The position numbers were made by a program, and so were the translations under genes. Of a DNA stretch of 64,000 nucleotides, positions 1 through 64,000 are shown piece by piece. Every line of letters starts with the position of its first letter. Positions within the stretch are counted from its first letter, which is position 1. Below the pieces are notes generated by a model. That model saw nothing but the letters and a program-made list of their open reading frames with translations, ran no database searches and was not told the DNA's origin. The DNA comes from Volvox africanus (lineage: Eukaryota > Chlorophyta > Chlorophyceae > Chlamydomonadales > Volvocaceae): positions 2,418,001 through 2,482,000 of the forward strand of contig BSDZ01000005.1 in assembly GCA_030268105.1 (NCBI GenBank), in the 5' to 3' direction.

Positions 1-3000
1 AAAAGCTGGTTGTCGCCTCATCACACGGCCACCACAAAAGGAGCGCGCTGAAGGCTACCAACGACCGCGGCAGCATCAGCCCTGTGATGGCCTTTATTGG
101 GCCGCATCCCGATAGTGGTACAATGCGACTGATGGTGCAGGGCGTAGAGACCTTGACACCCGGAGGCAGGCCCAAGATCACACTCACCGTGCACCCCGAC
201 ACAACTTTCGTAGGGGCGCACGCCAACATCATGCGCGTGCTGAGACTTGAAGATAGCATTAGCGGTGTTGTGAGTATCGCAAACTGCAGCGTCCATGGGG
301 ATGACGACGCAATATCACACGTAGGCCGGCTTGTCAGGGCTAACTCAGCCGCACCATCCGCGCTGCGTTCCCGAAGCTTTAGTGCTCTGACAGCGCCACA
401 GCCCCGTCTTGGGCCGTCGCCTTCTGGGTTAATGCTTGTCGGTTCTGGGGACGTCCGCCGTGCGGAACTCACGTGCAAAGCTGGTGCCCTGCGCGCGGAG
501 GCCGTTGGCAAAGACTGCAGCTCAGAAGGTGATGCAGAAGGTGATGACTTCAACGGAGCAGTAGGCGATGACGATGATGAAAGTTCGGATGCCCTTATGG
601 CTGAGGCGACGAGTGTTCACCGCCAGGCCACGTCCAAGTCGGAATTCGTGGAGCAATGGGTACGGTCTATTACGCATCAAGCAAGCCTTCATCAGATGGA
701 GCATCAGGAGCAGGAGCGTCGGAGCCGAAAGCAACGTCGCAGCACCAAAAATGCAACGGCAGTCTCCGCTTCAACAGCTGCCGCTGCGCCTGGTGGGCCA
801 CTGCTTCGTGAGGAGAGCAGCCTGTTGACGCTTCCTTTGGCATCGTCAGCAGCTGCAGATGCGGCAATTGAGCCATGGCTACGGACAATAAGCCGCTTGG
901 CTACAGATACAAGGTTGAAGTCAGTTGCAGAGGTGGGAACCTGTGGCGGTACCGAAGGAAACGTAGCAGGTGCGCAGCAGGCCGGATGCAGCCCAAATGT
1001 TGTACAAGAGCGCCAGCGTCGTGCAGCAAGCCGGTTGCTCAGCTTTAAAGGCGCGGGTCCATCAGAACCTGGTGGGGGCGAGTCTCCGCGCAAACCGCCG
1101 GATGTGGTGTCCCATCGAGGAGCCGAGACTACAGAGATATGCACCGATGGGGCCGATGAAGCCGCTAAGAGCGACAAGGGCAGCACTCTTGACGGATCCA
1201 GTGTGGATGACGGAAGCCAAGCGGCGAGCGCTATCTCGAGTAAGTCTGGTGTTATTGGATTAAGGTCACTGGGGGTCATTGGGGATCATTTGAATCCGCA
1301 GGAAACAGGTACGTGGGCGGAATCGCGCGGATTGGAGAAGTAAACCGGCCTGGACCTGCGGTATAACTAGCGCACGTGCACATGCATTCCTTGAATAGGC
1401 TTGGAAAATCCAATACATACGATGCAATCTGCAACTTTGGAAACATCTGCACCTGCATCTGCATCTTGAGGATGCATGATATGATTAAATGTTATACACA
1501 TTTTAACTATACCTAAATACCCGTTTTGGGCAATGTTAAACGGCATTTACAATTGACGTTCGAGCAGGTGCGTGTGCATACATGCATGTGCATTATTATT
1601 ATTATTATTATGGTTACTCCGCCCTTGCGGGCTGGCGTGTATTATGGGGATCTCCGGAATTTTAACCGAGTGGGCACGCGTACCTCAGCGTCTCCATCTG
1701 AGGCCGCTAGAGATCACCTGTTTTTTGGTTAGTTTCCTTACTCTCTACGGCCCCTATCCATGTGCCAGCCCCTTCGGATCTACTGGCATTTAGGTGGGTG
1801 TCAAACCACCCCGCACCATCAGCCCAGTTACTGGCCTCAGATGCGCACTTCACGGGCTATGCGGACTCGGACCCAACTCCGTAGAATCACTATCCAAGCT
1901 GCATTCCCCCTACGCCATTTTGCCCCGACCCAGATTCGAACTGGCGGCTTTGAGGTCGCAAGCTCGGATCCTTAGGGAATGGCCTCGAGAGGCGGATATG
2001 CATGTGCATCCTTCCTTCCTCTCAACTTAGCTGGGTGTCGCGCAATCATGGTACATATACTACGTAGGGTTCTAGCTGTCCTAACAAAAATCGCAAGTGA
2101 TGAAATTGGTGGTTTTAATTCTCACCTACCAGTTTCCCTGCTGGGCTCTCATAATCGCTTGAAGGACGTGTTCGATGTAGTTTGCGACGTTCTTTGTGTG
2201 TTTTCGCTTACTGCGTGCATTCAAATGCAGGTGCGACAGACGCATCTTCAGTTTCAGAGGTGGTAATTGATGCACGGCGTGCCAAGCTGCTCAAGGCCCT
2301 AAACAAGCTGCTTATGGGGCCGGTTCTCATGAAGCACATGGACCGGCTGCGGCTACGAAGCTACTATCTCATGACCCTAATGTTTCTGACGCACTTGATC
2401 GCATATGTGATTATAACCAGCTTAATCAAGAAGCAGTATGCGTAAGTGCGGCGGGCACGCATCACGACGTGTACCGTCACGTACGTATCGACACGTACCA
2501 TATGTAGTTAGGCTGCGGGCCCCACAAGACGGGCGTAGGACGTTTTCGTCGTTCTGCGTTCCGTAGCTTATTCAGTCCAACAGGACAACGTAAACTGACG
2601 TGCATGTATTTGATCCTCGGGAGACGTACGCCCAGCGCACTGTTGCCTACTGCTGGTTGCCGATCCGCAGGAACGTTTACTCGGTGCACAGACAGGCGCT
2701 GGCGATGGATCGGTAAGTTGTTCTACACTTGTGTGTCGTCTACTTTGAAAGCTGCTTCGCGGTCCTGGCTCGACTTAGGTTTACCAAGCAAGTCGTTATG
2801 CCACACCTAGTGTTTGGTTGGTTGAACGCCAGGTCCCAACTGGTGGTGGTACGGACTGTGCTGGGCACGTATTGCGAGCGTGCCAACGTGACCGAGAAGG
2901 TTGCGGGATGCATTTACACCCTCAACACGTCCGTTTCAAGGCTAACCAAAAACTTGCTGCAAATGGAGGAATATCACCGTGAGTCACTGATTTCTGAGAT

Positions 3001-6000
3001 TAGTATGATTCTTAACCATTGAGCTGCAGCACTGCTGTTCCTCTGCATGCATCTATCACTGCGGCATTCGAGTGCTCGGTTGGTGCTGTATGTATTGGTA
3101 GTTGCTAGTTTCGTGCCACGACCGAATGTGGCAGAATTAGATTTGCTTGTCTTTCCCTACCTGGAACGAGAGCTACCAGCATTTTACGTACAGTACCTGG
3201 ATGATAATGCATCGAGTGCCTGCTGTTCCATCCCATTCGTCATTAAGCACGGTGGCAGAGTACATTCATTGTAGCTTCCATTCCGACCGCAGAGGGCGTG
3301 TACCTGGGTTTCGACACAAACAAGATTGCGGAGCCGGCCCAGAACGTGTATGCAGTGTGGACTACGCCAACAATGGATTACCAAGGTAGACCCGTAAATG
3401 CAAATCGGTCCAGATACAGGGTATCATCAGATTTATGGGCAAGATAGACAAACAAAAATGGTACAAGGGTACAAAGAATTCCTGGAAAGGCCTCTCCATC
3501 CATATGCTGGATGCATGCCAATGTCAATGTTGTATATATAACAAAATGAATTATATATATAAGTATCCATTTGGAGAACGCTTCCATTGTCGTTTGGTCG
3601 TGTCGCCATATTGGGCCCCCTGACTCTGTGACAGTGTTCCTGGACACGGCACCGCCGCAAGTGGTCGTTGAGCGGGCGGGCGCTTGGCAGCTAGGCAACC
3701 GGTTTATTGCGGCCGCGCGAGAGGCTGCTTACTGGATGTTGCGGTATAAAGAGAACTTCAAGTACGGCATTACCTGTGTTACATGTCCGCTTCTATAACC
3801 TAAAGCTTGGAAACACGATTACCGCTTAGGAAGTACCACGGCGGTGTATGCACTTTTTTGCAAATATATTGATTGAGACACACGCCTTACTTGCTCCGCC
3901 CTTTACGTAACTGTCTTTGACCCCACCTCACTGCTTGGGTCAGTAATGCGCCATTCCTGGGCAGTTTTGTTGTCGGTATGCCGTACATAATTGGTCCAAC
4001 GTGCTAGGCTAAGCCTTACCACGTGCTCTAACTTCATGAAGGTTCCATCGTATATATGCATTCATCATATCCAATGGCCTGGACTCGCTCTTCAAGGTTT
4101 ACGCCACTAGCCTTGACTACCTAGTGCTGGCGGCATGGGAGAGCGTCCGAGAGCTGCGACAGGGTATGTGCATACCTTAGAACCACGTTTGACGAGAAGG
4201 GAAAGGACCGATTACGTCCAGGCGTCCACTCTGGCGCCACGGTGGCCACTTTGGATACCCTCGCTCAGGTGGAAGTACCCTTGCTTTGGGTAGCCTGCCA
4301 TGCCACCGGTATCGTATCTGGTACATTACTTATGCATACGGGCTTCTGAGGCGCCCACAGATGCAACGCTATTCATTGTGGACAATCCTGCGTCATACCA
4401 AACCGTCCTCTCAGCCTGTGTCCGTCCAGCCGATCTTACAGTGCACATAACAGGGCCTATGTCTGATGGACAAGGACTTCGACGTGAATACTCCAAAACC
4501 AAAGCCTGTGATCTGCAATAGAACCCGCAGTACTCACCTCACGTACTTACGGATCAGCGGGATTCAGCGGAATCCCTCATTCTCAACTGGCAAATTAGAG
4601 TGGCCAACTTTCTATACGGCTGCGTGAACGTAAGCCACGGCCAAAGCCACCTGCACCAAATCCACTGCATACATCGCTGTTATGGACCCGTTACGCACGT
4701 GACTACGTATCCTTCCATGCCGCGCAATGATGTTAGATCGCTCTGCGTGAGCGAATGCAGCACACTTAAGGAATCGTGGGACTAGCTAGGCTTTGAAGGT
4801 CATCCTCGTCCTCACATTGCAATCATCTGCAACACTTTTGGACTCACCCCCGAACCTTTCACTGTACTGCAGATGTACTAATCTTTATGATTGTAGAGGC
4901 GCTGGTCGTTCAGATTATCTGTGCACTTTACGAGTTCTACTTGGTATACCAGCTTGAAGCGGCCCGGGGACCAGGAATGTTGGCACTCGTGGGGTTGCCG
5001 GGGCCCGTGCTGCGCCAGCTGACAGCAGTCGAGATGAAGGTTGGTCGAAACTGTTACGCGTGTAGGTTCTAAAGCTGTACATGTGATGGGCATCCATAGT
5101 GTCGCCTTGGGTCCGTCCCGGGTGGCGAATTGTAACAAATAGACGTGCGTGTGGTTGGACCTACAGGGTTAGTGCGCACCGCTGTTTGGCCCTGCCAGCC
5201 AAGGTCACACATACGAACGCGATCAGCCCAGCAACTGGTATTAACCCGCGTCAGGCATGGCGTAATCGGATACATGACATTATCAGTTTGCACCTAGTTG
5301 CGTTGTGCGGTTACAGGTTTAAGCCTCATCGCATATGCTGCGGTCATGTTATGAAGATATCTTTCGCATATGGATTATGGCTATTATCGCCTTTCGTCTC
5401 GTTGCGTGATTTCGTGCATAGATCGTTAACGACAGTGATGATGAGACCGATGCGGAGGGCAGCTTTACGGGTTCTGAAACCAACATGCGCGATGGAAAAG
5501 GTGGCGGCGGGGGCTCTGTCAAAGAGTCGCAGCAGCAGGCGGTAGCGATCGTGTCCACTGCCGTCGTGGCTGCGCCGTCAGCTGCGGGGACCGTCAAAAG
5601 GAATGGGGCCGAGCTCCATGAAAGAGACATTGAGGCCACCGGAAAGGCCGAATCTGGCGGGCTTGCTGCAGCAGGAGATCAAGGCCAACATGGGACACAA
5701 ACGCACATAGGATCTGGGGAGGTGAGCCCTGTTGCGCTGTCCTGGAGTTCACTTCTAACATGCCAACATGCCTAGTGGCTTCCATGGCTGGGATGTGTGG
5801 TCATCTTCTCACTCCTCAATCCTTACTCTGGATGCTAAAACTTGCCTCCGTTTATGTGCGCTTACTGCTTCCGGGCTATAGGGACGTAGTCTTGGAGGCC
5901 GAACCCTGCGCGCTATGCGCTTCCGTATGTCTCGAAAGAACTCCGCTGGCGGTGAGGGCTCCGTCCAAGGCAACAAGTCATCGTCCTTCCATATCAACGG

Positions 6001-8915
6001 CAAGACGCTTTTGCCGTCGTATGCCAACGTTATAAAATTCACGGTGGGGAACACGATCCTGCAAGAGAGCCATTCAACTCATGTGTCACCATTTCCCTCC
6101 CCCGCTCCATGTGTATTACCATTTGCTCAATGTTAAGTATGATGTATAATGCTACTATGTGAATGCAGCCTTAATGTTGGTTCGTACAGACTGCGCCAGA
6201 GGATGCACTGCGACAGCCAGCAGTGCCTTGCTTTACTGACGTCGCGGGACTGTGTTTGTATGAACCATGGTTCTTAGAGTTTCGGTCGCCCTTCCGGTTT
6301 CTTCGGCGCCCACGATGATATTGAACATCCTGATTGATTAGATTGATTGATTGGCGTTTATTTTTTATTATTAGATTAACATCCCAGCCATGGAACCCAG
6401 TAGGCATGTTGACAAGTCAGTTAGAAGTAAACTTCAGGACAGCGCAACAGGGCTCACCTCCCCAGATCCTATGTGTGTTTGTGTCCCATGTTGGCCTTGA
6501 TCTCCTGCTGCAGCAAGCCCGCCAAATTCGGCCTTTCCGGTGGCCTCAATCTCTTTGATCCGTGTCTATGTGTTTCTGTGCTTGGAACCATCTGAGCCCG
6601 GGTCGCAGGTGCCGTTCCTGGTTTGGATTCTGGCCGTCATTGTGGTGTACGTTATTACGCTGGCGGACCTGAACCGACTGCAGTCACCCCTTGCATCTCT
6701 CAACCTAGCCTCTCGCATTGTGTACCGCTACACCCGCCTGCGCGCCATCGGGGCGGCGTTCGTAACTCAGGACGACTCCGCCTCCAAGGAGTTGTGGCGC
6801 CCGTTGCTGTCTTCCGAGCTGGATATTTTCGAGAGCGAGTATAATGCCCTCATGTATGGTGGCATTCCCAGCTCCATGGTGAGCAGTATGCGCGCATGCA
6901 GCTGCTGCATGGACCGCCGGAGGAAGCACCCATTCCCGTGGATGCTGACCCCATCATGTCGCACCCAGCGCGATGCTCCTATGGCGACACTAGCATCTGC
7001 ACGAAGACGGTTGATGGACCGGAACTCGATTTACTGCGTCCAAGAAACTAGGTTATGCAAGCTCATTTGCAGTTACATGCGACGCGTGCAATGCGTCACC
7101 CATCACCGGGGCCTCAGTTGAATGGCAAGACTGCAATCAACAGTATGTGCAAATTCAGAGAATGATTTCTACCAGGATGCTGATGACATCCAACGTCTCC
7201 ATATCCTTCTCATATTTTCCTGTGTATGCACTTCCGTACAGGACGATAGTGCGTTTCGTCATGAGGTACCGGCCGCCACCTTCCAATCCAATTCTTTTGT
7301 GGGCGTATTCTTCCGCAGCAAGAGCTGCTACCGTTATGACCAGAGCGCCTGCTTCGTCCCAGGAGATCAATATTACGAGGTGGGTCACCGGGCTCCCTGA
7401 TGGTGGTTCAACGTAATATGGCGTCGAATAGGCGCGGGGGGCCTTCCTAAGTGGCCCAACATGCCATACGTGTGGATCTGCTACTGGGTTGAAACATTGG
7501 CTAAGGTTGGCTGTGCGAACCGATTGATAGATGCCTCCACCGACACCGTTATCTTCCTGCTGTCCCCGATACAGCCGCACAGTTCATACATTTGGTAATG
7601 TCATCGGGGGCTGGCCAGCTTGCATATTAAGAAATCCGGTGCCTATCCACGTCTAATCCATGCCTAACACGCAGATCCACAATTCAATGCGCTATACGCA
7701 GATTACCCACAATGGGTTGGACGCCATGGTGAGGCGAATGGTATACGAGGTTAGGCTGCTGTCGCTTGATGACGCGGTGGACGTGACATACAATTCATCG
7801 AGGTAAGTACATGATTGTTGTAACAGGGCGAATGTTATGCCGTTCTGAGGTGTGTATCTGTATATTCTGTTGTGTATGTTCAATAACAAGTCATCGGATG
7901 TTAATCATTGCGTTGGCTCTAGTGAAAAGTGCTGTCACTATACATACTTGGAAATGAGGACCAGGCAAGTTGTACATGCAGCTGCACCCTCGCTCTGCAG
8001 CTCGCTAGTCCAGCCCAGGTGGGACATATTATTCCTGCTGTAATAATCATTAACCACAAATCTTGATTATTAATCATTAATTTTAACTCAATTTTAACTA
8101 TTCATTTATGAATTATTAAATAGGTTATTCCTGCTGCTGCAACAAACACTTGTTGGAGAACTGCCTAACCCCTCTTTGCGCTTGATTCCTTTGGTCGCCT
8201 GCAGATATGCGTTCACATCTATCGTTGGTAAGTCATTCAGTTGCCCATGAGTCAGGGTTAGGTTGGGTGCGATCAACTTGTAAGCACGGCATATACACGA
8301 TCAACTCGCCATGCTGCAAGCCTAGTCGATTCAATCGATGGCGTGACCTAGTTCCGTGAACCATTCCGTTTCGTATTACAGGTGCCAACGATCTGTATGA
8401 GGGGCTGCAGCAGGCAGCTCAGCTGTTCGTCGATTTTTCGATTACACATTACCGCTCCATCATCACTATGCACACAGTAAGTACCAACACCTCACCCTCA
8501 CCTATCCCTGGGTTAACCCGTTTATCGGTGGATGGCCTCATAAAGGGAAAAAGGCCCGCAAACAAATCATCACATATAATAAGGCCTGGGCGTTCTGAGA
8601 GTACGGGAAAACTCAAGCAAGTTTCATCCACACGCCCAGCAATTCGCAGCCGCGCGCATTGAGTTTTTTTTGTGTATGCGGCTGCAGATTTTGCTAGCGG
8701 CGTCTGTTGGGCTTGTGTTGGCATACTTCGCTTTCCTGCTCTGGCCACACATTGGCCGGATGGCGCGAAATGCTGCGAGGCAAAGCGCATTGCTAAGCCT
8801 GGTCCCGCCGGAAATGGACGTTCGGGCGCACGTGCGGGCGATCTTCAAGCTTCGCAGTGCACGCAAAAAGATTTACGGCAGCCGTGCGACGGATGGCGTC
8901 AAACGAGCATCCTAG
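1..8915 (+). CDS. TmcB/TmcC-like multi-pass membrane protein, 3' part of gene
   Basis: Spliced gene open at the left edge. Exons I infer from GT/AG sites and phase: 3-1308, 2231-2441, 2671-2712, 2779-2978, 3141-3187, 3259-3385, 3635-3761, 4042-4163, 4361-about 4423, 4873-5039, 5422-5721, 5882-6043, 6609-6878, 7242-7379, 7702-7802, 8205-8227, 8382-8476, 8688-8915. They chain without a stop to about 1242 residues ending at TAG 8913-8915. Exon 1 is a long Ser/Ala-rich cytosolic stretch that may begin in a PAS-like module. Hydrophobic helices lie in exons 2 (YYLMTLMFLTHLIAYVIITS), 10 (VEALVVQIICALYEFYLVYQ), 13 (PFLVWILAVIVVYVITLAD) and 18 (ILLAASVGLVLAYFAFLLWP), with probably extracellular segments between. 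The order membrane helix, long loop, acidic linker, helix, NGLDAMVRR segment, NDLYEGL segment, last helix matches volvocine TmcB/TmcC-like proteins as I remember them; their function is unknown (sensory or signalling roles are proposed). The ends of exons 5, 6 and 9 are uncertain. Confidence 0.72.
1594..1997 (-). mobile_element. SINE-like element, copy 1, in intron 1 of the TmcB-like gene
   Basis: A 404-bp unit flanked by the same 12-bp direct repeat ATGCATGTGCAT (1582-1593 and 1998-2009), read as a target-site duplication. On the minus strand it begins GCCTCTCGAGGCC, contains GTTCGAATC (a good match to a pol III B box) about 60 bases in, and ends in an (ATA)n tail at 1594-1612. A second, diverged copy lies at 52841-53272. 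Short length, B-box-like sequence, repeat tail and long TSD together point to a tRNA-derived SINE mobilised by a LINE. I cannot assign the parent tRNA and did not find a clear A box. Confidence 0.65.
5621..5796 (+). repeat. Inverted repeat, left arm
   Basis: Reverse complement of 6379-6556 with a handful of mismatches and small indels over about 176 bp. The arm covers the last 101 bases of exon 11 of the TmcB-like gene, its 5' splice site (GTGAGC at 5722) and the first 75 bases of the intron. The pre-mRNA could therefore fold a long duplex enclosing exon 12. Confidence 0.9.
6379..6556 (-). repeat. Inverted repeat, right arm
   Basis: Antisense copy of 5621-5796 located in intron 12, about 50 bases before exon 13. 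It includes an antisense copy of an exon-intron junction, so it came from DNA or unspliced RNA, not from mature mRNA. It is preceded by GATT repeats and a T-rich tract at 6331-6375. Confidence 0.9.
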
Positions 8916-9098
8916 CCCACACGGCGGCTTTATGAAAAGGCAGAAGTTCCGGATGGAATTCTCTGGCATAACCAGGGAACGAGGACAAAAGCGGCTTCAA
9001 TTCATTCAATTTATGCTGGCGGGGGTGCCGACCGAGCCATTGCCGATGGCAATCCATGACAATCCGTCCGTCGCGTATGTATTATGTATATTATATAT

Positions 9099-9136
9099 TA
9101 AATACGTGAAGGCATCGTGATGCCTTCACGTATTTA
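9099..9136. other. Perfect 16-bp hairpin downstream of the TmcB-like gene
   Basis: Arms 9099-9114 and 9121-9136 (TAAATACGTGAAGGCA and its complement) with a 6-base loop, about 185 bases after the stop codon at 8915. It may be a 3' UTR or transcript-end structure. No oligo-T follows it, and a bacterial-type terminator reading is not appropriate here. Confidence 0.6.
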
Positions 9137-11044
9137 GTGTCAAAATTGAAGCATGTCAAGAATATACTTCAATAACAGGAGAATGTTTTGTGAAGTGTCA
9201 CGTCATCGCATGCATGCGTGGACAAGCAAGACGCGTCCCGTGGCGTGCGGGAGTACACGTGGTGGTTGCATCTCATAGGTTGCATACAATATGCATGTCG
9301 ATCTTCCATCATGGACGTCAATAGTGCAGGGGTCATATATTCGCTAGTTTGTGGTAAGACGCTGCTGCATGGTGTAGGTCGAACCCGTGACCCGTCGCCT
9401 CTCGCCTGTACGTACCGTCCGAGGGTTGCTTGCGCTGACCACTCGGCAGGACAACCATATGAATTACATATACGGTACGTGGAACCTGCGCCTGAGCTGG
9501 AAGAGTGCAAACCATTTATGTTCAATTATAACGTAGGCTATGCTGGTTTTCATGGCATCTCGGATGGCTCAATCGAGTAGCAAGTGGGGTATTGGTCTGG
9601 GACGATGTTAGTTGGGGAATGCCTGCTGATGATGCATCCTCCATATGATGTCCAGACGTGTCGGTTTTTTAGCCCCTCGCTACGGTTTTGGGTTAGCACA
9701 CTGCGTTTCAATATTGCCGTCACGTTGTCACTGGTCAGTCACAGATGCTGGTAGGCAAATCGTAACTTGCGTTCTATGGAGCACATTAAACATGTATAGT
9801 TCAATCCGGTTCATATACATGACCCGGAAGACATGCCACGCGGGACAAAAAAAGGCGAAAATGGCTAGGAGAGGCTTGGCTAGTTCCTTTTGAATGCATG
9901 GCTTCCAACGAATCCATAGGTCAGGTTTGACCTCGGCTCTGGGACCTTACTAATCTTCTGTACATGGCTTATTACGGTTTAGCCTTCAAATGTTTTTAGA
10001 AAAGAGCGCGCAAAGCCACTGCGATTCGGTTTCCGTAGGTCGTGTAAGGCCCTCGCGACGTTGATGCACCAGTCGCTTCTAAAGCGCCGCAGTTCTCTGC
10101 CTCCTGCATTCGTCCTTGTCATTGGTGTGTTGTCCCTCTATCGTGTATCTTGCATTCAACCTCAGCTTTTCTTGCGCCCACCCTTCCTCCGCTCTCGTTT
10201 GGGTTTGCATGAAGTCCTTCGTGGTGTAACCAGCCATACTGGGCAGTGGCGGGCGGGGAGGTGTACGATTCGGAGGGGAGCGACCATAGACGGGGACCCC
10301 AAGTGGTTAGCCCTTACCGGGCAACCGGTATAACTGCTTGGGTGCCTCGGATCCGTGTACCGGGTGGAAAACGACACCCTTCCCAACCTGGCGATCTAAC
10401 CAGCTGGACGTGCAGTGAGCAATACGGATTAAAATAAGTTGCGCCCCCCGACAGTGGAAAACCCTGCTACTGGGGAGACTTCGTGATGGACTGGCTAGCT
10501 CGCTGGTTGCTTCACATCAGGAAGCGAAATGCCGCAATCGATCAGACAGCTGCAAGTGGCGCAATGAAAAGAGCATGCTACACAGCACACATCATTAGTC
10601 CCTCAATTGCCTGGGTTCGTAGCCTTTCCAGTCATGCAACTGAGCCAACTATTATTCATCTACAATACAACCCAAGGCCTAATAATGTCGATCTAGCCCT
10701 GACGATAACGCGCACGCCTTGAGTGCATAGTGTGAAGAGCTATGCCTGGCTATGTGCAGAAAGCTTATGCGCAGCAATAGTTGCAGCGTCACGCCTTTTT
10801 TCCTTTCATTACCCACACTCATGCCGCCCGCTTTATCCAAAAGCTTTATCCACCCACCCCTTCAACACCTTTAATAACACAATTCCTTGCGCCCTTCTAA
10901 ATGGCATCAATCAACAAGAAACGTTGGTAGTAGTTGCTCCTGTACAACACAGCACTTTTCATTGCGCTCATCCTTACGATACTCTACTTCCCTTCCAGCT
11001 TCTCACCTCATCCCTCACCACTGTAAAACGATCCTGATGGGTTG
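9137..11044. other. Intergenic region between two convergent genes
   Basis: Lies between the 3' end of the TmcB-like gene (+) and the 3' end of the KUP gene (-). Open frames here (for example 9218-9580 and 10723-11037) have no recognisable domain, no coding-like composition and no convincing splice context. I see no RNA gene or complete mobile element. Confidence 0.5.
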
Positions 11045-14000
11045 CTAACCCCGGCCACGCAGCTGCCTAGCTAGTTCTCTATCTGGGGAAACCCCTCCGA
11101 TGTCCACCTCCATACCCAGCTCCACGAGCTGGTCCGCTGGCACCTGCCAGCTCTCCATGTCCACGTACGATATGGCGGCCAAAAATCTAAATACGAGACC
11201 GTAAACCAGCCACTGAAACAGCTGGGTCAACGGCGAGGAGTCGGCCGGTGGTGTGGCGCGGATTAGGGCGCGACTTGCGTAGTACACCACACCTGACGGC
11301 CCGCCCCGTACAGTGGCGTGAAGATAGGGGGACAAGGTGGGTTGGTGGGTGGGGATGGGCGGGAAAGTACCACGTGATACTTTGTTTTCACACATGTTAA
11401 ATGAGATACTAAGTAGCCTGGTAATAAGACGGCAAATAGGACTTGCCAATTGAGTGACAGGGAATTCATCTTAGTCATCTTAACCATCTTAATATGTATT
11501 TCTCCCACCCACCATGCAGCCGAGCTTCCAGGAAGGCCGCAACCGTCTCTTCAACGCAAGACCGGATGTCGGAGCCCAAGCCAGCGGAGGCGGCCGTGGC
11601 GGTGGTGATGCCCCCCGAGCACCGAGGTGCTACGCCAAAGGGCAGCAACGTCCGCGGCCCATCCTTCTCCTCCGCCTCAGCCGACCGCCTCTCGCTGCCA
11701 CAGCCAGGATACCCCTGAGCACGGTCACGCCCTCCGCCGCCGCCGCCGATGTACGGGCCGACGTCCTGCCCGCCGACCTCCTGATGTTCGCCGCCAGCCC
11801 CGGATTGGTTCAACTTCGTGTCCGTTGATCCTTCCTCCTCTATTACGCCATCCGGGGGCATTGGCTGCTGCTGCGGCGGCTGCGGCGGCGGTGGAGCGGC
11901 AACACTGGGCATCTGCAGTGAGACAGTGGGGTTGTGTTGACCTCGGCGAGCAAGTGGCTGGGCAGAAAGTTTTCTCTGGTGACCTCCCACCCTCCTCCTC
12001 GGCCCCGCGTCATCGGCAGCGCTGCCGCCACGGGGGGAGCTGCCGTCTCCGCCAATAATGGTGCTGCCGGGGCTCTGCAAGAGGGTGCCACTCCAAACCT
12101 TTTCTCGGTCCCCTCGTCCCTCCACCACCGACACTGCCGCCACGAGCCTCTTCAATATGGCATCCAGCAGCTCGCTGATGAAGGCGGAGCCGTGGTTGAT
12201 TTGGTCAAGGTAGCCGTAGTGGGCCACCACCTGGGAGACGTGAAGAAGAGGGGGACATTGAACATTGAGCAGGGGGAAAAGTGGGGAAGTGTATGTGTGC
12301 GCGCGCGCGTGTGTGTGTTTGTGATATGTGTGTTGGGGAGGTTCTTTGAAACTTTTGGCAATTTGACACTTTTGAAGATTTGGCAAAGTTTCTACGCAAC
12401 AACATCAACAATTACAATGATGAAAAAAATAACAGTAATAGTAATAATAGTAATAGTAATAGTAATAACAATAACAATAACAACAACGATAACAATAGTA
12501 ATAATAATAACAACGAGAGTAAGAATAAATATAAAAATTAAATAAGAATACCAAAGTAACGGGCAACGCTTATCATGCCGCAGTAGCACACCACGCCACC
12601 ACTACAACGCGCGCGCGTGTACATGTACATCTCAGGCACACTCAGTCATAATAATGTCGTGTCCTCCAGTGACACGCTCGATTGCGATGTGGGTTTGAAA
12701 ACCCCAACGCCATGCTCCCCTGTCTTCCCCCCTCTCTCCCCCCCCCTGGTGTCCTAACCTGATAGAAATTGGGCGGTGTGGCACTGTGGGGGGTGTAAAT
12801 GTGCAGCCGGTTCCGGCGGGGGATACTCGGCGTGGGGAGTCGCCGTACCGACAAGAAAACACAAACGTCGTGAATGGCCTGAACGGCAGCAAGTGAGAGA
12901 GGGGGCGCGAAGGGGAAGAGGGGGGTCAGTGACAGCTCGCTCACGAGACCCTGGCCGACCCCGTGCATTGCACCGAACGGCCATTCATTAGTTCATTTTT
13001 AAAGGAAAAGTCAAAGGAAAGTGTCAGATTCGTGAAGAGCGATACCACTGCATCTTAATCGTTGCCTTTTCCTAGTCACTAACATGTAATAGTTATCCTA
13101 CAATACCGCGTGATAGTAAATCATGATCATGAAAGTAAATCACATAATGAAAAATATTTACTGGACGTCTAGCTCCCCTTCCCTCTCCACCTCCCCCATC
13201 CTTAACGCCACTCCCTTACATCCCTCCCCCTCCCCCTCCCCCACACCCCCTCCCCCGCACCCCCTCCCATGTACGGTGTGGACCTCACATGTACGTTTCG
13301 CATAAAGTGGATCAAAACGGGTGGAAGGGCGGTTAGGCCTCCGTTGGCGCCTCCCACCTGATCAGCAGTACACAATCACCATAACCAACAAAGACCACAA
13401 GAGTAAGTCCACAAACACAAACACCGAGATTTGAAATCGGAAGTTGAAAACTCGGCCGGGGGTGCGGAGGTTTATCGGCAAAAACGGCAAAAACCGCGTG
13501 ACCCGTGTGATTTAATAATAAAGGCGTCGCAACGTATATTAGAATAATGAAACCGCAATAAATCAAATTGCATTATGCGTGCAATTTAATAGCAATGACA
13601 TCTCAAATTGGTTATTGCGAGCGGGGTAAACATCGGGGTATCGATCGCTCTTGATCTGCTGTTATTCAGTTGTCACCTGTTAATGTGTACGGCACGTTTA
13701 TACCCTTATCATCTATTGCTGCTCTCTCTTCGCCGGCGACCCCGTGCAAGTGGCCACCATTCTGTACCTTCTCGTCCATGTAGTACACTCCTATACCCGC
13801 CAGTCGTACTGTCAGGGGGATAACGACGGATGGGGCAGATGGCGATACGGGCGTCAGCGACGGATCCTCCTCCGTACGCCCGCCTCGCGATGGTCGCCCC
13901 ATTTCAGCATCTTCGCGGGGTGCGGGGAATTGAAAACCCGCCACCTCCGCCGCCGGGATGTCGGGTGGCAGAACCAGCGCCAGGGTCCCCGGGGGGAAGT

Positions 14001-17000
14001 GCGACTCCAAAACCTGGCGCCGTACCGGACTGACGTTGCTGCCGGCGTACGGCACTGTCGCAACGTCCAAGGGACCTCCTGGCGCGGCAACGGCGACCAT
14101 TCGCTGCTGATGTTGCAGTTGAGGTTTCAACGACCGGAAGCAGGTGCTGGAGAACCGCCGTAGTCCTCGCGAGTTAGAAGGTGCGCCACTGTACGGAACC
14201 TCTGTGTACGGCAACGGCGCGGACGTGGCCGAAATGCCGCTGCCACCGTCTCTTCGTCCCGTCGACCGGCCTAAGCTGAATCTGGAGAAAAGTCGCTGAA
14301 ATGAAACGGTACCGATAGAGGGTTTTGGTGGCGGCGGCGGCGGCAGGGGTGGTTTTACGAGTAATGGCGGCGGTTGAGGAATGTTGAGCAACCGAATGGC
14401 AGCGCCGTCCGTAACGGCCGCCAGCCGCTCCCCTAGGCGCCGACTGCCTGCCCACCATACCAGCATGATGAAGGCCACGCCGAGGGCCACTGCCAAAGTA
14501 AACCAACCTCCCTCGGGCACCTGAGTGGGCGACAGCGAGCGGCATGCGCCCAGATGGACTGCGAACAGACGTCTGGCCAGGGGCCCGGCAACAGCCGTTG
14601 CTGAGACGGAACATTGGAGACTTCGATAACGGAAACGGAGGGGTTGGTTGGAGGGGTCGGTGCAGGAGGAGTGAAGGAGAGGTGCCGGGTGAGGCGAGTA
14701 GCGGGTGTCCGGCAATCTGGAGGGCCCCATGTCCCCCATGAGGTGCAGGGTGCGGGTGTGGTGTGAGGAAGACAGGGAGCATACCAAATGACAGTTAACA
14801 CTAGCCCTCCTGTCTGGCGGTTGTTCGGTACGGGAGTGTACTGCTCAGAAGAGTGAAGCTGGAATTGAACAAGGGGCTCTGCTGCAAGGACGAGCAAGAG
14901 ACTGTGACTCCTGCCCCCCTCGTTCCTCCCTTTCCTTAACTCCCCTTCAGGGTGCGCCATGACACACAGTTACGACTGCCGTACTGACCTTGATGATGTT
15001 GGCCGACCAGTACGCGCCCTCCACAACCAGGAACAGTAACAGGAAGGGTAGCAGCAGCAGCAGACTCACACCCCACACCGCGAGCATAACCTACGGGCAG
15101 AGGCGGAAAAAGAGTGGAGAAGAGCCGCATTTAACTGTACGGCAAGGGATCATAACGGCTCGCGGTTAGCTTGTTAAAACCAGGTGGACGACGAAACCAT
15201 ATGGTATACAGGTCGATGAACATGCCTCACGCTCCGTCAGCAGATGGACCGGAGTGGAGAGGAAGGGGGCCCAGGATATGTGTATCCTCGTCACGCATGA
15301 CGTGTATGTGTCGGTCAGATGTGACACACACCTAGGGGTCAAAACACGCCATGAGTTTTCACGTGCGGGCCGGTATGGTAGTACGGCAGCTCGTACGGCG
15401 GATGGAAGATCGGGCGCAAAACATGAAACTGATGGATACCGGTACGCGTCAAACCATCTCGCACTCTCATGGTAAAGTCTGCCTCATATTGTTAATGACA
15501 TGAACATCAATATCTCCGCCATCAACTTGTACGACTAGACAGTTTGTCTGTACGAGGGGCTCTAATGGAGGCTCGAAGACCGGACCTGCGACTTCCTCGA
15601 CTTCAAGAGATCACCATTCTGACCCACCGAGCTATACGAGCGCACCCCATCCCCTTATCCCACCAGCGCCACGAAGCAGGTGGTGGTCATCATGTCGGTC
15701 ATCACCGCTAGTCCGTACGCCTTCCCTAGAGCCACCGTATCCTGGAAGCCGCCCACCACGACACAACATAGAAGGAAGAGAACGGCGTTGGCCAGAGGGA
15801 CATACACCTGGGGGGGGGAGGGGGAGGGTTTTGGGGAGTGACACACGTTGGGATCAGGGCGGATGTCCAGGGAGGGGACAACGGTTCGCAGGTGCAAGGG
15901 GAATCCATCCCTACCGCCATGCCGCATCATACCATACGTGAGGTAGAGGGGTGCGTGATGTGTGTGTGTGTGGGGGGGAGAAGGTTGTGGAGGAAGTGGA
16001 ATGAGACGGAACCTGTACATGGGCGGGGGAGGGGAGGGGAGGGACCGGGTGGGAGGGGTGAGGGGAGGGGAGGGACCGGGTGGAGGGGTGAGGGGAAGGG
16101 GGGAGCGGGTGGGAGGGGTGAGGGGAGGGGGAGGGACCGGGTGGGGGTGATGAGGGAGGGGAGGGACCGGGTGGGAGGGGTGATGGGAGGGTGAGGGGAG
16201 GGGAGGGGAGGGGTGAGGGGGAGGGACCGGGTGGGAGGGGTGAGGGGAGGGGAAGGGACCGGGTGGGAGGGGTGAGGGGAAGGGGGGAGCGGGTGGGAGG
16301 GGTGAGGGGAGGGTGAGGGGAGGGGAGGGGAGGGGAGGGGTGATGGGAGGGGGAGGGACCGGGTGGGAGGGGTGAGGGGAGGGGGAGGGGAGGGGAGGGG
16401 TGATGGGAGGGGTGATGGGAGGGGGAGGGACCGGGTGGGAGGGGTTAGGGGAGGGGGAGGGGAGGGGAGGGGAGGGGTGAGGGGGAAACCAATCAACACC
16501 CGGTAATACACGCACGTAGCTGCGTAGACAAGGAGGGCAGGATGGCGCGGCGGGGCGCAACTGCTGCGGGGCCCTATCTCCCGTAGGGCTACACGTCAAG
16601 AGATACAACCTGAGTGGGTAGGGGGCATCCTCCCAGATGGCCGAGGCGGGGCGGAGGGATAAAGAGGAATATTACTCTCTTAACCTCATCTAAATGCCGT
16701 ACCTGCGTGGCTGCTGCGATATCCTTGCCGCCCGTATGTACGACCCGTACAGGTGGAAATGCTCCCAATATCATGGCCTTTGTGAGTTCATCGGGGAGTA
16801 GGGATACCGGCCGGAGGGGGTGGGGCAGGCGAAGGGGCGGGTGGAGGTAGAGTTTGGAAGGGAAATGAGATTAGGGCGGCAGGTTGTGCTGCTGCCTGCG
16901 GAGACACTTTATAAGGGCGGCCAAACCTTTAAAAAGTGAACATGACTCCAAATGCCTGCTTGATGCCACGCTCTACCTGGCCCATGCTTAAATGCTTATT

Positions 17001-20000
17001 ATCGCAATACCTGGATATATTCCTAACGTCCGCGCTGCTGCATGTGCGCTTCCAGTGCCCGCTTAGTGAGGAGGGTGGTGTCGCATAACAATGTATGTTG
17101 TGACAAAAATAAAAGGCCACATAGGTAACAAAACCCTTGTCTTGTGATCAAGCTCATGCGTTAGACCACAAACTGAAAAATCTTGTGTAATGGATTTGGC
17201 GTAACCATCAACAAGTTGATGGTTTTGCCAAATCCATTACACAAGATTGCTGCACCGCTTGTGTTGACATGGCCACCACCTGGCGTACGATGCTGAAGAC
17301 TCCACTTATCAACGCCTGGGAGGCCACGATGGCGGCGAGTGTGGCGAGGACCAGCATCGGGTAAAGCAGCTGAGGGGCCAGAGACGGTTGGGAGGGGGAG
17401 GGCGGACAGGGCGGAGAGGGCGTGACAGAGTGACGGGGTAATATTGATGGACGTTTTCCGTTACTTAATCCGTTTTCCGTTAGCACAAGTCGCCTTGAAA
17501 CACCGTCTCTAGGGTGAAGGGAACCGGATGAGATGATGTACATAGCCGGGCAGGGCGGGGTATGAAGACGTACGGCGTTGTACGGTGCCGTACGTTTAAA
17601 AAGGACAAATACACTCATACTCAGGGCATGATCGAGTCGTAGTTTTTACAGTTGGTTGAGGATTGGAACAGAGGACACGAAATAAATAAACAATTTCACA
17701 ATAAGAAATAATCGGTTGTGGCAATCCTTCTTACATATCTTTGTATAACATCGGCAAGTATTTATGACGTACATATCTTTGTACGATCAATGTTTGTACC
17801 CGTAGGGCAACAGCATCACCTAGGTACCTGGAAATGTGAAGTTAGAAATGTACGGAAAGTACTGCCGTGGCAGTGTCCGTACCTTTGATGGCAGAGAGGC
17901 CCAAAAGGCATCCGTGTTTTCGGGGTGGGCAATTACATGGGCTGCCTGTGTGTGTGTTTCAGGGCGGGGCTTCATGGTGAGAGACGGGGGAAGGCCGGGG
18001 AAGGGATACACAACAACTGCCCACTCCTCACTCCGCCCTTCTCCCTTTCCCCCTTCCCCTCCGCATACGTAACGCTAATCAGCTCCCCGATAGAGTTGCA
18101 GTTTTCGGTTTGGAAATATTCGACCCCGTGAGAAAGCTCCGGTGACCCATGGGTCTGTTGTTAACCCTAAATGCGGCCCACCTGGCCCAGATACGTCACC
18201 ACCAGGCATGGGTAAGCCAGTAAGCCGAACGCCACCTGCACGCCGTTTCGTACGGCACCAAACGGGTTAGCAAGGACAACACAACATACAAACAACAGCT
18301 TACAGCGAATTCCCCGTCCCCTCCGCCCATCTTGTTCAGATTTGCATGGCGCGGTCAGTTGAGGTACCAGAAGCTCAGGATGATCAGTGCTCCAACGCAT
18401 AGTGGGATCATCCATATTGTGCGATATCTTGAGGCATGTCGTACACTACGGCGTCTCCTTGGGTGGAGGTGTACGACAGTGAAATCCAACATGTCACACA
18501 TTCCTTCCGTACGACACATCGCAAAGTACCTGATACCTGACATTTAGCGATATTCTCAGCACTGACACAACTCCTACATGGGCCTTTTGTGTTTCGAATC
18601 GTACATACTTCCGCTCGCTCCCTTCACCGCAGAAGGGCGAGGAGGCGATACGATCTTAACTGGTACCAACCAAACAAAGTAACGATCCCCTAACCAACAA
18701 ATTAATTTCGCAGTCAGACGTTCGTGTGTTCGTACAGTGTACGGCAGACATACGCCGATATGAATATAAGAAGCTTTAAAACACACATCCAGCCTCCATC
18801 TCGAGAGACCTTCCGGCAGACGACTACTTCAATGAGCCGTACAGATAGAGCCGTACAGCGCCGTACCGAAATGCTTTCCCTGGAGAAGTGGCCGAGGTCC
18901 GCGAAGAGCGCCTCCGCCCCTGTCACGCAGAGCATCACCGACCCCAGCGACCGCCATGCTTCCGCTCCATGCCGAGCGAAGAAGACCCCGATGTGGGCGG
19001 GGTTGAGGGCTGTGTGTGTGGGCGGTAGCGGGCAAGGGCGGGGCGAAATTGTACAAACCTTCGCATATATGTGATGACAATGGTGGTGGTGGTGGCAATA
19101 ATATTTTAACGGGGAGCATCATGACCATAGCTATATAAATGATGAATAAACAAAGAACATCACCAAACAGAGAAAGGCTGAGTTGAGGTGTTGCTGTGTG
19201 CGTGTGCTTGGTCAGTGCTCTCCGGGGGCAAGGGGCGCGGGGTAACCGACCTGGCTGAGGGTGAGCGTGAAAATGAAGACATGGAAGATTCGCAAAAACG
19301 AGATCCCCCTACAACCCCTACACACACACACACACACAGACACACACACACACAGAGACACACACACACACGGGCATATCGACCATCATCTGCTCCATCA
19401 AAGGGGATCAGAATATGCCGCTGCTCTTGCCTCCACCCTTGACAGCTTATCGAAAAAAACTCTGAACCCCTCCCTCTTGGTTGGGCTGCAGCTGCCGGTA
19501 TTCGTCTTCTATTTCGCCCGCCCTGCCGTACCTGCAAATACGGCCCCTCCGTGCCGTGCAATGTTGTACACATTGATGGCCGCGTTCGCCAAAAGCCAGA
19601 GTGCAATAACAGGTGCAAAGAATCGACCAACCTGCAGGATACTTCACAAGTCAACGCCGCTCAAACTATGCAGTACATATACAATAACATTTCGTGCTAT
19701 GTCGTATGGACATAAATCATTGGCAAACAAGAGAGGTAAGGTGCAGCACGCCTCTTGGACAGCCAGACGGGCTGTGGGAAGTTATAACTCATGGTGGGAG
19801 TGATTCCACGAACCCTAAACCTCGCCCTTGCCCTTCAGACATTCGTACTGCATGACCTTCCCTCTTTCCCTCCGCCCGCCTCTCTCTCCCCCTTCTCTCT
19901 CACACAAACCCCAACCCCGAGATCCCCCTCGGGTCCCCCTTCCTCCTCCCCTCCCCTCCCCCCCGCCGTCCACTCGTGCCTGTCCAGTGCCCATCTGCTG

Positions 20001-22525
20001 CATAGCAAATACCAAACACAATATCGCGATAGTGACTGCCACCACCACCTCCTGGCCCAGCGAGGGAGCCACCACGCGCAGACCGGAAACAGCGGAAAGG
20101 ACTGCATCGTCCGGGGGGGGGAGGAGCGCATGTGTGTATGTGTGTGAACAGGGAAAGGAGGGGGATGCGCTCAATAGACGGCCAGTAATTGCTCCGAAGC
20201 CAATAATCACCTGAGATGGCGGGGGTGAGCACTCCGTCGCCGATAAGCATCGCTGTCGCCACCACCGACACGCCCCATAGGCCGACCTGGTGTGTCGGGC
20301 GTGGGGCGTGGGGGATGGGGTGTGAAACGAATGAAATGAATCTTGGTGCTGGGGAGGGAGGGATACGGGGTCTGGGGGGGGGTTAACTATGGCTTTGTGT
20401 GGTAACAATCCTCCTTCAAAACACATACAGACACAAACACACACGCATACATGTGTGCATACGCATGCAAGTTCGCACGCACACACTCACCTGCGCTCGT
20501 CGACTCCTCCGAAACCAAGCGTGCACTTTCCTCTTATCTGCTGCCAGGTACTGCCACCAGGCCCTGCGAGCCGTCCGCCTTCCGTCCCCTCCGTCCCCTG
20601 CCGTACTGCTGTCGCCGTCACTCTCACTGGGGCCGACAACGTCGGCTGGACCAACATCGGGACTGCCAGGTGCCGTACACGTTCTTTCGATGGCCGCCTT
20701 AGGGCCTGCCGTACCCTCGGCCCCGACGACCCTCCGGTTGTGGTGTGGCACGTGTGAGCCACGCGTCCCGTGGGGTTTGATGCCGATTGTACGACATAAT
20801 AAGGAATATAGTGCAAAGGTGCCACCTGCGGCGGAAATACCCCGGATGGGGTGGAGAGGTTAGGGCAGGGGGGGGTTATGGCTAGTGATTACGTTGATGG
20901 GTTACTGCAGGGGTGTGTGTGTGTGTGTGTGTTTTGGCTGGGGGGCCTGGTGAGATGGGTTTGCAAAGCTATAAGAAATAAAGCAGATCCCCATTTCCCG
21001 GTTTAACCATCAATCGCCATCCATGCATCAGCCCCTTCAGTCCACCCTCCACTTTCAAACCTGTCCCAAACCGAATCCAAACAGACTCCAACGAAATCCG
21101 GTTCAGTTGCTCGGTTAGGACGCACCCTGCCCCTGGTCATCCGCTCTCAGCACCACCCCGATGTACTTCACGAGTACGACGAGGGTCAGGGTCCAGAAGA
21201 TGAGGCTGGTCGCTCCCAGAACGTCGGACTGGGGGCGAGCGTGTGTGGTTTGGTGGCGGCGGGGAAGCGAGCGGGGTTAAGGACAGCGGCGTGTGTGGGG
21301 GGGGTAGGGGGGGGAAACCGTTGGTATTCGGGCTCCACAATCACATAATGCAGCTGAAGGGTATATATTAAGTGATTGTCCACTCTTGGGTTATACGAAC
21401 AATGTTTTGTCAATGAAGAGTTTTAATGTCTGGGTGTGGGCTGTCGTACGACGCATCTACAAATGGAACCGAGAGACTGATAAGTCGATGGAAATACATG
21501 TGTGTGTGTACGGAGCTGTACATTTGATGCATGGTTGTGTGTGTGCAAGTCATATAGCCGCTATGATGTCATCCTGCCTGGTGGACATAACCTTATTACT
21601 TCCTGCGGCGGTTACCAGTTGAGCCGTTACTAACCAACCTTCTGCGGTGGGCCGTTGGAACGCAGGTCCTGGAACACACTCACGAAGACGTAGAGGGGTG
21701 AAGTGGCGATGTCGCCGAAGATGACACCGATACTGGACCAGGACAGGGCTGCAAAAGCCGCCCAGGAAAGCTGCAAATGGAGAGGAGGGCCGTGAGCGTG
21801 TAAGGCATCAAGGGAAATACTCTGGAGAACGACAATAACCGAAACTGTAACCGCAGACGGTTGATGATGGCAACGGGTACTGGGACGTCCAAAGTAGGAA
21901 GTGGCGGGAGAGGTGTGAAGTTGTTGGGGTGAGGGGACGCAGCGTGCTCGTGGACCCAACGCCACCGGCCAAAATGCTTGTGTAGGAAACAGAATGCGTT
22001 GCCAACTGTGCATAAAACATTATGTTCTTATCTTTCATCTAGCGTCCAGCAAGCCAAAAGCATGTCCGGGACCAAAGACAAAGATGGGAATGTGAATGAA
22101 AATGCAACCTACTAAGCAACCTACCAAGGAGCTAACGAACTAATAAGGTGAACGGGTAACCAACCAGCCAACTGATTATGCAACTTAACAACCTCTTGAA
22201 GCTCTTGGTGCCGTACCTTTTCCCGGCCGGGCAGGATGTGATCCGGCAGCTGGGCCTCCGTCTCACTCGCAGTCACACGGGGAAACATGGCGCGGCAGAG
22301 CTGGAGGTTGGAAACCAATGACTCGAAAGGAGCATTTGCGGAGCGCTCCGCGTCATCATGTGAAGATAGCCCCAGCTGCTGCTGCTCTTGCTGCTGTGGT
22401 TGCTGCTGCGGTTGCTGCTGCTCTTGCTGTTGCTCTTCCTGCTGTTCTTGCTTCTGCTCATGCTGCTGCAGTAGTGGCGGCGACGGTAAAGGTGGCAATG
22501 GCGGATTAGTGACAATTTGTATCAT
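11045..22525 (-). CDS. HAK/KUP-family potassium transporter (copy A, complete)
   Basis: K+ uptake permease, multi-pass plasma or vacuolar membrane protein. Exons 5'->3' on the minus strand: 22525-22217, 21770-21639, 21228-21126, 20825-20491, 20286-20211, 20101-19980 (or -19974), 19631-19532, 19009-18867, 18235-18182, 17945-17883, 17369-17280, 16777-16703, 15807-15664, 15090-14989, 14520-13768, 12878-12759, 12230-11513, 11292-11045. All phases fit, giving 3687 nt, about 1228 residues. Signatures: [19 protein letters not shown] in TM1 (about residue 115), [18 protein letters not shown] (about 308), [17 protein letters not shown] (about 420), [23 protein letters not shown] and [17 protein letters not shown]. 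The N terminus carries a Gln-rich tract. The C-terminal domain has two long Pro/Gly-rich insertions (exons 15 and 17) that make it longer than plant HAKs (about 780 residues). Start: ATG 22525, also present in copy B. A short conserved block normally before AIHDV is missing from my model between exons 15 and 16, so a small exon may be overlooked. Confidence 0.93.
12416..12541. repeat. AAT/AAC/AGT trinucleotide microsatellite
   Basis: Run of imperfect AAT, AAC and AGT triplets in the intron between exons 16 and 17 of the KUP gene. Low complexity; the open frames across it are artefacts. Confidence 0.85.
16017..16485. repeat. G-rich minisatellite in KUP intron 12
   Basis: About 470 bp built from GGGAGGGG, GTGAGGGG and GGGACCGGGTGGGAGG modules, almost without C or T on the + strand. 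It fills much of the intron between exons 12 and 13. The gene is read from the minus strand, so the G-rich strand is the template and the RNA is C-rich. Long Pro/Ser open frames across it are compositional artefacts. Confidence 0.9.
17181..17246. repeat. Near-perfect long hairpin in KUP intron 11
   Basis: The 20-base arm 17181-17200 (TCTTGTGTAATGGATTTGGC) is perfectly complementary to 17227-17246. Pairing continues inward through ACCATCAAC/TTGATGGT, for about 30 bp around a tiny loop. It begins 34 bases after the 3' end of exon 11 (the donor is at 17279-17278), so it could affect splicing or mark a small foldback element. Confidence 0.75.
19318..19372. repeat. (CA)n microsatellite
   Basis: CACACA-rich tract with GA interruptions, inside the KUP intron between exons 7 and 8. 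Confidence 0.85.
22374..22472 (-). repeat. Gln-rich coding repeat in KUP exon 1
   Basis: CAG/CAA-rich tract coding for about 32 mostly Gln and Glu residues near the N terminus of copy A. The matching place in copy B (62769-62781) holds only three Gln codons, so the tract expanded in A or collapsed in B. Confidence 0.85.
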
Positions 22526-23589
22526 TTGCCAGAATTGTTTGAGAGCGTTGATCCCAGAAAACTGAATAGCTTTTGAAGTAAATACGGCGCCGTTAGGAAC
22601 AGCTATTCCCGAAGCAAGGTACAAGTACTTATTGTGATAAGTATTTTTGTTGTTTTTGTTGTTGTTGTTGTTGTTGTTGCTATGATTGTTAAGGCTTCAC
22701 TGCTGCCCTAACAACCCGCAGTAGGTTGTGCCCGTGTACGTGGTTGTGTGCGCGGTTGTGCGCGTGTGTGCGGTTGTGTGCGACAGCTAAACGTGGAAAA
22801 CTGTTATCGAATGGTGTATCAGTTTATAGAGTTCCGTTCAATCAACGACCGCTTTATTGGAGATGTACTCGGCAGTACCCGCGCTCGTCCCATCTGTAGT
22901 AGTATACGATGCCAACTCCAGACCGGACTAATGGATTATAAATACATTCTCGTATAAGGTCTGAATTACTTAGGTCCGGTAGTCTACATTGCAACACGTT
23001 AGGGTTTTCGGGTTAGGGTTTAGTGTTAAACGTGAAGCACGTCTGAACTCCGACGTCCACTCCTGAGGAGCGTAAAATATTGCCCAAAAGAGACTCTCGC
23101 TCAGGCGAAATCTCACCATCGTCTTCAAGGAGCAAGATGGAGCGTCGATTTCCTTGAAATGTAAGTATATTTAATTGCTATATTTACCAGAAGGAAGAGC
23201 GGCTTTATTAGCTTCCATGTCTAGACTAACGTCTCTGATTCGCAATAGCACAGAAGAATTGTCCAGAAAAGAACGTATCGTAGCCAATTTTGTTGTATCA
23301 CTCTCAAATTGGTGGTAGTGATAACTGAAAGCCGGGGCATAGGTGCCCTATGCTCAGTACGGCGAGCCACCATAAGGAGTTGCAATCTCTAGGATTAGAA
23401 TACATGAATATATGTTAAGGGACTACGTATGATCAACCGGCGAGATTCAACTCAACTCGCTGTCTACCAGTGACAAGGTCAAGGTTACATAAGGGCAAGC
23501 AACCCACAGCCACTTTGCTTACGCATAAAGGGTGTGGTCACGCGACTACTTACTTAGCAAGAAGCTATGGTTAGTATCGTAATACAACA
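22526..23589. other. Upstream region of KUP copy A, no gene seen
   Basis: Contains a (GTT)n tract (about 22648-22680) and GTGTGCGG-type simple sequence (22740-22785). Homology with the 5' flank of copy B (62530-62720) continues through the first part, including AATCATAGCAACAACAACAA on the coding strand. Beyond about 22700 I recognise nothing. Confidence 0.5.
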
Positions 23590-24535
23590 GAACATCACCA
23601 TGGGTCACTGATTTCTGAAATTCTTATGATTTCTAAACATTGAGCATGCATCTATTGCTGCGCCTGTGAATTGCTTGATTGGTGCTGTATGTATTGCTAG
23701 TTGCTAGTTTCGTGTCACGACCGAATGTGGCAGAATTCGATTTGCTTGTTTTTCTTTAGCTGGAACGAGAGCTACCAGCATTTTACGTACAGGACCTGGA
23801 TGATAATGTATCGAGTGCCTGCTGTTCCATCCCATCTTAGATTTGCGGACGAGTTGAGTGCAATCGCCATTAAGCACGGCGGCAGAGTGCATTCAATGTG
23901 GCTTCCATCCCGACGGCAGAGGGCGTGTACCTGGGTTTCGACACATACAAGATGTATATAGTGTGTGAATGTGTTTGCGGTGACGTACCATTCAGATCCA
24001 CAGCATGGACTGTCAGATAAAAAGCCTTCATTGCATTAGAGCAATCCCTCTTACTGCGTGGAATAGTGTAATCTATGCCGGGACATAGTTTCATGCACAG
24101 TGATTAATAATGTCGCTTATGTATGCTAGGTTATGCGTCTTACTTGCCCCCAGGTTTAATACCCGGTATCCATTATTATGTGTATTATAATGCTTGAAGG
24201 TTGCGCTCAGGATTGTCTGCGTAGTGCCATTCACTCATCGCGGGACGATGGCGACCTATGCTTTGCAATACAACAGGATGTGTGGACGGATGGTAGCACG
24301 TGGATATATATTCGTATCCATTTGGAGAACCCTTTCATTGTCGTTTAGTCATATTTTATTATATTGGGGCCCCTGCCTTTGTGACAGTGTTCCTGGACAC
24401 GGCACCATCGCAAGTGGTCGTTGAGCGGGCGGGTGATTGGCAGCTAGGCAACTGGTTTATTGCGGCTGCACGAGAGGCTGCTTACTGAATGTTGCGGTAA
24501 AAAAACGTCAAGTACGGCATTCACTGTGTTAGATG
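23590..24535 (+). pseudogene. Decayed partial copy of the TmcB-like gene (exons 5-7)
   Basis: Clearly similar to 2970-3785, including introns. It retains LERELPAFYVQ, ASIPTAEGVYLGFDT and FLDTAPSQVVVERAG. It has frameshifts, and a TGG->TGA change where exon 7 reads AAYWM (here TAC TGA ATG at 24482-24490). Between the exon 5 and exon 6 parts it keeps about 35 bases (around 23835-23869) that the main gene lacks, so it is not a simple descendant of the present gene. The stretch between the exon 6 and exon 7 parts is rearranged. Confidence 0.75.
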
Positions 24536-25029
24536 TCCGGTTGTAAGTGAAGTATGTGGATATTAGGGCAGTGGTAGTGTGGCCACCCAAGGGGAAAGGG
24601 GAAAGCCACAATGAGACTTCCAGCCACATGTCAGTTACATTCAGCAGTTCAATACCGAACTACTAGCATGCAGTGCAGAGATATGTACATGCATTAACCC
24701 TGTAATGTGGATATATGTGATGAGTCCAAACAACAACAACAACAAATGCAGCTTGAACCCAGATATGGGGTCCCCTTTCCCCCCTGCTGCTCCCTTCACT
24801 TACCTGCCTGGTCCCCCGTCATCCCCGGACACTTGCAAATACACGCACGCACACACGTAGGCGGAAATATATACAAGCAGAAGACCATGCAAACACAATG
24901 AATGCAATGGATTCAGATGATAGGCAGGTCAGGAAGCGCAATCGATATGAAGTGCATGTTGGTATGTGTCCCGGCTTTCCCAAGGCAATAACGGAATCAG
25001 CACGGCAGCAGCTGGGCCTATTCAAGGTG
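24536..25029. other. No gene recognised
   Basis: Contains a short CAA run (24733-24747) and low-complexity sequence. Nothing here supports a coding call. Confidence 0.4.
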
Positions 25030-25242
25030 ATTGTAGGCCTCGTCCAAGAAGGCTATGACCATCTCCGCCTCACGGGACTCCTTCGTAAGTGGCTGGAAGT
25101 GCCTCCAGAGATTTAGATTTTACCTTTTGACGCGATGGTACACCTGGGCCAGGTTGAATGGGTCGCTGTCTTCAAGCTGGAAAATGTGATGATAGTCCAG
25201 CGCTTGCTTGCATGCAAAGATTCGTTGGATTTCTCGTTTCAT
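25030..25242 (-). pseudogene. J-domain-like fragment (DnaJ family), probably broken
   Basis: From ATG 25242 the minus strand reads a coding-like stretch with an acidic loop, then VYHRVKR as helix II. After a frameshift or very short intron at about 25124 it continues with LWRHFQP and EAEMVIAFLDEAYNHLE and then a stop. Order and spacing resemble a J domain, but the HPD tripeptide is not intact (HFQP in its place). Either a degenerate co-chaperone fragment or a chance resemblance. Confidence 0.3.
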
Positions 25243-26809
25243 GTTGCCCAAATTCAAAACTCAGCGGCTTTGATGATTGGAGGAGTGGCTGTTGCTGCAC
25301 CTGCTGCTCTTGGTCCTCAGTGTCAGTCGACGACGACGCCGACGACAGCCGATGACGCCGACAACAATGACAACGCCGACGACAACGACTCATCCTTGCA
25401 GCTGGGAAAAGCTGGCTGCGGGCTCGTAATAGCCAGATGCTCCGTTGAAATATCTTGGGATCCGGTGTCATTACTGTCTGCTGCACTTGGATGCGCACCT
25501 CTGCTCCATTTTCGTCCTTGTCGCTCTCTGGCACTGGGTGCAAGACTGGGGGACTCCTCGACGGCCTTCTCAGAAACAGACGCTGACTCCTTGTCATCAC
25601 GTGTAATGCCATGTAGTATCCATACACTGCAGTCATGGATAAGCCAAAGTGTGGTCAGCGCAGGTGAGTGCCTTGGCAGTTGCTACGGCCTTTTGAAAGT
25701 CGTAAAGGCTGAGGCTCAATTCAATATCCCAATTACATTCTCCATATAATTATCTGTTGAAAGCGGCAGTCAGTTCAGGAAACCTGGGCAGGCAGGCCGG
25801 CAACAGGTCCAACAACGCCATGCGCAGGCAGGTATCATAATCTCCAGACTCCTATTCAGTATCCATGACTTGTGATGAAAGTTTGTTTTCCCAAGCTCCT
25901 GCATGGTCTGAGCCGGCGTACTTACCCGAGGCAGGAATACAGCAGAGGCTTATTAGCATCAGGCCGAGGAGGTGGGCTCCATAGCACCACAGCTTAGGAA
26001 TTGCACGATAGAATGGTGAAAGCATTGTCATTCTGGAAATTGTAGGCATGGTGAGTTTGTTTGTGGGAAACAGTTCGCAGATAAGGGAGGCCAAGCACTA
26101 TTGCCAGATCAATTTGCAAGGTGATGTAAGCCTTTGTGGGGCTAAGGACTCTTGCATAAACATATGGAAAGTTGTCTAAGTATGGAAAGTGCGAAGCCGC
26201 GTATTAGTAATCGCATATGAGAGCGATGCCGTATCTCCTCCAATTCTCAGGCTTTGCCCAGACTTTGGCCCAATTCACCAGTCAAGCCTCTTCTATTCCA
26301 TGGTGCCCGATGTACAATTGCATCAATGTATAGGGTCATCAGGACGCAATTCCGCCGTCACTGCTGTCGCTGTCTTGTCGGGGAGTCCGTCGAGGTCAAC
26401 CGGACGACCTTTCAGCCCCTATTTTGATTTATCTATATGGTGTCAAATAAATATCTGTAGCTCTTGATTCCTGCTCCTCGCGCCCAAACCATTCTCGCTC
26501 CCAAGCGACACAGCGTCAGTTGGTGACCGCCGGTAGCCGAAGGGCTCAGGTGCACTTTCCCCAGCCCAATAATGGATTGTCAGGGTCGCATATCTTGACT
26601 GCTAGGGGGCAGGTGCTGGTGCGGTTGCTGCTGGTCGTCGCTCCTAGATATAGGGGGATGGAGTATGTAAGGGAAGCGAAGAGATGTAAACTCTCCGCGT
26701 GCTTGGGAAAGGTAATCTGCGGAAGAGCGCACACCGCTGCCTCCAAACAACCCACATCCCATAGCAGATAACATTCCCCCAGTAACAGTAATCGGGTTGG
26801 CTCAGCAAT
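25243..26809. other. No reliable gene
   Basis: The open frame 25135-25749 (+) spans simple GAC/GCC triplets and looks like a shadow. 26200-26520 followed by TTGGTGACCGCC (26519-26530) is loosely reminiscent of an LTR end plus primer-binding site, but I find no partner LTR. Confidence 0.3.
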
Positions 26810-27058
26810 TTATTGACCTTCTGAGTTGTTTGGTTTTGGCGGCCGCCCTCTCTCGTAAACCCATCGACGAGCTGTCCCTGCTGATGCCCTGGTTTGGCTG
26901 TTCCTTTCCTTTTCGCACAAGAATTCGAAATGTCCGCAGAGCTCGTGTGGCTTCAAAATACCATATGCACATAACGGCATGGTGTGTGACAACTCCTCCT
27001 GCAAGCCTGTCAGGTGCGTGCTGCTCTCCAATACATCCGTAAGTCCCATGTTGTCCAA
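26810..27058 (-). CDS. Hypothetical exon, unrecognised
   Basis: Eighty-two codons including HTMPLCAYGILKPHELCGHF, with mixed composition unlike the simple repeats around it. No domain recognised, no confident splice sites. It may be an exon remnant of an unknown gene. Confidence 0.2.
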   Translation of the reverse strand: MDNMGLTDVLESSTHLTGLQEELSHTMPLCAYGILKPHELCGHFEFLCEKERNSQTRASAGTARRWVYERGRPPKPNNSEGQ

Positions 27059-27150
27059 GAGCTATCAGAGGGCGGAGGAAGGGCAGCCTGACGGACGGGT
27101 GAGAGGTATTGACATCACTCGTAGGAACCTGACCCTTAGGTAACACGTGG

Positions 27151-27365
27151 GTCGTAGCAGGAAGGGGAGAAGGGGAGGGGAGAAGGGGAGGGGAGGGGAG
27201 AAGGGAAGGGGGGACGGGGAATGAGAAGGGGAGGGGAGGGGAGAAGCGGAATGAGAAGGGGAGGGAAGGGGGGACGGGGAATGAGAAGGGGCATGTGAAG
27301 GGGAGAGGAGAATGAGAAGGGGTATCAGAAGGGGAGAAAGGGCATGAGAAGGGGAGGGGGGACGG
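27151..27365. repeat. Purine-rich GGGGA tract
   Basis: About 215 bp of GGGGAGAAGGGGAGGGGA-type sequence with few pyrimidines on the + strand, next to the 3' end of element C. It could form G-quadruplex or triplex structures. Confidence 0.85.
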
Positions 27366-27443
27366 GGAATCGAACCGTAGTTCAAAAATCCCCCCTCCCG
27401 TATTCAGTTTCGTCGCTGCATTGCACAGCATCAACTGCCGGGA

Positions 27444-27812
27444 TCAATGAGATTGTGTCGCAGGCAAACGAGCCTCTTTTAGAACGTGTTTCATGTCCGG
27501 CAAGGAATTGTGTGCCGGTTTCCAAGAGTTATGCATGCTAGGGTACCCGGTCCATTTAACCAAGTACTCGTGCACCATGCTCTTGCGTCTGTGCCTACCC
27601 ACATGATGAGTGTGATAGTCCAGCACATGCTCCACATCATACACCTTCTGCTTTCCTGCGATCCAAGTCTCAGGACCCGGTTCTACCACTGCAGGGGTGT
27701 TAGTAATATCGGTGACGGGCTCGGTGCCATGATAGGGGCGGATCAGCAAAACATGGAACGTGGGGTGAATGTTCATGTCAGTGGGCAAAGCAAGCTTGAC
27801 AGCCGCATTCCC
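27444..27812 (-). pseudogene. Element C, left part: end of integrase and chromodomain
   Basis: Minus-strand frame with IHPTFHVLLIRPYHG (end of integrase) and a chromodomain (YDVEHVLDYHTHHVG ... VHEYLVKWTGYPSMHNSW) near the 3' end of pol, closely related to element B. It is the continuation of 40321-42060. The bases TTCCC at 27808-27812 repeat at 40316-40320 and mark where element A inserted into this pol gene. Confidence 0.85.
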
Positions 27813-28165
27813 TGTAGCAGTTCCCTTCAGTATGCTACTAGATTTGTGCGGAAGCGTAGCTTTTGTAGATTTAGAGATAGCTCGCAAGTAAGTTAGCGTC
27901 GCGAAATTGTACATCTATTGGGAATAATTGGTGACAGCGGAGTCTTGAACTCCGAAAAATTAGTAGCGTAATACTAAAATGTCAGGCCTTAGCTCTTCAC
28001 CAGGGTGACTTTAATATTGGCTCACCTAGCCAAGATGTACGGCAATCTTCTTTGCCAATCGCGAAGTTTACTCGTAGTTAGTTTTCGGTTAGGCATCATG
28101 CTTATTGCATGATTGCCTACCGCTTTATCTGGGCCTATTCTCTAAGATAAATGTAGTTTGCTACA
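27813..28165 (-). repeat. LTR 1 of element A (outer, 3' LTR)
   Basis: 353 bp. Differs from LTRs 2 and 3 by A instead of G at 27819 and shares G at 28160 with LTR 2. Confidence 0.95.
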
Positions 28166-28200
28166 TTCCCCCCCCTCTGAAGCGAAACGTCCCGGGAGCG

Positions 28201-31200
28201 TCACCGTCTCCTCTTGGATGAGGTTCCTTTCTCAGTGGGTCTCGGCCCTTTGGCTTTGAGTCTTCGCTCATATTCCTCGATGGCTTCCACCAGAGGATCT
28301 GCTTCTTTCAGTGATGCCTCGGTTTCATATGTATTGTGAGTGGAATCATATCCTTCCCACTTGATAAGGTACTCTCGACGAGTTTTACCTCTGCCCCCAC
28401 GGATTGAGACATCCCGATGATCTACAATGGCTTCAACCATGTAGAATGGTTCACCCTCAATAACGAGTGGTGAGGGTGGTTGTCGCTGAGCGTCCTCCTT
28501 GAATGGTTTCAGGAGTGACACATGAAAGACCGGGTGTAGGCGAGATTCAGCTGGTAAGCCAAGTTTTACCGCTGTTTCACCGATATTAGCGACAACTGTA
28601 TATGGGCCGATGAATTTTGGCATCAGCTTCTTAGTTCCAGGTTTTTTAAGGTTAATATTCTTGGTACTTAACAGCACTTTTTGCCCAACCTCATAACGCA
28701 CGGGGCGCCGAGAAGAGTCAGCATCCTGTTTTTGTCTAGATTGCGCAGCCTGGAGACAAGTTTTAGCGAGTTGCAATCGCTTGCGCATGATGGTGGAGTA
28801 CTCATCAGCAGCTGGCACTTTCGAGGGTATATGCAGGTCAACCGGCACACGCGGTTGCTAGACACCATTAAGCAAAAATGGTGTCATACCTGTCGAACGT
28901 TGTTTGGAGTTATTGATAGCAAACTCAATCAACGGTAAGTGATCATCCCAATCATCCTGATTAGGGGAGATATAGTGCCGTAATGTCTCTTCCAGTAAGC
29001 GGTTCATTCGCTCTGTTTGTCCATCTGTTTGTGGATGGAAGGCTGTGCTCATATGGAGGTGGGTGCCCAATAGGCGAAATATTTCCTTCCAGAAATTGCT
29101 TGTAAAACGTGGGTCCCGGTCAGAGATAATGTTCCTTGGAAGGCCGTGCTGCCGGAATACAGTGGCTACAAAAAGGCGAGCCAACTCTTCCGCTCCTGCG
29201 GTCGTGTGTGTGGGAGCAAAGTGCGTCATTTTGCTCAGCCGGTCCACAAACACTACGATCGCATCATGCCCATTGCGAGTTGTTGGTAGCTGGGTTATCA
29301 AATCCATTGATATGCTCTCCCACACGGAAGAAGGTATGGGGAGCGGCTGCAGCAAACCACCCGGCTTAGTGTTGGTTGGTTTGTTATGCTGACATTGAGG
29401 ACAAGACTTGACGTAGGCCTTCACGTCAGTATCTAGTCCAGGCCACCAGTACGTTTGTGCGATTGCTTGTTTGGTGCGGTCAATGCCGCGGTGGCCAGCG
29501 CATGGGGTATCATGATACTCTTTCATGATGACCCGTCGTAAGTCAGCGTGATTAGGGATGTAAATCTGGGACCCATTGTACCAGAAGTTACCCTTCTTTT
29601 TGAGCCGCAGCTTTGCTACCTTAGTTTTCGTGAGATTGGGATCACCGTCATATCCGCGGATGATTCGGTGTCCTAAGTCGCTGTCAATCAGCGCGGCAGA
29701 AAGCAAGTTGAGCACCACGTCGTGGACCCGCCTGATAGGGTCAGCTACATTCACCCGACCAGGGCGATACTCCCATTTAAATGTGAAACGTGATAATCGC
29801 TCCATCCAACGAGCTTGGCGGCGGGATAGCTTATCCGCGCTTTTCTGTTGTTGGAGGTATACCAGTGGTTGGTGATCCGTGATCAACGTTACATCACTGG
29901 CGCCTTCAAGGTAACAACGCCACTCTTCCAGGGCTAAGACAGTGCCGAGGCACTCTTGGTCTGTTGTTGAGTAGTTGTACTCTGCCTTATTGAATTTAGA
30001 ACTGGTATAGGCGACAGGGTGGTCATCCTGCAAGAGGACGGCTCCTGTGCCATGTATTGAGGCATCAGACCAAACCGTGAAAGGTTTATCAAGCTCGGGG
30101 AGTTTAAGTACTGGTGCATTTGTCAAGGCATGCTTCACACCCTGGAAGGCTGCCTCGCAGGCTTCGGTCCAGTGGAAGGGCACTTTCTCACTGGTAAGGG
30201 TTGTGAGGGGGGCCACAAGGGAGGAATAACCCTGAATAAACCTCCTGAAACAATTGGCTAAGCCAAGGAACGCCCGCAGTCGCTTAATATCCGTGGGGAC
30301 AGGCCAGTCTTTAATGGCTGTTACTTTGCGGTCGTCCACCTTTAAGCCTTCTTGGCTTACTTTGTGGCCAAGGAAGTGCAGTTCGAACCGGTTGAACTGA
30401 CACTTCGACAATTTTGAATTGGTGCTTTCGGAGCAAGGACAGTACCAAACGGAGGTGCTGTTCATGCTCGGCCGGGGTCTTACTAAAGACCAGTATATCG
30501 TCCAAGTACACTAGCACAAATTTGCCAATGTAGTCAGTGAAGACACGATTCATCACTGCTTGGAACGTTGCAGGGGCATTGGTAAGTCCAAAGCAAAGTA
30601 CCTTAAAACTGAAACTGGCCCATGCCTGGGGCTATGAAGGCCGTTTTCTCCACATCCTGTGGAGAGATCAGTATTTGATGATACCCCTGCTGTAAGTCCA
30701 GGGAGCTGAAAATGGTAGCTCCTTGGAGTTGGTCGAAAAGGTCCGTAATATTGGGCATGGGATACCGCTGTTTGATGGTCAGTTTATTAAGTGCACGGTA
30801 GTCTAAGACCATGCGTAGTCCTTGCCCATTTGCCTTTTCGACAAAGAGAACTGGAGCCCCATAGGGTGAGGTAGAGGGTTTGATATATCCCTTATTGAGC
30901 AGTTCGGTAACTTGCTTCTTGACCTCTTGTTGCTCCAGTTGGGTGAGCCTATAGGTTCGTTTAGCGGGTGGTATGGCACCATCCACTAAAGGAATCGTGT
31001 GACCAATGTCCCGGTCGGGGGGGAGGCCTTGAAGGTCCTCAAATACATCCTTGTATTCCTCCAGTAATTCTGATAACTTCAAATTAGCTAGGAGATTATT
31101 CCCACCGGAACTGGGGTCAGGAGTTGGAGTGTGCTCCTCTGCTTGCACAAGTAGGAGGTAACTCTGTGCTCCTTTAGCAATTCGTTTGCCTGCTGCTTTC

Positions 31201-32249
31201 GCAGATACCGTCTCGACAGTAGTCGCTGCATAAAGTGTTGCAGTGACATAGTTCATGAGGGTAATCGCATCAAGGTTAGCGTCGATACCCGGGGAAGACC
31301 AAAGGGATGGCGTAAACGTATATGCATCATTTGGCTTCTTATACACTGTCAGGGTATGAGTTGCCCAGCACATTGTGGCTTTTCGTTTTCCTAACCAGTC
31401 ATTAGCCAGGATAATATCAACACCTGGGATATCTTGCTTTAGAACAAGGAGTTTGACTGTGTCGTGGAACTTGTCAATTTGAAGATTGGTAACAACTGAG
31501 CCCTCAATCAGTTCTGTGTTGCCATTAGCCACTTTAACTGAGCTGGTAAGTGTGGGTTTGAGAGCAAGGGCCATTTTCGTAACGGCTGTTAGGGATATAA
31601 ACCCGTCTGCGGTACCTTTACAATTGGCACCGGAATCGGCCAAGACTTTGCAGGCCGTTTGGCACAGTTGAGCATCAAAGATCATAGAAGGTGTAGAACC
31701 AACTATGGAGTTCAAGTGCACAGTAGTGGACGGTCGGTCATACCATAGCTGGAGAGGCCATGGGACACCGGGCATAAGCTCCCGTACTCCTGTGCAACTT
31801 TTCTTCAGGAACAATTGTTTCCCTGGTGCATATGTTTTGATCAGGCGAAAGCCTGCTGCTCGCATACTGTGCTCTATTGAGCTCCACTTGGGGACTACAA
31901 AGACTGCAGAGGTATTTTCTGGATCTTTGTGTTTGCAGGAGATATAGTGTTTTTGCCATTGAGCAATGTGATTGTAAGGAGGATTAATCCAAGCAAACTC
32001 ACCCGCAAGATTATGGGTCACAAATGGGTTTGATGGAGAGGCAAAACGTGGACAGAGACTATTATTGCCCGAATCGTTACATGTGGCGTCAAAGGTAAAT
32101 TGACGGCCGAGTTGGGTCTCAACCTGACGGAATTCATCAGGCCGGAACATCCGAGCAGTCTGAGGGCTGTCGGTCATGGGCAACACAAACTCTCCATCTG
32201 GTGAAACCAGTTTAACTGGTTCACATTCCTCCACACGCTTGCCAGGGTC
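28201..32249 (-). pseudogene. Element A pol, unit 1 (methyltransferase-like, PR, RT, RNase H, IN, chromodomain)
   Basis: Follows the gag stop (TAG 32252-32250) in the same frame with no nearby ATG. Order: methyltransferase-like domain (32144-31725, NPPY at 31985-31974), aspartic protease (ADSGA, about 31640-31626), RT (YLDDILVFS near 30508), RNase H (SDASIHGTGA), integrase zinc-binding HHCC, catalytic SMDL, SDRDPRF and DGQTERMNR, and a C-terminal chromodomain (YMVEAIVDHRD, REYLIKWEGYDSTHNTYE). Broken by a one-base T insertion at about 30614, a second frameshift at about 30425, and an in-frame TAG at 28860-28858 inside the integrase. Unit 2 carries the same lesions, so the element was already defective before it duplicated, unless these are expression signals. 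Confidence 0.9.
31725..32144 (-). other. N6-adenine methyltransferase-like domain of element A (unit 1)
   Basis: About 140 residues upstream of the protease. FTFDATCNDSGNNSLCPRF is followed by FAWINPPYNHIAQW and later by TSAVFVVPKW. This resembles the phage/bacterial Dam-type family, in which a D-x-C/A segment and CPR(Y/F) precede W-x-NPPY, the catalytic motif that holds the target adenine. Resemblance judged by eye from remembered family motifs. The glycine-rich SAM motif is not obvious, so activity is unproven. Confidence 0.6.
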
Positions 32250-33833
32250 CTATTCGTGCATTTTAGATTTGAGCCGGGCAGCAAGCGCCAACTTCTTTTC
32301 CGCCTCAGCCTTGATCGCCTTGGAACAGTCCACTACGTGGTCCGGCCAAGACTGGCCTGGCTTCTTAAAGCCATGGCAATAGTGGCACCGGGTACTAGGA
32401 GGCTTGTCAGAAGTGTGGTCGGTCCGGGGCTTCTTGCTCACGGACTGCCAGCCCTGTTGAAATCGGGAAATAGGGCGTTTTTGGTAGGGATGTCTGGATT
32501 TAGGTGTGGTTACCATAGCCGCTTTCAGCTCAACGGTGGCAGTCTTATCTTTCCCTGCCTTCCACCGGACCTCTTGGCCGACTGCATATAGGATGCATTT
32601 ATCTAAATCCTGCCAGTCCTTGCCCTCATCGTCGGTTGCACACCGACCCCGAAGTGTTGGAGCTAAGCCTTTGATGTACCAGCTAATCTGGTCGGCTTTA
32701 TCCATGTCCTTAGCTTCGCGTAGGACATCATGGAAGCGCTGTGTGTACTCAGCAACGGTTTCAGCAGTTTTCATGTCGTATTCGTGAGAGTGCAAGCGAT
32801 CCCTTGCTGCCATGGCAGTGTTGCGTTGCGTGTCCCCATATTGCAGGAGAAATGCCGCCCTTAAGGTTTCGCGTGTGAGGGGTTTCTTGCCCGACTTGTG
32901 CATCTCTAGGACATCTGCTGCCCAGACCTGTGCTTTGCCCGTTAAGAAGTACACTATGTGCTCAAATGGGTCCATGTTCATCAGGTCGAAATATTGCATG
33001 AGTACATTGAACCAGGACCGGGTGCAAGTGATGATGCTATCCTTCTTCCCAGAAAATTTGGGGGGATGCGGAACCCGTCTATTAGGGCTTACCTCACTTG
33101 GCTGGCTGGATTTTGGGGCGGTTGTCTGAGAATCGCTACCCCCAGCTAGGTGTGTGGTTGCCTCCACCCAGAGGGACTGAACCTCCTCGAGTGTTGGCAC
33201 CGGAACTAGGTGTTTCTCTAGGATGGCTTGCAGCGTTGTTTGCTGGAGGGCATCCTTAGGCAAAAGGGTTGCGATGCTCGACCCAGCGATTGTGGAAATA
33301 ATACCTAGGATCGCTTTTTTGCGTGAGTCGGCCGCTTCAGATGATTGTGAACGCTCCGAAAGGCGTTCGAAAATCTGTTCTAATAGGGCTCGCGTGCGGT
33401 CCGTATCCGCGCGGAGGGCACCCATCTGATTTTCGAAGGACTCCTTAAGTTGCGTGATTTCACTTTCTAATGCAACAACACGCTTATGGGTTGTGTTGCG
33501 CATTGATTCTGCGACGTGTTGGGCCGCGCGCGTTTGTTCTGGTGTTTGGCCATTGGGAGGTAACACGACATCTCCTTCATCCGGCATTGGTTCTTGGGAC
33601 CCGCGGATAATAGGAATATTATTATTAAAATTATTGGTGGGAATTACTGGAGCCGAAGGCACCGTTTCCGTAGGTTCAATGTTTATCCGATGTGGTCGTC
33701 GAATGGCGGCTATGGCGGCTAAACGCTCTAGTCGCAAAATTTTATTGAGATTTTTACGTTTAAAACGTAAGAGTTCCTTCCGCGCTTTTTGCTGCGGAGG
33801 ATTTGTGGTTGTGGTGGGAGTGTCGCGTGGCAT
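32250..33833 (-). CDS. Element A gag, unit 1
   Basis: Gag of 527 residues. The basic N terminus is followed by an acidic linker and a coiled-coil-like segment (residues about 100-170). A Retrotrans_gag capsid domain follows (WFNVLMQYFDLM through YTQRFHDVL to QISWYIKGL). Near the C terminus there is an unusual zinc knuckle (CHYC, then H twelve residues on, then VVDC; C-x2-C-x12-H-x3-C). Ends in TAG at 32252-32250 with pol in the same frame. Packages the element RNA into virus-like particles. Confidence 0.9.
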   Translation of the reverse strand: MPRDTPTTTTNPPQQKARKELLRFKRKNLNKILRLERLAAIAAIRRPHRINIEPTETVPSAPVIPTNNFNNNIPIIRGSQEPMPDEGDVVLPPNGQTPEQTRAAQHVAESMRNTTHKRVVALESEITQLKESFENQMGALRADTDRTRALLEQIFERLSERSQSSEAADSRKKAILGIISTIAGSSIATLLPKDALQQTTLQAILEKHLVPVPTLEEVQSLWVEATTHLAGGSDSQTTAPKSSQPSEVSPNRRVPHPPKFSGKKDSIITCTRSWFNVLMQYFDLMNMDPFEHIVYFLTGKAQVWAADVLEMHKSGKKPLTRETLRAAFLLQYGDTQRNTAMAARDRLHSHEYDMKTAETVAEYTQRFHDVLREAKDMDKADQISWYIKGLAPTLRGRCATDDEGKDWQDLDKCILYAVGQEVRWKAGKDKTATVELKAAMVTTPKSRHPYQKRPISRFQQGWQSVSKKPRTDHTSDKPPSTRCHYCHGFKKPGQSWPDHVVDCSKAIKAEAEKKLALAARLKSKMHE

Positions 33834-33887
33834 TGCGCAAGTTTATCTCACCTGAGGAGGATCGTTGCTCAGACCCTCGCTACCAAT

Positions 33888-34240
33888 TGTAGCGGTTCCC
33901 TTCAGTATGCTACTAGATTTGTGCGGAAGCGTAGCTTTTGTAGATTTAGAGATAGCTCGCAAGTAAGTTAGCGTCGCGAAATTGTACATCTATTGGGAAT
34001 AATTGGTGACAGCGGAGTCTTGAACTCCGAAAAATTAGTAGCGTAATACTAAAATGTCAGGCCTTAGCTCTTCACCAGGGTGACTTTAATATTGGCTCAC
34101 CTAGCCAAGATGTACGGCAATCTTCTTTGCCAATCGCGAAGTTTACTCGTAGTTAGTTTTCGGTTAGGCATCATGCTTATTGCATGATTGCCTACCGCTT
34201 TATCTGGGCCTATTCTCTAAGATAAATGTAGTTTGCTACA
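33888..34240 (-). repeat. LTR 2 of element A (shared middle LTR)
   Basis: 353 bp. Has G at 33894, as in LTR 3, and G at 34235, as in LTR 1: a hybrid of the two outer LTRs. Confidence 0.95.
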
Positions 34241-34275
34241 TTCCCCCCCCTCTGAAGCGAAACGTCCCGGGAGCG

Positions 34276-37200
34276 TCACCGTCTCCTCTTGGATGAGGTT
34301 CCTTTCTCAGTGGGTCTCGGCCCTTTGGCTTTGAGTCTTCGCTCATATTCCTCGATGGCTTCCACCAGAGGATCTGCTTCTTTCAGTGATGCCTCGGTTT
34401 CATATGTATTGTGAGTGGAATCATATCCTTCCCACTTGATAAGGTACTCTCGACGAGTTTTACCTCTGCCCCCACGGATTGAGACATCCCGATGATCTAC
34501 AATGGCTTCAACCATGTAGAATGGTTCACCCTCAATAACGAGTGGTGAGGGTGGTTGTCGCTGAGCGTCCTCCTTGAATGGTTTCAGGAGTGACACATGA
34601 AAGACCGGGTGTAGGCGAGATTCAGCTGGTAAGCCAAGTTTTACCGCTGTTTCACCGATATTAGCGACAACTGTATATGGGCCGATGAATTTTGGCATCA
34701 GCTTCTTAGTTCCAGGTTTTTTAAGGTTAATATTCTTGGTACTTAACAGCACTTTTTGCCCAACCTCATAACGCACGGGGCGCCGAGAAGAGTCAGCATC
34801 CTGTTTTTGTCTAGATTGCGCAGCCTGGAGACAAGTTTTAGCGAGTTGCAATCGCTTGCGCATGATGGTGGAGTACTCATCAGCAGCTGGCACTTTCGAG
34901 GGTATATGCAGGTCAACCGGCACACGCGGTTGCTAGACACCATTAAGCAAAAATGGTGTCATACCTGTCGAACGTTGTTTGGAGTTATTGATAGCAAACT
35001 CAATCAACGGTAAGTGATCATCCCAATCATCCTGATTAGGGGAGATATAGTGCCGTAATGTCTCTTCCAGTAAGCGGTTCATTCGCTCTGTTTGTCCATC
35101 TGTTTGTGGATGGAAGGCTGTGCTCATATGGAGGTGGGTGCCCAATAGGCGAAATATTTCCTTCCAGAAATTGCTTGTAAAACGTGGGTCCCGGTCAGAG
35201 ATAATGTTCCTTGGAAGGCCGTGCTGCCGGAATACAGTGGCTACAAAAAGGCGAGCCAACTCTTCCGCTCCTGCGGTCGTGTGTGTGGGAGCAAAGTGCG
35301 TCATTTTGCTCAGCCGGTCCACAAACACTACGATCGCATCATGCCCATTGCGAGTTGTTGGTAGCTGGGTTATCAAATCCATTGATATGCTCTCCCACAC
35401 GGAAGAAGGTATGGGGAGCGGCTGCAGCAAACCACCCGGCTTAGTGTTGGTTGGTTTGTTATGCTGACATTGAGGACAAGACTTGACGTAGGCCTTCACG
35501 TCAGTATCTAGTCCAGGCCACCAGTACGTTTGTGCGATTGCTTGTTTGGTGCGGTCAATGCCGCGGTGGCCAGCGCATGGGGTATCATGATACTCTTTCA
35601 TGATGACCCGTCGTAAGTCAGCGTGATTAGGGATGTAAATCTGGGACCCATTGTACCAGAAGTTACCCTTCTTTTTGAGCCGCAGCTTTGCTACCTTAGT
35701 TTTCGTGAGATTGGGATCACCGTCATATCCGCGGATGATTCGGTGTCCTAAGTCGCTGTCAATCAGCGCGGCAGAAAGCAAGTTGAGCACCACGTCGTGG
35801 ACCCGCCTGATAGGGTCAGCTACATTCACCCGACCAGGGCGATACTCCCATTTAAATGTGAAACGTGATAATCGCTCCATCCAACGAGCTTGGCGGCGGG
35901 ATAGCTTATCCGCGCTTTTCTGTTGTTGGAGGTATACCAGTGGTTGGTGATCCGTGATCAACGTTACATCACTGGCGCCTTCAAGGTAACAACGCCACTC
36001 TTCCAGGGCTAAGACAGTGCCGAGGCACTCTTGGTCTGTTGTTGAGTAGTTGTACTCTGCCTTATTGAATTTAGAACTGGTATAGGCGACAGGGTGGTCA
36101 TCCTGCAAGAGGACGGCTCCTGTGCCATGTATTGAGGCATCAGACCAAACCGTGAAAGGTTTATCAAGCTCGGGGAGTTTAAGTACTGGTGCATTTGTCA
36201 AGGCATGCTTCACACCCTGGAAGGCTGCCTCGCAGGCTTCGGTCCAGTGGAAGGGCACTTTCTCACTGGTAAGGGTTGTGAGGGGGGCCACAAGGGAGGA
36301 ATAACCCTGAATAAACCTCCTGAAACAATTGGCTAAGCCAAGGAACGCCCGCAGTCGCTTAATATCCGTGGGGACAGGCCAGTCTTTAATGGCTGTTACT
36401 TTGCGGTCGTCCACCTTTAAGCCTTCTTGGCTTACTTTGTGGCCAAGGAAGTGCAGTTCGAACCGGTTGAACTGACACTTCGACAATTTTGAATTGGTGC
36501 TTTCGGAGCAAGGACAGTACCAAACGGAGGTGCTGTTCATGCTCGGCCGGGGTCTTACTAAAGACCAGTATATCGTCCAAGTACACTAGCACAAATTTGC
36601 CAATGTAGTCAGTGAAGACACGATTCATCACTGCTTGGAACGTTGCAGGGGCATTGGTAAGTCCAAAGCAAAGTACCTTAAAACTGAAACTGGCCCATGC
36701 CTGGGGCTATGAAGGCCGTTTTCTCCACATCCTGTGGAGAGATCAGTATTTGATGATACCCCTGCTGTAAGTCCAGGGAGCTGAAAATGGTAGCTCCTTG
36801 GAGTTGGTCGAAAAGGTCCGTAATATTGGGCATGGGATACCGCTGTTTGATGGTCAGTTTATTAAGTGCACGGTAGTCTAAGACCATGCGTAGTCCTTGC
36901 CCATTTGCCTTTTCGACAAAGAGAACTGGAGCCCCATAGGGTGAGGTAGAGGGTTTGATATATCCCTTATTGAGCAGTTCGGTAACTTGCTTCTTGACCT
37001 CTTGTTGCTCCAGTTGGGTGAGCCTATAGGTTCGTTTAGCGGGTGGTATGGCACCATCCACTAAAGGAATCGTGTGACCAATGTCCCGGTCGGGGGGGAG
37101 GCCTTGAAGGTCCTCAAATACATCCTTGTATTCCTCCAGTAATTCTGATAACTTCAAATTAGCTAGGAGATTATTCCCACCGGAACTGGGGTCAGGAGTT

Positions 37201-38324
37201 GGAGTGTGCTCCTCTGCTTGCACAAGTAGGAGGTAACTCTGTGCTCCTTTAGCAATTCGTTTGCCTGCTGCTTTCGCAGATACCGTCTCGACAGTAGTCG
37301 CTGCATAAAGTGTTGCAGTGACATAGTTCATGAGGGTAATCGCATCAAGGTTAGCGTCGATACCCGGGGAAGACCAAAGGGATGGCGTAAACGTATATGC
37401 ATCATTTGGCTTCTTATACACTGTCAGGGTATGAGTTGCCCAGCACATTGTGGCTTTTCGTTTTCCTAACCAGTCATTAGCCAGGATAATATCAACACCT
37501 GGGATATCTTGCTTTAGAACAAGGAGTTTGACTGTGTCGTGGAACTTGTCAATTTGAAGATTGGTAACAACTGAGCCCTCAATCAGTTCTGTGTTGCCAT
37601 TAGCCACTTTAACTGAGCTGGTAAGTGTGGGTTTGAGAGCAAGGGCCATTTTCGTAACGGCTGTTAGGGATATAAACCCGTCTGCGGTACCTTTACAATT
37701 GGCACCGGAATCGGCCAAGACTTTGCAGGCCGTTTGGCACAGTTGAGCATCAAAGATCATAGAAGGTGTAGAACCAACTATGGAGTTCAAGTGCACAGTA
37801 GTGGACGGTCGGTCATACCATAGCTGGAGAGGCCATGGGACACCGGGCATAAGCTCCCGTACTCCTGTGCAACTTTTCTTCAGGAACAATTGTTTCCCTG
37901 GTGCATATGTTTTGATCAGGCGAAAGCCTGCTGCTCGCATACTGTGCTCTATTGAGCTCCACTTGGGGACTACAAAGACTGCAGAGGTATTTTCTGGATC
38001 TTTGTGTTTGCAGGAGATATAGTGTTTTTGCCATTGAGCAATGTGATTGTAAGGAGGATTAATCCAAGCAAACTCACCCGCAAGATTATGGGTCACAAAT
38101 GGGTTTGATGGAGAGGCAAAACGTGGACAGAGACTATTATTGCCCGAATCGTTACATGTGGCGTCAAAGGTAAATTGACGGCCGAGTTGGGTCTCAACCT
38201 GACGGAATTCATCAGGCCGGAACATCCGAGCAGTCTGAGGGCTGTCGGTCATGGGCAACACAAACTCTCCATCTGGTGAAACCAGTTTAACTGGTTCACA
38301 TTCCTCCACACGCTTGCCAGGGTC
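34276..38324 (-). pseudogene. Element A pol, unit 2
   Basis: Offset by exactly 6075 bp from unit 1, with the same domains, frameshifts and in-frame TAG (34935-34933). The methyltransferase-like domain is at 38219-37800 with NPPY at 38060-38049. The translated segments I compared are identical to unit 1. Confidence 0.9.
37800..38219 (-). other. N6-adenine methyltransferase-like domain of element A (unit 2)
   Basis: Same as 31725-32144, with NPPY retained. It sits between the gag stop and the DSGA protease motif. Confidence 0.6.
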
Positions 38325-39908
38325 CTATTCGTGCATTTTAGATTTGAGCCGGGCAGCAAGCGCCAACTTCTTTTCCGCCTCAGCCTTGATCGCCTTGGAA
38401 CAGTCCACTACGTGGTCCGGCCAAGACTGGCCTGGCTTCTTAAAGCCATGGCAATAGTGGCACCGGGTACTAGGAGGCTTGTCAGAAGTGTGGTCGGTCC
38501 GGGGCTTCTTGCTCACGGACTGCCAGCCCTGTTGAAATCGGGAAATAGGGCGTTTTTGGTAGGGATGTCTGGATTTAGGTGTGGTTACCGTAGCCGCTTT
38601 CAGCTCAACGGTGGCAGTCTTATCTTTCCCTGCCTTCCACCGGACCTCTTGGCCGACTGCATATAGGATGCATTTATCTAAATCCTGCCAGTCCTTGCCC
38701 TCATCGTCGGTTGCACACCGACCCCGAAGTGTTGGAGCTAAGCCTTTGATGTACCAGCTAATCTGGTCGGCTTTATCCATGTCCTTAGCTTCGCGTAGGA
38801 CATCATGGAAGCGCTGTGTGTACTCAGCAACGGTTTCAGCAGTTTTCATGTCGTATTCGTGAGAGTGCAAGCGATCCCTTGCTGCCATGGCAGTGTTGCG
38901 TTGCGTGTCCCCATATTGCAGGAGAAATGCCGCCCTTAAGGTTTCGCGTGTGAGGGGTTTCTTGCCCGACTTGTGCATCTCTAGGACATCTGCTGCCCAG
39001 ACCTGTGCTTTGCCCGTTAAGAAGTACACTATGTGCTCAAATGGGTCCATGTTCATCAGGTCGAAATATTGCATGAGTACATTGAACCAGGACCGGGTGC
39101 AAGTGATGATGCTATCCTTCTTCCCAGAAAATTTGGGGGGATGCGGAACCCGTCTATTAGGGCTTACCTCACTTGGCTGGCTGGATTTTGGGGCGGTTGT
39201 CTGAGAATCGCTACCCCCAGCTAGGTGTGTGGTTGCCTCCACCCAGAGGGACTGAACCTCCTCGAGTGTTGGCACCGGAACTAGGTGTTTCTCTAGGATG
39301 GCTTGCAGCGTTGTTTGCTGGAGGGCATCCTTAGGCAAAAGGGTTGCGATGCTCGACCCAGCGATTGTGGAAATAATACCTAGGATCGCTTTTTTGCGTG
39401 AGTCGGCCGCTTCAGATGATTGTGAACGCTCCGAAAGGCGTTCGAAAATCTGTTCTAATAGGGCTCGCGTGCGGTCCGTATCCGCGCGGAGGGCACCCAT
39501 CTGATTTTCGAAGGACTCCTTAAGTTGCGTGATTTCACTTTCTAATGCAACAACACGCTTATGGGTTGTGTTGCGCATTGATTCTGCGACGTGTTGGGCC
39601 GCGCGCGTTTGTTCTGGTGTTTGGCCATTGGGAGGTAACACGACATCTCCTTCATCCGGCATTGGTTCTTGGGACCCGCGGATAATAGGAATATTATTAT
39701 TAAAATTATTGGTGGGAATTACTGGAGCCGAAGGCACCGTTTCCGTAGGTTCAATGTTTATCCGATGTGGTCGTCGAATGGCGGCTATGGCGGCTAAACG
39801 CTCTAGTCGCAAAATTTTATTGAGATTTTTACGTTTAAAACGTAAGAGTTCCTTCCGCGCTTTTTGCTGCGGAGGATTTGTGGTTGTGGTGGGAGTGTCG
39901 CGTGGCAT
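38325..39908 (-). CDS. Element A gag, unit 2
   Basis: Same 527-residue Gag as unit 1 except Thr for Met near residue 440: codon ACG here against ATG in unit 1, + strand G at 38590 against A at 32515. The same in-frame TAG follows at 38327-38325. Confidence 0.9.
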   Translation of the reverse strand: MPRDTPTTTTNPPQQKARKELLRFKRKNLNKILRLERLAAIAAIRRPHRINIEPTETVPSAPVIPTNNFNNNIPIIRGSQEPMPDEGDVVLPPNGQTPEQTRAAQHVAESMRNTTHKRVVALESEITQLKESFENQMGALRADTDRTRALLEQIFERLSERSQSSEAADSRKKAILGIISTIAGSSIATLLPKDALQQTTLQAILEKHLVPVPTLEEVQSLWVEATTHLAGGSDSQTTAPKSSQPSEVSPNRRVPHPPKFSGKKDSIITCTRSWFNVLMQYFDLMNMDPFEHIVYFLTGKAQVWAADVLEMHKSGKKPLTRETLRAAFLLQYGDTQRNTAMAARDRLHSHEYDMKTAETVAEYTQRFHDVLREAKDMDKADQISWYIKGLAPTLRGRCATDDEGKDWQDLDKCILYAVGQEVRWKAGKDKTATVELKAATVTTPKSRHPYQKRPISRFQQGWQSVSKKPRTDHTSDKPPSTRCHYCHGFKKPGQSWPDHVVDCSKAIKAEAEKKLALAARLKSKMHE

Positions 39909-39962
39909 TGCGCAAGTTTATCTCACCTGAGGAGGATCGTTGCTCAGACCCTCGCTACCAAT

Positions 39963-40315
39963 TGTAGCGGTTCCCTTCAGTATGCTACTAGATTTGTGCG
40001 GAAGCGTAGCTTTTGTAGATTTAGAGATAGCTCGCAAGTAAGTTAGCGTCGCGAAATTGTACATCTATTGGGAATAATTGGTGACAGCGGAGTCTTGAAC
40101 TCCGAAAAATTAGTAGCGTAATACTAAAATGTCAGGCCTTAGCTCTTCACCAGGGTGACTTTAATATTGGCTCACCTAGCCAAGATGTACGGCAATCTTC
40201 TTTGCCAATCGCGAAGTTTACTCGTAGTTAGTTTTCGGTTAGGCATCATGCTTATTGCATGATTGCCTACCGCTTTATCTGGGCCTATTCTCTAAGATAA
40301 ATGTAGTTTCCTACA
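39963..40315 (-). repeat. LTR 3 of element A (outer, 5' LTR)
   Basis: 353 bp. Differs from LTRs 1 and 2 by C at 40310, which breaks the terminal inverted repeat, and shares G at 39969 with LTR 2. This is the promoter-bearing LTR for minus-strand transcription of the array. Confidence 0.95.
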
Positions 40316-40320
40316 TTCCC

Positions 40321-42060
40321 AACCATGCGCACAACAGGGTGAGGTCCAATCCAGCAGGGTAAAAGCTTTTGGGACCCTTCAGCAAAGGCGCGTAGGTTTT
40401 TAGTGCTCAGCAAAACCATCTGCCCTCCTTAGAGACTCACATCCCGTTTGGACTTATTATAGTAATCCGCTGTCCATTGCTGTGCTGCGTCCAAACCGAC
40501 TTTGCGTCTGTCATCCAGGATAGAAAGGACTTGGCATAGGTCTCAGCCGCAGGAACGGTCACCTTTAACTCACACCACATGGGCAGCGCGGGATGAAACC
40601 CATAATTCAAGAAAAACGGGCTTTGACCTGTGGAGCAGTTAACAGCATTGTTAAGCGCAAACTCTGCCACAGTCAAATACGTATCCCAGGCGAGAGGTGT
40701 GCGACCAGCAAAATTTTGCAACATGTCACCCACCATGGGGTTTGTGTTTTCAGTTTGTCCATCGGACTGTGGGTGATATGCCATGCTCAGGTTAACACAC
40801 ATGCCAACCAGCTTGCAGAGCACTTCCCAAAACTTCGACATAAATTGACCTCCGCGGTCCGATACCGCGTTCTTAGAGACGCCATGTAACCGAACCACAT
40901 TGTCAGAAAACAATCGTGCCGTTTGCTCAGCAGTGCAGGACGACGTGCATGGCGCTAGGTGAACCATTTTAGTTAAACGGTCGACCATGACGATCACTGA
41001 GTCATATCCCCCCTCAGTTTTGGAAAGTCCATGGAAACACTTACCCAAGGCGCATCTGGAAAAGGTAAAGGTTGCAACAACCCATGACCCTTACCCGACA
41101 ATGCCTTGTTGCACTGGCACAGACTGCATGTCTGCACGAAGTTCTCCGCATCTCTGGCCAACCGAGGCCACCAAAATGAGTGGTGAACCAGTTTGACCAG
41201 CCGCGTGCTACCAGGATGTCCTGCTAACGGATCTTCATGGAAATGGGAAAGAAAAAAAATATATATATACATACATATAGAAGGGTATCATCATTCAGAA
41301 CGACAATCTGAGTCACTGAATCCTCCATCCTAACCAAAGACCCTTCTATTTGCACAAGTGCTCTACGTTACCCGGTGTAGTGAACCAGGGATCACTAACG
41401 TAGGCAGCTTTCAATCACCCCGTGAGGTCCGAAGGCAACGACACCTCTTTATTGCGCGGGCGCAGGACAGGCGCCGCCAAAATCGCAGCATGTAATGACG
41501 GGTGTCGACTGTGACTGTCGGCTATATAAATCTGACCGACAATGTGCTCCCTGGTGCAGTCGAACCAAGCTAAGTACTCCATCCACCTAGCTCGTCGTCA
41601 GTCCAACGTGAAGATGCTTTGCAAAAACGTCAGGGGTTTATGGTCAGTCGTCAGCGTGAATGGCTGGCCCTGGAGGTAACAACGCCATTCCTTCAAAGCA
41701 CGCAAGACCACTATCAACTCCTGTTACCCAGTGGTATAACGGGTTTCCGCACCCAAAAACTTCTTACTGAAAACGATGGTACCAAAGACTTCTACACTCC
41801 CCAGCATCGCATCGGCATCTATAGCGTAGAAGACGACAGAGCCGAATCAGAATCCCTCCGATCCGTCATCTTCGATGCAGTCGCCTTTTGTGACGCTGTT
41901 ATTCATGAAGGTCGAGTTGCTGAATTGAAAAAAAGCCGCTTCAGAGAGAGCTTCGTTGCCACTGTCCACGTCCGTGCTGGTGAGACTGAACCAGAGGGTA
42001 AAGTCATTGGCAACGACACGTTTCAGCTCTTCAAACGCATGTTGACACTCTGATGTCCAG
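40321..42060 (-). pseudogene. Element C, right part: RNase H and integrase
   Basis: Decayed chromovirus pol related to element B. It holds part of RNase H (FLGAETRYTTG, LRALKEWRCYLQ, TTDHKPLTFLQ at about 41800-41620), the integrase zinc-binding region (DPLAGHPGSTRL, CSLCQCNK, about 41235-41095) and the core (MVDRLTKMVHLAP, SDRGGQFMSKFW, HPQSDGQTENTN, about 40990-40740). Frameshifts and gaps separate these blocks, and RT is absent. The frame leads up to TTCCC at 40316 and resumes at 27812 beyond element A. Confidence 0.8.
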
Positions 42061-42129
42061 GACTCAAGCGCAATGAAAGGAGGGGGGAGGGAGGAGGGGG
42101 AGGGGAGAGGGTTTTAGGGTGTTTTTAGG

Positions 42130-42263
42130 GCTATCTAGTAGGACGAACCTGCTCGATACCAATGTTGTATCTCTGTTGTGTCGGCGTACAAAGGCAAGAT
42201 CGGAAGGATGACCATCTGTGGTCCAGGATCCTTGACATTACCCGTAGATACCCCAGGATGTCA
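42130..42263 (-). mobile_element. TRIM-related LTR fragment (third copy)
   Basis: 42163-42263 on the minus strand is a diverged copy of the 104-bp TRIM LTR at 43355 and 43652, followed at once by TGGTATCGAGCAGGTTCG, the primer-binding site. It interrupts element E downstream of the VFAHSMA segment. The rest of the element is missing. Confidence 0.65.
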
Positions 42264-44143
42264 TGTGCATTACCTGCCATGCTGTGGGCGAAAACGCCGT
42301 TATACCGATCCACTAATTCCTTAAACTGCCCGGCCAGCTCCGGCGGCATGTCCGGGCGGTCGCACAGCAACCACCTGCCAGCGGTGACCGTGAACTTGGC
42401 CTCGGGCGGGAGTGTGTGCCGCCCTTCTGGTGTGAAATCCGCCGGCTCCAGAGAACCATCGTTGTCATTGTCAGAGTCGTTGCCCTCGTGGTCGCTGTCA
42501 GCACCCGCGGCAGCGGGTCAGCGACGGGGTAGTGGCGCCCCGCCGCAAGTGCCGGGGCACTCATGATGACCGGCCGCCCTTGCCAGTTGGGGGCGGCTGT
42601 AGATAAGCAGACGACGGGGGTTCCACTAACGCGGGCCACCGTACAACGACCGGGAGGTCGATAGGGTCGCGGCCCGGTGGCCGCAGCCGCAAATGCTCAC
42701 GTCCTTCCTCCATATCCAGGTAGCACTGATGTGGGCCCAGCGCAGGCATACCCAGCAGCAGTTCAAACGCCTTCGCGCCCGCATCGGCCACCACTAGTGC
42801 TGGGACGTTGGCAGCAAACGCGTCAGGCGTGCCGGCGCGAAACACCACATGGAGCCCCCCAGCGACCAAGCCCTTCAGGTGTGAACGGCCAGCAGCGGTG
42901 GTAACCGCAAACTCACCGTCTGGGTCAAGCTGCAGCTCGAGACGATCCACCAGCCGCTGCGCAACAAGGACCACTGCGCTGCCAGTGTCCACCAGCACCT
43001 GCGATGGTAGCTGCCCTTCCACCAGCAGTCCCTCCGCGGCTGAGTTCTGCTGAAGGTACGGCAATGGGGCAGCCACACACAGGGGGGCCGCTGCACTTGA
43101 GTGTGAGACCGCTGCGGCCACCAGTGAGGCATACGGCGGCGGCAGCACGGCTGAAGGCAGCCCCCTGCGGCGAAGGGAGTGCAGGCCAGCAAGGGCCGCC
43201 AAAAGCCAGCCTTGAATATCATCCAGTCTGGAATTGTCGGGTCTTAGCTCGGACCTGGGGTCTGGGATCGTCGCCACGGCCGTTGCATCGCCAGCACCTG
43301 GGGGCGTGGGCGGGCGAAGAGCATGAGCCATCTCCGCTGCCCCCGCCACGGCAGTGTAGTATCCTGGGGTATCTACGGGCAGTGTCAAACAATCCTGGAC
43401 CTTAAATGGTCATCCTTCCGACTGGGCCTTTCTTGGCCGACACAACAGAGATGCAACATTGGTATTGAGCAAGTTCGTCCAGATTCAAATCCCCCCACCT
43501 ACGGGACGGTGAGGGCGGTTCAGACTGGTAGATAGCTCGGGAAACCCTCAACCAGGCCGTGAGGGATCGAATTCGCTGACTATAGACTAGGGTGAGGGCT
43601 GGCCCCTAGACTGTAGGATGCAAGGATGCACCCTCGCTGAGGGGGAATACTTGTAGTATCCTGGGGTATCTACGGGCAGTGTCAAAGGATCCTGGACCTT
43701 AGATGGTCATCCTTCCGATCGGGCCTTTGTTGGCCGACACAACAGAGATACAACAGGCAGCCCGGGGGAGTTGAGGAAATCCCATGGGCATGCGTTCCCC
43801 GACTGTGGCGCCGATGGGGAAGACGGAGTACCTGGCAAAAGACATTGGGATGGCCGGGGAGGGCATCACTGCAGCGTCGCCGGGCGCAGAGGAGCCAGCA
43901 GGGGCGACGGCATTGAGTGGCCAAGTGCCCGGTTGCCAGGGCGGGTGCGTGTGTGGAGGTGGAGGCGGCATCAGTGGTGACTGTACTGGTGTGTGTGTGG
44001 GCCGGTAGACAGCGGCTGGCGGGCCGGCATGGACCCCGGTGGCCGTGACGTGTGAGGGGGCGATGGAGGGGGCGGCCAGAGGGACAGGTGGCGCAGGGGG
44101 TCGCCAAGCCAGGGCTGCGGGTTGCACGGGCGCGGGTAGTGCC
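42264..44143 (-). pseudogene. Element E: gag/protease remnant interrupted by a TRIM
   Basis: Removing 43355-43755 plus one GGCAG copy joins 44127-43756 to 43354-42561 in one frame. The first part is Pro/Ala-rich. The second carries a retropepsin-like active site (VLVDTGSAVVLV, DTG at 42989-42981). In another frame lies an acidic linker and a segment typical of the region just before RT in gypsy pol (ELAGQFKELVDRYNGVFAHS, about 42340-42270). RT is missing. It may belong with element C, whose RNase H starts at about 42060 on the same strand, but its protease is unlike that of element B. Confidence 0.55.
43355..43755 (+). mobile_element. Complete TRIM (miniature LTR retrotransposon)
   Basis: Two 104-bp LTRs (43355-43458 and 43652-43755) begin TGTAGTATCC and end A(T/G)(A/G)CAACA and differ at only a few bases. 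The 193-bp interior starts with a primer-binding site (TGGTATTGAGCAAGTTCG at 43460) and ends with a purine tract (GAGGGGGAA, about 43640). It has no coding capacity. The 5-bp duplication GGCAG flanks it (43350-43354 and 43756-43760). Size and layout fit TRIM elements, which depend on another element for their enzymes. Confidence 0.88.
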
Positions 44144-44144
44144 T

Positions 44145-44287
44145 TCAGCGGCTACAACGCAAGCATCATTACCAGATTGGATTATAATCCCGCGCAAAAT
44201 ATCCTCAAGTCTTACTTGCTCACCAAGCGGCATAAATGATTTTGACCCACCAATTCTCCACGCTTTCTCACTTACTAAAAACGTAGA
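44145..44287 (-). pseudogene. dacA: Fragment of bacterial dacA (D-Ala-D-Ala carboxypeptidase)
   Basis: One uninterrupted minus-strand frame of about 47 residues: SEKAWRIGGSKSFMPLGEQV, then RLEDILRGIIIQSGNDACVV. This matches the PBP5/DacA region around the SxN motif (SGN). It is fused directly to GC-rich element E at about 44145 and to another AT-rich piece at 44288. AT-rich composition and an intronless frame indicate bacterial origin, probably rickettsial. Confidence 0.75.
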
Positions 44288-44358
44288 CTAAAATGGTAAA
44301 ATATCATTATTGATATTGATTCACTCAAAGTTAGCTTACCTTGCCTATTTCTTTGTTT
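44288..44358. repeat. 71-bp direct repeat, copy 1
   Basis: Starts CTAAAATGGTAAAATATC. Same as 44473-44543 with one difference (A/G), 185 bp apart, within the AT-rich bacterial-like mosaic. Both copies end at junctions with unrelated sequence. Confidence 0.9.
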
Positions 44359-44472
44359 ACTGGAAGTAAGGAGCTTGTGACGTCTCCAGTCTTCATATAT
44401 TTTACAGGGTTCCTAAATAAATTACCCCTGAGGACCATATACTGATAAAAAATCTTAAAATGTTTGAATTGG

Positions 44473-44543
44473 CTAAAATGGTAAAATATCATTATTGATA
44501 TTGATTCACTCAAGGTTAGCTTACCTTGCCTATTTCTTTGTTT
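44473..44543. repeat. 71-bp direct repeat, copy 2
   Basis: Second copy of 44288-44358. The sequence that follows (44544-44709, +) is a different open frame (NPKIFAQAMRDNMAF) that I do not recognise. Confidence 0.9.
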
Positions 44544-45657
44544 CAAAACCTAAAATTTTTGCCCAAGCTATGAGAGATAATATGGCATTTACTTCACCTC
44601 TTGTTCAGGAGCAATTAAGCTTTTTTACTATAATATTACAAGGTAAGGTAGATAACCCCTGCGACGATAGAATTTTAATTGTAAGCATAAGGAAATTGCT
44701 ATTTTACTAAGTAGTTGCGCTTAATCTGGCTCTGATCATTTATAATCATATGGAGTTTAAAGCCATAGAACCAGTCAACAGCTCTTATCCGTAACTGGGG
44801 TTAAATAAATAAATTATCCAAAAAATTAACTAATAATTAATCTATAATTGCTATTTTCTCTTGTAGAATTTTTTACAAGACCAAACCCGATGTTAAATAT
44901 CAAGAAATCTATTACTAAAGGGCTTCCTAATTTTTATCCCTGTCTGCGTATTGAATAGCTTATTTGTCAAATCTGGTTCAAAAGAAGAAGCTAGTAAAAT
45001 TCTTATTTCTACCCAGTCAGAAATAATGCGCGGAGTTAAAACCTCTTTTGCTATTAGTCTTTATGCATTCTAGCATATTTCTATCAATCCTGCAACATGG
45101 AGGGTATTTCTAGTTCTAACGTTAGTTTAGAGCCCGCCTTATTTATAGTGAATTTCGTTTCCTTATCATCTCCTGCCATACAGATTATTTGGCAGAAAAA
45201 GCATGCTAATATTAATCGTTTACAAATCATTAAAATCACTATTGAAATATGTTAGGATATTTTATTAGTACGCTAATCCTGTTCTTAAAACCAAAACAGG
45301 AACATCAGGAGCTAACCGAAGAAAAGAATGAGCACCTAAACGGCAGGATAAATATGTATAAGGAGCAGGTCCGGGAGGCAGAAGCATTGAAGGGTAAGTT
45401 TATTAACTTTGAGAAAAGCTCTGGATCTAGCTGCTAGCTACAAGCATGAATACGCTACTTAAACATTTAGCTGCATTAATACTTCTGGTACTTGATAAAT
45501 AGAAATCAACAGTTTTTCTACTTTGCGCCTTCTAAAATAGAATTCATGTGATATTGAAACGTAGCGATTAAATTATCCATAATTTGCTGGTAACGATTAT
45601 AAATAAAGCTTATCAAATTGTAAAATATTGTCACTATCATTTGGCTCACTTACAACA
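44544..45657. other. AT-rich mosaic of bacterial-looking fragments
   Basis: About 70 percent A+T against a GC-richer surround. Short uninterrupted frames look prokaryotic: 44544-44709 (+), about 44956-45074 (+, with STQSEIMRGVKTSF) and 45249-45437 (+, charged helical NGRINMYKEQVREAEALKGK, which could be an RmuC-like coiled coil). None continues past 100-200 bp. I cannot name the first two. The stretch ends where element B inserted, at CAACA 45653-45657. Confidence 0.5.
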
Positions 45658-46080
45658 TGTTGTATCCTTAATGCATTTCGGTAATTCATTAAGATATAAT
45701 AATTATCTGTTTATTAATTTGCAATATAATATATTTAATTATCATATTAACTGTTTCATGTTTTCATCTGGCATTCGATTTGTGGATTTGGTCTCGGCTG
45801 TCGACGACCAATACTAACCGACTTCCTGAAACATCCGAACCTGTCGGTTACTCCATAACCTGTATGGAGTGGGCCATTTACCGACTGAATGGTAAATGGT
45901 GGAACACCTGGTTCCTGGTTCACTGAATCTCCGGTTGTAGTGGTGACTTCTGAAGGTCACGCCCGGTTCGAGGCCTTATGGTCTCTCAAGTACGACCTAG
46001 TCGGCGGCTCTACTTAATCGGGCTCTGGCACAACAACCGGTATCTTTTGATACCACCCTTCGTGGGTACCATATACAACA
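45658..46080 (+). repeat. Element B 5' LTR
   Basis: 423 bp, very AT-rich in the first 100 bases (a TATA-like run near 45725-45745 may serve as promoter). Ends ATACAACA at 46080. Confidence 0.97.
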
Positions 46081-46227
46081 AGCTGGTAGCGAGACCGTTC
46101 CTCCCTGGGACGTCTCGTCAAGTCTTCCGCTGAAATCGTTCAAGCCTTCTCAAGTCTTTCTGTGGTAACTGCTCAAGCCACTCTAACCGCGCAACGCGCT
46201 CAAGCCACTCAAGCTGCCCTTTTATAA

Positions 46228-46335
46228 ATGGACATCGACCACGACCTTCCTCCTGCCGACATCCCTCTGGACATGGAGACATTGCCTGAGGAGCTGAGCG
46301 CCGCCATTTTCGCTGCGGCTGCCACCGGTCTGTAA
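46228..46335 (+). CDS. Short leader ORF of element B
   Basis: Thirty-five codons from ATG 46228 to TAA 46333-46335: MDIDHDLPPADIPLDMETLP, then an Ala-rich end. It lies in the 800-base leader between the primer-binding site and gag. Acidic, coding-like composition. It may be an upstream ORF or an unrecognised first exon. A preceding frame without ATG (46090-46227, Ala/Gln-rich) ends exactly at the TAA touching this ATG. Confidence 0.35.
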   Translation: MDIDHDLPPADIPLDMETLPEELSAAIFAAAATGL

Positions 46336-46885
46336 TATTCACGAAATTAGTCTAGTGATACTTAGAACCTGCTCTCTGTGAGTTCGGCTGTGCTTTCTGT
46401 TAAAGTCAATCTCTAAGTTAGTCGCGGTCAACGTGGCTCGCGACCTAGACAATTCTGCCTTCTCTGTTAGGTAATATCTTTCTGCAACACTGCTTTCTAT
46501 CTAGAACTTGTATTGCAGTTTTGCTGAGGAATCCGTGTAGTTGCGGGCTGGATAGTACCTTCGCATCGAATCCGACGAGGAGTCAACTTTGTGAATTCAC
46601 TTCGGCTTTCACTAATACATATATATCTCTATTACTTGAAAGGTATTGTGTTTGTTCCAACCGCCGTGAGTGCTTCTGCAGTGTCAACACCTCAGACCCG
46701 TCGGAGCGGCACTTCTGCCCAGTCACTCCGATCCATCGCAAATCAACTTCACGCGCGGACTTCAAAATTTTTGAAGTTCATCGAAGGCATCCAAGCGTTG
46801 GGTAGGCCCTGGTCCTTGCCTTTGCTTTGCCTTTCGCCAGAACAGTCACTCGCAGTTCGATCTGTTAGGCTTTCAGGCATACAAT

Positions 46886-48265
46886 ATGCAAGCCTCGAAC
46901 TTAGCGAATGCTGTCTCGGCTCTTGCTGCCAACACCTTTCAGTTTGTTGGCCGGATTGCTGCTAATGCTAGCCAAGCGAATAGGTGGGAATGGCTCTCTA
47001 GGTTGACACAGCCACCAAATGCTGCTGTGGCAGGTGGTATCGACCTTCCGAACCAGCCTTCACCTATTCCCAGGCAAGGCGGCACAGCATCCCCTGAGGC
47101 ACCTACATCACCTATTTATGTCCCATCCCCTTTTTATGTTCATGGCCCTGCTGTAGTGTCAAACCATTTGACACCTGGTGCCGTGGATATTCCTGGGATG
47201 GCTCCCGCTGCTGCCGCAACAACTTGTGCTGCTGTTGCGGGCACCTCTTCCAGGCCACCTGGGCCTCCTCATACTGGACATGAGGACGAGGTGATAAAAA
47301 TAGCGATCGCAGTGCCTAAGCTGAATATCCCTATGGATGTTAAGCTTTCTGATTTAGGACGAGTTGCTGCGCCTCTAACACGGGCCTTTGTCCGTAATGT
47401 TAGGAACTACTTTGCCACAGCCCGTGGGGGTCAACAGGACTCTACGCGCCGTCTTTTCTTGGCCACTGCCTTTGAAGGCGCGGCAAGATTATGGCACGAT
47501 CAATGGACTAACGCAAGGGATTCCTATACATCTGAGGAACTGCTAGAAGCACTGCTTGTCCGTTTTGCACCCCAGGTCCAGTCACGTGACACTGAGGCAC
47601 GCCTGAAATTAAATGCTGGCAAATACCGCATGCGCCCTGGAGAAACTGTCTCTGCCTATCAGAGCCGCTTTGAGGCTCTTGTCACGCCCATTGCAGATCT
47701 GTCTGATAGTGAGCGTGTGTTTTGGTTCCAGCAGGGCCTGTCATCCGACCTTAGTGGGGACTGTGCAACTGACCTGTCGGGTAAAACCTTTAAATCATAT
47801 ACAGACTTGGTTCAGTTCTCCCTGGGAGCTGAACTTAGGTTACCGGCCCGACGGGAATCTGACAAACTGGCCCGTCCCAAAATAAACATGCTGTCCGTAC
47901 AGGACATGGCCTGCGACGACCCTGACGAGGAGACCCCGGCGCCCCCGACCAAAAAACCGCGGGCTGCATCCGTTCGTCCAGGCATCACCGGGCACGAGGA
48001 TCAGCCGCGGCAGGTTAAGGGCGCCGGTAAGTCTAAGAGGGGCGGCGGACAGCAGGGGAGGCACTTGGCCCCAAAAGGGGGCCACGTGCAGAAGAAGGGG
48101 CCCAAGCAGAACCTAGCGGAATATTTAACCACATTCAAATGTACTAGACGGGAGTTCCATTTCCGTAAACAACATGGGATGTGCCTCCGTTGCGGTTCCG
48201 ACCAACATAGGGTTGACTCCTGCCCAATGCTGGGGGCGGAGAAAAATAAGGGTAAGGACCACTAG
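46886..48265 (+). CDS. Element B gag
   Basis: 459 residues. Pro/Ala-rich N-terminal third, then a Retrotrans_gag capsid domain (RLFLATAFEGAARLWHDQW, YQSRFEALV, VFWFQQGL), a basic Gly/Lys-rich stretch and a standard zinc knuckle CLRCGSDQHRVDSC (C-x2-C-x4-H-x4-C). Ends at TAG 48263-48265. The next codon opens pol in the same frame. Confidence 0.93.
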   Translation: MQASNLANAVSALAANTFQFVGRIAANASQANRWEWLSRLTQPPNAAVAGGIDLPNQPSPIPRQGGTASPEAPTSPIYVPSPFYVHGPAVVSNHLTPGAVDIPGMAPAAAATTCAAVAGTSSRPPGPPHTGHEDEVIKIAIAVPKLNIPMDVKLSDLGRVAAPLTRAFVRNVRNYFATARGGQQDSTRRLFLATAFEGAARLWHDQWTNARDSYTSEELLEALLVRFAPQVQSRDTEARLKLNAGKYRMRPGETVSAYQSRFEALVTPIADLSDSERVFWFQQGLSSDLSGDCATDLSGKTFKSYTDLVQFSLGAELRLPARRESDKLARPKINMLSVQDMACDDPDEETPAPPTKKPRAASVRPGITGHEDQPRQVKGAGKSKRGGGQQGRHLAPKGGHVQKKGPKQNLAEYLTTFKCTRREFHFRKQHGMCLRCGSDQHRVDSCPMLGAEKNKGKDH

Positions 48266-51200
48266 GAACTTGCCCAGGCTGGTATAGAGGGATCACCACC
48301 TGGGGTCTTTGCTGTGGGCCAGATGGTAGCAAAGTGCCGTGCAGTACGGGCTCTTTTGCCCTCTGTTTTAAACCAAGTGGAGCAGGTGATAGGGAGACGT
48401 TTTTCTTTTGATGCACGAACTGTCCGTGCCGGCTTTGATGGCTTTTGTAATCTGTTTGAGCCTCAAGGTCGCCCCCTATCCTCCGCTAACTTGGGTGGGC
48501 ATACTATCTTGTTCACTCCCTCTTCACTCTGCGAGCTACAGAAGCAATTAGCTCTCTTTAGGGCATGCAAACGTCAACACCCTGATACCTCAGCATGCAT
48601 CTTGCTGCCTGAGTATGTGTCCCGACGCAACCCTTCTTTTCTGTCGGGAATGCAACGGGTCTTAAGGTTTAATCCAGGGACGGCTCTTTTCCATAGCCTT
48701 GATATGGCAGGTGAGGTTGTTCAACTCCCTGGAAGCCCATACTCTGTTGACGTCTGGTTTGCTGCTCCTAAATCGGTTCAGGAGGGCTTGCCTGAGACTG
48801 AACCCTGTATTTCAGTTCTCTGCTTGCCTAAAGCTGCTGCCCTGATAGGTGCTGGCGTACCTCTGATCACCGTAAGTACGGCAGGTCGTACGTTCACCGC
48901 CCTAGCTGACTCTGGAGCCAGTGATGATTTCATTTCGGCATCAGTGGTTATGCAGCTTGGCCTGAAACCTAGCCCATGCTCTTGGTCAGAAGTTATCCTT
49001 GCTGATGGGGGTAAGCAGGCTATCTTGGGGCAGGTTAATCTTCGTCTATCTGCAGGTCCTTTAAGGTTAAATGTCCGCCCATACGTGTTGCCTGAGCTAA
49101 CTGATGCTGCCACGTATATCTTGGGTTCTTCCACCCTAGCACAGTATGGGGCTGTCCTTGACTATGAGTCTAAGTCTTTGCGCCTGCGCAAGGGGACTTT
49201 AGTTTGCAAGGTACCCTTTACTACTGCCGGACAGCCACCAGATCAGATGACACCTGCGCCTTGCTTTAATTATGCAACCACTGCTATCTGTCAGCACACT
49301 GAACCTGAAATTGTTGGCAGAAAAGCAGCAGTTCGCATGATTCGCAAGGGGGCCCATGCTTTACTAGTACGGCCCAAGTTGCACCTGAATGCAACTTCTA
49401 TCCCAGCTGATGCCACTGACCCTGAGCTTGAGGCCCTGTTACAGGAATATGCAGATATATTCCAGGAGGTCCCTGGTAAGCCTCCAATGCGGCCTGTGGA
49501 TCACACCATACCTTTGGTGCCTGGTGCAGTACCCGTTTCCCGCCCCATGTATCGGCTAAGCCCCTTGGAGCTGGACGAGGTCAAACGACAGGTTACTGAG
49601 CTGCTGAAAAAAGGTATGATACGGCCAAGCACATCCCCATACTCCGCCCCTATTCTGTTTGTGGGAAAGAAGGATGGGACTCTGAGAATGTGCATTGACT
49701 ATAGGGGGTTAAATGCCGCAACAGTTAAGAACCGTTACCCCCTCCCACGTGTCGATGATCTGCTGGATAAGCTAAAAGATTCTGCATTCTTTAGCTCTAT
49801 TGACCTCCAGCAGGGGTATAATCAGATTCGTATAGCAGAATCTGACATCCCTAAAACGGCTTTCCGTACGCCGTTTGGCCATTTTGAATATACTGTCCTT
49901 AGTTTCGGACTGACGAACGCCCCTGCAACGTTCCAAGCCGTCATGGACCGCATCTTCAGGCCATACATCGACAAATTCGTCATCTGTTATCTGGACGATA
50001 TCCTGGTGTTTTCAAAGACCCGTGAGGAGCACGTACAACACCTCCGCCTGGTCTTTGAGGTTCTGCGGCGTGAGCAGCTGTATGCTAAGCGTTCTAAGTG
50101 CCACTGGGCACAACCACAGGTGGAGTATCTGGGGCATATAGTGTCTCAGGGTGGCATACGGATGGACCCCCGGAAAACTGCTGTTGTTCGGGATTGGCCA
50201 GTGCCCTCCAACCTTCAGGAACTGCGTAAGTTTTTGGGCCTGACCAACTACTTTCGTAAGTTCATAGAGCGCTACTCAGTCATTGCTGCACCGCTAACAA
50301 ATCTCACACGTAAGGGAGCCTTCTCTTCACCTGAGGCCTGGACCTCCGCATGCCAAGCAGCTTTTGATGCTTTGAAGCGTGCTATCTCTGATGATATTAT
50401 CCTGCACTTCCCTGACTACTCATTGCCGTTCCGTGTAGAGGTCATAACTGATGCATCTATACATGGGACGGGGGCAGTTCTGTTACAGCAGGGACGCCCC
50501 ATTGCATACACGAGTAAGAAGTTTTCGGGGGCTGAAACCCGTTATACTACAGGGGAACAGGAATTTCTTGCGGTCCTACATGCCTTGAAGGAATGGCGAT
50601 GTTACCTTGAGGGCCGGCCTTTTGCCCTCAAGACTGATCACAAACCCCTTACGTTTCTGCAAGGTGTGCCCTCCCTTAACCGACGCCAGGCCCGCTGGAT
50701 GGAATACCTGGCACGGTTTAACTTTGATTGGGAGTACCTGAGCGGCTCACTGAACATAGCTGATGCTCTCAGTAGGCACCCCTCACTGCATGCAGCCATT
50801 CTGGCGGTAAGCACACGGAGTAGGTCTCAGGCAAAACCTAACTTCGTCCCCTCCGATTTTACCAAGCGCTTGAAACAGGCTTATGCAGCCGACCCGTGGT
50901 TCACAATTCACAACAACACGGGGCACTTGGTACAGGAGCATGGCTTATGGATCCGATCGGAAGGATCCCACCGTCAGATTGTCGTACCTAACGACGATTC
51001 ATTACGTCGTGAACTTCTCTCACGTTTTCATGACGGCCCTCTTGCTGGGCATCCTGGCTGCACGCGGTTATTAGAGCTTTTGCGGCGTCAATTCTGGTGG
51101 CCCCGCATGGCTAAGGACACCGAAAATTACGTCCTCTGTTGCAACCTGTGCCAGCGCAATAAGGCCCAGTCTGGTAAAGCACATGGGCATCTCCAACCTC

Positions 51201-52336
51201 TTCCTATTCCTGACGCTCCGTGGGAAAGCGTCTCTATGGACTTTATTGTTGCACTGCCCAAAACTGAGGGAGGATACGACGCCGTGCTGGTCCTGGTCGA
51301 CCGTTTCACTAAGATGGTCCACCTGGCCCCCACGACATCATCCTGCACAGCTGAGCAAACGGCCCGTCTATTTTTCGACAATGTGGTACGTTTGCATGGG
51401 GTCCCCAAGTCCGTGGTGTCTGATCGTGGCACTCAATTTGCAAGTAAGTTTTGGGGCGCCCTGGGGACTCTGGTAGGAATGCGGGTGAACCTGTCCACCG
51501 CCTACCACCCCCAATCTGATGGGCAAACAGAGCGTGTAAACCGTGTCCTAGGTGATATGCTCCGTAACTTTGCAGGACGCACCCCTACTGCATGGGATAC
51601 CTACCTAACCGCTGCTGAGTTTGCCATTAATAACGCTACTAACCGGTCCGTTGGTAATAGTCCGTTTTTCCTGAATTACGGTTTTAACCCTGCTTTGCCT
51701 GTTTGGCGGGAGTTGGACGTAAATGTTCCAGCTGCAAAAACGTTTGCTAAGTCTTTCGTGTCCCGACTAACTGACGCTAAAGCTTGCTTGGAAGCTGCAC
51801 AGCAACGGGCTATGGACTATTATAACAAGTCCAAAAAGGACGTCACGTTCACCAAGGGCCAGCTGGTTATGTTGAGCACGAAGAACCTTCGTTCCCTGGC
51901 TGACGGGTCTCGCAAATTATTACCGCGCTTTGTGGGGCCTTATCCTGTCGTACGCATGGTAGGGTCGGTGGCTGTAGAGTTACAACTCCCATCTGACCTA
52001 CGCATTCATCCCACATTTCATGTATCTCTCGTACGTCCATATCGGGGTACTCTGCCTGAGGCTAACGATAGCATCCCTCCTGTTACGGAAGCTAATCCCT
52101 CTACCTGGTTATCGGGTAAGCAGACCCTGTATGCTGTCGAACGTATCCTAGATTATCGTGCACGACGTGTTGGCAAGGGCAGGCGTAAGCGCAATGTGCA
52201 TGAGTACCTGGTTAAATGGTCTGGGTATTCATCTGAGCACAATAGCTGGGAACCGGCACGTAACTTCACCCCTGACATGAAACCCCTGCTTGATGAAGCT
52301 AGGCTGCGGGCACAGTCTAAGGACGGACCTCTCTGA
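48266..52336 (+). CDS. Element B pol (methyltransferase relic, PR, RT, RNase H, IN, chromodomain)
   Basis: 1356 codons open from the base after the gag TAG. The first ATG is only at 48323, so readthrough from gag is likely. Order: a domain homologous to the methyltransferase-like part of element A (about 48350-48770), protease (LADSGASDDFIS, DSG 48907-48915), RT (YLDD 49988-49999), RNase H (TDASIHGTGAVLL, TDHKPLTFL), integrase zinc-binding HHCC (DGPLAGHPG to CNLCQ, about 51030-51160), catalytic core SMDF, SDRGTQF, DGQTERVNR, and a chromodomain (YAVERILDYRARRVG, VHEYLVKWSGYSSEHNSWEP) at about 52125-52290. The chromodomain suggests targeting to modified histone tails. All visible catalytic residues of PR, RT, RH and IN are kept. 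Confidence 0.95.
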   Translation, partial: ELAQAGIEGSPPGVFAVGQMVAKCRAVRALLPSVLNQVEQVIGRRFSFDARTVRAGFDGFCNLFEPQGRPLSSANLGGHTILFTPSSLCELQKQLALFRACKRQHPDTSACILLPEYVSRRNPSFLSGMQRVLRFNPGTALFHSLDMAGEVVQLPGSPYSVDVWFAAPKSVQEGLPETEPCISVLCLPKAAALIGAGVPLITVSTAGRTFTALADSGASDDFISASVVMQLGLKPSPCSWSEVILADGGKQAILGQVNLRLSAGPLRLNVRPYVLPELTDAATYILGSSTLAQYGAVLDYESKSLRLRKGTLVCKVPFTTAGQPPDQMTPAPCFNYATTAICQHTEPEIVGRKAAVRMIRKGAHALLVRPKLHLNATSIPADATDPELEALLQEYADIFQEVPGKPPMRPVDHTIPLVPGAVPVSRPMYRLSPLELDEVKRQVTELLKKGMIRPSTSPYSAPILFVGKKDGTLRMCIDYRGLNAATVKNRYPLPRVDDLLDKLKDSAFFSSIDLQQGYNQIRIAESDIPKTAFRTPFGHFEYTVLSFGLTNAPATFQAVMDRIFRPYIDKFVICYLDDILVFSKTREEHVQHLRLVFEVLRREQLYAKRSKCHWAQPQVEYLGHIVSQGGIRMDPRKTAVVRDWPVPSNLQELRKFLGLTNYFRKFIERYSVIAAPLTNLTRKGAFSSPEAWTSACQAAFDALKRAISDDIILHFPDYSLPFRVEVITDASIHGTGAVLLQQGRPIAYTSKKFSGAETRYTTGEQEFLAVLHALKEWRCYLEGRPFALKTDHKPLTFLQGVPSLNRRQARWMEYLARFNFDWEYLSGSLNIADALSRHPSLHAAILAVSTRSRSQAKPNFVPSDFTKRLKQAYAADPWFTIHNNTGHLVQEHGLWIRSEGSHRQIVVPNDDSLRRELLSRFHDGPLAGHPGCTRLLELLRRQFWWPRMAKDTENYVLCCNLCQRNKAQSGKAHGHLQPLPIPDAPWESVSMDFIVALPKTEGGYDAVLVLVDRFTKMVHLAPTTSSCTAEQTARLFFDNVVRLHGVPKSVVSDRGTQFASKFWGALGTLVGMRVNLSTAYHPQSDGQTERVNRVLGDMLRNFAGRTPTAWDTYLTAAEFAINNATNRSVGNSPFFLNYGFNPALPVWRELDVNVPAAKTFAKSFVSRLTDAKACLEAAQQRAMDYYNKSKKDVTFTKGQLVMLSTKNLRSLADGSRKLLPRFVGPYPVVRMVGSVAVELQLPSDLRIHPTFHVSLVRPYRGTLPEANDSIPPVTEANPSTWLSGKQTLYAVERILDYRARRVGKGRRKRNVHEYLVKWSGYSSEHNSWEPARNFTPDMKPLLDEARLRAQSKDGPL
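48350..48770 (+). other. Degenerate methyltransferase-like domain in element B
   Basis: Aligns by eye with the element A domain: RRFSFDAR against RQFTFDAT, TILFTPSS against AWINPPYN, HPDTSACILLPEY against PENTSAVFVVPKW, and FNPGTALF against YAPGKQLF. The NPPY motif is gone (FTPSS in its place), so catalysis is unlikely, yet the fold seems kept within an otherwise intact pol. Confidence 0.55.
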
Positions 52337-52405
52337 CGCTGTCCTACTTCAACCTGTCTGCTCTCTTCTTATGCATCGGGACGCTGCATCTAGAGGGGGA
52401 ACAAT

Positions 52406-52828
52406 TGTTGTATCCTTAATGCATTTCGGTAATTCATTAAGATATAATAATTATCTGTTTATTAATTTGTAATATAATATATTTAATTATCATATTAACT
52501 GTTTCATGTTTTCATCTGGCATTCGATTTGTGGATTTGGTCTCGGCTGTCGACGACCAATACTAACCGACTTCCTGAAACATCCGAACCTGTCGGTTACT
52601 CCATAACCTGTATGGAGTGGGCCATTTACCGACTGAATGGTAAATGGTGGAACACCTGGTTCCTGGTTCACTGAATCTCCGGTTGTAGTGGTGACTTCTG
52701 AAGGTCACGCCCGGTTCGAGGCCTTATGGTCTCTCAAGTACGACCTAGTCGGCGGCTCTACTTAATCGGGCTCTGGCACAACAACCGGTATCTTTTGATA
52801 CCACCCTTCGTGGGTACCATATACAACA
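52406..52828 (+). repeat. Element B 3' LTR
   Basis: 423 bp, nearly identical to 45658-46080. Followed by the CAACA duplication. Confidence 0.97.
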
Positions 52829-52840
52829 CAACACAAATCA

Positions 52841-53272
52841 GCCTCTCGAGGCCATTCCTTAAGGATACGAGCTTGTGACCACAATGTCAACAGTTCTAAT
52901 CTGGGTCGGGGCAGAACGACGTAGGGAGGATGCAGCTTGGATAGCTCATTTACACGGAGTTGGGTCCGAGTCCGCCCCCGGCGGATAAGTGAATAGCCCG
53001 TGAAGTGCGCATCTGAGGCCAGTAACTGGGCTGATGGTGCGGGGTGGTTTGACACCCACCTAAATGCCAGTTGATCCGAAGGGGCTGGCACATGGATAGG
53101 GGCCGAAGAGAGCAAGGAAACTCTACGTAACCAAAAAACAGGTGATCTCTACCGGCCTCAGATGAAGACGCTGAGGTATGCGTGCCCACTCGGTTCAAAA
53201 TCCCGATGATCCCCATAATACACGCCAGCCCGCAAGGGCGGAGTAACCATAATAATAATAATAATACATACT
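52841..53272 (+). mobile_element. SINE-like element, copy 2
   Basis: Same family as complement(1594..1997), clearly diverged, with an extra block of about 20 bases near 52976. Ends in an (ATA)n tail at 53248-53268. The B-box-like spot is mutated (GTTCTAATC). I could not find a clean target-site duplication, so the left end may be truncated next to element B. Confidence 0.65.
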
Positions 53273-53282
53273 AACAACATCA

Positions 53283-53400
53283 ATAATACCTGAATTTGTT
53301 AATACCTCTTCGCCCTTTTTTACACCGGAAACTAGATCTTGTTGAGCACGGCGGCGTTTCAGAGAATTATGGAGTGTATCCATAATTTGTGCTACTGGAA
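53283..53400 (-). pseudogene. yajC: yajC-like bacterial fragment
   Basis: Minus-strand frame SLKRRRAQQDLVSGVKKGEE followed by VLTNSGIIDVV resembles YajC (Sec accessory subunit), whose core reads Q-x-K-R-x(6)-L-x2-L-K-K-G-D-x-V-x-T-x-G-G-I. Short and truncated on both sides. Confidence 0.5.
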
Positions 53401-53481
53401 TTATAATGAATACATAGGGATAGGCCCTGGAGCTCACAGCCGACTTCATGAGAGGCCCGGAGTATTAGCAGTGATGATGTA

Positions 53482-53586
53482 TCATAAAGCCAGTTGCACT
53501 AAAGCATCGGACACTTTCATTTTTCTAATCATCGCAGCTACTAAATTCAATTTTTGAGCACTCGTTCTCAGCATCTTTTCAGATGC
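53482..53586 (-). pseudogene. rplV: rplV fragment (ribosomal protein L22)
   Basis: The frame includes LRTSAQKLNLVAAMIRKMKV and SDALVQLAL, matching the L22 N-terminal motif S-x-(R/Q)-K-(L/V)-x-L-V-A-x2-I-R-x-x-K-V-x-x-A-L. AT-rich, truncated on both sides. Bacterial type, probably rickettsial. Confidence 0.65.
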
Positions 53587-53743
53587 CCGCCTACACAAGC
53601 CAAACAACTCCTTTGGTCGGATTCGTCCAAACCAGATAAAAGTGTGCCATGCTCCTTTGTCGGCAAAATTATCCTCAAAATTAATTACTTTAGCCACAAA
53701 CAAAATAGATAAAAAAAATAGGTTAATTAACTAGTTAAATTCA

Positions 53744-53869
<126 letters not shown>

Positions 53870-53998
53870 ATCCTGTAGACAACATAATCAGTAATATAGT
53901 CAGTAAAAACCTTGAAGAACTTGCATCTCAGCTAGCCGATAAAAAAGTTAAATTTTCAGTTAGCAATTCCGTTAAGCAATACCTAATCAAAAATTATC
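53870..53998 (+). pseudogene. clpA/clpB-like fragment
   Basis: Frame with VDNIISNIVSKNLEELASQL, ADKKVKFSVSNSVKQYLIKN resembles the small C-terminal AAA+ domain of ClpA/ClpB (L-x2-Q-L-x2-K-x-V-x-x-x-(V/L)-(S/T)-x3-(V/A)-x2-(Y/W)-L). Ends abruptly at the GC-rich boundary near 53998. Confidence 0.45.
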
Positions 53999-56900
53999 CA
54001 CGACCTCTGAGACGGCCGAGGATGGGAACTGCTGCATGGCGAGGACGCTCTGGAGTGTGTCCTCAATGCGCTGGAGCTGCGCCTGTTCAATCGTGACTGT
54101 CATGGAGGGCGCCGCCGCCCGAGCCAAGAACTGCTGCGCCTGCACGACGCTGCCAGAGAGATCCCGCGGCACCTGTCCCGCCTGCTGCGCCTCCTGTAAC
54201 TTGCGGCACATGTCACGGAACAACCCCTGGGGGCTGTAGAGATCCGTGATGCCGAGACCTTGCACGCCGCCTGGGTGTGCGGCGTCCGTGCGAGGACATG
54301 CAACCTACAAGTCTTGTGCTGATGCGCCTGCCACTGACCTTCACGGCAGACCAAGTCGGCTTTGGCGGCAGCCTCGGTGCGGCTGAGGGGAGCGGTCACC
54401 GCTCCCCTCAGGTGGGGTGGGCGGGCTGCCGCCGCCACAGCCTGCTTTTCCACCCTTGCCCTTGGCGGGCGCTAGCACGTGCGCAGGCACCGTGATGATC
54501 TTGTTGCGACTGCCGCCACCGCCGCCACTGCCACCGGCGGTGGTGCCACCAGCACTGCTGGCAGCTCCACCGCCAGCATTTCCCCACGATCCCCCGCCGC
54601 CAGTGCCGCCTGTGCTGCGTGGCAGCAGGCCCTCCGAACCCTTGGCGTTGACCATGGCGTTTAGGAACCGCAGAGCTTGCTCCATCGTCAGCGCATTCCA
54701 TTTGTCCTCCGCGAGAATGTCCTCCTTGCGCCGGACCAGGAAGTCATGCCCCGCAAGTGCTGCAATCGCAGCGTCGAAGAACCGTTGGGCCTTGCGGACC
54801 TCCGGGTACAGCTGGGCGTCCAGCTGGTCAAACTTGTTATTGAAGCCCTGGACCGCAAGGTTGGGCTCCACGCCGGTGGGGTAGGCCCACTGGTCGAAGT
54901 CCTTTTGCAGGCGTCGCCTCCGGCAGCCTGCTGCCCCTGGTAATCCGCATGCACCCCACCATGTGCGATGTAGTGCGCGTAGTGACGATCCACCACGCGG
55001 CCCAGCTCCTCAGGAGTGTATGTGCTCCGGAGGGGCGTGTTGACAGGAAGAAAGTCAGAGACCAATTTGCGCAGAACCTCCGAGTAGTCAGCACCCTTTC
55101 GCTTCTCGTGGGTCAGCGGGTACAGGGCGCATTCGGCATAGCTCAGTGCATGGGACTTAAAGGCCGTGAAACCATCAGATGCCCCATCGTAGGCCCGTGT
55201 GTAGTCTCTAGCGCCTTTCATAGGTATCCAGTGTGGCGAGATGGGCGCCACGATGCAGCCGGGCTGGCGGGGCTGCGGGTCGCCCACAAGGTCCACGACG
55301 CCAGTGGCATGGGGCGCGGAGCACTCATCAGGCGAGCCCAGAGCCGGGTGGATCGGAGGTGGTGGAGTGGAGTGGGGCGGAAGTGAAGCGGGTGGCTCGC
55401 CCGGCGGGTACCCAGGCGGCCCGCGTGGAGGCTGAGGAGGATCCGGCGGGGGCGTGCCCGGGGCATATGAGGCGGAGGCCACCGGCGCGGCAGGAGCAAC
55501 CGCCGCCGGACCCGCTGAGGGGGGTGCAGGAGCCGGGTAGCGGGGCGGTCACGGCTGCAGCGGGGCAGGCGGCGGGCGCGGCTGCAGCCTGTCCTCCAGG
55601 CTCGCATAAAGCTCCTCCCAGCGGACCATCTGCACGGGGCAGCCAAGGAAGCGGGCAACGGCGGGGAGGAACGACATGAGATGGGTCGCGGTCCAGACGG
55701 GCGGGTCTGCGTCGGAGCTGCTGGGAGCCGAGTCTGGTGTCTCCCCTATCTGAGACAGGAGAGAGTGCGCTAGTATGCCACGGAGGGAGTACCGGCGCTC
55801 AACAGCCATAGCGACATAGTCCACTTTTGCGAGTGACCAAAGCACAGGAGGCGGAAGCGGGTCTGGCGGGACAAATGCGTCAGTGGTGAAGTGCATGGAT
55901 TCCCAGCACGGGGCCTCTTGTGGTGCAGGCACCCTAGGCTGGCGCTGATCCGCCGCCTCGGCTGGCGGTGGGACAGCTCCCATCTGCGAAGCACCCCCTA
56001 AGCCTTGTCTCCCTGATAGGACCCCTTCCCGGCGAGGCACTGCAGCCTGCGGGCGACGGCCTACGTCCCCCTCCCATGGCGAGTAAAGCGGGTGGGACGC
56101 TGCAACAGGCCCGCCAGGAAGAACCTCCTCAGGCCCCCCCTCAGTTCGCACACCCCGCCTAAGTGAGCGCGTTGGTGGCCCAGACCCTCCCGGTCCATCC
56201 CCCAACGCGGAGTGATACTCAGTGGCGGGCGTCAGCACTCCATCATCTCCACCGCCCAATAGTACAAAACGGCGGCCTTGGCGTCCATCATAGTCACAGG
56301 CGGGGTGCTCCGCAGGGGGAGCACCCCAGAAACCGCCCCATGGGTCCCAGCTTGGGGCGTCAGTGCCACGCAGGCTCCTGGCATCACCGCCGCCTGGGTC
56401 AGACGGCCGTGTATGCTTGTGTGCCGTAGCCGGCGCAGTGGCCGCTGGTGTAGCGGCCACAGGTGTGTTGGGGTCTGCAGCCGTGGGCAAGTGTGGGCCC
56501 ATGGCCGCTGGGGCGCCAGTTGCCGCGCCGCCGCGCACTGCTTCCGTGCCGTCACCGCCACCGCTGCCATGACCGCCCGCGGCGACGGCGTGGTCGCCCC
56601 CCCTGGGGGGGGAAGGTGGCCCCTGGGGCCCAGAGCGAGCATCCCGACCAGCGCTTGCAGACACGCCTCTCCACCCAACTTCGGAGAGCACGGGAGAGAC
56701 GGATCTGCCCGAGGAAGGGGCGCGGCTACCAGGGATGCCAGCTCCCCGCAGCCCCGAGAGGAAAAGGGGCGCCGGCGGGCCGTCCAGGCGTGGGCTGGGC
56801 GAGGCCTCCGTGTCGGAGCCAGGGCGCCGAAAAGAGATGGATCCCCCCGAGGCTGTTGGGGCGCCGATCGATGCCGTCCCGTGGGGAGTGTAGCTTCCAG

Positions 56901-57047
56901 ACGGGCCCCGGCGGCTAGGGCGTTGCTGCGCCAATGTCCTTGTGTGAGACGCCACTGTCGTGGGTCCGTGGGTGATGGCTCACGCTCCATGCGTGCGGAG
57001 CCGAAACCGTCCTCACTCGTCCGTGAAGATGTCGGTCTCGTGTCCAT
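53999..57047 (-). pseudogene. GC-rich, multiply frameshifted ORFs, possibly gag-like
   Basis: Three long minus-strand frames overlap or adjoin: from ATG 57047/56955 to 55549 (disordered Pro/Gly/Ser, then a foldable end with VLWSLAKVDYVAMAVERRYS), 55482-54688 and 54871-54341. The last two form one helical protein (EELGRVVDRHYAHYI, then after a frameshift near 54915 FNNKFDQLDAQLYPEVRKAQ) followed by a Gly-rich linker. Further frames to 53987 continue with DMCRKLQEAQQAG. Looks like a structural or gag-like protein of a mobile element, but I recognise no catalytic domain. It abuts the bacterial mosaic at about 53998. Confidence 0.4.
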
Positions 57048-60000
57048 GTGCTACAAACGTAGTACAAATTTAGTACAAATGCAGTAGCTGCTATGGACTG
57101 TTAGAGAGAGCCGGTCTCCACCGCCACCAATGCAGAGAGACCGTATTTTGTTCCGTATACACCATGCTCGTCTGCGCGCCGGCGCGGCCGCTTAATCCAG
57201 TTTGATGCGTTGTCTCAATTCATAAATAGGTAAGTAATTTACAGCGCTTTCGAGCACTGGTCGCCTGTTTGGGGTTTACTGTGACCCATGGGTCCGTTGG
57301 TTATCCTGGTCCTCGCCGCTGGAATACCCCTCCCTCCCACTTCGCCCCATATCCCCACTCCCGCGCCCAGCAGCAGCTCCGCGGGTCCGTAGTTATCTGT
57401 GACATCCAGGGAGGTGATGCCTGATCGGTGGAGAGCCTGCTCAGATCAGATCAGTCAGCGTGTCGATTTGAACGGGGAGGTGCCGGCATGGCACCTCCCC
57501 GTGCATCCGTAAACTGGATGCGAAAGTTCTAAAAATCATAGGAAAAAGGGAGGACCAGGTATACGAAACGACGGCCGCGACCACAGGAACCCCCGCGCAG
57601 AGGTCCGGTTGAAGAAAACACATGTCTCATACACCGTGTCAGTATCTTATATTTGCATGTGGGTATGGAAGTTCAAACGAGCAGCACTGAAAACGACGCA
57701 CTGCGCAGCACCTCTAAATAGCTCGTAGGAGGGAGTTTGAGGGCACCGAGGGATTCGTGCTAGGATGGGGACAGGAGGTAGGGAAAGACATGGCGGTCAC
57801 TGGGTTGGAGTTGACGGGCAGGAACGACGAAGCGGACAGAATTGCACCAGCGAGGGGAGGGGCAATGAGGCTGCGAGAAACAAGGTCCAGGGAGCATCTC
57901 TGTGTTGTTGGAGAGATGAGTAGGGGTGCTAAGGGGGCCGGGGGGCAACGATGGGGGCGGAGTGTTGGTGGGTGTTGATCGGATGGAATCGGCGAAAGAA
58001 ACGCAGAAATAAAATCCTACCTCCCTCCCTGGCCTCCAGCACCCTACTCCCCCTCCCTCTATTTCTCTTAAGCTATTCACCCGCTCTTTCATGACAGAAA
58101 CACAAAAATTCAACCGCCAACGAAATTACCTGTAAGCGGGTCGCCCACAAAGAAGCTGGCGGGGAAAAGGATTTGGCCAACACAAGGCACAGCCCGCCAT
58201 AACGTCATCACATGCCGTAAATTAGTCCGGTACATAAAAAATAAGGACTTCACAGGCGTGATGATGCTCCTCCAAGCTCTTCCAAAAACACAAAATACAT
58301 GAAGAAATTTCTTCATGCATATATACATCATACACTAGATTATTCCTGTATTTACATGCCCGCCTCCTCCTGCCTCCAAACTATTGCTCTTATTTGCGAT
58401 TGCGCCAGTTACCCTCCACCTCCACTTGCTAGTACTCAGCCCAGGGGCCACTGCCATTGGGGAAATGGCAGGCCACACACGCGCCTGGATCATCACATCG
58501 CCCCCTCTTGATGCAGATTTTCATTCTGCTGCCGCCAGGCAGGGGACGTGGCCTGGACCAGGAAACGACCGCCCACCGCCCAAAATGTGATTGCTGACGC
58601 CGACGTCGGAGCCAATTTAGGCAGCATGGATTCAGGCAGCGGATGCGGCAGACGCGAACGCTCAGGTAGGCCGGGTATGTCGCGTCGCCACCATCGCATC
58701 GCACGGTTGTCGCCATTGTGACCGCGGCGGGGCCGAGCAGCCGCGTGCTGGCTGCTTCACTTGTCACCAAGAGTGTTGACCACAATGGCAGTTATGGCAT
58801 GGGAGTTAGTGGGAAATCCAGCGGAGGCGACGGCGACTGCGGAGCGTGTTGTTAGGGATATGCTGATGTATTCGCCACCTGGCAAGGCAGGCATTCTTCT
58901 ATTGCCCCCTCGCATTGCAACGGGCAGAATGGTGGAGCTGGTGATCCATAAGGCCACATCGCGTTGCCGAAGGGACAGTGAATTTGACAATCAAGAATGG
59001 AGGGAGAGCTTCGTTGGCTGCGGTGCCAGCGGCTGCAGCATCGTTGGTTACGGATGATGCCCAATGGAAGTTCATGGCGCCATTGCAAAACTCAGCGCGC
59101 GGACTGCCCGACCACGTGACAGATCGTTGCACGCTCCTCTTCGCAAGTGCTGCCGCAGTAACGACATCTCCGCTTTGCTGTCACTGACAAATTCAAAATG
59201 CTACTGTTGGGCACGAGCACAGTGAAGGGGTGAAGTAGCTGTTGCTGCTGTCACCTCCGTTTGTGCTGGAACCACTATTGTTGCCTGGGTCAGGGGTGTG
59301 TGAAGTGTCAGTGGCTTCTTCCTCAGCCTGAATTAGGGGATTACCTCACTGCATGAAGGAGTCAGTGATGACCCGTTGACGAGGTCCCTGCTCTGCATGA
59401 GTCTGGTGGCTGTCCTGGAGCCGTAGTCTCTACTTGCCTCTCTTCGTGCGGGTTGCTGCTCGCTCGGAGACAGTACTTGCCATGTTCCATGGCTGACAGA
59501 GCCGATGACGGGGTGCAAGTTCCCCCGTTAGAACCCTCCCCGACCTGCAGTGAACATCCTCAGGCGCCCCTGGGCCCCTTTAGGGCAGCATGCGCCTTGC
59601 ACCCGACGGTTCTTGTGTTTCCCGGCACTACCGTCCCTTTGTCTTTATTGAGTCAGCGAGTCGTAACCCTAACGCAGCGCCAGCCCGGGCATCCAACAAT
59701 GGCAGACGGGGTAATGGGACTCTTGCGCGTCCTATCAAATGTTATTGAACCTGTGTGCACACGTCCAGGTACGACCCGGGGATCATGGGATGACCTTAGC
59801 AGCTTGCACCACTGTAACACGGGGTGCGATAGTACATGATGCTAGGTTGCAAGGTCCCCACTTACACCCATACCTATTACATCCCACGGGGCCTGCTCAG
59901 AGCCAGGGAGTGCTTGGATGAGCCAGAGATGAAGTCGGCTCATGCTCCCCTCTGTTGTTGCTGATGATTTCAAGTGTCTGTCAATCTGTTAGTCCATAGA

Positions 60001-60640
60001 TTGGCGCTGTGGTTGAGCCTCCATCAGGCAATCTCCGGCTCAACTACTGCCTGATGATGAGAGCCATCATATTACACGTACGGCAATGCGAACGGCTTAG
60101 TGAGCCTGTCGCACGGGGAGTTAACACATGTTTCTTTAGCGTTCTTTAGCGTAACATATGTGTTTTTAACCAATTTGAGTCGGCCTCTCTTGCTGGCTCG
60201 CGGATATAGCCTCTTTGCTGCTCTCGAGGTCATTGTTATCGATTGCTTCTCAGGAATGGAACGTTAATGGCCAGGGAAAGGATCTCCCCCCAGTGCACAC
60301 TCTCGGACATGGCTCACCGTGTATTCCACTGCTCGATTTGTCCATGTCTTCGGGTAAAGGTTCAGCTTTGCATTCACTTTGTGCTCCTAGTTCACTATCC
60401 GACTTGGTAAGCCTACTCAACCTCTTGGGCGGCCTTACCGGGTTGGGCCAACGTGACTCTCCATGCAAGTCTGCTTGCTGACTGAGTTGGTTCTGGAGAG
60501 AGCACTCTACCCTCTGCGATGCGGCTTCCCTCTCCGCTGGGGCCCTGGTGTCCGGCTGCCCTCCAGCCCGATTGGTTTTTGCCGACTTGCGGTTGCACCG
60601 TATCGTTGAGTCTCTCCCATCATACATACCATAATATATT
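57048..60640. other. Mostly unrecognised; weak gene candidates
   Basis: Many short overlapping frames without clear domains. A + frame from ATG 59489 contains CALHPTVLVFPGTTVPLSLL, faintly like the start of a LON substrate-binding domain (as in cereblon), but nothing downstream confirms it. Non-coding is the safer reading. Confidence 0.3.
57472..57502. other. GC-rich 13-bp hairpin
   Basis: ACGGGGAGGTGCC (57472-57484) pairs perfectly with 57490-57502 around a 5-base loop. Isolated, role unknown. Confidence 0.6.
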
Positions 60641-60870
60641 TAATTATATTTTGTTTTATTTATTTATTTTATTATAACGAGATGCTCTACCAACTGAGCT
60701 AATCAACGCCGAACGTATTACCGGTATATTATATATCTTCCCTTGCATTTTATTATATGATATTATATGATATGACATGACATGATACTATATGACATGA
60801 TATAATGTGATATGATATAATATTGCATTGTGTATATTCATATACGCATATATATTTATACCATATGAAA
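60640..60870. repeat. AT-rich low-complexity tract
   Basis: TTTATT runs and TGATATGATATGACATGACA-type repeats immediately before the 26-bp satellite. Confidence 0.8.
60676..60710 (-). other. 5' half of a tRNA or tRNA-derived repeat
   Basis: The minus strand reads GATTAGCTCAGTTGGTAGAG, an excellent tRNA D-arm and pol III A box, preceded by GCGTT and followed by CATCTCGTTATAAT and then AT-rich sequence. No matching T-arm or 3' acceptor strand follows, so it is a fragment or the head of a SINE, not a working tRNA gene. Confidence 0.55.
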
Positions 60871-60886
60871 TCCCCAACAGCAACAT

Positions 60887-61943
60887 CGGCGGAATCCCAG
60901 CAGTAGCGGCAGCGGCAGAATCCCAGCAGTAGCGGCAGCGGCGGAATCCCAGCAGTAGCGGCAGCGGCAGAATCCCAGCAGTAGCGGCAGCGGCGGAATC
61001 CCAGCAGTAGCGGCAGCGGCAGAATCCCAGCAGTAGCGGCAGCGGCAGAATCCCAGCAGTAGCGGCAGCGGCGGAATCCCAGCAGTAGCGGCAGCGGCAG
61101 AATCCCAGCAGTAGCGGCAGCGGCGGAATCCCAGCAGTAGCGGCAGCGGCAGAATCCCAGCAGTAGCGGCAGCGGCGGAATCCCAGCAGTAGCGGCAGCG
61201 GCAGAATCCCAGCAGTAGCGGCAGCGGCGGAATCCCAGCAGTAGCGGCAGCGGCAGAATCCCAGCAGTAGCGGCAGCGGCGGAATCCCAGCAGTAGCGGC
61301 AGCGGCAGAATCCCAGCAGTAGCGGCAGCGGCAGAATCCCAGCAGTAGCGGCAGCGGCAGAATCCCAGCAGTAGCGGCAGCGGCGGAATCCCAGCAGTAG
61401 CGGCAGCGGCAGAATCCCAGCAGTAGCGGCAGCGGCGGAATCCCAGCAGTAGCGGCAGCGGCAGAATCCCAGCAGTAGCGGCAGCGGCAGAATCCCAGCA
61501 GTAGCGGCAGCGGCGGAATCCCAGCAGTAGCGGCAGCGGCAGAATCCCAGCAGTAGCGGCAGCGGCGGAATCCCAGCAGTAGCGGCAGCGGCAGAATCCC
61601 AGCAGTAGCGGCAGCGGCAGAATCCCAGCAGTAGCGGCAGCGGCAGAATCCCAGCAGTAGCGGCAGCGGCAGAATCCCAGCAGTAGCGGCAGCGGCAGAA
61701 TCCCAGCAGTAGCGGCAGCGGCGGAATCCCAGCAGTAGCGGCAGCGGCAGAATCCCAGCAGTAGCGGCAGCGGCAGAATCCCAGCAGTAGCGGCAGCGGC
61801 AGAATCCCAGCAGTAGCGGCAGCGGCGGAATCCCAGCAGTAGCGGCAGCGGCAGAATCCCAGCAGTAGCGGCAGCGGCGGAATCCCAGCAGTAGCGGCAG
61901 CGGCGGAATCCCAGCAGTAGCGGCAGCGGCGGAATCCCAGCAG
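60887..61943. repeat. 26-bp satellite, 41 repeat junctions
   Basis: Unit RGAATCCCAGCAGTAGCGGC then AGCGGC (26 bp). The variable base R falls exactly every 26 bases from 60891 to 61931 and is the only variation I see inside the array. Order of R: GAGAGAAGAGAGAGAGAAAGAG (split: GAGAGAAGAGAGAGAG, AAAGAG), then AAGAGAAAAAGAAAGAGGG. The period is not a multiple of 3, so it is unlikely to be coding. Confidence 0.97.
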
Positions 61944-62722
61944 CGACGTCGCTACATTTAGAACTCTGCTGCGTTCACGACCTCCGTCTACATTGTCTAG
62001 TGGGATGCCGTTGTCGTAAGAGTCGTCGTGCCGTCCATGGAGAGAGCGAGATGGGGGTGAGGACGCACAGGTTCATTGGCGCGCACGCGCAGAATTTGAC
62101 ACGCAAATTATAATGCCGATGATCAATTTTTATCTAAGGAAAGAAATTGAAAAAACCAAGTAATTTTGGTAGCTCTATCGATTTCCGCGCTGACATGACC
62201 CATGGGTCAGCACCGGCGCAGTCAGTGGGGCTCCCCTAAACCGCCGCGCGCGTCGCCCTCCGTTCCGTATATACGAACGGATGCTTCAAAACAAGGCAGA
62301 GTGTTGAAACTTAACATATATTTAAGAGAACATATTTGTTTACTTTCTGTACTAGACAGCTGTTCTTCCGAGGGCTTCGTCCTCTAAACCGCGATGATGG
62401 CTAACTGCTGGAGCTGTACGAGAGGGTGATGCGGCCGACGGACCACATTGAGCGCCCCTCATACAGAGCACATACCCAGTGCCAAGCCCCAAGTGCTGTA
62501 GATGTTGTTTCCGCGTTCAGCTGTTACACAACCTACGGCGGGATGTTAAGGCAGCAGCTTAAGACTTAACTATCATAGCAACAACAACAACAATCATAAT
62601 AATAATCATAATAATAAGAGGGATTGTAACTTGCATCGGCAATTGCTGATTCTCAAGGCGCCGTATTTACCTCAGGCGCTACTCCGTTTCGTGGGATCAA
62701 CGCTCGCAAGCAATTCCGGCAA
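61944..62722. other. Upstream region of KUP copy B
   Basis: Homology to the 5' flank of copy A starts near 62530 and includes the CAACAACAAC tract at 62578-62592. A perfect palindrome TGACCCATGGGTCA lies at 62196-62209. No other gene seen. Confidence 0.5.
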
Positions 62723-64000
62723 ATGAAACAAATCGTACCTAAACCGCCACTGCCGCCACTGCCACCCCTGCAGCAGCAGCGGGGGCTATCTTCACATGAT
62801 GACGCGGAGCGCTCCGCAAATGCTCCTTTCGAGTCATTGGTTTCCAACCTCCAGCTCTGCCGCGCCATGTTTCCCCGTGTGACTGCGAGTGAGACGGAGG
62901 CCCAGCTGCCGGATCACATCCTGCCCGGCCGGGAAAAGGTACGGCACCAAGAGCTTCAAGAGGTTGTTAAGTTGCATAATCAGTTGGCTGGTTGGTTACC
63001 CGTTCACCTTATTAGTTCGTTAGCTCCTTGGTAGGTTGCTTAGTAGGTTGCATTTTCATTCACATTCCCATCTTTGTCTTTGGTCCCGGACATGCTTTTG
63101 GCTTGCTGGACGCTAGATGAAAGATAAGAACATAATGTTTTATGCACAGTTGGCAACGCATTCTGTTTCCTACACAAGCATTTTGGCCGGTGGCGTTGGG
63201 TCCACGAGCACGCTGCGTCCCCTCACCCCAACAACTTCACACCTCTCCCGCCACTTCCTACTTTGGACGTCCCAGTACCCGTTGCCATCATCAACCGTCT
63301 GCGGTTACAGTTTCGGTTATTGTCGTTCTCCAGAGTATTTCCCTTGATGCCTTACACGCTCACGGCCCTCCTCTCCATTTGCAGCTTTCCTGGGCGGCTT
63401 TTGCAGCCCTGTCCTGGTCCAGTATCGGTGTCATCTTCGGCGACATCGCCACTTCACCCCTCTACGTCTTCGTGAGTGTGTTCCAGGACCTGCGTTCCAA
63501 CGGCCCACCGCAGAAGGTTGGTTAGTAACGGCTCAACTGGTAACCGCCGCAGGAAGTAATAAGGTTATGTCCACCAGGCAGGATGACATCATAGCGGCTA
63601 TATGACTTGCACACACACAACCATGCATCAAATGTACAGCTCCGTACACACACACATGTATTTCCATCGACTTATCAGTCTCTCGGTTCCATTTGTAGAT
63701 GCGTCGTACGACAGCCCACACCCAGACATTAAAACTCTTCATTGACAAAACATTGTTCGTATAACCCAAGAGTGGACAATCACTTAATATATACCCTTCA
63801 GCTGCATTATGTGATTGTGGAGCCCGAATACCAACGGTTTCCCCCCCCTACCCCCCCCACACACGCCGCTGTCCTTAACCCCGCTCGCTTCCCCGCCGCC
63901 ACCAAACCACACACGCTCGCCCCCAGTCCGACGTTCTGGGAGCGACCAGCCTCATCTTCTGGACCCTGACCCTCGTCGTACTCGTGAAGTACATCGGGGT
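62723..64000 (+). CDS. HAK/KUP-family potassium transporter (copy B, 5' part)
   Basis: Inverted paralogue of 11045-22525, cut by the window edge. Exons 62723-62938, 63385-63516 and 63927-64000 onward match exons 1-3 of copy A. Positions sum to 85155 with copy A, with no gap between 62938 and 64000. Exon 2 holds the [19 protein letters not shown] signature. The start ATG 62723 is shared with copy A. Exon 1 has 72 codons against 103 in copy A because the Gln tract is short. Exons 2-3 and the introns between look identical to copy A; the first part of exon 1 is diverged (MKQIVPKPP against MIQIVTNPP). Confidence 0.92.

Follow-up and report, generated by a model that had tools for sequence, protein, structure and literature searches.

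A Phage-Type Adenine-Methyltransferase-Like Domain between Gag and Protease in a Chromovirus of Volvox africanus

The 64,000-nucleotide stretch of Volvox africanus DNA analyzed here ("the window") contains, on its minus strand at 27808-40320, a chromovirus that we call element A. We found that this element encodes, between gag and the protease, a Dam-type N6-adenine methyltransferase-like domain (the MT domain), about 145 residues long, whose sequence shows kinship with the N6-adenine DNA methyltransferases of phages. Sequence matches, the predicted fold and the position in the element all support the initial annotation, which had interpreted this region as a methyltransferase-like domain in a chromovirus pol. 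Judging from sequence and model, the domain of family A, to which element A belongs, is likely active as a cDNA (or RNA) adenine methyltransferase, with catalysis lost in the sister families B and C. The fuller account that we tentatively prefer, and to which we assign a little less than an even chance, is that the readthrough Gag-Pol of element A carries an active phage-type adenine methyltransferase that would act on newly made cDNA, and that the domains of families B and C, having lost the motif, probably serve only in binding or as structural modules.

Sequence kinship and predicted fold

The MT domain is read from a single open frame of 140 residues at 31725-32144 (-), and its modelled extent is approximately 31713-32153 (-). 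All of the motifs named in the initial annotation (FTFDATCND, CPRF, WINPPYN and VFVVPKW) are present in the translation of this one frame, and with them the order F-x-D-A, N..C, NPPY and a later proline, including the aspartate of FTFDA. An identical domain is encoded in the second tandem unit of the element at 37800-38219 (-).

Several profiles recognize this sequence. The Pfam Dam family (PF05869), with which a comparison had been proposed at the outset, matches the translation of 31725-32144 with an E-value of 5e-6. That part of the expectation stood, as did the superposition of the phage NPPY on NPPY, but the score of 26.7 bits is 1.4 bits short of the curated cut-off of 28.1, and it drops in longer pol frames, to 23.8 bits in that of the window and 21.0 in that of another copy. 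PHROG_111 (“DNA methyltransferase”) matches the domain at 1.3e-6, and TIGR01712 (phage N6A methyltransferase) at 2.5e-4 with 20.6 bits, far from its equivalog cut-off of 97.05. When scored with a hidden Markov model of three phage enzymes, the MT domain reached 33.1 bits and a DIRS-like domain from this genome scored 31.3, whereas none of 2000 shuffled versions of the MT domain exceeded 9.0; the domains of families B and C were absent from the best 12 rows of this scoring. The matches to PF05869 and PHROG_111, together with shuffles that never came near 33.1 bits, led us to reject a chance motif match, and the claimed kinship with phage-type N6-adenine enzymes is upheld by PF05869, PHROG_111 and TIGR01712 alike.

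A tblastn search of 50,697 phage records (limit E 10) gave 117 matches, all with less than 60% identity and the best with an E-value of 1e-2. Among the matches listed (15 of the 117), 11 are named methyltransferase or methylase and four hypothetical protein or Gp62, at a query coverage of 78-85%. In the alignment, the phage NPPY falls onto the NPPY of element A, and the motif-I aspartate, the N..C that follows it and a later proline are also common to both. Residues F26, D29, N38, C41, N64, P66, Y67 and P95 are among the invariants of an alignment of three phage enzymes, the metagenomic protein P0003 and two family-A copies; the three phage proteins are strong PF05869 matches on their own. The phage N6-adenine methyltransferases (PF05869, TIGR01712, PHROG_111) thus have motif order, NPPY and predicted fold in common with the MT domain. 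They differ from it in being stand-alone genes with 22-23% identity to the element A domain, which itself scores beneath the curated PF05869 and TIGR01712 cut-offs.

No meaningful sequence match of the MT domain to any solved structure was found. Its AlphaFold (AF2) model resembles Rossmann adenine methyltransferases, namely phage N6A enzymes, KsgA and PCIF1, and in this model NPPY (motif IV) is located directly after a strand, in agreement with the fold and motif placement that the initial annotation had anticipated. The domain is therefore predicted to fold like the phage adenine methyltransferases. The loop of residues 33-49, which contains N38 and C41, is poorly predicted in this model. 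The best matches among solved structures are the RNA enzymes KsgA and PCIF1; among viral proteins, the fold matches that bear a name are DNA N6-adenine methyltransferases.

The host element and its gag-pol boundary

By its long terminal repeats (LTRs), target duplication and domain order, element A is a Ty3/gypsy chromovirus (Metaviridae). The order of its Pfam matches is gag, MT domain, protease, reverse transcriptase (RT), RNase H, integrase zinc finger and rve core, and chromodomain, which confirms the place between Gag and protease of a chromodomain-bearing Ty3/gypsy pol that had been claimed for the domain. The gag frame (32253-33842, -) contains a Retrotrans_gag match at about 32661-32957 (1.2e-6) and, as read from the translation, a CCHC-like knuckle near its end. 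The first pol frame (30603-32249, -) comprises the MT domain, the protease at about 31335-31667 (RVP_2, 9.3e-6) and the start of RT, in which it is interrupted. The second (28858-30510, -) comprises the end of RT, RNase H and the zinc-binding (about 29377-29547) and core (about 29032-29313) regions of the integrase, and it ends at an in-frame stop. Pfam identifies a C-terminal integrase domain (SH3_Tf2-1) and the chromodomain (about 28261-28443, 2.3e-12) at 28201-28857 (-). Frame changes in RT and a stop in the integrase region leave this copy of element A broken outside the MT domain.

Three LTRs of 353 bp with TG..CA ends are present on the minus strand: the 3'-most at 27813-28165, a middle one common to both units at 33888-34240, and the 5'-most at 39963-40315. 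They delimit an LTR-internal-LTR-internal-LTR array with a period of 6075, bordered by the 5-bp target-site duplication GGGAA at 27808-27812 on the 3' side and at 40316-40320 on the 5' side. The fact that the tandem units differ at only three of 6433 compared bases suggests recombination between LTRs. We considered whether a DIRS element could occupy 31725-32144 and rejected it, given the LTRs, the protease, the DDE integrase, the chromodomain and the location of the MT domain ahead of the protease. The Pfam scans of the frames revealed no tyrosine recombinase family, and those of pol no cytosine methyltransferase family at E-values up to 1.

Other repeats were noted in the vicinity. The array at 27808-40320 apparently lies inside another chromovirus remnant, a chromodomain piece of which is found in the 3' flank at 27447-27806 (-). 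A 282-residue frame at 42564-43409 (-) has an aspartyl protease domain (PF13975, 8.3e-8) and is probably part of another retroelement. Finally, a 26-bp minisatellite at 60887-61943, with about 41 copies that are 97% matching, lacks stops in three frames on a single strand.

In families A, B and C, gag and pol share one frame that is split by one conserved stop. In element A this stop is a TAG at 32250-32252 (-), followed by G, and the MT domain is the first domain on its 3' side. The position of the gag stop is shared by 28 of the 30 family-A copies read, the remaining two being frame-shifted upstream, and the TAG is followed by G in every one of the 23 copies (of the 30) whose context was examined. 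At the family B and C loci read, TAG is found at the boundary in 11/11 and G is next in 10/11; the family-B element of the window also reads TAG-G. From this pattern, the conserved UAG looks like a site of programmed readthrough that would make the MT domain the N-terminal part of Pol. Because it lies directly behind a conserved in-frame UAG, the domain is probably produced by readthrough alone, as part of Gag-Pol. A hairpin on the 3' side of the family-A UAG that is more stable than shuffles was not found; 100-nt folds behind the UAG, compared with shuffles, gave z-scores of 0.51 (A), 0.05 (B) and -1.82 (C, for which 6 of 200 shuffles fold equally well). A possible CCCAGG/CCUGGG stem within about 10 bases behind the gag UAG is common to B and C (48263-48362 (+) in the window and 587-686 (-) in L063).

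Conservation of the motif across families A, B and C

Among 150 scored rows of the genome (from 1785 candidates), 56 are near-full, with at least 95% identity across 136 residues or more; both window copies belong to them. Of these, 43 near-full family-A copies (30 plus 13) were read, the other 13 rows being outside the count, and NPPY and D29 are intact in all 43. Seven partial or decayed loci (L087-L093) were excluded from this number. L087 is cut short and keeps NPPY, as does L088, in which His replaces the motif-I Asp; L089 has no recognizable motif; L090 reads NSAY, L091 NAPF and the decayed L092 NARL; in L093, the motif region is outside the covered part.

Comparison of family A with two old, decayed copies (A') gave a dN/dS of 0.23-0.28 at a dS of about 0.7; these A' copies have stops in common and hence are not independent comparisons, and both read NSAY, not NPPY. 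A third and more decayed copy, L089, gave 0.35-0.42. The young family-A copies (41, of which 34 are distinct) have a pN/pS of 0.79, a value that is close to neutral and uninformative on selection.

Beyond family A, the window holds a family-B element (46775-52336, +) that consists of gag (46775-48262), TAG (48263-48265) and an uninterrupted pol of 1356 residues (48266-52336) in the order MT-like domain, protease, RT-RNase H, integrase and chromodomain. The MT-like domain of this chromovirus (48323-48790, +) is homologous to that of element A and has TPSS in place of NPPY. TPSS or IPSS is likewise found at this point in 11/11 of the family B and C loci read. For B versus C, pN is 0.36-0.37 and pS is saturated at 0.76-0.82. 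This pN at a saturated pS, along with the low dN/dS between A and A', indicates that the MT domain has been preserved, and that in B and C this has happened without NPPY. Further, a methyltransferase fold is still predicted, with fold matches, for another family-B copy. Because the catalytic motif is gone, the B/C domain is probably non-catalytic, only a binding or structural module; its retention without NPPY implies that the methyltransferase fold can be useful in the absence of catalysis.

Relatives elsewhere are few. Three protein searches for wider relatives returned one (P0002), none and two (P0003 and P0004), respectively, and no relatives of the MT domain were found in viral contigs. 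P0002 (ENA, 701 residues) is 63% identical to the domain and has NPPY followed by a protease and RT. The metagenomic proteins P0003 and P0004 read NGPY and NAPY; in both, as in L091, the Asn and an aromatic residue persist and the first proline varies. KsgA and Erm enzymes read N-x-P-Y/F, so variants of the NGPY/NAPY type need not be dead.

The fate of the motif in B and C bears directly on family A, where the domain could be a catalytically dispensable nucleic-acid-binding module that holds RNA, primer tRNA or cDNA for Gag-Pol, with NPPY as an ancestral remnant. We give this possibility a modest probability. In its favor are the constraint on B/C domains that read TPSS or IPSS, the methyltransferase fold still predicted for family B, the NSAY of the A' copies and the CPPL of DIRS-like domains in the same genome (L002, L007, L021). 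The intact state of all four motif residues in the 43 family-A copies and in P0002 argues against a dispensable motif, as does the persistence of Asn and the aromatic residue in P0003, P0004 and L091.

Possible function and comparison with known systems

In our preferred account, that of an adenine methyltransferase active in family A, a phage-type N6-adenine enzyme would have been captured once between gag and protease, before the A, B and C families split, and its catalytic motif would then have been lost in the B/C line. On the basis of common position and sequence, a single capture with later B/C loss appears to be the most economical history. The MT domain would enter the particle inside readthrough Gag-Pol, packaged with RT, where it would add methyl groups to adenines of the freshly synthesized element cDNA. 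The benefit may be a host-like or protective adenine mark on the incoming DNA. Readthrough, S-adenosylmethionine (SAM) binding, catalysis, the cDNA substrate and the benefit are all points that we infer, and the fold is predicted. We favor cDNA over RNA as the substrate because the sequence kin of the domain are named as DNA methyltransferases.

In Chlamydomonas, 6mA is reported to lie close to the starts of active genes, and an adenine mark could therefore help a new insertion to escape silencing. Carried to its full extent, this idea would have the element write 6mA on its own cDNA in the particle, the insertion bear the mark of active host genes and so escape silencing, and the sister families keep a nucleic-acid clamp; we regard this combination as unlikely.

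RNA is the main alternative substrate, because the closest solved folds are those of RNA enzymes: PCIF1 is a cap-specific adenosine methyltransferase and KsgA an rRNA adenosine dimethyltransferase. Gag-Pol is packaged with RNA, and the domain could be an RNA N6-adenosine methyltransferase that marks the genomic RNA or mRNA of the element and thereby serves its translation, its packaging or its evasion of RNA decay. We consider this improbable, as DNA N6-adenine methyltransferases make up both the matching sequence families and the viral fold matches that carry a name, and matches in the Protein Data Bank depend on which structures have been solved. That the domain is a passenger without a function, or resembles methyltransferases by chance, which the pN/pS of 0.79 among young family-A copies would allow, is very improbable in light of the fold matches, the 2000 shuffles that never approach its score, the dN/dS of about 0.25 between subfamilies and the retention of the domain across A, B and C.

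Among known systems, DIRS elements likewise bear a Dam-type (PF05869) domain in a retrotransposon. DIRS1/PAT-like elements, defined by RT, YR and MT, are described from Volvox, Chlamydomonas and other organisms (PMC3266345, PMC3783388), and the function of their Dam-like domain “still remains unknown” in the words of one account (PMC3266345). As described there, the MT of DIRS elements follows RT and RNase H and is accompanied by a tyrosine recombinase, without a DDE integrase (PMC3266345, PMC3783388), whereas that of element A precedes the protease in an element with a DDE integrase. The top PF05869 matches in the present genome are DIRS-like loci (17 plus-strand loci read, of 30). In the frames of L002, L007, L021 and similar loci, RT is followed by the Dam-like domain. 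Motif IV in these DIRS-like copies is mostly CPPL (CPTL in L011 and RPPL in L026), as opposed to the NPPY of element A. A profile comparison of the element A MT domain with the DIRS-like domain, made with few effective sequences, gave no match (1.7% probability) and so no evidence that the former arose from the latter.

A DNA methyltransferase is also built into a Gypsy pol in KnitGypsy-Dnmt3 of Klebsormidium nitens, where De Mendoza and colleagues describe it as under purifying selection (PMC5890265). That enzyme, however, is a C5-cytosine Dnmt3, structurally unrelated to Dam-like enzymes, and the available portions of the paper mention adenine enzymes for DIRS only (PMC5890265). Orchid Ty3/Gypsy elements with an AlkB m6A demethylase present another N6-adenine-modification domain in this group, but AlkB is described as an RNA eraser in a separate ORF, unlike the domain of element A (PMC9289625). 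The ParB-methyltransferase encoded by accessory genes of algal Sola1 transposons is an N6A/N4C enzyme proposed to modify the transposon's own DNA; it differs in belonging to a DNA transposon, as a separate gene with another domain architecture (PMC12477816). In its accessible text, PMC6338049 assigns DAM domains to DIRS and DCM domains to Ty3/Gypsy and DIRS, and a later sentence names both groups together. A figure legend in PMC11673190 has an N6-adenine methyltransferase next to a tyrosine recombinase in diagrams of elements that it leaves unspecified. In the accessible portions of the open-access literature on methyltransferase domains in retrotransposons and algal elements, we found no report of a Dam-type domain in an LTR element; the available parts of PMC9033089, PMC5348765, PMC8226300 and PMC3350952 contain nothing on such a domain.

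The occurrence of a Dam-like domain together with LTRs and a DDE integrase suggests that RT and an adenine methyltransferase can be coupled outside the DIRS life cycle as well. Families A, B and C, which have the same architecture and reside in one genome, provide a natural comparison between a domain with its motif present and one in which it is lost. Were the far-reaching version of the idea, which we regard as unlikely, true, they would constitute a natural series from enzyme to pseudoenzyme within a single genome.
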